Positions 1 through 41,250 of a stretch of DNA of 41,250 nt are shown here, one piece after another. Location of the stretch: NCBI GenBank assembly GCA_900318355.1, contig ONKE01000060.1, positions 1-41,250 on the forward strand, written 5' to 3'. The position numbers were made by a program, and so were the translations under genes. Position 1 is the stretch's first letter. Every line of letters begins with the position of its first letter. The stretch is from an uncultured Bacteroidales bacterium (GTDB lineage Bacteria; Bacteroidota; Bacteroidia; Bacteroidales; UBA932). The notes below the pieces were generated by a model. The model worked only from the letters and a program-made list of their open reading frames with translations, was not told where the DNA came from and made no database searches.

Positions 1-1
1 C

Positions 2-1093
2 GACCTGCCTCTGAAGGACTTCACGTACCCTGGCAGTGACGGCAAGTATGATCCGACCCAGGCGAGCTTCATCCGTTTCCTGTGCAATGCCAACACCAAT
101 GGCAAGTGGATTGTCTATCAGATGAAAGACCTCTTCGTGTATGCGGCCGAGCCGGTTAGCATTGCTGTGGACAAGACTCAGCTTTCAGCTGCAGGTGCCG
201 GTGAAGCCCTTACGATAAACCTCTCCAATGCCGTTCCCGGACTTCAGATTGCCGCTCCTGAATGGGCTCCCGTAACAGTTGGCGGAAAAGTGTTGACTGT
301 CAATGTTGCTGCCAACAGCGACGCAAAGAATGCCCGTCTGGGGACGATTAAACTCTCGGCTAGCGGTGCTGATGATGTGGTGATTCCCATTGCTCAAGGT
401 GCCGCCGGTTGCAAAGTTCTGTTCGATCCGTTTAACACAGAAGCGCTTAGTGACGTCTGGAAAGGTGACATATCCGGTTCGGAAGCCCATATCGACGGAG
501 GTATATTGGTTCTGCACGGTGATTCCGGCGACAAACTGAACCCGCTCTTCAATACTGCGGCGAAGGTTCGTCGTCAGGCCAGTGAGGGCTACAACACCAT
601 TATTGCCACGATTGATATCAAGGCCGATGGTGCTGAAGGTGGCTTGCAGCTGTTCAACACCAATGCCTATGATGGTGGTGCTTATAAATTCGACATGCCG
701 AACTACCGTTACTTCACTTCAGCCGGAGCCGGTTCAAACGGCGGCGGATTCTATGGCTTCAACAAGGGTGGTCTTGCTGCTGCTGACGGATGGAACTGCC
801 GGGCCGGAACGGGCCCTGTAAGCCAGTGGATGCGTCTGGAAATCAGCAATGTCGATCGTGGCCTGACTGAGCATACGATCGGTTCTGACTGGGGCGCCGC
901 ATATATTTGGAGTTTGGAGGCGGATGCCAATGGCGTTCTCCAGCCCAAGGACGTCCTCTGGGTAAAGGAACTCTGGTGGTGGAATGACGGCGACAACCAG
1001 CCGCGTACCGATTACGGCTACATAGGCGTTTGGGGCCGCAGTGCCAATGTCGTATCTCTGAAGAACTTCGTTGTCTCCTACACGGACAAGTAG
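2..1093 (+). CDS. Partial surface glycan-binding-type protein (BACON-like plus lectin-like C-terminal domain)
   Basis: The frame is open to the left window edge, so the true start lies outside; 363 residues are visible. The first ~40 visible residues look like the end of a beta-jelly-roll carbohydrate-binding domain (a strand with LPLKDFTYPG, then a terminal DLFVYA strand). Residues ~45-135 resemble a BACON or Ig-like domain (PVSIAVDKTQL start, IPIAQGAAG end). Residues ~140-363 form a Trp/Gly/Asn-rich beta-sandwich of concanavalin/LamG type, including the run WVKELWWWNDGD. No catalytic motif is visible. It sits 67 nt upstream of a lipoprotein and a GH92 gene on the same strand, so a role in binding glycan at the cell surface is inferred from context. 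Domain names are by pattern only. It could also be the C-terminal part of an enzyme whose catalytic domain lies off-window. Confidence 0.7.
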   Translation, partial: DLPLKDFTYPGSDGKYDPTQASFIRFLCNANTNGKWIVYQMKDLFVYAAEPVSIAVDKTQLSAAGAGEALTINLSNAVPGLQIAAPEWAPVTVGGKVLTVNVAANSDAKNARLGTIKLSASGADDVVIPIAQGAAGCKVLFDPFNTEALSDVWKGDISGSEAHIDGGILVLHGDSGDKLNPLFNTAAKVRRQASEGYNTIIATIDIKADGAEGGLQLFNTNAYDGGAYKFDMPNYRYFTSAGAGSNGGGFYGFNKGGLAAADGWNCRAGTGPVSQWMRLEISNVDRGLTEHTIGSDWGAAYIWSLEADANGVLQPKDVLWVKELWWWNDGDNQPRTDYGYIGVWGRSANVVSLKNFVVSYTDK

Positions 1094-1108
1094 TTTTCAC
1101 CTCAGGTC

Positions 1109-1130
1109 GGAGGAGGGTGATACCTCCTCC
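1109..1130 (+). other. Intergenic stem-loop inside the glycan-utilisation operon
   Basis: A perfect 8-bp stem (GGAGGAGG at 1109-1116 against CCTCCTCC at 1123-1130) with a 6-nt loop lies in the 67-nt gap between the binding-protein gene and the downstream lipoprotein gene. No U-tract follows, so it is not a classical intrinsic terminator. Such hairpins can protect the 3' end of an upstream message or set a step in expression within an operon. That role is inference. Confidence 0.5.
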
Positions 1131-1160
1131 GGTCGCCAATTTAACCGCATTATTATTGTC

Positions 1161-2594
1161 ATGATTAAGAGAGTGTCAATCATCATGTTCCTTGCGGCCC
1201 TCCTTATGGGTTGCTCCAAGCCCGCATCCGATTCCGAGCGGGTTTTCACCATTACCTTCGATACTGGTGGGGGAGAGCCTGCACCTGCAGCGCAACAGAT
1301 CGGCAAAGGCGGCTTCATTACCGAACCTGTCGAACAACCCGTTCTCGGTGCCGGCGTCTTTTCCGGATGGTATACGCAGACCGGCCTGAAATTCAATTTC
1401 AAGAGCACTCCGGTGACCAAAGACATCACGTTGGTGGCCCGGTATTGGGACGGTCCCAAGCGCTATTTCGTCATTAACGATTACGACTGGTCATATCTGG
1501 AAAAAGCCATTGCGTCTTATTTCGGATCTGCAGTCGGGCACGACGTCGCCGTCGGTCAGGGTCTGCTGTTCTATATCTTCCAGCGTCCTCTCGAAACCCA
1601 TCTGAATACTTTGAGACGTCACTTGGAGCTTTCTCAGGAGTATGATGTTCCGGTATTGGTTCAATTGGACCCCATTACGTTCTGGGACGGCGTCCCCGAG
1701 TTGTGGAACTGGTTTGATCCCGATCTGCCCGGTTACGACCCGGACAATCGTGAGAACGTTGAGTGGACCTCCTGGTCAAGCGAGGACGCAGTCAAGATCG
1801 GCTGGCTCAACTGGGGAAGCCAGATCCGCCTCAAACCCATGGCCAACTTGTTTGCACCTGCTTATCAGGAAGCCGTGAAGACTCGCATGGAAGCCATGAT
1901 CGGGGTGGTCGATCAGTGGTACAAAGCCCTTCCTGAGACCAAGAAACACCTTCTCATAGGAATAAAAATAACCGGAGAGCTGGGCGTCGGTGTAAATAAC
2001 TGGTATTACACGGGCGGAAATGATCTGTATGGAAAGAGTGCTGACAATGACCCCCGCTCCGGAATCAACTCGTATAATAAGCCGTCTCGCAGCAACGGCG
2101 CCGTTTCCACAATCGGATATGCCGGATGCAAATATGCGGGTATCAAGACCTCCGGCGCCCTGGACGGGAATGATATTGCGGCATTGGAAGCGAAGTTCAC
2201 CCTTTTCGTGAGCAAGATTGCCAGGTCTTTCGATATTCCCCGTGACAAAATATTCGCGCATGCCGGTGGAGTGGGCAATGACCTGGATGCCTGTATCAAC
2301 GACCTGGTCTGCCCCTCATGGAGCTTCTATGGGGCAGATGCATCGGATGCAAAAAACGCCAGCTACTGCCTCGACCTGTTCAAGAATTCCTCCGCTCCCC
2401 ATTGGGGCGTTGCCGAGTGGGCTATTTCCGGTTCGGCGGATGTATGGGCCCGGGCGATTCGGAATGCCTTTGAAATCGAGGGCTGTTATTTCCTCTCGGC
2501 GTATTGCAATGTGATTGGCAACAACAATGGAACGACAGTGAATCAGAATGCCGTACAAGGCGTTCTGGACGTGATTCAGCATGATACATATTAA
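1161..2594 (+). CDS. Lipoprotein with InlB-like repeat and putative clan GH-A glycosidase domain (paralogue A)
   Basis: A 477-residue protein. The start at 1161 is chosen over an upstream in-frame ATG at 1071 because it begins a lipoprotein signal peptide (MIKRVSIIMFLAALLMGC, Cys18). Residues ~29-95 resemble an InlB B-repeat/Listeria-Bacteroides repeat (FDTGGGEP, then GWYTQTGLKFNF). Residues ~97-477 form a TIM-barrel-like domain I cannot assign to a named family. It has two conserved acids placed as in clan GH-A glycosidases: Glu273 in KITGELGVGVNNWYY and Glu419 in WGVAEWAI. The same domain recurs in the lipoprotein at 4874-6718, with both glutamates kept. It is 12 nt upstream of the GH92 gene, so co-transcription and a role on the same glycan are likely. 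Glycosidase activity is inferred from motif spacing; the substrate is unknown. Confidence 0.7.
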   Translation: MIKRVSIIMFLAALLMGCSKPASDSERVFTITFDTGGGEPAPAAQQIGKGGFITEPVEQPVLGAGVFSGWYTQTGLKFNFKSTPVTKDITLVARYWDGPKRYFVINDYDWSYLEKAIASYFGSAVGHDVAVGQGLLFYIFQRPLETHLNTLRRHLELSQEYDVPVLVQLDPITFWDGVPELWNWFDPDLPGYDPDNRENVEWTSWSSEDAVKIGWLNWGSQIRLKPMANLFAPAYQEAVKTRMEAMIGVVDQWYKALPETKKHLLIGIKITGELGVGVNNWYYTGGNDLYGKSADNDPRSGINSYNKPSRSNGAVSTIGYAGCKYAGIKTSGALDGNDIAALEAKFTLFVSKIARSFDIPRDKIFAHAGGVGNDLDACINDLVCPSWSFYGADASDAKNASYCLDLFKNSSAPHWGVAEWAISGSADVWARAIRNAFEIEGCYFLSAYCNVIGNNNGTTVNQNAVQGVLDVIQHDTY

Positions 2595-2606
2595 GTCTCC
2601 GATACT

Positions 2607-4850
2607 ATGAAAAGAGTACTTTTTGCTTTAACCGCAATCGCCCTTTGCTGTGTTGTCAGGGCGGAAGACTTCACGCGTTTTGTCGACCCTATGATCGGGG
2701 CGGACAACGGTGGTTATGTGTTTCCCGGAGCGACGGTGCCGTATGGCATGGTCAAACTGGGCCCGGACTGCGGACGGCTCACTGAAAATGCGGGTTGGCA
2801 GAAAGGTGCACCGGTCGTGGGTTTTTCACATACCCATCTCAACGGCTCCGGCGGTGGCTGTAAATATGGGAACATCCTTATGATGCCGACAGTCGGCGAT
2901 TTGGATGTTGCAGATTACGCTTCGCCCTATTCTCGCGAGAATGCGCAAGTAGGTCTGTTTGGTATCCACTTGGACCGTTACGATGTTGACGTGCGGCTAA
3001 GCGCATCCCGGCATGCCGGCTTTCATGAATACACCTTCCCCGAGACGGATAAGGCCAATGTGCTGATTGATCTGGGTAAGTTTCTGGCGTCCATCGAGAT
3101 TCAGGAGTTTGTAGGCAGCGAGGTAACGGTTTTGTCCGATACTGAAGTACAGGGTTATTCCCGTGTGCGGGGCGGATGGAATTACTCTGAGGCTTATACG
3201 GTCTATTTCTATGCGAAATTCGACACCCCTTTTGAATCCTTCTCCACGTGGCGTGAAGGGAAAACATATCCCGGAGTCGCCGCGCAGAGTGACCGGAATA
3301 CTCCCTGCGGGGCATGCCTGACGTTCAATACGAAGGGGCGTCGGACGATCCGCGTCAAGGTGGGCATTTCCTATATGGGCTGCAACAGGGCTCGTGAAAA
3401 TGCTGCCGAAATCGTTTCCTGGGATATAGAGGATGTGCGTAAGGGAGCAGTCGCGCAGTGGAATGAAATTCTGTCCCAGGTCGCTCTCGAAGGTGGTTCA
3501 GAGGATGCCAGGAAGATATTCTACTCCTCGTTCTATCGGGTTTTTATGCAGCCGACCGATTTCAGGGGCGAGAATCCTAAATGGATTACTGATGAGCCGT
3601 ACTATGGCGACTATCACGCTATCTGGGACACCTTCCGTGCGACGCACCCGATGATTAATCTGTTCCGTCCCACTCGTGGCGCTGAAATGGTTCAGAGCCT
3701 GGTGGAGATAGGGGAGTTTGACAAGTATATCCCGGATGCGAGATCAAGTCATTGGAGTGGTCGGACGCAGGGCGGCTCGAATGCAGACATGCTTATTGCA
3801 GATGCTTTTGTCAAAGGCCTGAAAGGCGTCGATTATGAGCGCGCCCTGAAGGGAATGCTAAAGAGTGCTACTGTGCCGCCTGGTAACGATGAGAGGCAGT
3901 ATGGACGAGGCGGACTGCCGGATTATAACACTCTCGGCTATGTCTCCACCGCATACGAACGCGGTTGTTCGCGCACGTTTGAATACTCTGCCAACGATTA
4001 TGCGATCGCGACGGTAGCCCGCGGATTAGGCCATGAGGATATCTATCAGGAATATGCCTCCAAATCGCATAACTGGGAAAACTTATGGAACCCCAATATT
4101 GAGAGCATGGGGTTCAAAGGCTTCTGCTGGCCACGCAATCAGGACGGATCATGGCTTAGCGATCCTTCATTCACCGTATTTTCGTCAGGGTCGTTCCCGC
4201 ACCAGTTTTATGAGACGTTCTCATGGGAACTGTCATTCTATGTCCCTCATGACATGAAGCGCCTGATAGAAAAGATGGGAGGGCGGGAGTCGTTTACCCG
4301 TCGGCTCGATACCTATTTCAATGAAAGCTTTCCGGCGGAGACCCGTAACCAGCTTCTTTTCTACACCAAGCTCGTTGGGATGTGTCAGATTTCCAATGAA
4401 CCTTGTTTCCTGACGCCATCCTTATATGCATATGTCGGCGAGCCTTACAAGACAGCCGCGATTGTCAGGCGAATTCTCCGCGAAATGTACACGTCGCAGC
4501 GGGATGGCGTCCCCGGTAACGATGACTCCGGTTCCATGGGGGCCTGGTATGCTTTCCATACCTTAGGCTTCTATCCCAATCCCGGCCAGGATGTGTATTT
4601 GATTTCCAGTCCGGTGTTCCCGAAGGCCACGTTGACATTTGAGGACGGCAAGCAGTTGGTTATCACGGCCCGGAATGCTTCGGAAAAGAATATTTACATA
4701 AAGTCCTGCAAGTTGAACGGAAAACCGCTGAACCGTTGTTGGCTCCGTCACGGTGAAATCATAGGCGGCGGCACGCTGGAATTTGAAATGACGTCAAAGC
4801 CGACGTCCTGGGCTACGGAAGGTTTGCTACCGCCGTCACTCTCAGATTAA
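2607..4850 (+). CDS. GH92 alpha-mannosidase, secreted
   Basis: A 747-residue protein, full length for GH92, which are calcium-dependent inverting exo-alpha-mannosidases common in Bacteroidota. The signal peptide (MKRVLFALTAIALCCVVRA, probable cleavage before ED) suggests periplasmic export. Family hallmarks are the N-terminal VDPMIGADNGGYVFPGATVPYGM, GFSHTHLNGSG, YHAIWDTFRATHP, the SNEP motif carrying the likely general acid (Glu598), and the GNDDSGSMGAW motif carrying the acidic base residues (Asp639/Asp640). It lies between two paralogous lipoproteins (12 nt after the first, 23 nt before the second), which points to one operon for a mannose-containing glycan such as yeast mannan or an N-glycan. 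The linkage cleaved cannot be read from sequence. Confidence 0.93.
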   Translation: MKRVLFALTAIALCCVVRAEDFTRFVDPMIGADNGGYVFPGATVPYGMVKLGPDCGRLTENAGWQKGAPVVGFSHTHLNGSGGGCKYGNILMMPTVGDLDVADYASPYSRENAQVGLFGIHLDRYDVDVRLSASRHAGFHEYTFPETDKANVLIDLGKFLASIEIQEFVGSEVTVLSDTEVQGYSRVRGGWNYSEAYTVYFYAKFDTPFESFSTWREGKTYPGVAAQSDRNTPCGACLTFNTKGRRTIRVKVGISYMGCNRARENAAEIVSWDIEDVRKGAVAQWNEILSQVALEGGSEDARKIFYSSFYRVFMQPTDFRGENPKWITDEPYYGDYHAIWDTFRATHPMINLFRPTRGAEMVQSLVEIGEFDKYIPDARSSHWSGRTQGGSNADMLIADAFVKGLKGVDYERALKGMLKSATVPPGNDERQYGRGGLPDYNTLGYVSTAYERGCSRTFEYSANDYAIATVARGLGHEDIYQEYASKSHNWENLWNPNIESMGFKGFCWPRNQDGSWLSDPSFTVFSSGSFPHQFYETFSWELSFYVPHDMKRLIEKMGGRESFTRRLDTYFNESFPAETRNQLLFYTKLVGMCQISNEPCFLTPSLYAYVGEPYKTAAIVRRILREMYTSQRDGVPGNDDSGSMGAWYAFHTLGFYPNPGQDVYLISSPVFPKATLTFEDGKQLVITARNASEKNIYIKSCKLNGKPLNRCWLRHGEIIGGGTLEFEMTSKPTSWATEGLLPPSLSD

Positions 4851-4873
4851 CTGTTGATCCCCCCTCTGAATGT

Positions 4874-6718
4874 ATGCGTCTTGCCGATAGACTGTTGCTC
4901 ATTTCGCTGAGCTTTATGATACTTGCAGGTTGTTCCTCCGGAACGATGGACAATATCGCCGGAGGGACAATGGCCGAGTTTGAACTTACGTGTTCCATAA
5001 ACAATTTCGAGCCCACGAAGGCATCGATGAGCGGGCTGCAGATGCAATGGTCTGAAGGAGACGTGATTATAATCAGCGCCGGAGGGAAGACATATCCTTT
5101 TACGACCGTGTCCGGCGGCCCGGTTGCCGTATTCAAAGGCCGGTTGCCGGCTGATTCCGGTCAAATCTTGGCAAGATTCGAGGCAAGTGTCGAGGCGGTC
5201 CAGAATGGAGATCCATCTGCATATATCCCTTGTTCGGCAAGTGCCGACCTTCGCGTAACAAAAACTCTTGATTTCAGTCCTGAAGTCGCATTGGTGCGTA
5301 TTCAGGTGGATCGTGAAGATATCAGGTACATACAGATTACCGGAAACGGTGAAATTGCCGACGGCAGCAAGGCCGTCCGGAGAATGCCGGACTCGGGCCG
5401 TATGCTGGAGCCCGGAAATGTCTACGTGGTTGTTCGGCCTGAAGCGGAAGGGCAGCTGACGGTCGTAGCCGTCAGCGACAGGGGCGTATACAGTATCAGC
5501 CTGTCCGACATATCGGCAGGAGACTGTCGCGTGGTATCCGATGCCGTTTCTGCGTGGACGAACAATGTGGCGGACGGTCCGGCCCGGTATATTTTCATCC
5601 AAACGGCCGACTGGCAGTATAACAGTTCACTTATCGCGGAGAACTTCGGCCCGTGGGACGGCAAGGATCTGGCCGTCGGAGAAGCAGCGATGTTCTATAT
5701 CTTCGAGCGCCCGATAACGACCCTGAATGCTGAACTACGGAACCATCTTGAAGCGTCTCAGAGGAGCGGTGTCCCTATCTTTGTGGAATTGGATCCCATC
5801 ACATTCTGGGACGATGCCCCTGAGCTGTGGAACTGGTTCGATCCTTCACTTCCCGGTTACGATCCGGACAACAGGGAAAATGTCGAATGGACTTCATGGT
5901 CCAGTGAGGATGCCGTGAAAATAGGCTGGCTCAATTGGGGGCGTCAGATTCGTCTTAAGCCTATGGCCAACCTTTTCAGCCCGGCCTATCAGGCGGCGGT
6001 CCGCCAGAGGATGGGGCGCTTGTTAAGCACGGTGTCGGAATGGTACGAAGCCCTCCCGGATGACAAAAAGTACTTGCTTGCGGGTATAAAGATCATCGGT
6101 GAATTCGGTTTCGGCGTCAATAACTGGTACTACCCCGATGGCAACAAATACTACGATAAAGACCCTTCCGGCGATCCCCTGAGCGGAATTACGCGTTCAA
6201 AAGACCCTTCGTGGGGAGTGCAGCAGATGGGGTATGCCGCGCTTTCCTATTCGGGAATCAAGACATCGGGTACCATAACCGCTTCGGATATCGTAGAACT
6301 GGAAAGAGCGTATGTCCGCTGGCTGGCCGGAGTCGTTGAAGAATATGGTTTTCCCCGCGAAGTGCTTTTCGCGCATGCCGGATCTTGGAATGAGCACCTG
6401 TCGTCCTGCATTGATGAGCGTGTGTGCCCTTCCTGGTCATGGTACAGTCGTGACAATATATCTTCCGACTCATACATTATGGGCCTTATCCGTGATTCGT
6501 CAGCTCCATGGTGGGGCGTTGCGGAGTGGGCGATCGGGTCGGGAAGCAGTGCTACATACAAGCGTCTTCTTGGTGAGTTGCTCTCAAACGGCGGATGTCG
6601 CTTTGTCTCCATTTTCGAGAATGTCGTGGGAGACAACGGTTCCACTGCGCCCAATCAGGCTGCGGTTACGGCCATCCAGGAGCTGCTCTCCGAATCCGGT
6701 CCGGGAGTCGGAAAATAG
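4874..6718 (+). CDS. Lipoprotein with fimbrillin-like N-terminus and putative clan GH-A glycosidase domain (paralogue B)
   Basis: A 614-residue protein with a lipoprotein signal peptide (MRLADRLLLISLSFMILAGC, Cys20). Residues ~30-235 look like the fimbrillin/Mfa-like beta-sandwich used as an N-terminal module in Bacteroidota (TKASMSGLQMQWSEGDVIII, then an AYIPCSAS strand). Residues ~240-614 match the catalytic-type domain of the lipoprotein at 1161-2594. Glu410 (IKIIGEFGFGVNNWYY) and Glu551 (WGVAEWAIG) are equivalent to Glu273 and Glu419 there. A ~60-residue block around ELWNWFDP, NRENVEWTSWSSED and QIRLKPMANLF is almost identical between the two. It is 23 nt after the GH92 gene and is the last visible gene of the operon. 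A surface lipoprotein glycosidase is my best guess; no family name can be supported. Confidence 0.7.
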   Translation: MRLADRLLLISLSFMILAGCSSGTMDNIAGGTMAEFELTCSINNFEPTKASMSGLQMQWSEGDVIIISAGGKTYPFTTVSGGPVAVFKGRLPADSGQILARFEASVEAVQNGDPSAYIPCSASADLRVTKTLDFSPEVALVRIQVDREDIRYIQITGNGEIADGSKAVRRMPDSGRMLEPGNVYVVVRPEAEGQLTVVAVSDRGVYSISLSDISAGDCRVVSDAVSAWTNNVADGPARYIFIQTADWQYNSSLIAENFGPWDGKDLAVGEAAMFYIFERPITTLNAELRNHLEASQRSGVPIFVELDPITFWDDAPELWNWFDPSLPGYDPDNRENVEWTSWSSEDAVKIGWLNWGRQIRLKPMANLFSPAYQAAVRQRMGRLLSTVSEWYEALPDDKKYLLAGIKIIGEFGFGVNNWYYPDGNKYYDKDPSGDPLSGITRSKDPSWGVQQMGYAALSYSGIKTSGTITASDIVELERAYVRWLAGVVEEYGFPREVLFAHAGSWNEHLSSCIDERVCPSWSWYSRDNISSDSYIMGLIRDSSAPWWGVAEWAIGSGSSATYKRLLGELLSNGGCRFVSIFENVVGDNGSTAPNQAAVTAIQELLSESGPGVGK

Positions 6719-6792
6719 TTGCGTTGAGACTCTATGCCCGCCCGGGGCAGAAAAATATTCGCCGCCGGAGGTGAAATCAAGTCAAGAATTGT

Positions 6793-6800
6793 TATCTTTG
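6793..6800 (+). promoter_or_regulatory. -7 promoter element TATCTTTG for engB
   Basis: A perfect match to the Bacteroidota -7 consensus TAnnTTTG. No TTG -33 element is seen at the expected distance. The last base lies only 4 nt before the engB ATG, so initiation a few bases downstream would give a leaderless or nearly leaderless message. Confidence 0.55.
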
Positions 6801-6804
6801 CATT

Positions 6805-7401
6805 ATGAAAATCAAAGAGGCAAAATTTGCTGGGAGCAGCGTCAATGTATCCGGAAAGCCGGCGCGTAGGCTCCCCGAGTTTGCCTTCATCGGCAGGTCG
6901 AACGTCGGCAAGTCCTCCCTCATCAACATGCTGTGCGGCAACCGCAAGCTTGCCATGACCTCCGCCACCCCCGGCAAGACCAAGCTGGTCAACCATTTCC
7001 TTATCAACGACGCCTGGTACCTCGTGGACCTCCCGGGCTACGGATTCGCCAAGATGTCCCAGCGCGACAGGGACTTCCTCCATGGCGTCATAAGCAATTT
7101 CCTGACATATTCAGAGGAACTTGAAATGATATTCGTCCTTGTCGACGCCCGTCACGACGTCCAGAAGATAGACCTGGACTTCATGGACGAGCTCCGCGAA
7201 AATGACATACCCTTCGGCATCATTTTCACCAAGGGCGACAAAATGGGGCCGGTTGCCCTCCAGCGTCAGATGGACGCCTACAAAAACAACCTGCTGCAAA
7301 AATGGGAGGGGCTTCCTCCCTGCTTCGCCACATCGTCCCAGACGGGTCTCGGTCGCGACGAAGTGCTTGGCCACATCGAATCAATCCTTAACAATCGGTA
7401 A
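6805..7401 (+). CDS. engB: Ribosome biogenesis GTPase EngB/YsxC/YihA
   Basis: A 198-residue single-domain GTPase of the TrmE-Era-EngA-YihA family, needed for large-subunit ribosome assembly. Visible motifs are the P-loop GRSNVGKSS (from Gly30), the switch region TSATPGKTKLVNHF, the G3 motif DLPGYG, the TKGD base-specificity motif and the CFATSS end motif. Start and length fit the family (MKIKEAKFAGSSVNV leading into PEFAFIGRSNVGKS). It is the first gene of a tight cluster with prs (3-nt gap), a small membrane protein and der. A -7 element ends 4 nt before the ATG. Confidence 0.95.
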   Translation: MKIKEAKFAGSSVNVSGKPARRLPEFAFIGRSNVGKSSLINMLCGNRKLAMTSATPGKTKLVNHFLINDAWYLVDLPGYGFAKMSQRDRDFLHGVISNFLTYSEELEMIFVLVDARHDVQKIDLDFMDELRENDIPFGIIFTKGDKMGPVALQRQMDAYKNNLLQKWEGLPPCFATSSQTGLGRDEVLGHIESILNNR

Positions 7402-7404
7402 GCT

Positions 7405-8382
7405 ATGCAATTCGAACACAGAATGGAGGTCTTCGCATGCCGCAGTTCAAGGGGCTTTGCGGAGAAGGTCGTGGAAGCGATCAACCAGCGCAGGGAAGGC
7501 GACGAGCCGCTGCTCAATCTCGGCGCCCTGGAGGTGTCCCAGTTCAGTGACGGCGAGTTCCAGCCGGCATTCACCGAGAGCGTCCGTGGGGCGATGGTAT
7601 TCATCATTTCGTCTACGTTCCCTCCGGCAGACAACCTGATGGAACTTCTTCTGACCATCGATGCCGCCAAGCGTGCGTCAGCTTCGAAAGTAATCGCTGT
7701 CATGCCTTATTTCGGCTGGGCCCGCCAGGACCGCAAAGACAGGCCCCGCGTCTCGATCGGAGCCAAGCTGGTGGCCAACCTCCTGCGTGCCGCCGGAGCC
7801 GACAGGGTCATGACGTGCGACCTCCACGCCGACCAGATCCAGGGCTTCTTCGATATCCCTGTGGACCATGTCTACGCAAGCCACGTGTTCATCCCCTATA
7901 TCAAGTCCCTCGGCCTGAAAGACCTTTCCATAGCGGCCCCCGACATGGGCGGCGCGAAGAGGGCCAATGCCTATGCCCGCGACCTTGCCTGCCCGGTCAT
8001 CATCGCCCACAAGTCGCGTGAAAAGGCCAACGTGGTGGCCTCCATCACCGCCATCGGCGAAGTCGAAGGACGCAACATCATCATCGTCGACGACATGGTA
8101 GACACTGCCGGCACGCTGACCAAAGCCGCCGACGTCCTCATGGAAAAAGGCGCCGCGAGCGTCAGGGCCTGCTGCACCCACGCAGTGCTCTCCGGCCCGG
8201 CATACGAGCGCATCGCCTCTTCGGCTCTGACCGAGCTCATCGTCACCGACACCATCCCCCTGTCCGACGACCCCGCGAAAGACAAGTCCAAGATCAAGGT
8301 GGTATCGATGGCCGGCACCTTCGCCCACATCATCCGCAGGGTCTATAACTACCTGCCGATCAGCACCGAATTTGTATTTTAA
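7405..8382 (+). CDS. prs: Ribose-phosphate pyrophosphokinase (PRPP synthetase)
   Basis: A 325-residue enzyme transferring pyrophosphate from ATP to ribose 5-phosphate, giving PRPP for nucleotide, histidine, tryptophan and NAD synthesis. Seen are the flexible-loop/ATP region ARQDRKDRPR, DLHADQIQGFFDIPVDH, KSREKANVV and the PRPP-binding loop IIIVDDMVDTAGTLTKA. Length is normal. Another ATG lies six codons downstream (MEVFACRSS); the first is preferred because it is 3 nt from the engB stop. It is cytoplasmic and translationally coupled to its neighbours. Confidence 0.95.
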   Translation: MQFEHRMEVFACRSSRGFAEKVVEAINQRREGDEPLLNLGALEVSQFSDGEFQPAFTESVRGAMVFIISSTFPPADNLMELLLTIDAAKRASASKVIAVMPYFGWARQDRKDRPRVSIGAKLVANLLRAAGADRVMTCDLHADQIQGFFDIPVDHVYASHVFIPYIKSLGLKDLSIAAPDMGGAKRANAYARDLACPVIIAHKSREKANVVASITAIGEVEGRNIIIVDDMVDTAGTLTKAADVLMEKGAASVRACCTHAVLSGPAYERIASSALTELIVTDTIPLSDDPAKDKSKIKVVSMAGTFAHIIRRVYNYLPISTEFVF

Positions 8383-8388
8383 GAGAGT

Positions 8389-8622
8389 ATGAAAGTCTTT
8401 CTCGCAGCGCTCCTCTTTCTGGGCATAGGCGTCTTCGCCATGTGCTTCAACATCATTTTCCGGGGCAAGGAATTCCCCAACTCCGATGTCGGAAGCAACG
8501 AGCAGATGCGCCGGATAGGCATACGCTGTTACAAGGAAGACGACGCGGAGGCGCAGCGCAAGGTCTGCACCGGCAACTACTCCGAAGCCTGCAAGGACTG
8601 CGGGCTGCTTAACAAGAAATAA
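8389..8622 (+). CDS. Small membrane-anchored Cys-containing protein of unknown function
   Basis: 77 residues. The N-terminal hydrophobic segment (~residues 3-24, VFLAALLFLGIGVFAMCFNIIF) is followed by a hydrophilic tail with clustered cysteines (CYKEDD, CTGNYSEACKDC), which might bind metal or form disulfides. It lies 6 nt after prs and 9 nt before der on the same strand, so it is clearly part of this operon. The cysteine spacing does not match the NqrM family I first considered. No function can be assigned. Confidence 0.8.
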   Translation: MKVFLAALLFLGIGVFAMCFNIIFRGKEFPNSDVGSNEQMRRIGIRCYKEDDAEAQRKVCTGNYSEACKDCGLLNKK

Positions 8623-8631
8623 CTCTTACCC

Positions 8632-9939
8632 ATGGCATTAGTAGCGATTGTAGGAAGGCCGAATGTCGGCAAATCCACCCTGTTCAACCGCCTGGTCGGC
8701 ATGCGCCAGGCCATCGTCGACGAGACCGCCGGCGTGACCCGTGACCGCCACTACGGCAAGTGCGAGTGGTGCGGCCGCGAATTTTCCGTAGTCGACACCG
8801 GCGGCTGGTCTTCCGGCTCGGACGACGTCTTCGAGGAGGAAATCCGCAAGCAGGTCGTCATCGCCATCGAAGAGGCCGACCTGGTGCTCTTCATGGTCGA
8901 GGCCGCTACCGGCGTGACCGACTACGACTCTGAGATCGCCGACCTCCTGAGGCGCTCCCGCAAGCCCGTCGTCCTGTGTGTCAACAAGGTCGACAGCGGC
9001 GCCAAGCAATACGATGCCTACGACTTCTATTCGCTCGGACTGGGCGAAATCTGGAGCATCTCCGCGGCTAACGGCAGCGGCACCGGCGATCTTCTTGACG
9101 AGATCGTGCGGCTCCTGCCCGAAGAAAAAGAGGCTCCCGACCCTTATGCCGGCGTGCCCCGCGTAGCCATAGTCGGAAAGCCGAATGTGGGCAAATCATC
9201 GCTTACCAACGCCCTCCTCGGCCAGGAACGCAACATCGTCACGCCCGTCGCCGGCACCACCCGCGACTCCATCGAAACATACTACAACAAGTTCGGCCAC
9301 GAGTTCATGCTGGTCGACACCGCCGGCATGCGCCGCAAAAACAGGGTCTCGGAAGACCTTGAATTCTACAGCGTCATGCGCTCGATCCGCGCAATCGAAC
9401 ATGCCGACGTCTGCGTCCTGATGATAGACGCCTCTTCGGGCATGGAAGCCCAGGACATGAGCATCTTCAACCTGATCCAGCGCAACCGCAAGGCCTGCGT
9501 CCTGGTCGTAAACAAGTGGGACACCGTGGCCAAGGACTCCAACACGTTGCGCGAATACGAAGAAGCCCTCCGCTCCCGTATTTCCCCGTTCGACGACGTC
9601 CCCATCATATTCACCTCGGTGCTGAAGAAACAGAGGATACTGGACGTGCTGAACGAAGTAGCCCATGTGTTCGGCAACTACACCCGCCGCATCCCCACGG
9701 CGCAGCTGAACGACGCGCTCCTGCCGGAAATCTCCGAGACTCCTCCGCCGGCATGGAAGGGTAAATATATCAAAATCAAGTATGTCACGATGCTTCCGAC
9801 GCGTTTCCCGTCGTTCGCATTCTTCTGCAATCTGCCCCAATACGTCAAAGACCCCTACAAGCGCTTCCTTGAGAATCGCCTGCGTACGCATTTCGACCTG
9901 ACCGGATGTCCGATACAGGTCTATGTAAGGCAGAAGTAG
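8632..9939 (+). CDS. der: Ribosome biogenesis GTPase Der (EngA)
   Basis: A 435-residue protein with two tandem GTPase domains and a C-terminal KH-like domain, acting in 50S subunit assembly. Domain 1 has [17 protein letters not shown] and NKVD. Domain 2 has [12 protein letters not shown] (from Gly182), AGTTRDS, DTAGMR and NKWD. The KH-like end runs through [20 protein letters not shown]. Length and order are canonical. It closes the engB-prs-small protein-der cluster and converges on the lipoprotein gene that ends 7 nt downstream on the other strand; no terminator hairpin is visible between them. Confidence 0.96.
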
Positions 9940-9946
9940 GGGGAGG

Positions 9947-10570
9947 CTACGGCCAGACGGCGCGCACGTTCATCCCCAGATGCCTGGCGGTGCAGAGGAT
10001 GTGCTCCCCACCTTCGTCGGAGAACGTTACGTGCCAGGATTTTTCCTTGTCCTTGTCCTGACTGGACGACCAGTAGCGACCGCACGGAGTGTATTTGAGG
10101 TCGGTGATTTCCCTGCCGCTTCTCATGCCCGCCGCGGGGAGGAATATCGATGCGTCGGTAAAGCCTTCCTTGCGGCTGGTGATTCTCAGGCCGGGAATTT
10201 CCACTTCTTCGGAGAAGTTTTCCCAGGAGATGTTGCAGTTGTCGGTGTTGAGGAGCTCTTCCCACTCGGCTTTGGTGGGGGTGCGGAGCGGAGAGCCGAT
10301 CTTGGTCAGGACCACGTCGAAGTTGGTGTCGAGGTAGGTTCCGGAAGAATAGTCGCTTTTCGGTACGATTTCGCCCCATGCGTAGTAGTAACCGGCTTCG
10401 TAGGGGATGGTGGTGCCGATGTTGGCGTCGGTCCATTTGACCGAAAGCCCGAGGTCGACGGCGTTGGGTATGGGAACGGGGAGACTGTTGTAGTCCGGCT
10501 CTTTGTTGCAAGCGCTTGCTGCAACGACGGTTGCAAGCGCGGCGAGAATCAATTTCGAGAAGTTTTTCAC
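9947..10570 (-). CDS. Lipoprotein with Fib_succ_major/DUF1566-like domain
   Basis: 207 residues when started at GTG 10570. That start opens a lipoprotein signal peptide (KNFSKLILAALATVVAASAC, lipid Cys21). An upstream ATG at 10609 would precede the predicted transcription start, because a TACCTTTG -7 element lies at 10597-10604 (minus), so GTG is preferred. After the lipobox comes a ~180-residue domain common in Bacteroidota: AVDLGLSVKWTDANIG, YYYAWGEI, RTPTKAEWEELL, IFLPAAGMRSG, GRYWSSS and an end at NVRAVWP. This matches the Fib_succ_major/DUF1566 (FGE-like) pattern. These are surface or periplasmic lipoproteins of unknown function. The gene is monocistronic and divergent from xseA. Confidence 0.8.
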   Translation of the reverse strand: MKNFSKLILAALATVVAASACNKEPDYNSLPVPIPNAVDLGLSVKWTDANIGTTIPYEAGYYYAWGEIVPKSDYSSGTYLDTNFDVVLTKIGSPLRTPTKAEWEELLNTDNCNISWENFSEEVEIPGLRITSRKEGFTDASIFLPAAGMRSGREITDLKYTPCGRYWSSSQDKDKEKSWHVTFSDEGGEHILCTARHLGMNVRAVWP

Positions 10571-10596
10571 GGTAGTCTGGCAATTGTGTTCGAAAA

Positions 10597-10604
10597 CAAA
10601 GGTA
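10597..10604 (-). promoter_or_regulatory. -7 promoter element TACCTTTG for the minus-strand lipoprotein
   Basis: CAAAGGTA on the plus strand reads TACCTTTG on the minus strand, matching TAnnTTTG. The expected start near 10590 gives a ~20-nt leader to the GTG at 10570 and excludes the ATG at 10609. No clear TTG -33 element is seen. Confidence 0.55.
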
Positions 10605-10656
10605 CTCAAAATTTTTTATAGTTGTCCGCTAGGGTGGAAAAAATGAATTTTTTTCT

Positions 10657-10664
10657 TACTTTTG
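10657..10664 (+). promoter_or_regulatory. -7 promoter element TACTTTTG for xseA and the glycogen operon
   Basis: It matches TAnnTTTG. It ends 7 nt before the xseA ATG, so the message probably has only a few bases of leader or none. As the following genes are contiguous, this may be the main promoter for xseA through ribF. Confidence 0.5.
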
Positions 10665-10671
10665 TGAACCT

Positions 10672-12075
10672 ATGGCGAAAGATTATCTGGAACTCGTCAG
10701 GCTGCAGAGCATGATAAAGGAAGGGGTGGAAGATCTCTTTCCGGGGAAGTTGTGGGTGAAGGCTGAAATCGGCCAGTGGAACCCCCGTGCAGGCGGCCAT
10801 TGCTACCTTAGCCTGATCCAGAGCCGCGCGGGCAAAGTCGTTGCCGAGGCGCGTGCGATGATTTGGAAGTGGAACTTCCTGCAGCTGAAGGAGTTTTTCG
10901 AAAAGACTGCAGGCCAGCCCCTTGGGGCCGGACTTACCGTTCTGGTACGGGTCCAGGTCAATTTCAGCGAGCTCTACGGCATCAGCCTGTTCATAGACGA
11001 CATCGACCCCGCATTCACCCTCGGGGAAAAGGCCCTGGAGCGCAAGAGGGCCATCGAGCGCCTGACCGCCGGCGGCTACATGGACATGCAGAAGGAACTC
11101 GTCCTGCCGCGGCTGCCATACCGCCTGGCCGTGATTTCTTCGCGGACGGCCGCCGGATACGGCGATTTCTGCAAGCACCTGCTCGGCAGCGAAGAGGGCT
11201 ACGCGTTCGAAATAACTCTGTTCGAGGCGCTTATGCAGGGCGAGTCGGCGCCGGCTTCTATCATCTCGGCCCTTATCTCAGCCGCTGAAAGCAAGGCCGA
11301 CGCCATTCTGATACTTCGCGGAGGCGGTTCCGACATGGACCTGTCGTGCTTCGACGATTTCGACCTTGCCGTCGCCATCGCCACGACGCCGTTCCCGGTC
11401 ATAACCGCCATAGGCCACGAGCGCGACGTCCACATCGCCGACATGGTGGCCAATTCCAGCGTCAAGACCCCCACCGCCCTGGCCGACCTTTTCCTCGACC
11501 GTTACGCGGCGGAGGATGCCGCCATAGACGAGCTTTCGGCACGTATCGCCCGGGCTCTGCAATCCCGCGTCCACGACCGCGAAACGGCTTTGGAGGCCAC
11601 TCTGGCCGCTATCCGTCTGTCTCTTGGCAATAAACTCGCGGACCAGAGCCGCTTGACCGACCTGACAGGGAGCCGTATCCGCGTCGCCCTCGGGGAGAAG
11701 TCTTCCCGGAGAGCCCAGGACATCTCGCGGGTTGAAGGACGCATCCGTCTCGCATTGTCCCGTAAGGCATCCGACATGGAATCGGCAATGAGGACGTCGG
11801 CCGGCCGTATCCGCTATGCCGCAGGCTCCCGCGTCGGGTTGGAAATGTCGCGCGTGGCGTTGCAGGAGGCCCTAATCGCGGCTTCCGACCCGCGCAAGAT
11901 ACTCTCGATGGGCTACGTCCTCGTGACAGGCGACGACAACAAGGTCCTCAAGACCGCGGAAGGGGTCAGGCTTGGCGAGCGCATCGGCGTCCGTTTCAGC
12001 GACGGGACCCTGCGCGCCACGGTAACGGAAGTCCGCTCCGAACATCCGGACAGCAATAAGGTTAACATCGCATAG
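10672..12075 (+). CDS. xseA: Exodeoxyribonuclease VII large subunit
   Basis: A 467-residue catalytic subunit of ExoVII, which degrades single-stranded DNA to oligonucleotides. The N-terminal OB-fold (~1-100, LWVKAEIGQWNPRAGGHCYLSL) is followed by the catalytic domain with RLAVISSRTAAGYGDF, LRGGGSDMDL and AIGHERDVHIADMVA. A long helical region follows. Residues 290 to ~399 consist of five tandem 22-residue repeats with the core RIRxALxxK; this coiled coil is the expected docking stalk for XseB. The C-terminal barrel ends DPRKILSMGYVLVTGDD. xseB begins 3 nt downstream. Confidence 0.95.
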   Translation: MAKDYLELVRLQSMIKEGVEDLFPGKLWVKAEIGQWNPRAGGHCYLSLIQSRAGKVVAEARAMIWKWNFLQLKEFFEKTAGQPLGAGLTVLVRVQVNFSELYGISLFIDDIDPAFTLGEKALERKRAIERLTAGGYMDMQKELVLPRLPYRLAVISSRTAAGYGDFCKHLLGSEEGYAFEITLFEALMQGESAPASIISALISAAESKADAILILRGGGSDMDLSCFDDFDLAVAIATTPFPVITAIGHERDVHIADMVANSSVKTPTALADLFLDRYAAEDAAIDELSARIARALQSRVHDRETALEATLAAIRLSLGNKLADQSRLTDLTGSRIRVALGEKSSRRAQDISRVEGRIRLALSRKASDMESAMRTSAGRIRYAAGSRVGLEMSRVALQEALIAASDPRKILSMGYVLVTGDDNKVLKTAEGVRLGERIGVRFSDGTLRATVTEVRSEHPDSNKVNIA

Positions 12076-12078
12076 AAT

Positions 12079-12264
12079 ATGGAGGAAAAATTCGATTATG
12101 CCGCCGCGATGGCCGAACTCGAGGCCATAGCAAAAAAGGTCGAAGACCCGCAGACGCGCCTCGACGACATCGATGCGCTCGTAGACCGCAGCAAGGCCCT
12201 GCTTGCGGCCTGCCGCTCTTATCTGCGCAGCGTTAAGGAAAAAATAGACGAACTCGAAGGATGA
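12079..12264 (+). CDS. xseB: Exodeoxyribonuclease VII small subunit
   Basis: 61 residues, the normal size for XseB: two helices with the family pattern FDYAAAMAELEAIAKKVEDPQTRLDD then LVDRSKALLAACRSYL. It binds the coiled-coil stalk of XseA to form active ExoVII. It lies 3 nt after xseA. Its TGA stop overlaps the ATG of the branching-enzyme gene (ATGA, 4-nt overlap), so DNA-repair and glycogen genes are translationally coupled. Confidence 0.93.
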   Translation: MEEKFDYAAAMAELEAIAKKVEDPQTRLDDIDALVDRSKALLAACRSYLRSVKEKIDELEG

Positions 12265-14252
12265 TTTACGACAGCGACCCGTGGCTTATGCCATATAAAG
12301 GCGCCATCGATGCGCGCCATGCCCGTATAGAGGACCTTCGCCGGAGGATAAGCCGCGGCGGACGCCTCTGCGACGGGGTCAACAACCATCTTTACTACGG
12401 TCTCCATAGGGCCGAAGACGGCTCATGGGTGATAAGGGAATTCGCCCCGAACGCCTCCAGGATATATCTGATCGGCGATTTCAACAACTGGAAACGCACG
12501 GCCCCATATTCCTTCAAGCCGCTCGGCGGAGGCAACTGGGAACTCTGCCTGCCCGAATTCTGCCTCCACCACGGCGACCTCTACAAACTCTTCATCGAGT
12601 GGCCCGGAGGCGGCGGCGAAAGGCTTCCGTCATATGTGCGCAGGGTGGTCCAGGACGATGTCACGAAGGTGTTTTCCGCCCAGGTCTGGGACCCGGCCGA
12701 GCCCTATCGCTGGAAGCACGGACATGCCGGACGCCGTCCCAATCCGATGATCTACGAGTGCCATATCGGCATGTCGTCCGAAGAGGAGAAAGTCGCTTCG
12801 TTCGAGGAGTTCCGCCGCGATGTGCTTCCCAAGGTGAAGGCCCTTGGCTACGACACCATCCAGATCATGGCCCTGCAGGAGCATCCATACTATGGTTCCT
12901 TCGGCTATCAGGTGTCCAATTTCTACGCCCTGAGCTCCCGTTTCGGAACGCCCGAGGAGTTCAAGCGGCTCGTCGACGACGCCCACGGCAAGGGCATCGC
13001 GGTGGTCATGGACATCGTCCACAGCCACAGCGTCGACAACGAGGCCGAGGGGCTCAGCCGCTTCGACGGCAGGGAAGACCTCTACTTCTACTCCGGCGAC
13101 CAGGGACGCCATCCCGCCTGGGGCTCCCGCTGCTTTGACTACGGCAAGGACGAGACAAAATACTTCCTGCTGTCGAACGTGAAGTTCTGGATGGAAGAAT
13201 ATCATCTGGACGGTTTCCGCTTCGACGGGGTCACCAGCATGCTTTACTGGGACCACGGACTGGGCAAGGATTTCGGGAGCTACGACCTCTATTTCAACGA
13301 AGGCGTCGACGAAAATGCCGTGGCCTACCTCGCCCTGGCCAACATTCTCGTCCACGAGATGAACCCTAATGCCATCACCATCGCCGAAGATGTCAGCGGC
13401 ATGGCCGGTCTGGCGGCTCCTTTCGCCGAGGGCGGCGTCGGCTTTGATTTCCGCATGGCCATGGGCATCGCCGACCACTGGATAAAGTGGATTAAGGAAA
13501 AGAGCGACGAGCAGTGGAGCATGGGCGAAATCTGGTGGGAGCTGACCAACAAGCGCGCCGATGAAAAGACCATCTCCTATGCCGAGTGCCACGACCAGGC
13601 CCTGGTGGGCGACAAAACCCTGATTTTCCGCCTGATAGACAAGGAGATGTACTTTTCCATGCGCCGGGATTCGGACAACGCCCTGGTCGACCGCGGCATC
13701 GCCCTCCACAAGATGATCCGCCTTGTCACGGCGGCCACTTCCGGAGGCGGCTACCTGACCTTCATGGGCAACGAGTTCGGCCATCCGGAATGGATAGACT
13801 TCCCCCGCGAGGGCAACGGCTGGTCGTTCAAATACGCCCGCCGTCAATGGTCCCTTGCCGAGCCGGACTACCTTCGCTACAAGGGTCTTCGCGATTTCGA
13901 CAGCGATATGGTCCATCTTATCCGCCGTGAACGCCTTCTCAGCGTCCCTCCACGCCTGCTGGTAGCCGACGAGCAGAAGAAAATATTGATTTTCATGCGG
14001 AAAAACTGTATCTTTGCGCTGAATTTCTCCCCGTCCGGATCCTTTGCCGACTACGGCTTTGCGGCTCCTGCCGGTGAGTATGTGGAAGTGCTTGATACTG
14101 ACGAAGATCGCTTTGGCGGCTACGGCCGCACGGCCTCCGGCACCCATCACTTCACCATACCGGAGAAAAGTCCCAACGGCGACCAGGCCTTCGACAATAC
14201 GCTTTCGCTGTATCTGCCGGCCCGTTGCGCCGTTGTCCTGAAGAAAATTTGA
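12261..14252 (+). CDS. glgB: 1,4-alpha-glucan branching enzyme (GH13, eukaryote-like)
   Basis: A 663-residue enzyme forming alpha-1,6 branches in glycogen. An N-terminal CBM48-like domain (WVIREFAPNASRIYLIGDFNNWKR) precedes a GH13 barrel. The nucleophile is Asp322 (DGFRFDGVTSML), the acid/base Glu376 (TIAEDVSG) and the third carboxylate Asp445 (AECHDQAL). The GNEFGHPEWIDFPR region and overall pattern resemble eukaryotic branching enzymes (GH13_8) more than E. coli GlgB. It opens the glycogen block: 4-nt overlap with xseB, 3-nt gap to the debranching-type gene. Confidence 0.94.
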   Translation: MIYDSDPWLMPYKGAIDARHARIEDLRRRISRGGRLCDGVNNHLYYGLHRAEDGSWVIREFAPNASRIYLIGDFNNWKRTAPYSFKPLGGGNWELCLPEFCLHHGDLYKLFIEWPGGGGERLPSYVRRVVQDDVTKVFSAQVWDPAEPYRWKHGHAGRRPNPMIYECHIGMSSEEEKVASFEEFRRDVLPKVKALGYDTIQIMALQEHPYYGSFGYQVSNFYALSSRFGTPEEFKRLVDDAHGKGIAVVMDIVHSHSVDNEAEGLSRFDGREDLYFYSGDQGRHPAWGSRCFDYGKDETKYFLLSNVKFWMEEYHLDGFRFDGVTSMLYWDHGLGKDFGSYDLYFNEGVDENAVAYLALANILVHEMNPNAITIAEDVSGMAGLAAPFAEGGVGFDFRMAMGIADHWIKWIKEKSDEQWSMGEIWWELTNKRADEKTISYAECHDQALVGDKTLIFRLIDKEMYFSMRRDSDNALVDRGIALHKMIRLVTAATSGGGYLTFMGNEFGHPEWIDFPREGNGWSFKYARRQWSLAEPDYLRYKGLRDFDSDMVHLIRRERLLSVPPRLLVADEQKKILIFMRKNCIFALNFSPSGSFADYGFAAPAGEYVEVLDTDEDRFGGYGRTASGTHHFTIPEKSPNGDQAFDNTLSLYLPARCAVVLKKI

Positions 14253-14255
14253 AAT

Positions 14256-16187
14256 ATGGCCTTTCTGAAATTCAACAAGTCTGAACTGGTCAACCTGTCC
14301 TACTCGCTTGGCCGTGAGATTATTCTGGCCAGCAAGACGGGCGCCTGCTGCAACACGTCCATCGTCACGTGCAACACCCGCCGTTACCATGGCCTCCTGG
14401 CTGTTCCGGTGGCTGGTTTCGGCGGCTACCGCTACATGATGCTCTCTTCGCTGGACGAAAGCCTTACCCTCCGCGGGAAGAGGTTTAATCTCGGAATCCA
14501 TTGCTACGGTGATATTTACGAGCCCCGCGGCCATAAATACATCGTCGATTTCGATGCGGACCCGGTGCCGAAGATAACCTACAAGATAGGCGAGATGGTC
14601 CTTACCAAGCGCCTTGTCCTCGTTCCGGACCGCAACCAGCTCCTCATCCGCTACGACCTTGAAAAGGCTCCGGACAAGGTGAAATTGGAACTCAAGCCGT
14701 TCCTGGCCTTCCGCCGCGTCCACGACCTGACCCACCGCAACGGCGACGCCCGCACCGGCGCCCGCGAAGTCCCCGGCGGCGTAGCGTTCAACCTCTACGA
14801 CGGCTTCCCGGACCTTTACCTCCAGACCGGCGGCAAGTCAGTATTCAAACCGGCCCCCTACTGGTACGACGGCATAACCTACTCCGACGAAATGCGCCGC
14901 GGCTTCGACTGCAAGGAAGACCTGCTGGTCCCCGGCACCTTCGAACTGGAGCTTGCCCCGGGCGGTTCGGTGGTCTTCTCCGCTTCCACGGAAGAGGCTG
15001 CCCCTGCCGGCCTGAGCCGCCGTTTTTCCGCCACTGTCGGCCGCATCGGCCCCATCACCTCCTTCCACGACCAGCTCGTGCGCCAGGCCGACCTCCTGAT
15101 CCGCTGCGACGGCAAGCGCAAGCAGATAGTCGCCGGCTATTCCTGGCTGATGACCGGCCTTCTCCGCGAAACTCTCGGTTCGCTTGCGGGGCTCACGCTC
15201 TATGGCAAAAACGACCCCAAGGAGTTCGAGGAGATTCTCGACGACCTCATCGCCCACAACCAGGAGCGCCTTTTCCACAAGACCACGCAGGTCGAGTCGC
15301 CCCTCTATCTGGCCGTCACCCTCCAGCAATACATCGCCTACACAGGGCGTGAAAAGCATGCGTGGGAGAAATACGGTCCCGTGCTCAAACGGGTGATTGA
15401 AAGCTATCTGCCCGGATGCCGCGGCGAGGTGGTGATGCATCCCAACGGCCTTCTCTGGGCCCAGCAGGACGGTGTCGCCCTCTCGTGGATGAACGCCTAC
15501 ATAGGCGGCAGGGCCGTCACCGAGCGCGCCGGCTATCAGGTCGAAACCAACGCCATGTGGTACAACGCCATCTGCTTCTGCATCGAATGCGAGGGCAAAT
15601 ATGGCAAGGATGATAAATTCATCTCGAAGTGGAGCGGCATCCGCGACCTCTTCAAGGAAAACTACCAGCCCATGTTCTGGGATGCGGGCCTCGGCTTCCT
15701 GGCCGACTATGTCGACGGCGCCGGCCGCCACATGGAACTGCGTCCCAACCAGCTCTGGGCCGTGTCCCTCGACTATTCCGCCGTTTCCGACGAAGTTGTG
15801 AGCGCCGTGATGAGAGTCGTCAACAACGAGCTCGTCACTCGCCGCGGCATAAGGACCCTGTCCCCCCGCGACGTCGCCTACAAGGGCGTCTACGAAGGCA
15901 CCCAGATCGAGCGCGACAGGGCCTACCACAACGGCTGCGCCTGGACATTCCTCCTGGCCCAATACTGCTACGCCAGTTTCAACATGATGGGCGGGAATTT
16001 TGTCAAGCGCGCCGAATGGCTCACCGAAGGCTTCTATGAAGACCTTTCCAAACACGGAGTCGGCGCCTTCTCCGAGCTCTACGACGGCGATCCGCCCCAC
16101 GAGCCCCACGGAGCCATCTCCTCCGCAATGGCTACTGCAGCCCTTCTCAATATCAATTGGTTGATCGCAAAATACAGGGAGAAATAA
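14256..16187 (+). CDS. Glycogen debranching-type enzyme (amylo-alpha-1,6-glucosidase family, GH133)
   Basis: 643 residues. The N-terminal GDE_N-like beta-sandwich (residues ~1-260, NTRRYHGLLAVPV, MMLSSLDESL) precedes an (alpha/alpha)6 domain. Conserved glycogen-debranching signatures are MHPNGLLWAQ, VETNAMWYNAI, LRPNQLWAVSL, RTLSPRDVAYKGVYEG and AYHNGCAWTFL. The usual WGRDT segment, whose Asp is taken as catalytic, reads GLLRETLGSLAGL, with Glu305 in its place. So either this lineage uses Glu or activity is altered. The enzyme would remove alpha-1,6 branch glucoses during glycogen breakdown in the cytoplasm. It sits in the glycogen operon (3-nt gap upstream, 2-nt gap downstream). Confidence 0.88.
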   Translation: MAFLKFNKSELVNLSYSLGREIILASKTGACCNTSIVTCNTRRYHGLLAVPVAGFGGYRYMMLSSLDESLTLRGKRFNLGIHCYGDIYEPRGHKYIVDFDADPVPKITYKIGEMVLTKRLVLVPDRNQLLIRYDLEKAPDKVKLELKPFLAFRRVHDLTHRNGDARTGAREVPGGVAFNLYDGFPDLYLQTGGKSVFKPAPYWYDGITYSDEMRRGFDCKEDLLVPGTFELELAPGGSVVFSASTEEAAPAGLSRRFSATVGRIGPITSFHDQLVRQADLLIRCDGKRKQIVAGYSWLMTGLLRETLGSLAGLTLYGKNDPKEFEEILDDLIAHNQERLFHKTTQVESPLYLAVTLQQYIAYTGREKHAWEKYGPVLKRVIESYLPGCRGEVVMHPNGLLWAQQDGVALSWMNAYIGGRAVTERAGYQVETNAMWYNAICFCIECEGKYGKDDKFISKWSGIRDLFKENYQPMFWDAGLGFLADYVDGAGRHMELRPNQLWAVSLDYSAVSDEVVSAVMRVVNNELVTRRGIRTLSPRDVAYKGVYEGTQIERDRAYHNGCAWTFLLAQYCYASFNMMGGNFVKRAEWLTEGFYEDLSKHGVGAFSELYDGDPPHEPHGAISSAMATAALLNINWLIAKYREK

Positions 16188-16189
16188 CG

Positions 16190-17479
16190 ATGCGGGTACT
16201 GATGTTCGGATGGGAGTTCCCTCCCCATATTGCAGGCGGCCTCGGCACGGCCTGCGAGGGAATAGTCAAGGGCCTTGCAGCCAACGGCGTCCAGACCCTC
16301 TTCGTGATGCCTTCTGCCTCCGGCGACGAAGACCAGAGCGCCGCGACCATCATCAACGCCAGCGACGTGGCGGTCGACACCGTCTCCGAGTCGGTCGAGC
16401 AGTATCTTGACAAAGTGAAGTTCATCCATATCGGGACGAACATGATCCCCTACGCCGATCCGGAAGAGTTTTCCCGCCTCGTCGAGGAAGACCGCGTGCG
16501 TCAGGTAAAGGACTTTTCCATCAGCTACGGCCAGAAATACAAGTTCTCGGGCAAGTACGGGGCCAACCTCATGGAGGAAGTGGCCCGCTACGCCATGGTG
16601 GGAGGCACGATCGCCCTTCAGCATAAGGACGAGTTCGACGTGATCCACGCCCACGACTGGCTGACCTACTACGCCGGTATCGCCGCCAAGGAACTGACAG
16701 GCAGGCCCTTGGTGATCCATGTCCACGCCACGTCCTTCGACCGCGGCAGCGCCGACAACATCGACACCCGCGTCTTCGAAATCGAAAAGCGCGGCATGCT
16801 CGCCGCCGACAGGGTGATCACGGTTTCCGACCTGACGCGTTCCATCGTTATCGGAAAATACGGCATAGACCCCGAAAAGGTCGTCACGGTCCACAACGCC
16901 GTCGACTTCAGCGGCAGGGAAAACCTCCACCTCGAGCGCGGCGTCCGCGAAAAGACGGTGACCTTCCTGGGCCGGATCACCTACCAGAAGGGCCCCGAAT
17001 ACTTCATCGAAGCGGCCGCCAAGGTACTCAAGCGCACCAAAAACGTCCGTTTCGTCATGGCCGGCAGCGGCGACATGATGAACCGCTGCATCCGCCAGGT
17101 CGCCCGCATGGGCATTTCCGACCGTTTCCATTTCACGGGATTCCTCCGCGGAATGGACGTCCAGAAGATGTTCGCCCTGTCCGACGTCTACATCATGCCC
17201 AGCATCTCCGAGCCTTTCGGCATTTCCCCGCTGGAGGCTATGCGCACGGGGGTTCCGTCCATCATCTCCAAGCAGTCCGGAGCCGCCGAAGTGCTGCGCT
17301 ACGCCTTCAAGGTCGATTTCTGGGATGTCGACGCGATGGCGGACGATATCTACGCCCTGCTCCACTATCCGGCCCTTGCAAGCTTCTCGGCCGCAATGGG
17401 CTACGACGAGGTCAACGCCCTGAAATGGAACGAGGCCGCCGCAAAAATGAAAAAAGTTTACGAATCCGTTGTAAAATAA
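16190..17479 (+). CDS. GT4-type glycosyltransferase of the glycogen cluster
   Basis: A 429-residue GT-B glycosyltransferase. The start at 16190 follows the previous stop by 2 nt and gives the typical first strand MRVLMFGWEFPPHIAGGLGTACEGI. An in-frame ATG at 16157 lies inside the upstream gene and is rejected. Other hallmarks are HAHDWLTYYAG, TVSDLTRSIV, TFLGRITYQKGPEYFIEAA and the donor-site E-x7-E motif EPFGISPLEA. GT4/GT5-like enzymes of this form occur in Bacteroidota glycogen clusters and may act as a glycogen synthase or primer-forming transferase with NDP-glucose; donor and acceptor cannot be read. A complete GT3 synthase two genes downstream means its role is additional. Confidence 0.87.
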   Translation: MRVLMFGWEFPPHIAGGLGTACEGIVKGLAANGVQTLFVMPSASGDEDQSAATIINASDVAVDTVSESVEQYLDKVKFIHIGTNMIPYADPEEFSRLVEEDRVRQVKDFSISYGQKYKFSGKYGANLMEEVARYAMVGGTIALQHKDEFDVIHAHDWLTYYAGIAAKELTGRPLVIHVHATSFDRGSADNIDTRVFEIEKRGMLAADRVITVSDLTRSIVIGKYGIDPEKVVTVHNAVDFSGRENLHLERGVREKTVTFLGRITYQKGPEYFIEAAAKVLKRTKNVRFVMAGSGDMMNRCIRQVARMGISDRFHFTGFLRGMDVQKMFALSDVYIMPSISEPFGISPLEAMRTGVPSIISKQSGAAEVLRYAFKVDFWDVDAMADDIYALLHYPALASFSAAMGYDEVNALKWNEAAAKMKKVYESVVK

Positions 17480-17485
17480 TGTGCC

Positions 17486-18796
17486 ATGGCAAGTAAAAGC
17501 ATTTGTCTGTATTTCCAGGTTCACCAGCCCACCCGGCTTCGTCTCTACCGTTTCTTCGATATCGGCAAAGATTCCCACTACTACGATGATTTCGCCAACA
17601 GGACCATCCTCCGGCGCATCGCCCAGAAGTGCTATCTTCCCATGAACGCCCTTCTGCTCGACCTCATCGGCCGCCACGGAGGCAAGTTCAAGGTGGCGTT
17701 TTCCATCTCAGGCTCGGCTCTGGACCAGTTCCAGCGTTTCGCCCCGGATGTGATCGACAGCTTCCGCGCCCTTGCCGACACAGGCTGCGTCGAGTTCCTC
17801 GCCGAGACATACAATCATTCCCTCGCGTCGCTCAAGTCCGAGTCGGAATTCGCCCATCAGGTCGCCAGACACAAGGCCGCCGTCGAATCCCTGTTCGGCG
17901 TTACTCCCACCGCTTTCCGCAACACGGAGCTGATCTATTCCGACGCCATCGGAGAGCAGGTCGCCCAGATGGGCTTCAAGGCCATGCTCACTGAGGGCGC
18001 CCGCCACATCATGGGCTGGAAGAGCCCTAATTTCGTCTACAGCTGCGCCGCACAGCCCAAGCTCAAGCTGCTCCTGCGCAACTACGCCCTTTCGGACGAC
18101 ATCGCCTTCCGCTTCTCCGACAGGAACTGGGAAAACTGGCCCCTGACGGCCGACAAATACCTTGCATGGCTCAAGGAGAGCGCCCAGTCCGACGACGTCG
18201 TGGGCCTTTTCATGGACTATGAGACGTTCGGAGAGCACCAGAATGCCTCCAGCGGCATTTTCGACTTCATGCGCGCTCTCCCCGAGGCCGTTCTCGCCGA
18301 CGGCACCTTCGACTTCGCGACCCCTTCGCAGGCCGTCAAGAAATACAAGGCGGTGGCTCCGCTCGATGTTCCGGATGCAATCTCCTGGGCCGACGAAGAG
18401 CGCGACGTCTCCGCATGGCTCGGCAACGAGCTCCAGCAGGAGGCCTTCAACAAGGTCTACGCCATGACGGAAAAGGTTTCCATCGTCGGCAGCCCCGAAC
18501 TCCTGGAAGATTTCGGCCACCTTCAGGAGAGCGACCATTTCTACTACATGTGTACGAAGTTCTTCTCCGACGGGGAAGTCCACAAATATTTCAACCCCTA
18601 CGATACGCCCTACGAGGCATTCATCAACTATATGAACGTGCTTTCCGATTTCCAGATCCGCCTGGACGAAGCCCGTGCCGCCCTGGATGTCAGGGAGGCC
18701 GCGATCGGTCAGTGGGACAACGCCGCACCGGAGGTCCCGGCCAAGGCGCCCGCACGCAGGAAAGCCTCCGCTCCACGCAAGAAGAAAAAGGATTAG
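17486..18796 (+). CDS. GH57 alpha-amylase/4-alpha-glucanotransferase-like enzyme
   Basis: 436 residues, cytoplasmic (no signal peptide). GH57 motifs are visible: the start ICLYFQVHQPTRL, AETYNHSLASL, the nucleophile region AFRNTELIYSD (Glu148) and the acid/base region LFMDYETFGEHQ (Asp244). Both catalytic residues are spaced as in the short archaeal/bacterial GH57 amylase subfamily. Family members hydrolyse or transfer alpha-1,4-glucans, so a role in glycogen trimming is inferred from the operon. The last ~20 residues form a Lys/Arg/Ala/Pro-rich tail with no family counterpart I know of. The stop abuts the ATG of the next gene with no gap. Confidence 0.9.
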   Translation: MASKSICLYFQVHQPTRLRLYRFFDIGKDSHYYDDFANRTILRRIAQKCYLPMNALLLDLIGRHGGKFKVAFSISGSALDQFQRFAPDVIDSFRALADTGCVEFLAETYNHSLASLKSESEFAHQVARHKAAVESLFGVTPTAFRNTELIYSDAIGEQVAQMGFKAMLTEGARHIMGWKSPNFVYSCAAQPKLKLLLRNYALSDDIAFRFSDRNWENWPLTADKYLAWLKESAQSDDVVGLFMDYETFGEHQNASSGIFDFMRALPEAVLADGTFDFATPSQAVKKYKAVAPLDVPDAISWADEERDVSAWLGNELQQEAFNKVYAMTEKVSIVGSPELLEDFGHLQESDHFYYMCTKFFSDGEVHKYFNPYDTPYEAFINYMNVLSDFQIRLDEARAALDVREAAIGQWDNAAPEVPAKAPARRKASAPRKKKKD

Positions 18797-21700
18797 ATGT
18801 CAGTGAAAAAGTCAGTTGGACCCGACTACCTGTTCGAGGTCAGTTGGGAAGTGTGTAACAAGGTCGGCGGTATTTATACAGTCATCGCGACCAAATCCCT
18901 TTATCTGAAATCCCAGCTCGGGCGTCACCATATCCTGGTGGGGCCCGACGTGTGGATGAATACGGAAGACAATCCGGATTTCGTTGAAGACCCGCATCTT
19001 TACCGTAACTGGCGCATGCAGGCGGCCAAGGAAGGCCTTCGCGTGCGTGTAGGAAAATGGAACGTGCCCGGTACTCCGACGGCCATCCTCGTAGATTTCA
19101 AGCAGTTCCTTCCCGAGCAGGACAAGGTTCTTGGGGAATATTGGAAAGAGTTCGGCGTCGATTCCATATCCGGCGACTGGGACTACAAGGAAAACGCCCT
19201 GTTCGGCTATGTTTCCGGCAAGCTGGTGGAGAGTTTCTACCGCTTCAACCTTTCGCCCTCCGACCGGGTCGTGGCCCAGTTCCACGAGTGGCAGACGGGC
19301 GCCGGTCTGCTCTATCTCCGCCGCACGGGTCTTCCCATCGCGTCGGTCTTCACGACCCATGCAACGGTGGTAGGCCGCTGCCTCGCCGGCAACAACCTGC
19401 CTCTCTACGACGGCATGTCGGGCTATGACGGCGACGAAATGGCCCGCCGCTACGGTGTCGTCGCCCGCCATTCGCTGGAAAAGGCTTCCGCCCGCGAGGC
19501 CGACGTCTTCACGACGGTAAGCGACATCACCGCCGACGAATGCGCCCAGTTCCTCTGCCGCAGGCCGGACGTGGTGACGCCCAACGGTTTTGAAAACAGC
19601 TTCACCCCGTCCACGGACGAGGAATATGACGCCAAGCGTGCCCAGGCGCGCGCCAGGCTCATCGAGGTCGCCACTGCCATGAGCGGCGAGCAGGTCGAAA
19701 AAGATGCCGTCCTGATGTGCATCGGCGGCCGTTACGAATACCGCAACAAGGGTATAGACGTATTCCTCGACGCCCTCGGCGACATGGCTCAGGCCGGCTA
19801 TGAGGGCCGTCAGATCCAGGCCTTCATCATGATTCCGGCCGGGCAGAACGGTCCCGACCGCGCCCTCGTCGCCAAGCTCACCCGCGGCGACAACCAGCAC
19901 TACACCACCCAGGTCTCCCACCAGCTGATGTACCCCGAGAGCGACCAGATAACCCGCCGTTTCCGCGAGCGCGGCCTGGTCAACTCCGTCGGCGGCCGCA
20001 TCAAGGTCTACTTCGTCCCGTCCTATCTCAACGGCGACGACGGCGTGTTCGGCATGAAATACTACGACCTGCTGGTCGGCATGGACCTGGCCGTCTTCCC
20101 GTCCTATTACGAGCCGTGGGGCTACACTCCCTTGGAGGCGCTTGCCTTCCGCGTCCCCACGTTCACGACGTCCCTTGCCGGCTTCGGCCGCTGGGTCGAA
20201 ACCCACTACGGCGAGAAAGACCATCCCGGCATCACCGTCGCTTTCCGCAACGACTCCAACTATTCCGAAGTGGTCGAGGCCGTCAAGAAGCGCATAAGCG
20301 AAATCTCCGCCATCGACCTCCCCACCAGGCGCCAGTGGATGGAAAATGCCCGTCAGGTTGCCTCCATCGCCCTGTGGGAAAACCAGATTGTTTATTACCA
20401 GAAAGCCTATACCCTGGCCCTTGAGCGCGTAATCGCCGCCAACGGAGCCTTCCCCAAATCAACGGAAAACAAACAGATGAATTACGAAAAGATAGCAATT
20501 AATGCTCCCAGCTGGAAGAGTGTCATGGTGACGCGCCATCTTCCGTCCGCCCTTTCCGGTCTCGAAACCCTTTCCAAGAACCTCTGGTGGTGCTGGAACG
20601 ATCGCGCCAAGGCCTTGTTCAAGACCGTCGACCCGCAAATCTGGCACGACAGCGGCCACAACCCCATGGCGATCCTCGACACCGTCAGCATCAAGCGCTT
20701 CAAGGAGCTGGCCCGCGACAAGGAATTCCTCTCCCGCCTTGCGGCCGTGATGGAGGAGTTCAACGCCTACATGGCCCTCAAGTCCCAGCGCACTGAGCCT
20801 TCAGTGGCCTATTTCTGCATGGAATACGGCCTTGACGCGTCGCTCAAGATCTATTCCGGCGGTCTGGGCATCCTCGCCGGCGACTACCTCAAGGAGACCA
20901 GCGACATGAACGTCAACCTGGTGGCCGTGGGCTTCCTCTACCGTTTCGGCTATTTCACCCAGGTGCTCACCGCCCAGGGAGAGCAGGTAGCCCGCTACGA
21001 CGCCCAGGACTTCATGAAGATTCCCGCCGAGCCCGTGCTCGACGCCGACGGCAACTGGATGACGACCAGCGTCGCCTTCCCCGGCCGCACCATCACCGCC
21101 CGCCTGTGGAAAGTCGCAGTCGGCCGTACCGACCTCTACCTGATGGACACCGATTACGAGGCCAACATCCCCGAAGACCGTCAGGTTACCCACCAGCTCT
21201 ACGGCGGCGACTGGGAAAACCGTCTGAAGCAGGAGCTTCTCCTCGGCTTCGGCGGCGTCCGCGCCCTGCGCAAGCTCGGAATCAACCCAACCATCTACCA
21301 TTGCAACGAAGGACATGCCGCGTTCATCGGCCTTGAGCGCCTGCGTGAATACATCCAGCAGGACAACCTTTCCTTCCCCGAGGCGATGGAGGTGGTCCGT
21401 GCTTCGTCCCTGTTCACGACCCACACGCCCGTCCCGGCCGGCCACGACGCCTTCGACGAGGGCATGCTCCGCAAATATCTCGGCCATGTGCCCGAGCAGC
21501 TCAAGATAGACTGGAACACCCTCATGGGCCTCGGCAAGATTCACGCTTCCGACACCGGCGAGAAGTTCTCCATGAGCATCCTCGCGGCCAATATCTCCCA
21601 GAATGTCAACGGCGTTTCCATGCTTCACGGCAAGGTGAGCCAGGAAATCTTCTCCAACATGTATCCGGGCTATCTCCCCGAAGAGCTCCACATCAGCTAT

Positions 21701-23041
21701 GTGACCAACGGCGTCCACTATCCGACTTGGGCCTCGAAGGAGTGGAAGGCAATCCACGAGCGTGTCTTCGGCCCCGAGTTCCAGACCCATCACTACGACA
21801 AGCGCTGCTTCGAAGGCATCTACTCCATCTCCGACGAGGAAGTGTGGAATACGCGCAAGATCCTCAAGACCGAGCTCATCCGCATCGTCAAGAACATGCT
21901 TCTCGACCCTGCCCAGTGCAGCCATTATTCTCCCAGCCAGATAGTTACGATCAAGGAGACCTTGAGGGACGACGTCCTGACCATCGGCTTCGCAAGGCGT
22001 TTCGCAACATACAAGCGCGCGACGCTGCTCTTCAGCGACCTCGACCGTCTCGACGCCATCGTCAACAATCCCAAGATGCCGGTCCAGTTCATCTTCGCCG
22101 GCAAGGCCCATCCCGCCGACAAGGCCGGCCAGGACCTTATCCGCCAGATTGTCGAAATCTCCAAGCAGGACCGTTTCATCGGCAAGATCGTCTTCGTGCC
22201 CGGCTACGACATCCGTCTGGCAAAGCGCCTCGTCCAGGGCGTCGACGTGTGGATGAACAACCCCACACGTCCCCAGGAAGCCTCCGGTACATCGGGCGAG
22301 AAGGCCGCGATGAACGGCGTCATGCACTTTTCCGTCCTCGACGGATGGTGGGTTGAGGGCTATAAGGAGGGCGCCGGCTGGGCCCTGCCCCAGGAACGCA
22401 CTTACGACGACCAGTACTATCAGAACGAGCTGGATGCCGCAACCATCTACGCCACAATCGAAAACGAAATCGCTCCCGTCTACTACGACATCGATTCCGC
22501 CACCGGCCTGTCTCCCCGCTGGGTCGGCTACATCAAGAACTGCGTCGCCCAGGTGGCATGCAACTTCACCACCAACCGCATGCTGACCGACTACGTCAAC
22601 CAATACTATCAGCCTCAGAGCGAGCGCGTTTCCTCGCTGGTTGCCGACGACTACCAGAAGGCCCGCGACATAGCCGCATGGAAGAAACACGTCGAAAGGG
22701 AATGGAACAATATCGAGGTGATTTCCTACACCCAGCCCGACGCTTCCTACAGCCTTGCCCCCGACAACTACCTCCATGCCGAAGTGGTCCTCCATACGGG
22801 CGACCTCCAGCCCGACGACCTCGGCGTTGAGATGCTCTTCTGCCGTGCCGACCGCAAGGGTGCCCTCCATATCCAGGACAAGTGCGAGTTCCGCCTCGTC
22901 TCGGCCGAAGACGGAGTGGCGCGTTTCGAAGCCTCCATCCTTCCGGAGCGCACCGGCATGTACCAGGTTGCCACCCGCATCTATGCCAAGAATCCGGCCC
23001 TGCCCCATCGTCAGGACTTCGGTCTGGTGAAATGGCTGTAG
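18797..23041 (+). CDS. Fused glycogen synthase (GT3) - glycogen phosphorylase (GT35)
   Basis: One continuous 1414-residue frame with two complete enzymes. Residues 1-560 are a GT3, eukaryote-like glycogen synthase: LFEVSWEVCNKVGGIYTVI, FTTHATVVGR, and the E-x7-E motif YYEPWGYTPLE (Glu439/Glu447). Residues 561-1414 are a GT35 alpha-glucan phosphorylase: VAYFCMEYGLDASLKIYSGGLGILAGDYLK, YHCNEGHAAF, and the pyridoxal-phosphate lysine Lys1169 in EASGTSGEKAAMNG. The junction is short (FPKSTENKQ then Met561-NYEKIAINAPSW). Met561 looks like the former start of a stand-alone phosphorylase. The fusion joins chain elongation from NDP-glucose with phosphorolysis to glucose 1-phosphate, two opposing reactions. 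It is the last glycogen gene; its 3' end overlaps ribF by 10 nt. A GT3-GT35 fusion may be known in some Bacteroidales; I cannot check. Confidence 0.93.
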   Translation: MSVKKSVGPDYLFEVSWEVCNKVGGIYTVIATKSLYLKSQLGRHHILVGPDVWMNTEDNPDFVEDPHLYRNWRMQAAKEGLRVRVGKWNVPGTPTAILVDFKQFLPEQDKVLGEYWKEFGVDSISGDWDYKENALFGYVSGKLVESFYRFNLSPSDRVVAQFHEWQTGAGLLYLRRTGLPIASVFTTHATVVGRCLAGNNLPLYDGMSGYDGDEMARRYGVVARHSLEKASAREADVFTTVSDITADECAQFLCRRPDVVTPNGFENSFTPSTDEEYDAKRAQARARLIEVATAMSGEQVEKDAVLMCIGGRYEYRNKGIDVFLDALGDMAQAGYEGRQIQAFIMIPAGQNGPDRALVAKLTRGDNQHYTTQVSHQLMYPESDQITRRFRERGLVNSVGGRIKVYFVPSYLNGDDGVFGMKYYDLLVGMDLAVFPSYYEPWGYTPLEALAFRVPTFTTSLAGFGRWVETHYGEKDHPGITVAFRNDSNYSEVVEAVKKRISEISAIDLPTRRQWMENARQVASIALWENQIVYYQKAYTLALERVIAANGAFPKSTENKQMNYEKIAINAPSWKSVMVTRHLPSALSGLETLSKNLWWCWNDRAKALFKTVDPQIWHDSGHNPMAILDTVSIKRFKELARDKEFLSRLAAVMEEFNAYMALKSQRTEPSVAYFCMEYGLDASLKIYSGGLGILAGDYLKETSDMNVNLVAVGFLYRFGYFTQVLTAQGEQVARYDAQDFMKIPAEPVLDADGNWMTTSVAFPGRTITARLWKVAVGRTDLYLMDTDYEANIPEDRQVTHQLYGGDWENRLKQELLLGFGGVRALRKLGINPTIYHCNEGHAAFIGLERLREYIQQDNLSFPEAMEVVRASSLFTTHTPVPAGHDAFDEGMLRKYLGHVPEQLKIDWNTLMGLGKIHASDTGEKFSMSILAANISQNVNGVSMLHGKVSQEIFSNMYPGYLPEELHISYVTNGVHYPTWASKEWKAIHERVFGPEFQTHHYDKRCFEGIYSISDEEVWNTRKILKTELIRIVKNMLLDPAQCSHYSPSQIVTIKETLRDDVLTIGFARRFATYKRATLLFSDLDRLDAIVNNPKMPVQFIFAGKAHPADKAGQDLIRQIVEISKQDRFIGKIVFVPGYDIRLAKRLVQGVDVWMNNPTRPQEASGTSGEKAAMNGVMHFSVLDGWWVEGYKEGAGWALPQERTYDDQYYQNELDAATIYATIENEIAPVYYDIDSATGLSPRWVGYIKNCVAQVACNFTTNRMLTDYVNQYYQPQSERVSSLVADDYQKARDIAAWKKHVEREWNNIEVISYTQPDASYSLAPDNYLHAEVVLHTGDLQPDDLGVEMLFCRADRKGALHIQDKCEFRLVSAEDGVARFEASILPERTGMYQVATRIYAKNPALPHRQDFGLVKWL

Positions 23042-23919
23042 TCACCACAGGATTTTTTGACGGTGTCCATCTCGGGCACCGTCATGTGCTTTCCGACCTT
23101 GTCGCCGCCGCGCGGGAGAGGGGGGAGAGCTCGGTCGTTGCCACCTTCTGGCCCCATCCGCGTACCATCCTCCAGGATGGTGCGCGCGAGTTGCGGCTCC
23201 TGTCTTCCCTCGACGAGAAGAAGGAGCTCATCGCCGCCTGCGGTGTCGACAGGACCGAGGTGATCCCATTCTCGAAGAGTTTCAGCGCCCTTACTGCGCA
23301 AGAGTATATAGATCAGGTGCTTAAGGGCCAGTTTGGCGCTTCGGCCATCCTGCTCGGCTACGACAACCGGCTCGGTTCCGACCGCAAGAATCCCGACCAG
23401 ATTGCGGAAATAGCGCGGTCGCTCGGTCTCGAGGTCATCAGGCCTTCCGCCGTCGATTCCGGCGAGGTGCCGATCTCGTCGACACGCATACGCAATGCCG
23501 TTGCCGAAGGTCGGGTGGAAGATGCCGCGGAGATGCTCGGGAGGCACTACGGCCTGACCGGAGTGGTGGTCGCCGGCAACCGGCTCGGCCGGACCATAGG
23601 CTTCCCGACGGCCAACATGCAGCTGTATGAGCCTCTCAAGCTGCTTCCCAAAGGGGGAGTGTACCATGTCGGCGTTGAGGTTCAGGGCCGCAGATACGAA
23701 GGAATGTGCAATATCGGCCGCCGTCCCACTGTCTCTTCCGGCGAAGCCCTTGCCATCGAGACCAATATCTTCGGCTTTGACGAGGAGATATACGGCCTGC
23801 CGATTTCGATATCCTTCCTTTCGCGCATCCGCGACGAGCGCCGGTTCGGCTCCCTTGACGAGCTGAAGGCGCAGCTTCAGGCCGACAGGTCCAGATGCTT
23901 ATTTTCGGCTGAAAAGTAG
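23032..23919 (+). CDS. ribF: Bifunctional riboflavin kinase/FAD synthetase
   Basis: 295 residues. The N-terminal FAD synthetase (nucleotidyltransferase) domain has TGFFDGVHLGHRHV, TFWPHPRTIL and STRIRNAV. The C-terminal riboflavin kinase has GNRLGRTIGFPTANM and MCNIGRRPTV. The enzyme makes FMN and FAD in the cytoplasm. The start at 23032 overlaps the fusion gene by 10 nt and begins almost directly at the first beta strand, so the N-terminus is a little shorter than in most RibF. An upstream in-frame ATG at 22882 lies inside the fusion gene and is rejected. It ends the long xseA-glycogen operon; greA has its own promoter. Confidence 0.93.
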   Translation: MAVVTTGFFDGVHLGHRHVLSDLVAAARERGESSVVATFWPHPRTILQDGARELRLLSSLDEKKELIAACGVDRTEVIPFSKSFSALTAQEYIDQVLKGQFGASAILLGYDNRLGSDRKNPDQIAEIARSLGLEVIRPSAVDSGEVPISSTRIRNAVAEGRVEDAAEMLGRHYGLTGVVVAGNRLGRTIGFPTANMQLYEPLKLLPKGGVYHVGVEVQGRRYEGMCNIGRRPTVSSGEALAIETNIFGFDEEIYGLPISISFLSRIRDERRFGSLDELKAQLQADRSRCLFSAEK

Positions 23920-23938
23920 CGAGAAAATAAAAAATTGC

Positions 23939-23946
23939 TATATTTG
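23939..23946 (+). promoter_or_regulatory. -7 promoter element TATATTTG for the greA leader
   Basis: A perfect TAnnTTTG match just after ribF. Initiation near 23951 gives a ~90-nt leader before the greA ATG, holding two terminator-like hairpins. No TTG -33 element is seen. Confidence 0.6.
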
Positions 23947-23957
23947 CAATCGTTAAC

Positions 23958-23987
23958 GGGTTCTGCTTATGGGCAGGACTCCTTTTT
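23958..23987 (+). terminator. Terminator-like hairpin 1 in the greA leader
   Basis: GTTCTGC (23960-23966) pairs with GCAGGAC (23973-23979) with one G-U pair, extendable by two base pairs outward, around a 6-nt loop. Five Ts follow at 23983-23987. It lies downstream of the promoter and upstream of greA, so it could attenuate greA or end a very short RNA. Confidence 0.5.
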
Positions 23988-23999
23988 GATTACTTCAAA

Positions 24000-24022
24000 G
24001 CCGCCCAGTGGCGGCGCTTTTT
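24000..24022 (+). terminator. Terminator-like hairpin 2 in the greA leader
   Basis: A perfect GC-only stem GCCGCC (24000-24005)/GGCGGC (24010-24015) with a CAGT loop is followed by GC and five Ts (24018-24022). It lies 20 nt before the greA ATG. With the hairpin at 23958-23987 it makes a tandem arrangement typical of premature-termination control. It could instead serve as the terminator of the upstream ribF operon. Confidence 0.6.
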
Positions 24023-24041
24023 GACACTATAGTAACACATT

Positions 24042-24512
24042 ATGGCTGATTCCCATTACATGACCCAGGAGGGTCTGGACAAGCTGAAGAAAGACCTTGC
24101 GGACGCGCTGGCCCAGCGGCCCGTGATCTCGGCGGCGATCGCCGAGGCCCGCGAGAAGGGAGACCTCTCCGAAAACGCAGAATACGACGCGGCACGCGAA
24201 GCCCAGGGATTGCTGGAGCTGAAGATAGCCAATCTCAAGAACATGATAGCCAACGCCAAAGTCATCGACGCCTCCAAGGTCGATACCGAGACCGTCGGCA
24301 TGATGAACCGTGTCAAGGTGCTCAATGTTTCGATGAACCGCGAGATGGAATTCACCATCGTAGGCGAGTCCGAGGCCGATTTCTCCAAGGGCAAGCTCGC
24401 CGCGACCACCCCTATCGGACGCGCCTTGATGGGCCACGCCAAGGGCGAGACCGTCGACGCGAAAGTCCCTTCGGGCATCATGAAGTTCAAGATCCTGGAT
24501 ATATCCCTCTGA
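24042..24512 (+). CDS. greA: Transcription elongation factor GreA
   Basis: A 156-residue protein, normal length. It stimulates transcript cleavage by backtracked RNA polymerase. The N-terminal coiled coil (YMTQEGLDKLKKDL, EAREKGDLSENAEYDAAREAQ) carries the acidic DLSENAEY tip that inserts into the polymerase channel. The FKBP-like C-terminal domain has TIVGESEAD and ISNTTPIG-like TTPIGRALMGHAKGE. It is preceded by a structured leader with two terminator-like hairpins. Its TGA stop overlaps the ATG of the HIT gene by one base. Confidence 0.96.
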   Translation: MADSHYMTQEGLDKLKKDLADALAQRPVISAAIAEAREKGDLSENAEYDAAREAQGLLELKIANLKNMIANAKVIDASKVDTETVGMMNRVKVLNVSMNREMEFTIVGESEADFSKGKLAATTPIGRALMGHAKGETVDAKVPSGIMKFKILDISL

Positions 24513-24916
24513 TGGCAACCATTTTCACCCGTATCGCGCAAGGCGAGATCCCGTCATGGAAAGTGGCGGAAAACGAAGACTACTATGCCTTCCTGGACAT
24601 CAGCCCTCTCTCCGAGGGCCATACCCTGGTGATTCCCAAGAAAGTCGAGGACGACTATATCTTCCATCTCGACGAGAGTGTCTACCAGGGCCTGTGGGCG
24701 TTTGCCCGCAAGGTTGCGCTGGCCCTCAAGGCCGCCGTTCCGTGCAAGCGGGTCGGTGTCGCCGTCCTCGGCATGGAAGTTCCCCACACCCACATCCATC
24801 TCGTTCCGCTCCAGAGCGAGGCCGACATGGATTTCCGCAAGGAACATCTCAAGCCCTCTCCAGAACGGATGAAGGAAATCGCGGAGGCAATTCTCGCTGA
24901 ATATGAAAAACTCTAG
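24512..24916 (+). CDS. HIT-family nucleotide hydrolase/transferase (Hint-like)
   Basis: 134 residues. The histidine-triad motif appears as VPHTHIHLVPL, with an upstream FLDISPLSEGHTLVIPKK segment, which is the standard HIT fold. Such proteins hydrolyse nucleoside phosphoramidates or aminoacyl-AMP; the physiological substrate is usually unknown. The start overlaps the greA stop by one base (TGATG), and the 3' end overlaps the next lipoprotein gene by 14 nt, so greA, HIT and the lipoprotein are translationally coupled. Confidence 0.94.
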   Translation: MATIFTRIAQGEIPSWKVAENEDYYAFLDISPLSEGHTLVIPKKVEDDYIFHLDESVYQGLWAFARKVALALKAAVPCKRVGVAVLGMEVPHTHIHLVPLQSEADMDFRKEHLKPSPERMKEIAEAILAEYEKL

Positions 24917-26048
24917 ACTTGTCTTTGTGGCGCTTCTGGCCGTCCTCGCGGCCTCCTGCAGCCGCGGCGCACGCGTTTCCGGCGTCCTGAAAGACGCTCC
25001 GGAAGCGGAAGTGGAGGTGCGTCTTCTCGACATCAACCGCTACCGCACCCTCGACACCCTCAAGACCGATGCCCGCGGGGCATTCTCCTATGTTGCCGAA
25101 GTTGAAAAAGGCCAGCCTGAGTTTTTCTATCTATTCTACCATGGCCGTCGTGTAGCCTCTCTGCTTCTTCAGGCCGGAGACAGGGTTGAGGTCGTTTCCG
25201 ACACCCTCGGCAACTACAGTGTCACCGGTTCTCCGGAGACGTCCAAACTCATTGAAGTAGAGCGCGCCGAGGCCGAGTTCGCCGGCCAGTTCGCCGCCTC
25301 TTCCGCGCGGCTCGACGACCTTGACCCCGCATCCGAAGCGGCGAAGAAAGTGCGTCGCGACATGGCCAAGCAATACATCACCTACTATCGCGACCGCGTC
25401 GTCTATGTGATGGAAAATTCCCATTCCCTCACAGTGGTCCCGGTCCTGTACCAGGTTGTCGGCGAAAATCTCGCCCTTTTCAGCCAGCCCACCGACGCCA
25501 TCCATTTCCGCCGCGCCTGCGACTCTCTCCGCACGGTCTATCCCGACTCCCGCTATGTCAAGGCGCTCGACCAGGAAGCCCGCAGGAGGGAAAATCTCCT
25601 TGAGCTCGACACCCGTCTGCGCAACACCGAGCCCGTCGGCTACCCCGACCTCGAGATGCCCGACATCCAGGGCCGCAAAGTGAAGGTCAGCGACCTGGAC
25701 GCCAAGGTGATCATGATTTATTTCTGGTCTTCCGCCGACGCCGAGCAAAGCATGTTCAACCTCGACGTCCTCAAGCCCCTTTACGACAAATATCACGACA
25801 AGGGATTCGAGATCTACGCCGTCTCCCTTGACACCGACAAGACCGCCTGGGCCACCGTCGTGCGCAATCAGAAGGTCGGCTGGATAAACGTCTGCGACGG
25901 CAAGGGACAGGCCTCCAGGGCCCTTTCCCTCTATCAGGTTCCCAAATTCCCCACTTCCTACCTGATCGTAGACGGCGACCTCTCCGCAGGAGAATCCGTC
26001 TCCGACGAAGCCAGCCTCCGCCGCTTCCTTGACAAAACTCTGAAATAG
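24903..26048 (+). CDS. Thioredoxin-fold (TlpA/AhpC-like) lipoprotein lacking the CxxC motif
   Basis: 381 residues with a lipoprotein signal (MKNSRLVFVALLAVLAASC, Cys19). Residues ~25-120 look like the DUF4369-type N-terminal domain of Bacteroidota TlpA-like proteins (VSGVLKDAPEAEVEVRLLD). Residues ~245-381 form a thioredoxin-like domain (YPDLEMPDIQGRKVKVSDLDAKVIMIYFW, FEIYAVSLDTD, YQVPKFPTSYLI with the cis-Pro). The active-site segment reads FWSSADAEQ, so Asp279 and Gln282 stand where the two cysteines are expected; it cannot perform normal dithiol exchange. It lies at the end of the greA-HIT unit, in the periplasm or on a membrane face. A binding or structural role is inferred. Confidence 0.85.
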   Translation: MKNSRLVFVALLAVLAASCSRGARVSGVLKDAPEAEVEVRLLDINRYRTLDTLKTDARGAFSYVAEVEKGQPEFFYLFYHGRRVASLLLQAGDRVEVVSDTLGNYSVTGSPETSKLIEVERAEAEFAGQFAASSARLDDLDPASEAAKKVRRDMAKQYITYYRDRVVYVMENSHSLTVVPVLYQVVGENLALFSQPTDAIHFRRACDSLRTVYPDSRYVKALDQEARRRENLLELDTRLRNTEPVGYPDLEMPDIQGRKVKVSDLDAKVIMIYFWSSADAEQSMFNLDVLKPLYDKYHDKGFEIYAVSLDTDKTAWATVVRNQKVGWINVCDGKGQASRALSLYQVPKFPTSYLIVDGDLSAGESVSDEASLRRFLDKTLK

Positions 26049-26063
26049 TTTTTCAAGAGTTAG

Positions 26064-26200
26064 AAAAAAATAAGTTACCTCGTTTCAGTAACCCTCCGCT
26101 TCGCTTCGTCCCTCCCAAAAGTTTTTCAAACTTTCGGGCCCCTCCCATTCATGAGGCCATGGGCGGCCACAGGTTTTGAAACGAGGTAACTTATTTTTTT
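26064..26200. repeat. 137-bp palindromic element with perfect 24-bp terminal inverted repeats
   Basis: The arm at 26064-26087 is the exact reverse complement of 26177-26200 (24/24). The outer ends are A7 and T7. The 89-nt interior holds a further hairpin at 26114-26138 (10 of 11 pairs) and a nested pairing in 26137-26168 (GGCC/GGCC outside CCCAT/ATGGG). No protein is encoded. As RNA, the structure ends in a U-run on either strand and could act as a bidirectional terminator. The architecture also fits a small non-autonomous mobile element or a REP-like repeat. No clear target-site duplication is visible. Confidence 0.7.
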
Positions 26201-26209
26201 TGTGTGCTG

Positions 26210-26234
26210 AAAAGCCCCCTGAAAGGGGGTTTTT
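26210..26234 (+). terminator. Intrinsic terminator
   Basis: CCCCC (26215-26219)/GGGGG (26225-26229) with a TGAAA loop, preceded by AAAAG and followed by TTTTT (26230-26234). This is a classical rho-independent terminator for transcripts from the greA-HIT-lipoprotein unit, placed right after the palindromic element. Confidence 0.85.
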
Positions 26235-26370
26235 GTTGCTTTTTTGCCGTGAAATTTGGCGGTCTCGAAAAAAATTGCGAATTTGCGGGTTGATTACGAA
26301 TTTTGGGCCGCATCCCGGATTCCCCGGTTTCCCCGGGACGAGGCCGACGATAAAAACGAAGGAAAATAAT

Positions 26371-29300
26371 ATGTCTATGAAACATCTGAGAGTATCCGGA
26401 TTGGTTGCAGCCCTGGTGGCTGTCGTTTTTGGCGTATCGTGCGCAAAGAACGTTGAAATCAGTCCTGAGGAGCAGCGTAATGAAACGACATTCGACGTAA
26501 AGGCCAAGACTCCGACCGCGCAGGAAGTCGACGTCGTCGTGACACACGACGGCTTGGAAGACTACACCTGGTACGGCGCCCTGAGCACCGACCTGTCCGG
26601 CTCCGTCCGCGACCTTATCGATAAGACCGCGTCTGGCCTGGCCCCTGAAACTGAACTTCTGACCGGCACCAAGCGTACCGTCACGATACAGGATCTCACC
26701 CCTGAGACCAGCTATGTCTATGTCGTTTTCGGTATTGCCCAGGACGGCACGCTCTATGGCACTCCGGCGACGGTTTATTTCACGACCAAGGCGGCCGACG
26801 TCGTCCCCGAGGTCGTTGATCCTGAGGATGTTGTGTTCAACATCGAGGTGGTCAGCGTTGCTGCCGACAATGCCTCTGTCGTCGTCACCCACAACGGTGA
26901 TGAAGAGCTCACCTGGTGGGCCGGCCTTTGCGACGTCGAAGACGGCGCCGAAGAAGCATTCATCAAGGAAAAGGCTGCCGCCCTTGAGGCCAATCCTGCC
27001 GAGCTTTTATCCGGCACTTCCCGCACCCTGCATTTCGGTCCCGAAGACACCGAGGCCCTTGCGGAAGGAACTGAATATAAAGTGATTGCCTTTGGCTTCA
27101 GTGCCTTTGAAGAGGCCGCTCCCGCCGAAGAAGGCGAGGCCTCCGGTGAGGACGAAAGCTCCGAAGAGCCTGAAACCGTCACCGTCTACAAGACCTATGG
27201 TACTCCCGCGGTTGCAAAATTCACCACGGAAGTCCTTGCCCATCACGTAGCTGACGGTTGGGTGGCCAAATATATCGGCAACGGTACGGATGAATATGGC
27301 GACTACTCCGCCTTCCGCATCGCCGGCGTTACCGAAACTTTCAGCTACGATGTCGTGCCCGTGTCCTATGTCGAGGCCAACTTCGAATCCCTGGAAGCCT
27401 TCCTCGACTGGGATATCACCTGGTTCCGCGAAGACAGCGGCCTTGAGCCCGCCGACATGACCTTCGAAAAGGAAGGCGTCTATTACGACAACGCCTACAA
27501 GCCCGGCGAATACTACATCCTCGTATTCGGCGTCGACGACTCGTTCAACGGCACAGGCAACTACGCCTACCGCAAGTTCACCGTCTATCCCGAAGGCGGC
27601 GAAGGCCCTGCTTTCGCCAGCTACGAAGACTTCCTCGGCAAGTGGTACATGGGCTCTGTACCTGTTGAGATCAGTGTCAAGGAGGAGGGTGATTCCTACT
27701 GGTTTGACATTGCCGGAGCTTCCTCCGCCTACGGTAAGGAAACCCCTGTTGCCATCTACGATGACGGCCGTCTTTATCTGCAGGAACAGCGGTATGGCGA
27801 GTGGAACAACTCTACCTACAGCGTAATGTGTGATGACTATATTTCGGGCATGTTCCGTTACGGCTCGTCCACATACCCGATGTATCCGGTCAACAATCCC
27901 GTTCCTCTCCAGATTCTGTCCGTCACCAAGATGGGCACCGGCGAGATGGTAGTAACGCCCGGTGAGTATGATATAGCCGGCCTTGGCGCCGGGTCCTTTA
28001 TCGGCGTTATGGTTCACTGGGTCATCCGTGAAGGTGAATATGCCGGTCGCGGCAATACTTACGGCTCGGTCAATATGACAGACCGCCTGACCCGCATCCC
28101 TCCGGGATACGTGGCCGCCAAATATGAAGACTTTATCGGCGAATGGGTTTTCGGCGAAAGCACCATGACGGTCGCCGAAAAAGAAAACGGCAAGACTTAT
28201 ACTGTTACGGGCCTTGGCCTGGACGGCGTCAATGGTGATATCAAAGAAGCGGAAGCTGTTTTCGACGCCGGATGTTTCTATATCGTCGAGCAGCAACTGG
28301 GAACATGGAAAAATACCAATGCTTCTATCAATGCCCAGTGCGCTGACTACCTTTCCGGCGAGTTCTCCTATAGCGGCTCAAATTACCGCAATTATCCGGT
28401 AAACGGAGATCCTGCGACGATTTTCACCGTGTTTAAGACGGAAGACGGCGAATTCGATGTTTCAGCCGGCTCCTGCGGCTATGGAGACTTTGTGAATGTC
28501 GTTCCTCAGTGGATTATTATTGAAGGCAGTAATGCCGGTCGAGGCAACTTCTATGGAAGAATTTCCATGCCTGATGCCATCTACCCCGTCGGTGGCGGCG
28601 GAGGCGGTGACGAGCCCGGCCAGACGTTTACCCGCAACGCCAAGTGGGATATCCAGTATCCCGGCCGCTGGGTTGAAGATACTGGCCAGATAAACGACTA
28701 TTTCCTCGTTACGGTCCTCGATACGAATCCGACGGATGCCTACTTCGTCGACATCTGGCCGGAATCCCGCGTCACCGGTACTGTGGAGGAAGCGATGTCG
28801 ACATATGCCGCCAGCGCCCTGGCTTCCTTCAAGAAGACATCCGGATATGCCGACCATATTTACACCAAAGATTGCGAGGAGGTCTTCTCCGCGCTCGACA
28901 ACGGCTCTTACTATGCCATGGTCATCGGCCTTACGGCTGACGAGCAGCTCTCGGGTCTCTTCTCTTACACCAAGGTTAATATCGATGAAACTGAACCGGA
29001 GGCGTCCGATGCCTTCAGCAAATGGCTCGGCAACTGGAGCGCGACAGGCAATATGTACACTTACGATTCCGCTTCGCAGTCATTTAACCCTGGCGGCACT
29101 CAGACCGATACTTGGAGCATAGAGCCTGTCTACAACAATTCCGTCGTCCGCATATGGGGACTTGAAGGATTCCCGCAGAGTTGGGAACTCGGCGTCCTGG
29201 CGAAATTCGAAGCCTCGACAGGTGACCTTGTCCTTGCCAGCCAGTACATCGGCGCATATGAACAGGATGGCGAGACATTCGACGACTATCTCTTTGCCTA

Positions 29301-29796
29301 TAGCGGCTTTAATTTCGTTCAGGAGGCCATAGGACATGCTGTTGCACGCCTGCACCTGACAAGCGACGCTGCGGCCCAGATTACACCTGTAGCCCTGTCA
29401 TCAGGGACTGAGGTTACGGGCTTCAAACTCAACACTGTCGGTTCTGACGGAGATATCTTCCAATATTCCGGAGAGTGGTACGAGATGCCGTTCAGCATCT
29501 CGAAGGTTTCCTCCGCCTCAGGTGTCCAGGCCAATGGCGCTCCTCGTTGGAATGCTTCGGCGGCAAGGCGCGAAATGACTCAGGCGTTTGCCTCGCCTGT
29601 CAGCCTCCGTAGGCCGGACAATAGGGCAGTCTCCGCTGAAGAAGTTCAGCCTTCCAGGACCGAGCTGTCCGTCAGCAAGGATTCTTCAAGTCCGAAGGTT
29701 AAGCTGGTTGCGACATCAGATTTGGTCTTTGACGAGAACTATCTCCGGATTCCTGTATTTCAGGGTAAGCGCGGCAAAGTCGCCGACCGCTGGTAG
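26371..29796 (+). CDS. Large multidomain lipoprotein with Ig/FN3-like domains and tandem ~167-residue repeats
   Basis: 1141 residues, starting at ATG 26371 (a second ATG at 26377 is equally possible) behind an A-rich GAAGGAAAATAAT region. The signal peptide ends in a lipobox (VAVVFGVSC, Cys24). Two Ig/FN3-like domains follow (~30-150 and ~150-290), the second with a Glu/Ala/Ser-rich insert near 250-270. Two clear repeats start at residues ~417 (YEDFLGKW) and ~584 (YEDFIGEW), sharing YxxxExxxGxW, DY(I/L)SGxFxYxxSxYxxYPVN and AGRGNxYG. A third, diverged copy starts near SKWLGNW (~880). A Gly-rich linker separates the second repeat from the rest. No catalytic residues are evident. It is probably surface-exposed, with binding or adhesion by analogy only. 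It is flanked by strong terminators, so it is monocistronic. Confidence 0.85.
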   Translation: MSMKHLRVSGLVAALVAVVFGVSCAKNVEISPEEQRNETTFDVKAKTPTAQEVDVVVTHDGLEDYTWYGALSTDLSGSVRDLIDKTASGLAPETELLTGTKRTVTIQDLTPETSYVYVVFGIAQDGTLYGTPATVYFTTKAADVVPEVVDPEDVVFNIEVVSVAADNASVVVTHNGDEELTWWAGLCDVEDGAEEAFIKEKAAALEANPAELLSGTSRTLHFGPEDTEALAEGTEYKVIAFGFSAFEEAAPAEEGEASGEDESSEEPETVTVYKTYGTPAVAKFTTEVLAHHVADGWVAKYIGNGTDEYGDYSAFRIAGVTETFSYDVVPVSYVEANFESLEAFLDWDITWFREDSGLEPADMTFEKEGVYYDNAYKPGEYYILVFGVDDSFNGTGNYAYRKFTVYPEGGEGPAFASYEDFLGKWYMGSVPVEISVKEEGDSYWFDIAGASSAYGKETPVAIYDDGRLYLQEQRYGEWNNSTYSVMCDDYISGMFRYGSSTYPMYPVNNPVPLQILSVTKMGTGEMVVTPGEYDIAGLGAGSFIGVMVHWVIREGEYAGRGNTYGSVNMTDRLTRIPPGYVAAKYEDFIGEWVFGESTMTVAEKENGKTYTVTGLGLDGVNGDIKEAEAVFDAGCFYIVEQQLGTWKNTNASINAQCADYLSGEFSYSGSNYRNYPVNGDPATIFTVFKTEDGEFDVSAGSCGYGDFVNVVPQWIIIEGSNAGRGNFYGRISMPDAIYPVGGGGGGDEPGQTFTRNAKWDIQYPGRWVEDTGQINDYFLVTVLDTNPTDAYFVDIWPESRVTGTVEEAMSTYAASALASFKKTSGYADHIYTKDCEEVFSALDNGSYYAMVIGLTADEQLSGLFSYTKVNIDETEPEASDAFSKWLGNWSATGNMYTYDSASQSFNPGGTQTDTWSIEPVYNNSVVRIWGLEGFPQSWELGVLAKFEASTGDLVLASQYIGAYEQDGETFDDYLFAYSGFNFVQEAIGHAVARLHLTSDAAAQITPVALSSGTEVTGFKLNTVGSDGDIFQYSGEWYEMPFSISKVSSASGVQANGAPRWNASAARREMTQAFASPVSLRRPDNRAVSAEEVQPSRTELSVSKDSSSPKVKLVATSDLVFDENYLRIPVFQGKRGKVADRW

Positions 29797-29805
29797 CGCT
29801 GCAGA

Positions 29806-29848
29806 AACAAAAAATAGGCTGGCCCGCAAGGTCAGCCTATTTTTTGTT
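29806..29848. terminator. Bidirectional intrinsic terminator between convergent genes
   Basis: A 19-bp stem with one G-U pair (29806-29824 against 29830-29848), a 5-nt loop, and an A-run and T-run at the two ends. It reads as a rho-independent terminator on both strands, serving the large lipoprotein gene (plus) and tsaB (minus). Confidence 0.9.
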
Positions 29849-29865
29849 CGTTTGCACCCCGGGCG

Positions 29866-30552
29866 CTAAAAGAGCTTGCGCGGCTTTGTGGCGATGAATT
29901 CCTTAAGGTAGAGGGGCTCGAAGTAGGCCACGTCGCGGAATTCGCCTTTGTCAAAGGCGGCCGTCGCTCCGGGCAGAAGCCAGGAGGCCTTGGGGCAAGC
30001 CTGGGCGAAAAATGCGTTCGGATGCGTCAGGACGCTGCGGCATTTATCGGCACCGTCGCCGATAAAGAGCACCGGACCCTGGGCGAGCTGCGCGGCGAAG
30101 GAAGTTTCGTCCACGATGGTCGGGGCGATGTCGCCGAGACGGACTCCGTCAGAGGAATAAACGGCGCTGTAGACCTCCATGCGCCGTGCGTCGATCATCG
30201 GCACGATGAAGCGGCAGCCTTCGGGCAAAAGGCCCTCTCCAATGGCCTGTGAGGCCAGTACGTCGAGGGAACTGACGGCAAGAAGCGGCAGATGCGCACC
30301 GAAGCACAGTCCCTTTGCCGTGGATACGCCTACGCGAAGTCCGGTGTACGAACCAGGTCCCATGCTCACGCACACCGCATCGCAGTCGCGCACTGTCAGC
30401 CCCCTTTCATCCAGGATTTCCTTGACAAAAGGTGCGGTCAGGGAAGAGTGCTGGCGGGAGGAGTCTTCGCGGCAGGCAGTGATGACGCCGTCTTCGGCAA
30501 GGGCGGCCGAACAGAGGGCGGTGGAGGTCTCAATAAGTATTATGCGTTTCAT
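29866..30552 (-). CDS. tsaB: tRNA threonylcarbamoyladenosine biosynthesis protein TsaB
   Basis: A 228-residue protein of the ASKHA fold and partner of TsaD in forming t6A37 of ANN-decoding tRNAs. Motifs seen are IILIETSTALCSAALAEDG at the start, the family signature VSMGPGSYTGLRVGVSTAKGL, and FIVPMIDARRMEVYSAVY. The start at 30552 is chosen because this ATG overlaps the cvpA stop (ATGA) and begins directly at the first strand; an ATG at 30567 would add five residues. The gene is cotranscribed behind cvpA and ends at a bidirectional terminator. Confidence 0.94.
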   Translation of the reverse strand: MKRIILIETSTALCSAALAEDGVITACREDSSRQHSSLTAPFVKEILDERGLTVRDCDAVCVSMGPGSYTGLRVGVSTAKGLCFGAHLPLLAVSSLDVLASQAIGEGLLPEGCRFIVPMIDARRMEVYSAVYSSDGVRLGDIAPTIVDETSFAAQLAQGPVLFIGDGADKCRSVLTHPNAFFAQACPKASWLLPGATAAFDKGEFRDVAYFEPLYLKEFIATKPRKLF

Positions 30553-31043
30553 TTCTTGAACAGCCATTCTTTGATGTAGGGGAATACCGTGTTGGCGATG
30601 TCCTTGAGGGGCGAGTAGAGTACCGAAGACTCAAGGGTCTCTTCGCTGATGAACCCGAAGCGGACGTTGAGGGTGTCGAGCAGCATTACGCCGAGCCCGA
30701 CTAGCAGAACGCCGGTGGCAAGGGCGAAAACGAGCCCGAGAAGGCGGTCGGCCCAGCCGAGCATGACAAGTTTGAGCAGTCCCTGCAGCATTTTTCCGAG
30801 CAGGTTCAGGCCGATTATCACCACGACGAGAATCAGCACGAACGCGATGATGTTGAGCACCTGCGGAGACACTTCCAGATAGGGTTCTATCCACGTGCAC
30901 ACGCGGTCGGAAAATTTGAAGGAGAGCCATGCGCCCAAAATCAGCGACGCGAGCGCAACTACTTGGCTGATAAAGCCTTTCATTATTCCCCTTATGACGA
31001 AGGGGATCAGGCAGACTAGCAGTATGATGTCGAGTGTAGCCAT
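30549..31043 (-). CDS. CvpA-family inner-membrane protein
   Basis: 164 residues with about four hydrophobic segments. The start MATLDIILLVCLIPFVIRGIMKGFISQVVALASLILG is the typical CvpA/colicin V production pattern (a Gly-rich turn after the first helix). Later segments include IIAFVLILVVVIIGLNLLGKML and LGLVFALATGVLLVGLGVML. The start at 31043 is chosen over upstream in-frame ATGs because it gives the family N-terminus. Its stop overlaps the tsaB start by 4 nt. It is expressed from a minus-strand promoter opposite that of ileS. Function in Bacteroidota is poorly defined. Confidence 0.9.
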   Translation of the reverse strand: MATLDIILLVCLIPFVIRGIMKGFISQVVALASLILGAWLSFKFSDRVCTWIEPYLEVSPQVLNIIAFVLILVVVIIGLNLLGKMLQGLLKLVMLGWADRLLGLVFALATGVLLVGLGVMLLDTLNVRFGFISEETLESSVLYSPLKDIANTVFPYIKEWLFKK

Positions 31044-31049
31044 CGAATC

Positions 31050-31080
31050 TTGGTAATCGTTTGGAAAATGATTATCTTTG
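31050..31080 (+). promoter_or_regulatory. Promoter for the ileS operon (TTG-N20-TATCTTTG)
   Basis: TTG at 31050-31052, 20 nt, then TATCTTTG at 31073-31080: a complete Bacteroidota -33/-7 pair. A start near 31085 gives a ~50-nt leader to ileS at 31138. The leader includes a small CCGC/GCGG hairpin near 31097-31110. Confidence 0.75.
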
Positions 31081-31112
31081 CTTTTTGTAAATAAAGCCGC
31101 ATTAACGCGGTG

Positions 31113-31120
31113 CAAAATTA
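31113..31120 (-). promoter_or_regulatory. -7 promoter element TAATTTTG for cvpA-tsaB
   Basis: CAAAATTA on the plus strand reads TAATTTTG on the minus strand. A TTG-equivalent (CAA at 31143-31145) lies 22 nt away. A start near 31107 gives a ~64-nt leader. It faces the ileS promoter, so the two 5' leaders are complementary over about 20 nt. Confidence 0.55.
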
Positions 31121-31137
31121 GGCAAAAAAATCGGAAT

Positions 31138-34100
31138 ATGTTCAAAGAATACAAGGGACTGGACCTGGTAGCGGTCGGAAATGAAGTGTTGGAGCACTGG
31201 AAGAAGGAAGATGCCTTCCGCCGTTCTCTCGCCCTGCGCGAGGGGGCTCCGGAGTTCATCTTCTTCGAAGGCCCTCCGTCCGCCAACGGCATGCCCGGCA
31301 TCCACCATGTGATGGCCCGTTCCATCAAGGATGCGATCTGCCGCTACAAGACCCAGACAGGCTACCGCGTCGAGCGTCGTGCCGGCTGGGACACCCACGG
31401 CCTCCCTGTCGAAATCGGAGTCGAGAAGAAGCTCGGCATCCACAAGGAAGACATCGGCAAGAAGATTTCCGTGGCGGACTACAACGCAACCTGCCGCAAG
31501 GAAGTCATGAAATATACGCGGGAGTGGGTCAACATGACCGAGCGCGTAGGCTACTGGGTCGACATGGACGACCCCTACATCACCTACGACAACCGCTACA
31601 TCGAAACCCTCTGGTACCTCCTGCGCAAGATTTACGACAAGGGGCTCCTGTACAAGGGCTATACGATCCAGCCGTATTCTCCGTCCGACGGCACCGGCCT
31701 CAGCTCCCACGAGCTCAACCAGCCCGGCTGCTACAAAGACGTCACCGACACCACGGCCACCGTCCAGTTCGAGGTCATCAAGGACGAGAAATCCCAGCCG
31801 CTCTACGGCACCCAGACCCTTCCGGTCTACTTCCTCGCATGGACCACGACGCCGTGGACGCTTCCGTCCAACACCGCCCTCTGCGTGGGCCCGGACATCG
31901 ACTATGTCCGCGTGCTGTCGTTCAATCCCTACACGGGAGCCGAAGCCGTCTACATCGTCGCCAAGGCCCTTGTCGGCGCATGGTTCAATCCCAAGGCGGA
32001 AGGCCTCTCGCTGGAAGATTACAAGCCCGGCGACAAGCTCATCCCCTATAAGGTGCTCGACGGCGTTTTCAAGGGCCGCGACCTTCTCGGCATCCGTTAC
32101 CACCAGCTAATTCCCTGGTTCAAGCCCCTCGAGGGCGACGCCTTCCGCGTCATCCTGGGCGACTACGTGACTGTCGAAGACGGTACCGGCATCGTCCACA
32201 TCGCTCCGACTTTCGGCGCCGACGACAAGCGTGTCGCCTCCAACTACGGCATCCCTCCGATGATGGTGCTCGACCGCAGCGGAGTGCCTCAGGCCCAGGT
32301 CGACCGCAGCGGACGTTTCTATCGCCTGGAAGACCTCGACCCGGCCTATGTCGCCGAAAAGGTCGACCCGTCCTACGCCGAATTCGCCGGCCGCTACGTC
32401 AAAAACGCCTTCGACGATTCCCTCCCGGCAGATGCTCCGACCCTCGACATCGACCTCTGCGTCATGATGAAGGCCGACGGGCGCGCATTCAAGATCCAGA
32501 AACACGTCCACAGCTATCCTCACAGCTGGCGTACCGACAAGCCCGTCCTCTATTTCCCGCTGGATTCCTGGTTCATCAAGGCCTCCGCGGTCAAGGACGA
32601 AATGGTGGCCCTTAACAACACAATAACCTGGAAGCCTGCCTCTACGGGCTCCGGACGTTTCGGCCAGTGGCTTGAAAACATCCAGGACTGGAACCTCAGC
32701 CGCAGCCGCTACTGGGGCACCCCTCTGCCCATCTGGCGCACCGAAGACGGAAAGGAAGAAAAGTGCATCGGCTCCGTGGCCGAGCTTTACGATGAGATCG
32801 ACAAGGCGGTTGCCGCCGGCATCATGCAGTCCAACCCTCTGCGCGACAAGGGCTTCGACCCTGCCGACATGTCCCTGGACAACTACAACCGCATCGACCT
32901 ACACCGTCCTTTCGTCGACGAAATCTTCCTCGTCTCCGAAAGCGGCCGCAAGATGGTGCGCGAAAGCGACCTTATCGACGTCTGGTTTGATTCCGGCGCC
33001 ATGCCGTATGCCCAGGAAGGCCTTCGCGGCAAGGAAGGACCGAAGTTCGGCTGCACGGCCGACTTCATCGCCGAAGGCGTCGACCAGACCCGCGGCTGGT
33101 TCTACACCCTCCATGCCATCCATACCATGGTGAGCGGGACTCCGGCCTTCAAGCGCGTGATTTCCAATGGCCTGGTGCTCGACAAGAACGGCAACAAGAT
33201 GAGCAAGCGCCTCGGCAACGCCGTCGATCCGTTCTACGCCCTCGACAAGTTCGGCGCCGACGCCCTGCGCTGGTACATGCTGACCAACGCCCAGCCCTGG
33301 GACAACCTCAAATTCGACGAAGACGGCGTGTCCGAAGTACGCAACAAGTTCTTCGGCACCCTGTTCAATACCTACAAGCTCTTCGCCCAATACGCCAACA
33401 TCGACGGCTACGACGGCACCGAGCCCGTGGTTCCCGTGTCCGAGCGTCCCGAAATCGACCGCTGGATCATCTCCAGGCTGGGTACGCTGGTCCGCGACGT
33501 GCGCGCCGCCTACGAAGACTACGACCTTACCCTCGCCGGCCGTATGATTCAGGACTTTGTCTGTGACGAGGTGAGTAACTGGTACGTCCGACTGAACCGC
33601 AAGCGCTTCTGGGGCAGCGAGAAAGGCACCGACAAGACCGCAGCCTACCAGACTCTCCACGAAGTGCTCAGGAAGGTGGCGTTGCTCTCGGCTCCGATCG
33701 CCCCGTTCTACATGGACCGCCTCTGGTGCGACCTTGTCCCCGGCAGCGAATCGGTTCACTTCGAACTGATGCCGGAGGTCGACCCGACCCTGATCGACAC
33801 CGACCTCCAGGAGCGCATGGCCCTTGCCCAGAAGGCCTGCTCGCTGATTCACTCCCAGCGCAAGATTCACCATCTGAACGTCCGCCAGCCCCTTGCCAAG
33901 GCCGTTGTCCCCGTGATTTCCGAAAAGGTCACCCGCCAGCTCGAAAGCGTCAAGGACCTTGTCCTCGGAGAGGTCAACGTCAAGGAACTCTCCTTCATAG
34001 AAGACCCTTCCGACATCCTGGTTCTCCGCATCAAGCCCAATTTCAAGACTCTCGGCAAGGCCTACGGCCCGCGCATGAAGGAGATTGCGGCCGCGTTCGG

Positions 34101-34572
34101 CAGCTTCGACCAGGCCACCATCGGCGCCCTTCAGAAGGCTGAAGCGGCAGGCGAAGACTACACGGTCGCCCTCCCCGGCGGCGACGTTGTCCTCCACCCC
34201 GGCGACTTCGCCATTTCCTCGGAAGACATGCCGGGATGGATCGTCGCGTCCGAAGGCCAGCTGACCGTCGCCCTCGACATCGAAATCACTCCCGAACTCA
34301 GGCAGGAAGGCCTCGCCCGCGAAATGGTCAACCGCATCCAAAACCTCCGCAAAGACAGTGGATTCGCCGTCACCGACAGGGTGGTGGTGTCCATTTTCGC
34401 CGAAGGTCAGGCATTCTTCGAGATTGCCGAGGCAATAGACAATTACTACGACTACGTAACAGGACAGACACTTTCCGAAATCGACTCCGTGAGCGCGGAT
34501 CCGGCCCCCGCAGAGGCTGCCGCGGTCGAATGGAACGGAGGCGAAATCAGAATACTCATAACCAAAAATTAA
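31138..34572 (+). CDS. ileS: Isoleucyl-tRNA synthetase (IleRS2 type with GxHH signature)
   Basis: A 1144-residue class I synthetase charging tRNA-Ile. The start at 31138 gives the family N-terminus (MFKEYKGLDLVAVGNEVLEHW); an in-frame ATG at 31078 lies at the promoter and is rejected. The HIGH-type signature reads GMPGIHHVMAR: residues 54-57 are Gly-Ile-His-His, so the first and third positions of HxGH are swapped to GxHH. KMSKR is intact at 687-691. The CP1 editing domain (AWTTTPWTLPSNTALCV, GTGIVHIAPTFGADD) and the eukaryote-like long C-terminus are present. It heads the ileS-dksA-like-lspA-GH28 operon. Confidence 0.96.
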   Translation: MFKEYKGLDLVAVGNEVLEHWKKEDAFRRSLALREGAPEFIFFEGPPSANGMPGIHHVMARSIKDAICRYKTQTGYRVERRAGWDTHGLPVEIGVEKKLGIHKEDIGKKISVADYNATCRKEVMKYTREWVNMTERVGYWVDMDDPYITYDNRYIETLWYLLRKIYDKGLLYKGYTIQPYSPSDGTGLSSHELNQPGCYKDVTDTTATVQFEVIKDEKSQPLYGTQTLPVYFLAWTTTPWTLPSNTALCVGPDIDYVRVLSFNPYTGAEAVYIVAKALVGAWFNPKAEGLSLEDYKPGDKLIPYKVLDGVFKGRDLLGIRYHQLIPWFKPLEGDAFRVILGDYVTVEDGTGIVHIAPTFGADDKRVASNYGIPPMMVLDRSGVPQAQVDRSGRFYRLEDLDPAYVAEKVDPSYAEFAGRYVKNAFDDSLPADAPTLDIDLCVMMKADGRAFKIQKHVHSYPHSWRTDKPVLYFPLDSWFIKASAVKDEMVALNNTITWKPASTGSGRFGQWLENIQDWNLSRSRYWGTPLPIWRTEDGKEEKCIGSVAELYDEIDKAVAAGIMQSNPLRDKGFDPADMSLDNYNRIDLHRPFVDEIFLVSESGRKMVRESDLIDVWFDSGAMPYAQEGLRGKEGPKFGCTADFIAEGVDQTRGWFYTLHAIHTMVSGTPAFKRVISNGLVLDKNGNKMSKRLGNAVDPFYALDKFGADALRWYMLTNAQPWDNLKFDEDGVSEVRNKFFGTLFNTYKLFAQYANIDGYDGTEPVVPVSERPEIDRWIISRLGTLVRDVRAAYEDYDLTLAGRMIQDFVCDEVSNWYVRLNRKRFWGSEKGTDKTAAYQTLHEVLRKVALLSAPIAPFYMDRLWCDLVPGSESVHFELMPEVDPTLIDTDLQERMALAQKACSLIHSQRKIHHLNVRQPLAKAVVPVISEKVTRQLESVKDLVLGEVNVKELSFIEDPSDILVLRIKPNFKTLGKAYGPRMKEIAAAFGSFDQATIGALQKAEAAGEDYTVALPGGDVVLHPGDFAISSEDMPGWIVASEGQLTVALDIEITPELRQEGLAREMVNRIQNLRKDSGFAVTDRVVVSIFAEGQAFFEIAEAIDNYYDYVTGQTLSEIDSVSADPAPAEAAAVEWNGGEIRILITKN

Positions 34573-34584
34573 AACCATCGCTAT

Positions 34585-35025
34585 ATGGAGACCAATCCTA
34601 AAAACGCTTCCTCGCAGGCCCAGCCGGAAGCGCCGGTAAAAAACCGTTACAGCGACGAGGAACTTGAAGAGTTCCGCGGAATTATCAACCAGATGCTTGA
34701 AAAGGCGCGCAAGGAATACGATACCTTCCGCAATCGCGTCATGCATGGAGGCACCAACGACATCGAAGACACGACCCCTTCCTTCAAGACGGTCGAGGAC
34801 GACGGTGCCGCCCAGCTTTCCAAGGAGGAAGCCAGCCAACAGGCCCAGCGCCAATACAAGTTCATCCAGAACCTCGAGGCCGCACTTGTCCGCATCGAAA
34901 ACAAGACCTACGGCGTGTGCCGTGTCACGGGCAAACTGATCCCCAAGGAGCGGCTCCGTCTGGTCCCTCATGCCACCACCACGGTCGAGGGCAAGGCTAT
35001 CTTGGAGAAACGTGGCAAGAAGTAG
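34585..35025 (+). CDS. DksA/TraR-family protein with degenerate zinc finger
   Basis: 146 residues. An acidic helical N-terminal part (EELEEFRGIINQMLEKARKEYD) is followed by the DksA-type C-terminal segment YGVCRVTGKLIPKERLRLVPHATTTVEGK. Only one of the four zinc-ligand cysteines is present, so metal binding as in E. coli DksA is unlikely. DksA-like proteins bind the RNA polymerase secondary channel and modulate rRNA transcription with ppGpp; this is family knowledge, not shown here. It lies 12 nt after ileS and 4 nt before lspA. Confidence 0.88.
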   Translation: METNPKNASSQAQPEAPVKNRYSDEELEEFRGIINQMLEKARKEYDTFRNRVMHGGTNDIEDTTPSFKTVEDDGAAQLSKEEASQQAQRQYKFIQNLEAALVRIENKTYGVCRVTGKLIPKERLRLVPHATTTVEGKAILEKRGKK

Positions 35026-35029
35026 AGGA

Positions 35030-35662
35030 ATGGCCAGCAAGAAGGGTAAGAGGCTGCTCCTGCTCGGCATCCTGCTGGTGGTCATCGACCAGGTCATAAA
35101 GGTCCTGGTCAAGACCAACATGACCATCGGCGAGCATTTCAGCGTGATAGGCGATTGGTTCCAGATACTTTTCGTCGAGAATGAAGGCATGGCCTTCGGA
35201 ATGAAGTTCGGCGGCGCGGTCGGCAAGCTGATCCTGTCGCTCTTCCGCATCGGTCTGTGCGCATTCCTCTGCTGGTGGATTTCCACGCTCGTAAGGCGCG
35301 GGACTCCCCAGGCGAGGGCGAAAGACGCCGGCAAGCCTGCTGTCCCGGCGGGTGTCCTCATCGGCCTTACGCTCATCACGGCCGGAGCTTTCGGCAACAT
35401 CGTCGACTCGCTTTTCTACGGCCTCATTTTCTCGGCCTCCGGTCCCGGGACAGTGGCCTCGTTTGGCGGACATTACGCCCCTTTCCTCTTCGGCAAGGTG
35501 GTGGATATGTTCTATTTCCCGCTTTGGCGCTGGCCCGAGTGGATGCCCCTTGTGGGCGGAGATATTTTCTTCGAACCCGTATTCAATTTCGCCGACAGCT
35601 GCGTTACCGTCGGCGCGATATATCTCATCTTATTCCAGTACAAGTTCTTCTCAACGGATTAG
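35030..35662 (+). CDS. lspA: Lipoprotein signal peptidase (signal peptidase II)
   Basis: 210 residues, an inner-membrane aspartyl protease that removes signal peptides from prolipoproteins, of which this window encodes several. Motifs are IDQVIKVLVK (N-terminal helix), FVENEGMAFGM, GAFGNIVDSLFYG with one catalytic Asp, and FNFADSCVTVG with the other. It is longer than E. coli LspA (164 residues) because of an insert between helices. The start at 35030 is 4 nt after the dksA-like gene and gives a proper N-terminus; an upstream in-frame ATG at 34970 is inside that gene. Confidence 0.95.
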   Translation: MASKKGKRLLLLGILLVVIDQVIKVLVKTNMTIGEHFSVIGDWFQILFVENEGMAFGMKFGGAVGKLILSLFRIGLCAFLCWWISTLVRRGTPQARAKDAGKPAVPAGVLIGLTLITAGAFGNIVDSLFYGLIFSASGPGTVASFGGHYAPFLFGKVVDMFYFPLWRWPEWMPLVGGDIFFEPVFNFADSCVTVGAIYLILFQYKFFSTD

Positions 35663-35677
35663 ACGCCCCTCCCAGCC

Positions 35678-37048
35678 ATGAAACGACTGCTTGGACTCCT
35701 TTTCCTGCTATGCAGCCTTTCGTTGCAGGCGGGAAACTATGCCCGCCTTTACCGCAATCTCCCCGCAACCCTTTCTGAGCCCCGTGCTCCGAGGATTCCT
35801 TCCCGCAGGGTTGCCCTGACCGACTTCGGAGCAGTGGGCGACGGTGTTACCGACAACACCGAAGCCTTCCGTCGCGCCATCGCCGCGCTTTCAAAGAAAG
35901 GTGGCCATCTGGATGTCCCTGCTGGCATTTTCCTGACGGGGCCCATTGTCCTTGAAAGCCGTATCGACCTTCATCTGGAGCGCGGTGCCGTCATCATGAT
36001 GACTCCCGACCGGGCCGCCTTCTGGGACAAGGATTCCACCAAAATGGTGCCCGGTATCTCGGCCGACGACTGCACCGACATCAGCATCACCGGCGAAGGC
36101 ACCATCGACGGCAACGGCCGCTGGTGGAGGGCCGTCAAGCGAAACAAAGTCAGCGACGAAGAGTGGAAGGCATTCCGCCGCATGGGCGGCACGGTCGCCG
36201 ACTGCGGCAAGCTGTGGTATCCCTACGACCTCGACCATGCCGACAATGTCGCCGAAGGCTACAAGGCCCAGGAGAAGCTCCGTACCCATCTTATCCGCCT
36301 GACCGACTGCGAGAGGGTGCTCGTTGGGGGCGTCACTCTCCAGAACGCCCCGAAGTTCCATCTTGTGCCGCAGCGCTGCCGCCAGGTCATCATAGACGGC
36401 GTCACGGTTCGCTGCCCCTGGAATGCCCAGAATGGCGACGGCATCGATCTTATGCAGTCCAAGGACGTGCTGGTGACCCGTTGCACCGTCGACGTCGGCG
36501 ACGACGGCATATGCCTCAAGGCAGGTGCCGGCCAGGCCGCTCTCGAGGCAGGGCCCACCGCACGGGTGCTCGTCTGCGACAACACTGTCTATCATGCCCA
36601 CGGCGGCTTCGTCATCGGTTCGGAATTCTCCGGCGGCATGGAAGACATCGTGGTAGTGCGCAACCTCTTCTCCGGCACCGACACCGGCCTCCGTTTCAAG
36701 AGCGGCTCCGGACGCGGCGGAAAGACGAGCAATATCTTCGTCTCCGACATCGTCATGACCGACATCTCGGGCGAGGCCATAATCTTTGAAACCACCTACG
36801 TCAACGTTTCGGTCGGCGAAGCCGGCGACCACGACTTCAGCGGCACCTTCCTTCCCGACTTCAGCGGCATCCGCATCAAAAATGTGACCTGCCGCGAGGC
36901 CCGCACCGCCATCTCGGCACATGGCGACCCGTCCACCATCCACGACAACCTCGTGGAAGACAGCGTTTTCTTCTATTCTGAAAAAGGTTTGGACGCCGAC
37001 GATCCGGGCATGGTGACCCTGCGCGGAGTCAAGCTTCAGACCTATTAG
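35678..37048 (+). CDS. GH28 polygalacturonase-type glycoside hydrolase, secreted
   Basis: 456 residues with a signal peptide (MKRLLGLLFLLCSLSLQA). Pectate-lyase-like right-handed beta-helix with the start LTDFGAVGDGVTDNTEAFRRAI. GH28 active-site residues are all present: NGD (Asp254), GDDG (Asp275/Asp276), AHGG (His308) and RFK (Arg339, Lys341). Family members hydrolyse alpha-galacturonic or rhamnogalacturonan linkages, so pectin side-chain breakdown is likely; exo or endo mode is not clear. It lies 15 nt after lspA, which is unusual company for a pectinase. Its stop codon overlaps that of the convergent dacB gene. Confidence 0.92.
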   Translation: MKRLLGLLFLLCSLSLQAGNYARLYRNLPATLSEPRAPRIPSRRVALTDFGAVGDGVTDNTEAFRRAIAALSKKGGHLDVPAGIFLTGPIVLESRIDLHLERGAVIMMTPDRAAFWDKDSTKMVPGISADDCTDISITGEGTIDGNGRWWRAVKRNKVSDEEWKAFRRMGGTVADCGKLWYPYDLDHADNVAEGYKAQEKLRTHLIRLTDCERVLVGGVTLQNAPKFHLVPQRCRQVIIDGVTVRCPWNAQNGDGIDLMQSKDVLVTRCTVDVGDDGICLKAGAGQAALEAGPTARVLVCDNTVYHAHGGFVIGSEFSGGMEDIVVVRNLFSGTDTGLRFKSGSGRGGKTSNIFVSDIVMTDISGEAIIFETTYVNVSVGEAGDHDFSGTFLPDFSGIRIKNVTCREARTAISAHGDPSTIHDNLVEDSVFFYSEKGLDADDPGMVTLRGVKLQTY

Positions 37049-38586
37049 TTTTCAGCGGCCAGCAAGGCGATTATCTTGTCTATCTGCCCCATTATCTTCC
37101 AGTTGGGGCCGGTGTAGGCGTTGACCATGACGGAAAAGACGATGGTGTCTTCCTTGCCGCCGTCGGTCGGTGTGATGTAGCCCGAGTAGCACCTGACGCC
37201 GTCCATGCTTCCGCTTTTGTACCATACCCTGGCACGGATTTCAGCCGGTTCGTTGCGCATCCTTCCGGCCTGGCTTCCGACGTTAGGCTGGGTCAGCGTC
37301 CCTACGAAATCTTCCGCCGAGGTGCTGTCCAGCATGTTTTTGAGGAATGAACACATGAAGGCCGGGCTGATGCCGTCTTTGCGTGAGAGGCCGCTGCCGT
37401 CTTCGAGAAACACGCCGCTGTAGGGGTTGAGCCCCATAGACTTGAATGCATCGTTGATGGCCACGGCGCAGGAATCGTAGCTTGCCGAGCCGCGGAGTTT
37501 CTTGCCGATTGCCCTCCAGAGGGCCTCGGCGTAGAAATTGTCGCTCCTCTGATTGGTGATGTAGGCTATCCGTTTAAGGGAAGGGGAGAGGGTGGAACCC
37601 AGGATTTTAACCGAGTCGGAGACCGCGGCGGCCTCCCCGGATGCCGTGCCGGGGCGGGTGCGGATCTTGCCGGTCTCGTCGATGTCGGCCGCTCCGCCGG
37701 TGACGGCCATGCCTTTGGCCTTGAGGTATGAGGTGAAATACGATGCGCAGGTGTAGGCCCCGTATTTATTGCTGCATTCGACTTTCTTGGTCTTGCGGTC
37801 CACTCCGAATGTGCCGCGCAGGACGGCGACGGGCGCAACGTCAGTAGTGTAGAGGAACAGCTTGTCGCCCGTGCCTTTTTCGCCAGTGGCGCAGTTGTAG
37901 GTGTATTTCATCCAGGGGGTGTCGGGATAGCCCTGGACGATGGTGAGAGGGTCGCCCGGCTTCGCTCCGGCTGATACCTGAAAGTCCTTGATGTTGCGGT
38001 AGAAGCTGAGTCCGTTGCTCCCGGCGCCGTAGTATGTGCCGATGTCTTCGTAGAGCCAGGAGCCGCGCTCGGACGGGCCTTCCGCCCAGCGTCCGTCGCC
38101 TATCACCCTGCCGTCGATCTTCTTGATGCCGGCCTTTAGCAGCATGCTCCGCCACTGGCCGAACAGGGCGTCGGTGTTGGTGGCGATGGAGTCTTTCGAG
38201 CCCAGCGTCGGGTCGCCGCCGCCGATGATGTAGACGTCGCCGTGGAGCGTGCCGTCCTGTTCCAGGCTGCCTGTGGTGCCGATTCCGGTGCGAAAACGGT
38301 AGTCGGAGCCGAGCACCCGAATGGCCGCCCCGGTGGTGATGAGCTTGGTGTTGGAGGCGGGGGTGCGCTTCGCTATCGGGCGGTAGCTGGCCACGGTGTC
38401 TCCGTTCATTCTTATGGCGAACACTCCGATTTGAGCGCTCTGGAGCGGCTCGGCGGAGGCTATCATTTCGATGTATCGCTGCGCGGCACCCGGCGCGGGG
38501 GCGGGCGCGGCGGCAGGTTTTGCCTGAGCGGCTGTCGCCAGAGGCAGCAGGAAGGCCAGGATAATGGTTGTGCAAGTCTTTTTCAT
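37045..38586 (-). CDS. dacB: D-alanyl-D-alanine carboxypeptidase/endopeptidase (PBP4, DacB type)
   Basis: 513 residues with a signal peptide (MKKTCTTIILAFLLPLATAAQA) and an Ala/Pro linker. The serine penicillin-binding motifs are ASNTKLITTG (SxxK, Ser78/Lys81), RSDNFYAEAL (SxN) and KSGSMDG (KTG-like). The large insert between the first two motifs fits S13 family PBP4, which trims or cuts peptidoglycan cross-links in the periplasm. A -7 element ends only 5 nt before the ATG. The stop overlaps that of the GH28 gene by two bases. Confidence 0.94.
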   Translation of the reverse strand: MKKTCTTIILAFLLPLATAAQAKPAAAPAPAPGAAQRYIEMIASAEPLQSAQIGVFAIRMNGDTVASYRPIAKRTPASNTKLITTGAAIRVLGSDYRFRTGIGTTGSLEQDGTLHGDVYIIGGGDPTLGSKDSIATNTDALFGQWRSMLLKAGIKKIDGRVIGDGRWAEGPSERGSWLYEDIGTYYGAGSNGLSFYRNIKDFQVSAGAKPGDPLTIVQGYPDTPWMKYTYNCATGEKGTGDKLFLYTTDVAPVAVLRGTFGVDRKTKKVECSNKYGAYTCASYFTSYLKAKGMAVTGGAADIDETGKIRTRPGTASGEAAAVSDSVKILGSTLSPSLKRIAYITNQRSDNFYAEALWRAIGKKLRGSASYDSCAVAINDAFKSMGLNPYSGVFLEDGSGLSRKDGISPAFMCSFLKNMLDSTSAEDFVGTLTQPNVGSQAGRMRNEPAEIRARVWYKSGSMDGVRCYSGYITPTDGGKEDTIVFSVMVNAYTGPNWKIMGQIDKIIALLAAEN

Positions 38587-38591
38587 TACGG

Positions 38592-38599
38592 CAAATTTA
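38592..38599 (-). promoter_or_regulatory. -7 promoter element TAAATTTG for dacB
   Basis: CAAATTTA on the plus strand reads TAAATTTG on the minus strand, ending 5 nt before the dacB ATG (38586). The message would have almost no leader. Confidence 0.5.
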
Positions 38600-38610
38600 C
38601 AAAGAATTAC

Positions 38611-38618
38611 TATATTTG
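38611..38618 (+). promoter_or_regulatory. -7 promoter element TATATTTG for galE
   Basis: A perfect TAnnTTTG match. A start near 38623 gives a ~23-nt leader to the galE ATG at 38646, with an A-rich AAAAGAAAGAATTTG region ahead of the start. No TTG -33 element is seen. Confidence 0.55.
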
Positions 38619-38645
38619 CGGATCAGGATTAAAAGAAAGAATTTG

Positions 38646-39665
38646 ATGAAAAAGACTGTTTTGGTTTCCGGAGGCGCCGGATTTATCGGCAGCCACGTTA
38701 CTGTAGAGCTTATCGAGGCCGGATACGAAGTGGTGGTGGCCGACAATTTCTCCAATTGCGACGACACCTGCTTCGAAGGAGTTAAAAAGATTACCGGGCG
38801 GGAAGACCTTCCGCTGGTGAAGATGGATTTCTGCGACCGCAACGCCGTAGGAAAGCTGTTCAAGGACTATCATATCGACGCCGTCATCCATTTTGCCGCC
38901 TTCAAGGCCGTGGGCGAGAGCGTCGCCGACCCGCTGAAATACTATACCAACAACCTCCAGAGCTTCCTCAACGTCTTGGACGTCGCCCGCGAACAGGGCG
39001 GATGCAACGTGCTGTTCTCATCCTCCGCCACTGTCTACGGCGAGCCGGAGAAACTCCCCGTCACCGAGCAATCTCCCCGGCAGGCCGCCACGTCGCCATA
39101 CGGCAACACCAAACAGATGTGCGAAGACTTCCTGCGCGACTGCGTGGCCGCCTATCCCGGAGTCCGCGGCATCGCCCTGCGCTATTTCAATCCCATCGGT
39201 GCCCATCCGTCGGCCCTTATCGGCGAGCTTCCGCGCGGAGTGCCCAACAACCTGGTTCCGTTCATCACCCAGACCGCCATCGGCAAGCGCGCCTGCCTGT
39301 CGATTTTCGGCAACGACTATCCCACACCCGACGGCACCTGCCAGCGCGACTATATCGACATCGTCGACCTTGCCAAGGCACATGTCTGCGCCGTGGCCCG
39401 CATGCTCGACGGCAAGATGGAAGAGCCCTACGAGATTTTCAATATCGGCACCGGGCGTCCGGTCTCGGTCCTGGAGCTCGTCAATGCATTTGAAAAGGTC
39501 AACAACCTGAAACTCAATTATAAGTTTGCTCCTCGCAGGCCCGGCGACGTAACCGCCATCTGGGCCGATCCGTCGCTCGCCAACGAAAAGCTTGGCTGGA
39601 AGGCCGAGCGCACGGTGGAAGAAACCCTTGCCGCGGCATGGGCCTGGGAGCGCCGCCTCAAGTGA
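38646..39665 (+). CDS. galE: UDP-glucose 4-epimerase
   Basis: A 339-residue extended short-chain dehydrogenase that interconverts UDP-glucose and UDP-galactose for the Leloir pathway and surface glycans. It has the NAD-binding VSGGAGFIGSHVTVELIEAGYEV, HFAAFKAVGES, the catalytic SSSATVYGEPE, the Tyr-x3-Lys in SPYGNTK, and RRPGDVTAIWADPS. The start at 38646 gives the usual N-terminus (MKKTVLVSGG); an in-frame ATG at 38568 lies upstream of the promoter. Length is normal. Confidence 0.95.
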   Translation: MKKTVLVSGGAGFIGSHVTVELIEAGYEVVVADNFSNCDDTCFEGVKKITGREDLPLVKMDFCDRNAVGKLFKDYHIDAVIHFAAFKAVGESVADPLKYYTNNLQSFLNVLDVAREQGGCNVLFSSSATVYGEPEKLPVTEQSPRQAATSPYGNTKQMCEDFLRDCVAAYPGVRGIALRYFNPIGAHPSALIGELPRGVPNNLVPFITQTAIGKRACLSIFGNDYPTPDGTCQRDYIDIVDLAKAHVCAVARMLDGKMEEPYEIFNIGTGRPVSVLELVNAFEKVNNLKLNYKFAPRRPGDVTAIWADPSLANEKLGWKAERTVEETLAAAWAWERRLK

Positions 39666-39680
39666 TTACGTCTGTTCGTA

Positions 39681-39809
39681 ATGTCTGAGACCTATTTTGA
39701 GAAGCAGCCTTGGTACGCGCCGGCCGCGGACAATGCCTCCATCAATCTCTCCTTGCTGGAGCAACTCAACATCGCCCTTATCCAGGCCGCCGAACGGGCT
39801 TCGTATTGA
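39681..39809 (+). CDS. Small open frame, possible gene remnant
   Basis: 42 codons (start MSETYFEKQPWYAP, end QAAERASY), in the same frame as galE and only five sense codons past its TGA stop. No family is recognised and there is no clear ribosome-binding region. It may be a decayed gene end or chance. The rest of 39666-39865 shows nothing recognisable. Confidence 0.25.
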   Translation: MSETYFEKQPWYAPAADNASINLSLLEQLNIALIQAAERASY

Positions 39810-39865
39810 CGCCGGATGATAGGCTCTGATCCCTAAGGATTAGTGATGATTGATGTCAGGATTGT

Positions 39866-40873
39866 CTATTTCTTCGTCTTGTTTTCCAGTTGTTTGATTG
39901 TATCCAGGTATGCTTTTTCAACGTCGCTGAGTGTACGCTGCTGATATTTCTTGTACTCGTTTGTCGCCTTGCCTATAGCTTGGCTATGACTAACGGAACC
40001 GGAACCTGTCAATAGTTTTTCTCCGTTCATTGAAAGCACGTTATCCAGGTGACTTGCCCAGTCGGACATGGTCATGAATTCATGGCGCTCTGCTTTTCGT
40101 TCGGCGAAATCAAGATAACCTGAAACAAGCTGTCCCAGAGAACGTAATTCTTTTTCCGAGAGATAGTTCTTCGCGATGACGGCATCTGAAAGGTGAGGTC
40201 TGTTTCCTTTAAAAGTGGTTAATCCCATAAAGTCTTTTTCCGCATCGGCCCTGTTGTATATTATTTCAGCGGCCGTTTGGCCATGTACAGCGTAATGGAT
40301 CTTGTTTTGGACCTTCTTGAAGAAGTCAATGGAGATTTCGGCCTTAGGGTCGTAGTCGACACTGGTAGCGTAGATGTCAAGAATCTGCCGATAGAACACC
40401 TTCTCGGAGGCGCGTATATCCCGGATTCGGTTCAAGAGTTCTTTCCAGTAGCCGCCACCTCCCATTTCCTTCAGACGCTCGTCGTCCATTGTGAAACCCT
40501 TCACAATATATTCATTCAGCCGCTCTCTCGCCCATTTCCGAAAGATGACACCATTTTTTGAGCGAACACGAAATCCCACGGCGATAATCATGTCAAGATT
40601 ATAGTAGTATGGGGCCTTCTGCTGAAATTCGGAATTTCCGAATTTCTTTCTACAAGCATCTGGGAGCAGTTCTTCATCGGCAAAAATATCACTTATATGC
40701 TCATTAATAGTTGACGTCGATTTACCATAAAGTACGGACATTTGCTGCTGCGTCAGCCAAACCGTACCATTTTCCAAACGCACATCGAGCCGGACGTCTC
40801 CTCCTTCCGATTCGTAAATCACCATGCCCCCGTTGTTGTTCTCGGGTACCTGTATTTCTTTAACATCAGACAT
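39866..40873 (-). CDS. RhuM-family (virulence_RhuM) protein
   Basis: 335 residues, matching the RhuM family seen in Salmonella pathogenicity islands and in accessory regions of many Bacteroidota. The winged-helix-like N-terminus (VWLTQQQMSVLYGKSTSTINEHI) precedes the central signature YYNLDMIIAVGFRVRSKNGVIFRKWARERLNEYIVKGF and a C-terminal part with KNYLSEKELRSLGQLVSGYLDFAERKAE. The molecular function is unknown. The gene is visibly more AT-rich than its neighbours and stands alone with a strong promoter, consistent with horizontal acquisition. Confidence 0.92.
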   Translation of the reverse strand: MSDVKEIQVPENNNGGMVIYESEGGDVRLDVRLENGTVWLTQQQMSVLYGKSTSTINEHISDIFADEELLPDACRKKFGNSEFQQKAPYYYNLDMIIAVGFRVRSKNGVIFRKWARERLNEYIVKGFTMDDERLKEMGGGGYWKELLNRIRDIRASEKVFYRQILDIYATSVDYDPKAEISIDFFKKVQNKIHYAVHGQTAAEIIYNRADAEKDFMGLTTFKGNRPHLSDAVIAKNYLSEKELRSLGQLVSGYLDFAERKAERHEFMTMSDWASHLDNVLSMNGEKLLTGSGSVSHSQAIGKATNEYKKYQQRTLSDVEKAYLDTIKQLENKTKK

Positions 40874-40889
40874 ATCTCAATGTTTTCTA

Positions 40890-40920
40890 CAAAGATAACC
40901 GAAATGCCGGACCAATGCAA
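40890..40920 (-). promoter_or_regulatory. Promoter for the rhuM-family gene (TTG-N20-TATCTTTG)
   Basis: On the minus strand TTG (40920-40918), 20 nt, then TATCTTTG (40897-40890): a complete -33/-7 pair. A start near 40885 gives a ~12-nt leader to the ATG at 40873. Confidence 0.75.
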
Positions 40921-40934
40921 ATCGTTGCAAGGTT

Positions 40935-41004
40935 CTGCCGCAAGTCGGACCTGACGGGAAAGTCCTGAAGGACGGAATGCGGCAGCAAAGGAATCGATGC
41001 CGCA
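40935..41004. repeat. Structured region with three mutually pairing 7-mers
   Basis: TGCCGCA (40936-40942), TGCGGCA (40978-40984) and TGCCGCA (40998-41004). The middle copy can pair with either outer copy, and the first pair extends to 8 bp (40935-40942/40978-40985). Inside the first arm pair is a GTCC-TGAA-GGAC hairpin (40962-40973). No known RNA family was recognised. The 40874-41064 stretch otherwise holds only the rhuM promoter. Confidence 0.5.
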
Positions 41005-41064
41005 CAGAAAACCGATATTTCAAAAATAATCACTATCTTCGCGCAGAATTAATTCGCTTTAGAT

Positions 41065-41157
41065 ATGAATCTTAGAGACATCAAGAAAGGTCATAAAGAT
41101 TTGTTATCTTTAGCTTCAGATATATCAGACCTTGATCTTACGGTCTTATTTTTATAG
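41065..41157 (+). CDS. Short open frame before a lipoprotein gene, doubtful
   Basis: 30 codons beginning MNLRDIKKGHKDLL. A possible -7-like TATCTTCG lies at 41034-41041. The start resembles small Bacteroidota proteins beginning MNLRDIKK, but the frame ends early, so it may be a truncated or frameshifted remnant or chance. Confidence 0.25.
   Translation: MNLRDIKKGHKDLLSLASDISDLDLTVLFL
41105..41112 (+). promoter_or_regulatory. Possible -7 element TATCTTTA for the right-edge lipoprotein
   Basis: Seven of eight positions match TAnnTTTG. It lies ~66 nt before the ATG at 41179. No -33 element is seen, so this is weak. Confidence 0.3.
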
Positions 41158-41178
41158 TTAGAACATTTGACAATTAAT

Positions 41179-41250
41179 ATGTTACGCAAATCATTACTGG
41201 CCGCATCCTTCCTGATAGGAGTCGTTGCATGTTCCTCCAACCGGACATGC
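41179..41250 (+). CDS. N-terminus of a lipoprotein, cut by the window edge
   Basis: 24 codons are visible: a lipoprotein signal peptide (MLRKSLLAASFLIGVVAC, Cys18) followed by SSNRTC. The frame runs off the right edge. The function cannot be told from the visible part. Confidence 0.7.
   Translation, partial: MLRKSLLAASFLIGVVACSSNRTC

Follow-up and report, generated by a model that had tools for sequence, protein, structure and literature searches.

What does a single gene that joins a glycogen synthase to a glycogen phosphorylase produce, the bifunctional protein only or also a free form of one of its two enzymes? The window, the whole 41,250-nucleotide stretch of DNA that was analyzed, comes from an uncultured Bacteroidales bacterium of the gut or rumen. 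On its plus strand, an open reading frame of 1414 amino acids (18797 to 23041) runs in one frame without an internal stop and encodes a GT3 glycogen synthase, a linker, and a GT35 alpha-glucan phosphorylase. The original prediction of full-length GT3 and GT35 enzymes in one polypeptide is borne out by this frame and by Pfam and TIGR matches. Matches to solved structures had E values of 8e-284 for the phosphorylase half and 2e-79 for the synthase half, which excludes a chance match. Profile searches found a sole GT3 and a sole GT35 in this genome, and both lie inside the fusion gene. Judged from sequence, the locus is probably a nested gene in a bifunctional glycogen fusion, which would yield the fusion and a free phosphorylase.

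The linker contains a candidate internal start codon

Alignment and AlphaFold delimit the linker to residues 546 to 575 (20432 to 20521, plus strand). Its sequence is variable, and its length is 28 to 35 residues in nearly all fusions and 24 to 26 in the f162 loci. Residues 554 to 580 of the model form a low-confidence coil (pLDDT under 50). Within the linker, an ATG (20477 to 20479, plus strand) encodes Met561, 12 residues before Trp573, and its conservation and context suggest an internal start codon. The putative second product, read from this ATG to the end of the gene (20477 to 23041, plus strand), would be a free phosphorylase of 854 amino acids. Alignment places Met561 where stand-alone phosphorylases begin. 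The stand-alone phosphorylase of Segatella copri, solved in PDB 9l6i and further entries, aligns with the C-terminal half along almost its entire length at ∼50 percent identity, and its 9l6i chain starts at the residue homologous to Met561; unlike the fusion, it is a separate protein of 852 amino acids.

All 81 loci examined in the window's clade, which were selected by similarity to the window locus, have an ATG or GTG 9 to 12 residues before Trp573. The ATG is exactly 12 residues before this tryptophan (W-12) in 76 loci, and the other five have ATG at W-11 (two loci), GTG at W-12 (one), or ATG at W-9 (two). Two genomes of the same family, L003 and L004, have no start codon at W-12; the A-rich, open context is nonetheless found in L004, which offers only a GTG at W-5. 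Conservation of the internal methionine throughout the order was considered and rejected, as Met is found at W-12 in only 5 of 80 loci outside L031 to L110 (L001 and L002 are among the five, and 3 of the 80 have no tryptophan to align).

The stretch before the internal ATG (20456 to 20476, plus strand) resembles a translation initiation region in being A rich, GC poor, and open, as judged by codon bias and folding energy. Synonymous A-bias before Met561 had a z of 2.02 (n = 76) versus −0.13 (SD 0.94) at 2393 other in-frame Met codons, and the folding energy over 44 nt was −1.27 kcal/mol at the internal ATG versus −9.07 kcal/mol at other in-frame Met codons. The real start of the fusion, used as a positive control, gave a z of 1.56 and −1.78 kcal/mol (59/78 loci). 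When the in-frame ATGs of each gene were ranked by openness, the internal ATG came first in 59 of 81 loci and third or better in 77 of 81. ATG was also scarcer around the candidate start (36 ATG versus 62 GAT over 81 loci), compared with 0.71 ATG versus 0.59 GAT per site around other in-frame ATGs. Both features reach the top decile together in all but 20 of the 81 clade loci, and a candidate that does so is also present in 7 of 71 more distant fusions. According to passages of two published studies (PMC3155529 and PMC6847099), genuine starts in Bacteroidetes are marked by an upstream region that is open and poor in GC. The A-rich, GC-poor, and unstructured context typical of the phylum is present here, except that position −3, where an A is a positive determinant in F. 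johnsoniae, was not enriched in A (0.50 versus 0.57 given by the amino acids); the window locus has a C at this position. The 60 nt of the window locus were no more open than their composition gives (z = 0.07 versus own shuffles).

The A-bias and openness were unchanged when 28 or 8 divergent representatives were used. Four-fold sites among these agree at only 0.36 to 0.38 (random, 0.27), and this near saturation makes inherited codon choice an unlikely source of the A-bias. A general linker effect is not supported by the 71 more distant fusions, which had a mean z of 0.13 and −4.8 kcal/mol, near their own background. A separate internal promoter was rejected: no TAnnTTTG box was found within 250 nt upstream of the internal ATG in any of 81 loci, and scanning the window gene for generic sigma-70 sites gave one, on the minus strand, with 1.1 expected by chance. 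Since the box is missing in all 81 loci, any free phosphorylase would need to be translated from the operon mRNA.

The strongest competing explanation is an obligate fusion with strict 1:1 stoichiometry, in which the A-rich, open linker and its methionine would be a folding or structural feature, for instance a pause in translation where the two domains meet, or a Met561 that lies in the first strand. Met561 shares about the same degree of conservation with Tyr563 and Lys565 and could hence be part of a conserved strand. The distant fusions, too, have a slightly less structured linker (−4.8 versus about −6), and in L004 the context occurs although W-12 holds no start codon. However, the A-bias is on average missing in those 71 fusions, the loci without Met at W-12 have GTG or a nearby ATG instead, ATG is depleted around the site, and the model puts residues 554 to 580 in low-confidence coil. 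We therefore regard an obligate fusion as unlikely, though as deserving some weight. Cleavage of a polyprotein, in which a protease would cut a disordered linker to give two separate enzymes, is a very improbable source of free phosphorylase. It would agree with the low confidence of the linker in the model and with its variable sequence, but no shared motif was seen by eye among the linkers listed, and neither the start codon nor its context would find an explanation.

Both halves retain their key residues

The synthase half (residues 1 to 545; 18797 to 20431, plus strand) was defined by Pfam, structure matches, key residues, and AlphaFold. Pfam Glycogen_syn (PF05693) matches it in two stretches, the best at residues 14 to 351 with 325 bits against a cut-off of 27. 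All seven key residues (G25, H188, R194, R312, K318, E439, and E447) are present in the window protein; we take the catalytic roles of the E-x7-E pair and of the basic residues from work on yeast Gsy2. In the phosphorylase half, Pfam identifies DUF3417 at residues 582 to 683 (20540 to 20845, plus strand) and a carbohydrate phosphorylase match at residues 834 to 1187. The phosphorylase core at residues 670 to 1273 (20804 to 22615, plus strand) covers the TIGR02094 profile from 1 to 600 of 600, with 819 bits against a cut-off of 191.7. By residue alignment, K1169 (22301 to 22303, plus strand) is the PLP lysine, and it is identical in 94 of 94 sampled rows together with 13 further residues that we take to be phosphate and substrate site residues. 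All 14 key phosphorylase residues are kept in all 59 sampled fusions. Both the E-x7-E at 439/447 and the PLP lysine at 1169 are thus found where they had been predicted, and the loss of an essential residue in one half, which would have counted against the prediction, has not occurred at the window locus.

The AlphaFold model of residues 1 to 549 was mostly at pLDDT 70 to 94, with human and yeast glycogen synthase as the solved relatives. Its TM scores by target were 0.72 to 0.82 against the human, worm, and yeast enzymes among the full-length rows listed, which in the model places this part within the GT3 fold. A model of residues 1 to 1200 built with 26 sequences had a pTM of 0.46 and no confident domain arrangement, and the C-terminally cut phosphorylase half was modelled poorly. 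Human GYS1 and yeast Gsy2 share the family, fold, E-x7-E, and basic catalytic residues of the GT3 half, which is about 545 amino acids long. They differ in the eukaryotic arginine cluster: the human arginine run after the core is not conserved in the GT3 half, where sequence comparison shows the corresponding stretch to be variable. This run is the glucose-6-phosphate and phosphorylation switch of the human enzyme. The cluster is a trait of the eukaryotic GT3 subfamily, not of the GT3 family.

It is scarcely probable that one of the halves is a pseudoenzyme, serving only to target or regulate its partner, with the GT3 half acting, for example, as a glycogen-binding module. Key GT3 residues are lost or changed in 5 of 59 sampled fusions, one of which has its GT3 half shortened to about 262 residues, and phosphorylase residues are changed in none. 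Nevertheless, the window protein and 54 of the 59 fusions have the complete set of seven GT3 residues, and no other GT3, nor any GlgA over the cut-off, was found in this genome. Across 109 genomes of the order, no match to glgC or glgA exceeded the cut-off, in searches that 7 of 14 controls pass. In the window's genome, GalU had no match over the cut-off, and UDPGP had no match in a search that also matched in no control. Prevotella bryantii glycogen is made via UDP-glucose, as cited in a passage of PMC4432691.

The fusion ends a glycogen operon and is common in the order

Four genes on the plus strand, assigned by domain matches, precede the fusion, which is the last gene of the glycogen operon. 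A GH13 branching enzyme (GlgB-like; 12261 to 14252) is the first glycogen gene and is followed by a glycogen debranching enzyme (GDE_N/GDE_C; 14256 to 16187), a GT4-type glycosyltransferase (16157 to 17479), and a GH57 glycoside hydrolase (17486 to 18796), whose stop codon directly adjoins the fusion ATG. The listed TTG start of the GT4 gene overlaps the end of the debranching enzyme gene, and its true start may be further in. The debranching enzyme, GT4, and GH57 genes are upstream in 80 to 81 of 99 fused loci with 5.5 kb of upstream sequence.

By our own reading of the survey listing, the fusion is present in 77 of 109 surveyed genomes of the order. Proteins matching both families, for which a search across Bacteroidales had been proposed with the original prediction, are thus widespread there. 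On this sequence survey, the fusion is the common state in the order, and it is probably also the ancestral one. An assembly or frameshift artefact can be dismissed even though the source assembly is in 77 contigs and 91 percent complete, because both halves lie in a single open frame with the identical junction, free of frameshift or stop, in all 80 of the nearest named loci, and the junction recurs across the order.

Loci of the two-gene form make up one clade, which includes S. copri, whose phosphorylase was placed there by part of its sequence. Two-gene pairs have the same families, gene order, and strand as the fusion. Unlike the fusion, they encode two proteins, with frames that range from overlapping to about 160 nt apart (21 sampled loci), and, in contrast to fused loci, a debranching enzyme, GT4, or GH57 gene lies upstream of none of the 20 pairs that have sufficient sequence. 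Support for the clade was 100 whether the tree was built from the phosphorylase half or from both halves, and 99 in the GT3-half tree, in which its neighbors differ and are weakly supported. Because the trees nest the two-gene clade among fused forms, fission appears likelier there, although rooting tests disagree. Holding the fused forms together was rejected with an outgroup of fused genes from the class but not the order (p-AU = 0.0017), not quite rejected with f162 fusions alone (p-AU = 0.065), and not rejected for the phosphorylase half with out-of-class roots (p-AU = 0.314).

Discussion

In the mechanism that we propose, the N-terminal GT3 synthase would add glucose from a nucleotide sugar, presumably UDP-glucose, to chain ends, and the C-terminal GT35 phosphorylase would remove glucose as glucose-1-phosphate. 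A flexible linker of ∼30 residues would tether both enzymes, so that they act on the same particle, and this coupling may bring a metabolic benefit. The glucose-1-phosphate cycle at the granule and the internal control that were raised with the original prediction are hypothetical consequences of such coupling. In the window's clade, the linker DNA would double as a translation start. Ribosomes entering at ATG 20477 would supply a pool of free phosphorylase, which would be made in excess over synthase and thereby released from strict 1:1 coupling. More tentatively, the two products may exist by design, and such starts may have been a stepping stone for the split of the ancestral fusion on the Segatella side.

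CAZy includes two-domain GT3/GT35 entries. A search of titles and the starts of abstracts, with most subscription journals outside its coverage, found no literature on a GT3-GT35 fusion. Passages of PMC11046441 describe TreS-Mak, GlgB-MalQ, and GlgA-GlgB, which are bacterial alpha-glucan enzyme fusions like the present gene, but none of those described there joins a synthase with a phosphorylase. As outlined in parts of the literature on them, Ms6 lysA and archaeal Cas11b use a nested in-frame start to make a shorter second product, as proposed here. Unlike in those systems, the pair proposed here would consist of a bifunctional glycogen protein and one of the two enzymes that make it up.

Bacteroidota store glycogen without GlgC, and the relevant passages of a 2023 review (PMC10395257) put forward no more than suggestions for how they do so. 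In most sampled family codes of the order, as here, the synthase is a eukaryote-like GT3 that is covalently tied to the phosphorylase. Simultaneous making and breaking of glycogen is reported for rumen microbes in passages of PMC4432691, and the fusion is a natural setting for it. S. copri, which has the solved phosphorylase structures, belongs to the two-gene clade, and therefore work on S. copri would miss this coupling. The nested start, if true, would show how a bacterium escapes the fixed stoichiometry of a fusion.

A two-enzyme glycogen gene and its surroundings

The gene at positions 18797 to 23041 (forward strand) encodes 1,414 residues without interruption. Profile search identifies the N-terminal half as a glycogen synthase of family GT3 (PF05693, 325 bits, cut-off 27); DUF3417 comes next (profile match, residues 582 to 683), then a TIGR02094-type phosphorylase at residues 670 to 1273 (819 bits against a cut-off of 192, profile covered in full). 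Among solved structures, the GT3 half comes closest to the glycogen synthases of human, worm, and yeast (E values of 2e-79 to 3e-71) and the C-terminal half to the 852-residue Segatella copri glycogen phosphorylase (9l6i, E value of 8e-284). The original prediction of a full-length synthase and phosphorylase on one chain was upheld, and its positions for E439, E447, and K1169 were correct on checking. The arginine run that acts as a control switch in eukaryotic glycogen synthases is not conserved in sequence in the GT3 half. In an AlphaFold model of residues 1 to 1200, the GT3 half is of good quality and the linker is a low-confidence coil; the phosphorylase half, truncated in this input, was modelled poorly, and the model gives no arrangement of the halves.

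Fourteen phosphorylase key residues are invariant, including in fusions with altered GT3 residues. Such alterations are found in fused loci L193 (genome G048, G25S), L194 (G010, R194E), L195 (G027, R194N), and L196 (G031, R194S, K318E, and E439K); some of these may have a GT3 half in decay. In L157 (G032, open reading frame 6472 to 9942), about 262 residues of the GT3 half accompany a complete phosphorylase; the synthase may have been lost, or an assembly deletion in this single genome could be responsible.

The fusion is the sole GT3 and the sole GT35 match in the host genome (2.31 Mb, 77 contigs, 91 percent complete), of which the window is one contig. Genes for a GH13 branching enzyme, a debranching enzyme, a GT4 transferase, and a GH57 enzyme lie upstream on the same strand, the last directly abutting the fusion, and ribF lies downstream. 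Searches of the host genome gave nothing over the cut-off for GalU and no match for UDPGP, the latter search also matching no control. No genome of 109 drawn from the order exceeded the curated cut-offs for glgC and glgA, which 7 of 14 controls did; full-length GlgA-like matches under the 328-bit cut-off were found in two genomes (G097, 314 bits; G096, 287 bits). A short gene at G000:C73:29923-30423 and in most of the 109 genomes, with an open frame mostly of 270 to 300 residues, matches the N-terminal part of GlgA (GT5) only, and PMC11046441 mentions a GT5 fragment kept in Bacteroidetes. Elsewhere in the window are an open frame of 1,206 residues (26176 to 29796) that matches nothing in Pfam or NCBIfam at an E value of 1e-4 and a RhuM-family protein (39866 to 40873).

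Distribution of the fusion

A match was found in 269 of 295 genomes drawn across the order. The draw of 109 genomes took, with few exceptions, one per family code; fused and split states in it were read by hand from the match table and checked by ORF analysis for a subset. The check put forward with the original prediction, for proteins of both families across Bacteroidales, bore the fusion out: 77 of the 109 genomes are fused at the junction (8 of the 77 being incomplete, fragmented, or marked by a deletion), and the top 80 among at least 592 named loci are all fused. The closest among these 80 are uncultured Bacteroidales of rumen and gut, including Candidatus Cryptobacteroides, from which we take Bacteroidales to be the order of the window. 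Separate adjacent genes were found in 15 genomes, unlinked genes in 2, phosphorylase alone or with a distant GT3 in 5, a weak match only in 1, and no match in 9. The fusion is real and order-wide, not peculiar to this genome.

A class-wide draw gave any match in 28 of 149 genomes, including the window's own and four others of the same order. Outside the order, the fusion is rare in the class: G320, four members of family f162 (∼1,340 residues), G385, and G431, the last on a partial contig. Divergent forms among these are L202 and L203 (f162, ∼1,340 to 1,360 residues) and L201 (G385, 1,173 residues, lacking DUF3417). Among the matches listed for 198 genomes of the phylum there was no additional fusion, and other classes had phosphorylase without GT3. 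The literature searched yielded no paper on a GT3-GT35 fusion, nor did the passages of PMC11046441 consulted.

Origin of the split form

The 21 split loci sampled carry GT3 and GT35 in tandem on the same strand, their open frames spaced from an overlap to a gap of ∼160 nt. One in-frame stop codon alone parts the genes in four pairs (L141, L143, L146, and L216), which could reflect recent fission or read-through. Split loci form one clade in the phosphorylase-half and both-halves trees (support 100), adjoining fused lineages L180, L181, and L187, with S. copri inside it (support 99, part sequence). The GT3-half tree also has a single split clade (support 99), with different, weakly supported neighbors. 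Holding fused forms as one clade gave p-AU values of 0.0017, 0.065, or 0.314, varying with outgroup and data. Because these rooting tests are mixed, fission of an ancestral fusion is favored, not proved, as the source of the split form; the fusion is probably the ancestral state.

GDE, GT4, and GH57 genes lie upstream in 80 to 81 of 99 fused loci, mostly near relatives, and none of the three in the 20 split loci whose upstream sequence is long enough to tell. Among L145 to L214, 18 of 36 fused loci with 5.5 kb upstream have same-strand GT4 and GH57, 17 of them also GDE. The fused gene of G133 (family f19; L010, G133:C1:3610361-3614596) groups beside the window's clade, yet G019 of the same family has split genes, which suggests horizontal transfer. 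L010 has an ATG at W-8 (8 residues before Trp573) in a start-like context.

A candidate internal start

The linker spans 28 to 35 residues in nearly all fusions (24 to 26 in f162) and varies in sequence. Internal starts were sought in 81 loci close to the window (L001 and L031 to L110); the 14 of L031 to L110 that were placed in a tree group with L001 and L002 in a single clade (support 100). Met stands exactly 12 residues ahead of Trp573 (W-12) in 76 of the 81; this is where the phosphorylase starts in split genes and is residue 1 of the S. copri chain. Of the remainder, L054 and L072 have ATG at W-11, one residue being lost after it, L061 and L065 have ATG at W-9, and L035 has GTG at W-12. 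Met occurs at W-12 in 5 of 80 other fused loci, a set that includes L001 and L002.

The 21 nt before the internal ATG hold 10.84 A versus 8.95 expected from the gene's own codon usage (mean z of 2.02, n = 76; other in-frame Met, -0.13, SD 0.94, n = 2,393), and the surrounding 44 nt fold at -1.27 versus -9.07 kcal/mol at other in-frame Met. Averaged along the gene over one in three of the 81 loci, the signal is highest from W-12 to W-9. Both 28 representatives (<85 percent identity) and 8 (<78 percent) gave a z of 2.5, a value that other ATGs did not reach in any of 20,000 resamples, and agreement between representatives at four-fold sites was 0.36 to 0.38 (random, 0.27). A candidate in the top decile on both measures is present in 61 of 81 loci versus 7 of 71 other fusions, which on average show no signal (z of 0.13; -4.8 kcal/mol, where the background is about -6). 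The fusion's real start beside GH57 gave a z of 1.56 and -1.78 kcal/mol (59 of 78 loci with close genes); in the window, the values were 0.8 and -0.4 kcal/mol there and 2.8 and 0.0 kcal/mol at the internal site (20477 to 20479), the most open of the gene's 36 ATGs. GC content in the 20 nt upstream is 0.35 versus 0.54 for the gene (window, 0.35 versus 0.60).

ATGs are rarer around the site, and such scarcity near starts is reported for Bacteroidetes in PMC6847099. PMC3155529 argues that Bacteroidetes choose starts by absence of structure and that Met codons inside genes are masked; the Met561 codon is an unmasked internal Met. Against a start, A is not enriched at -3, Tyr563 and Lys565 are also conserved, L004 has the start-like context yet lacks a start codon at W-12, and the window's 60 nt are no more open than their composition gives in shuffles.

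Implications

As read from its sequence, the gene joins two enzymes with their key residues on a single chain, in a single gene neighborhood, with a start-like site in the linker. The conserved signature of this putative internal start is the new point of this work. Both halves would act on one glycogen particle, the GT3 half probably using UDP-glucose, given its GT3 kin and P. bryantii work cited in PMC4432691. One mRNA could yield the fusion and a second, free phosphorylase, placing phosphorylase in excess of synthase. Because the eukaryotic arginine switch is not conserved, control would likely lie with metabolites and the ratio of the two products.
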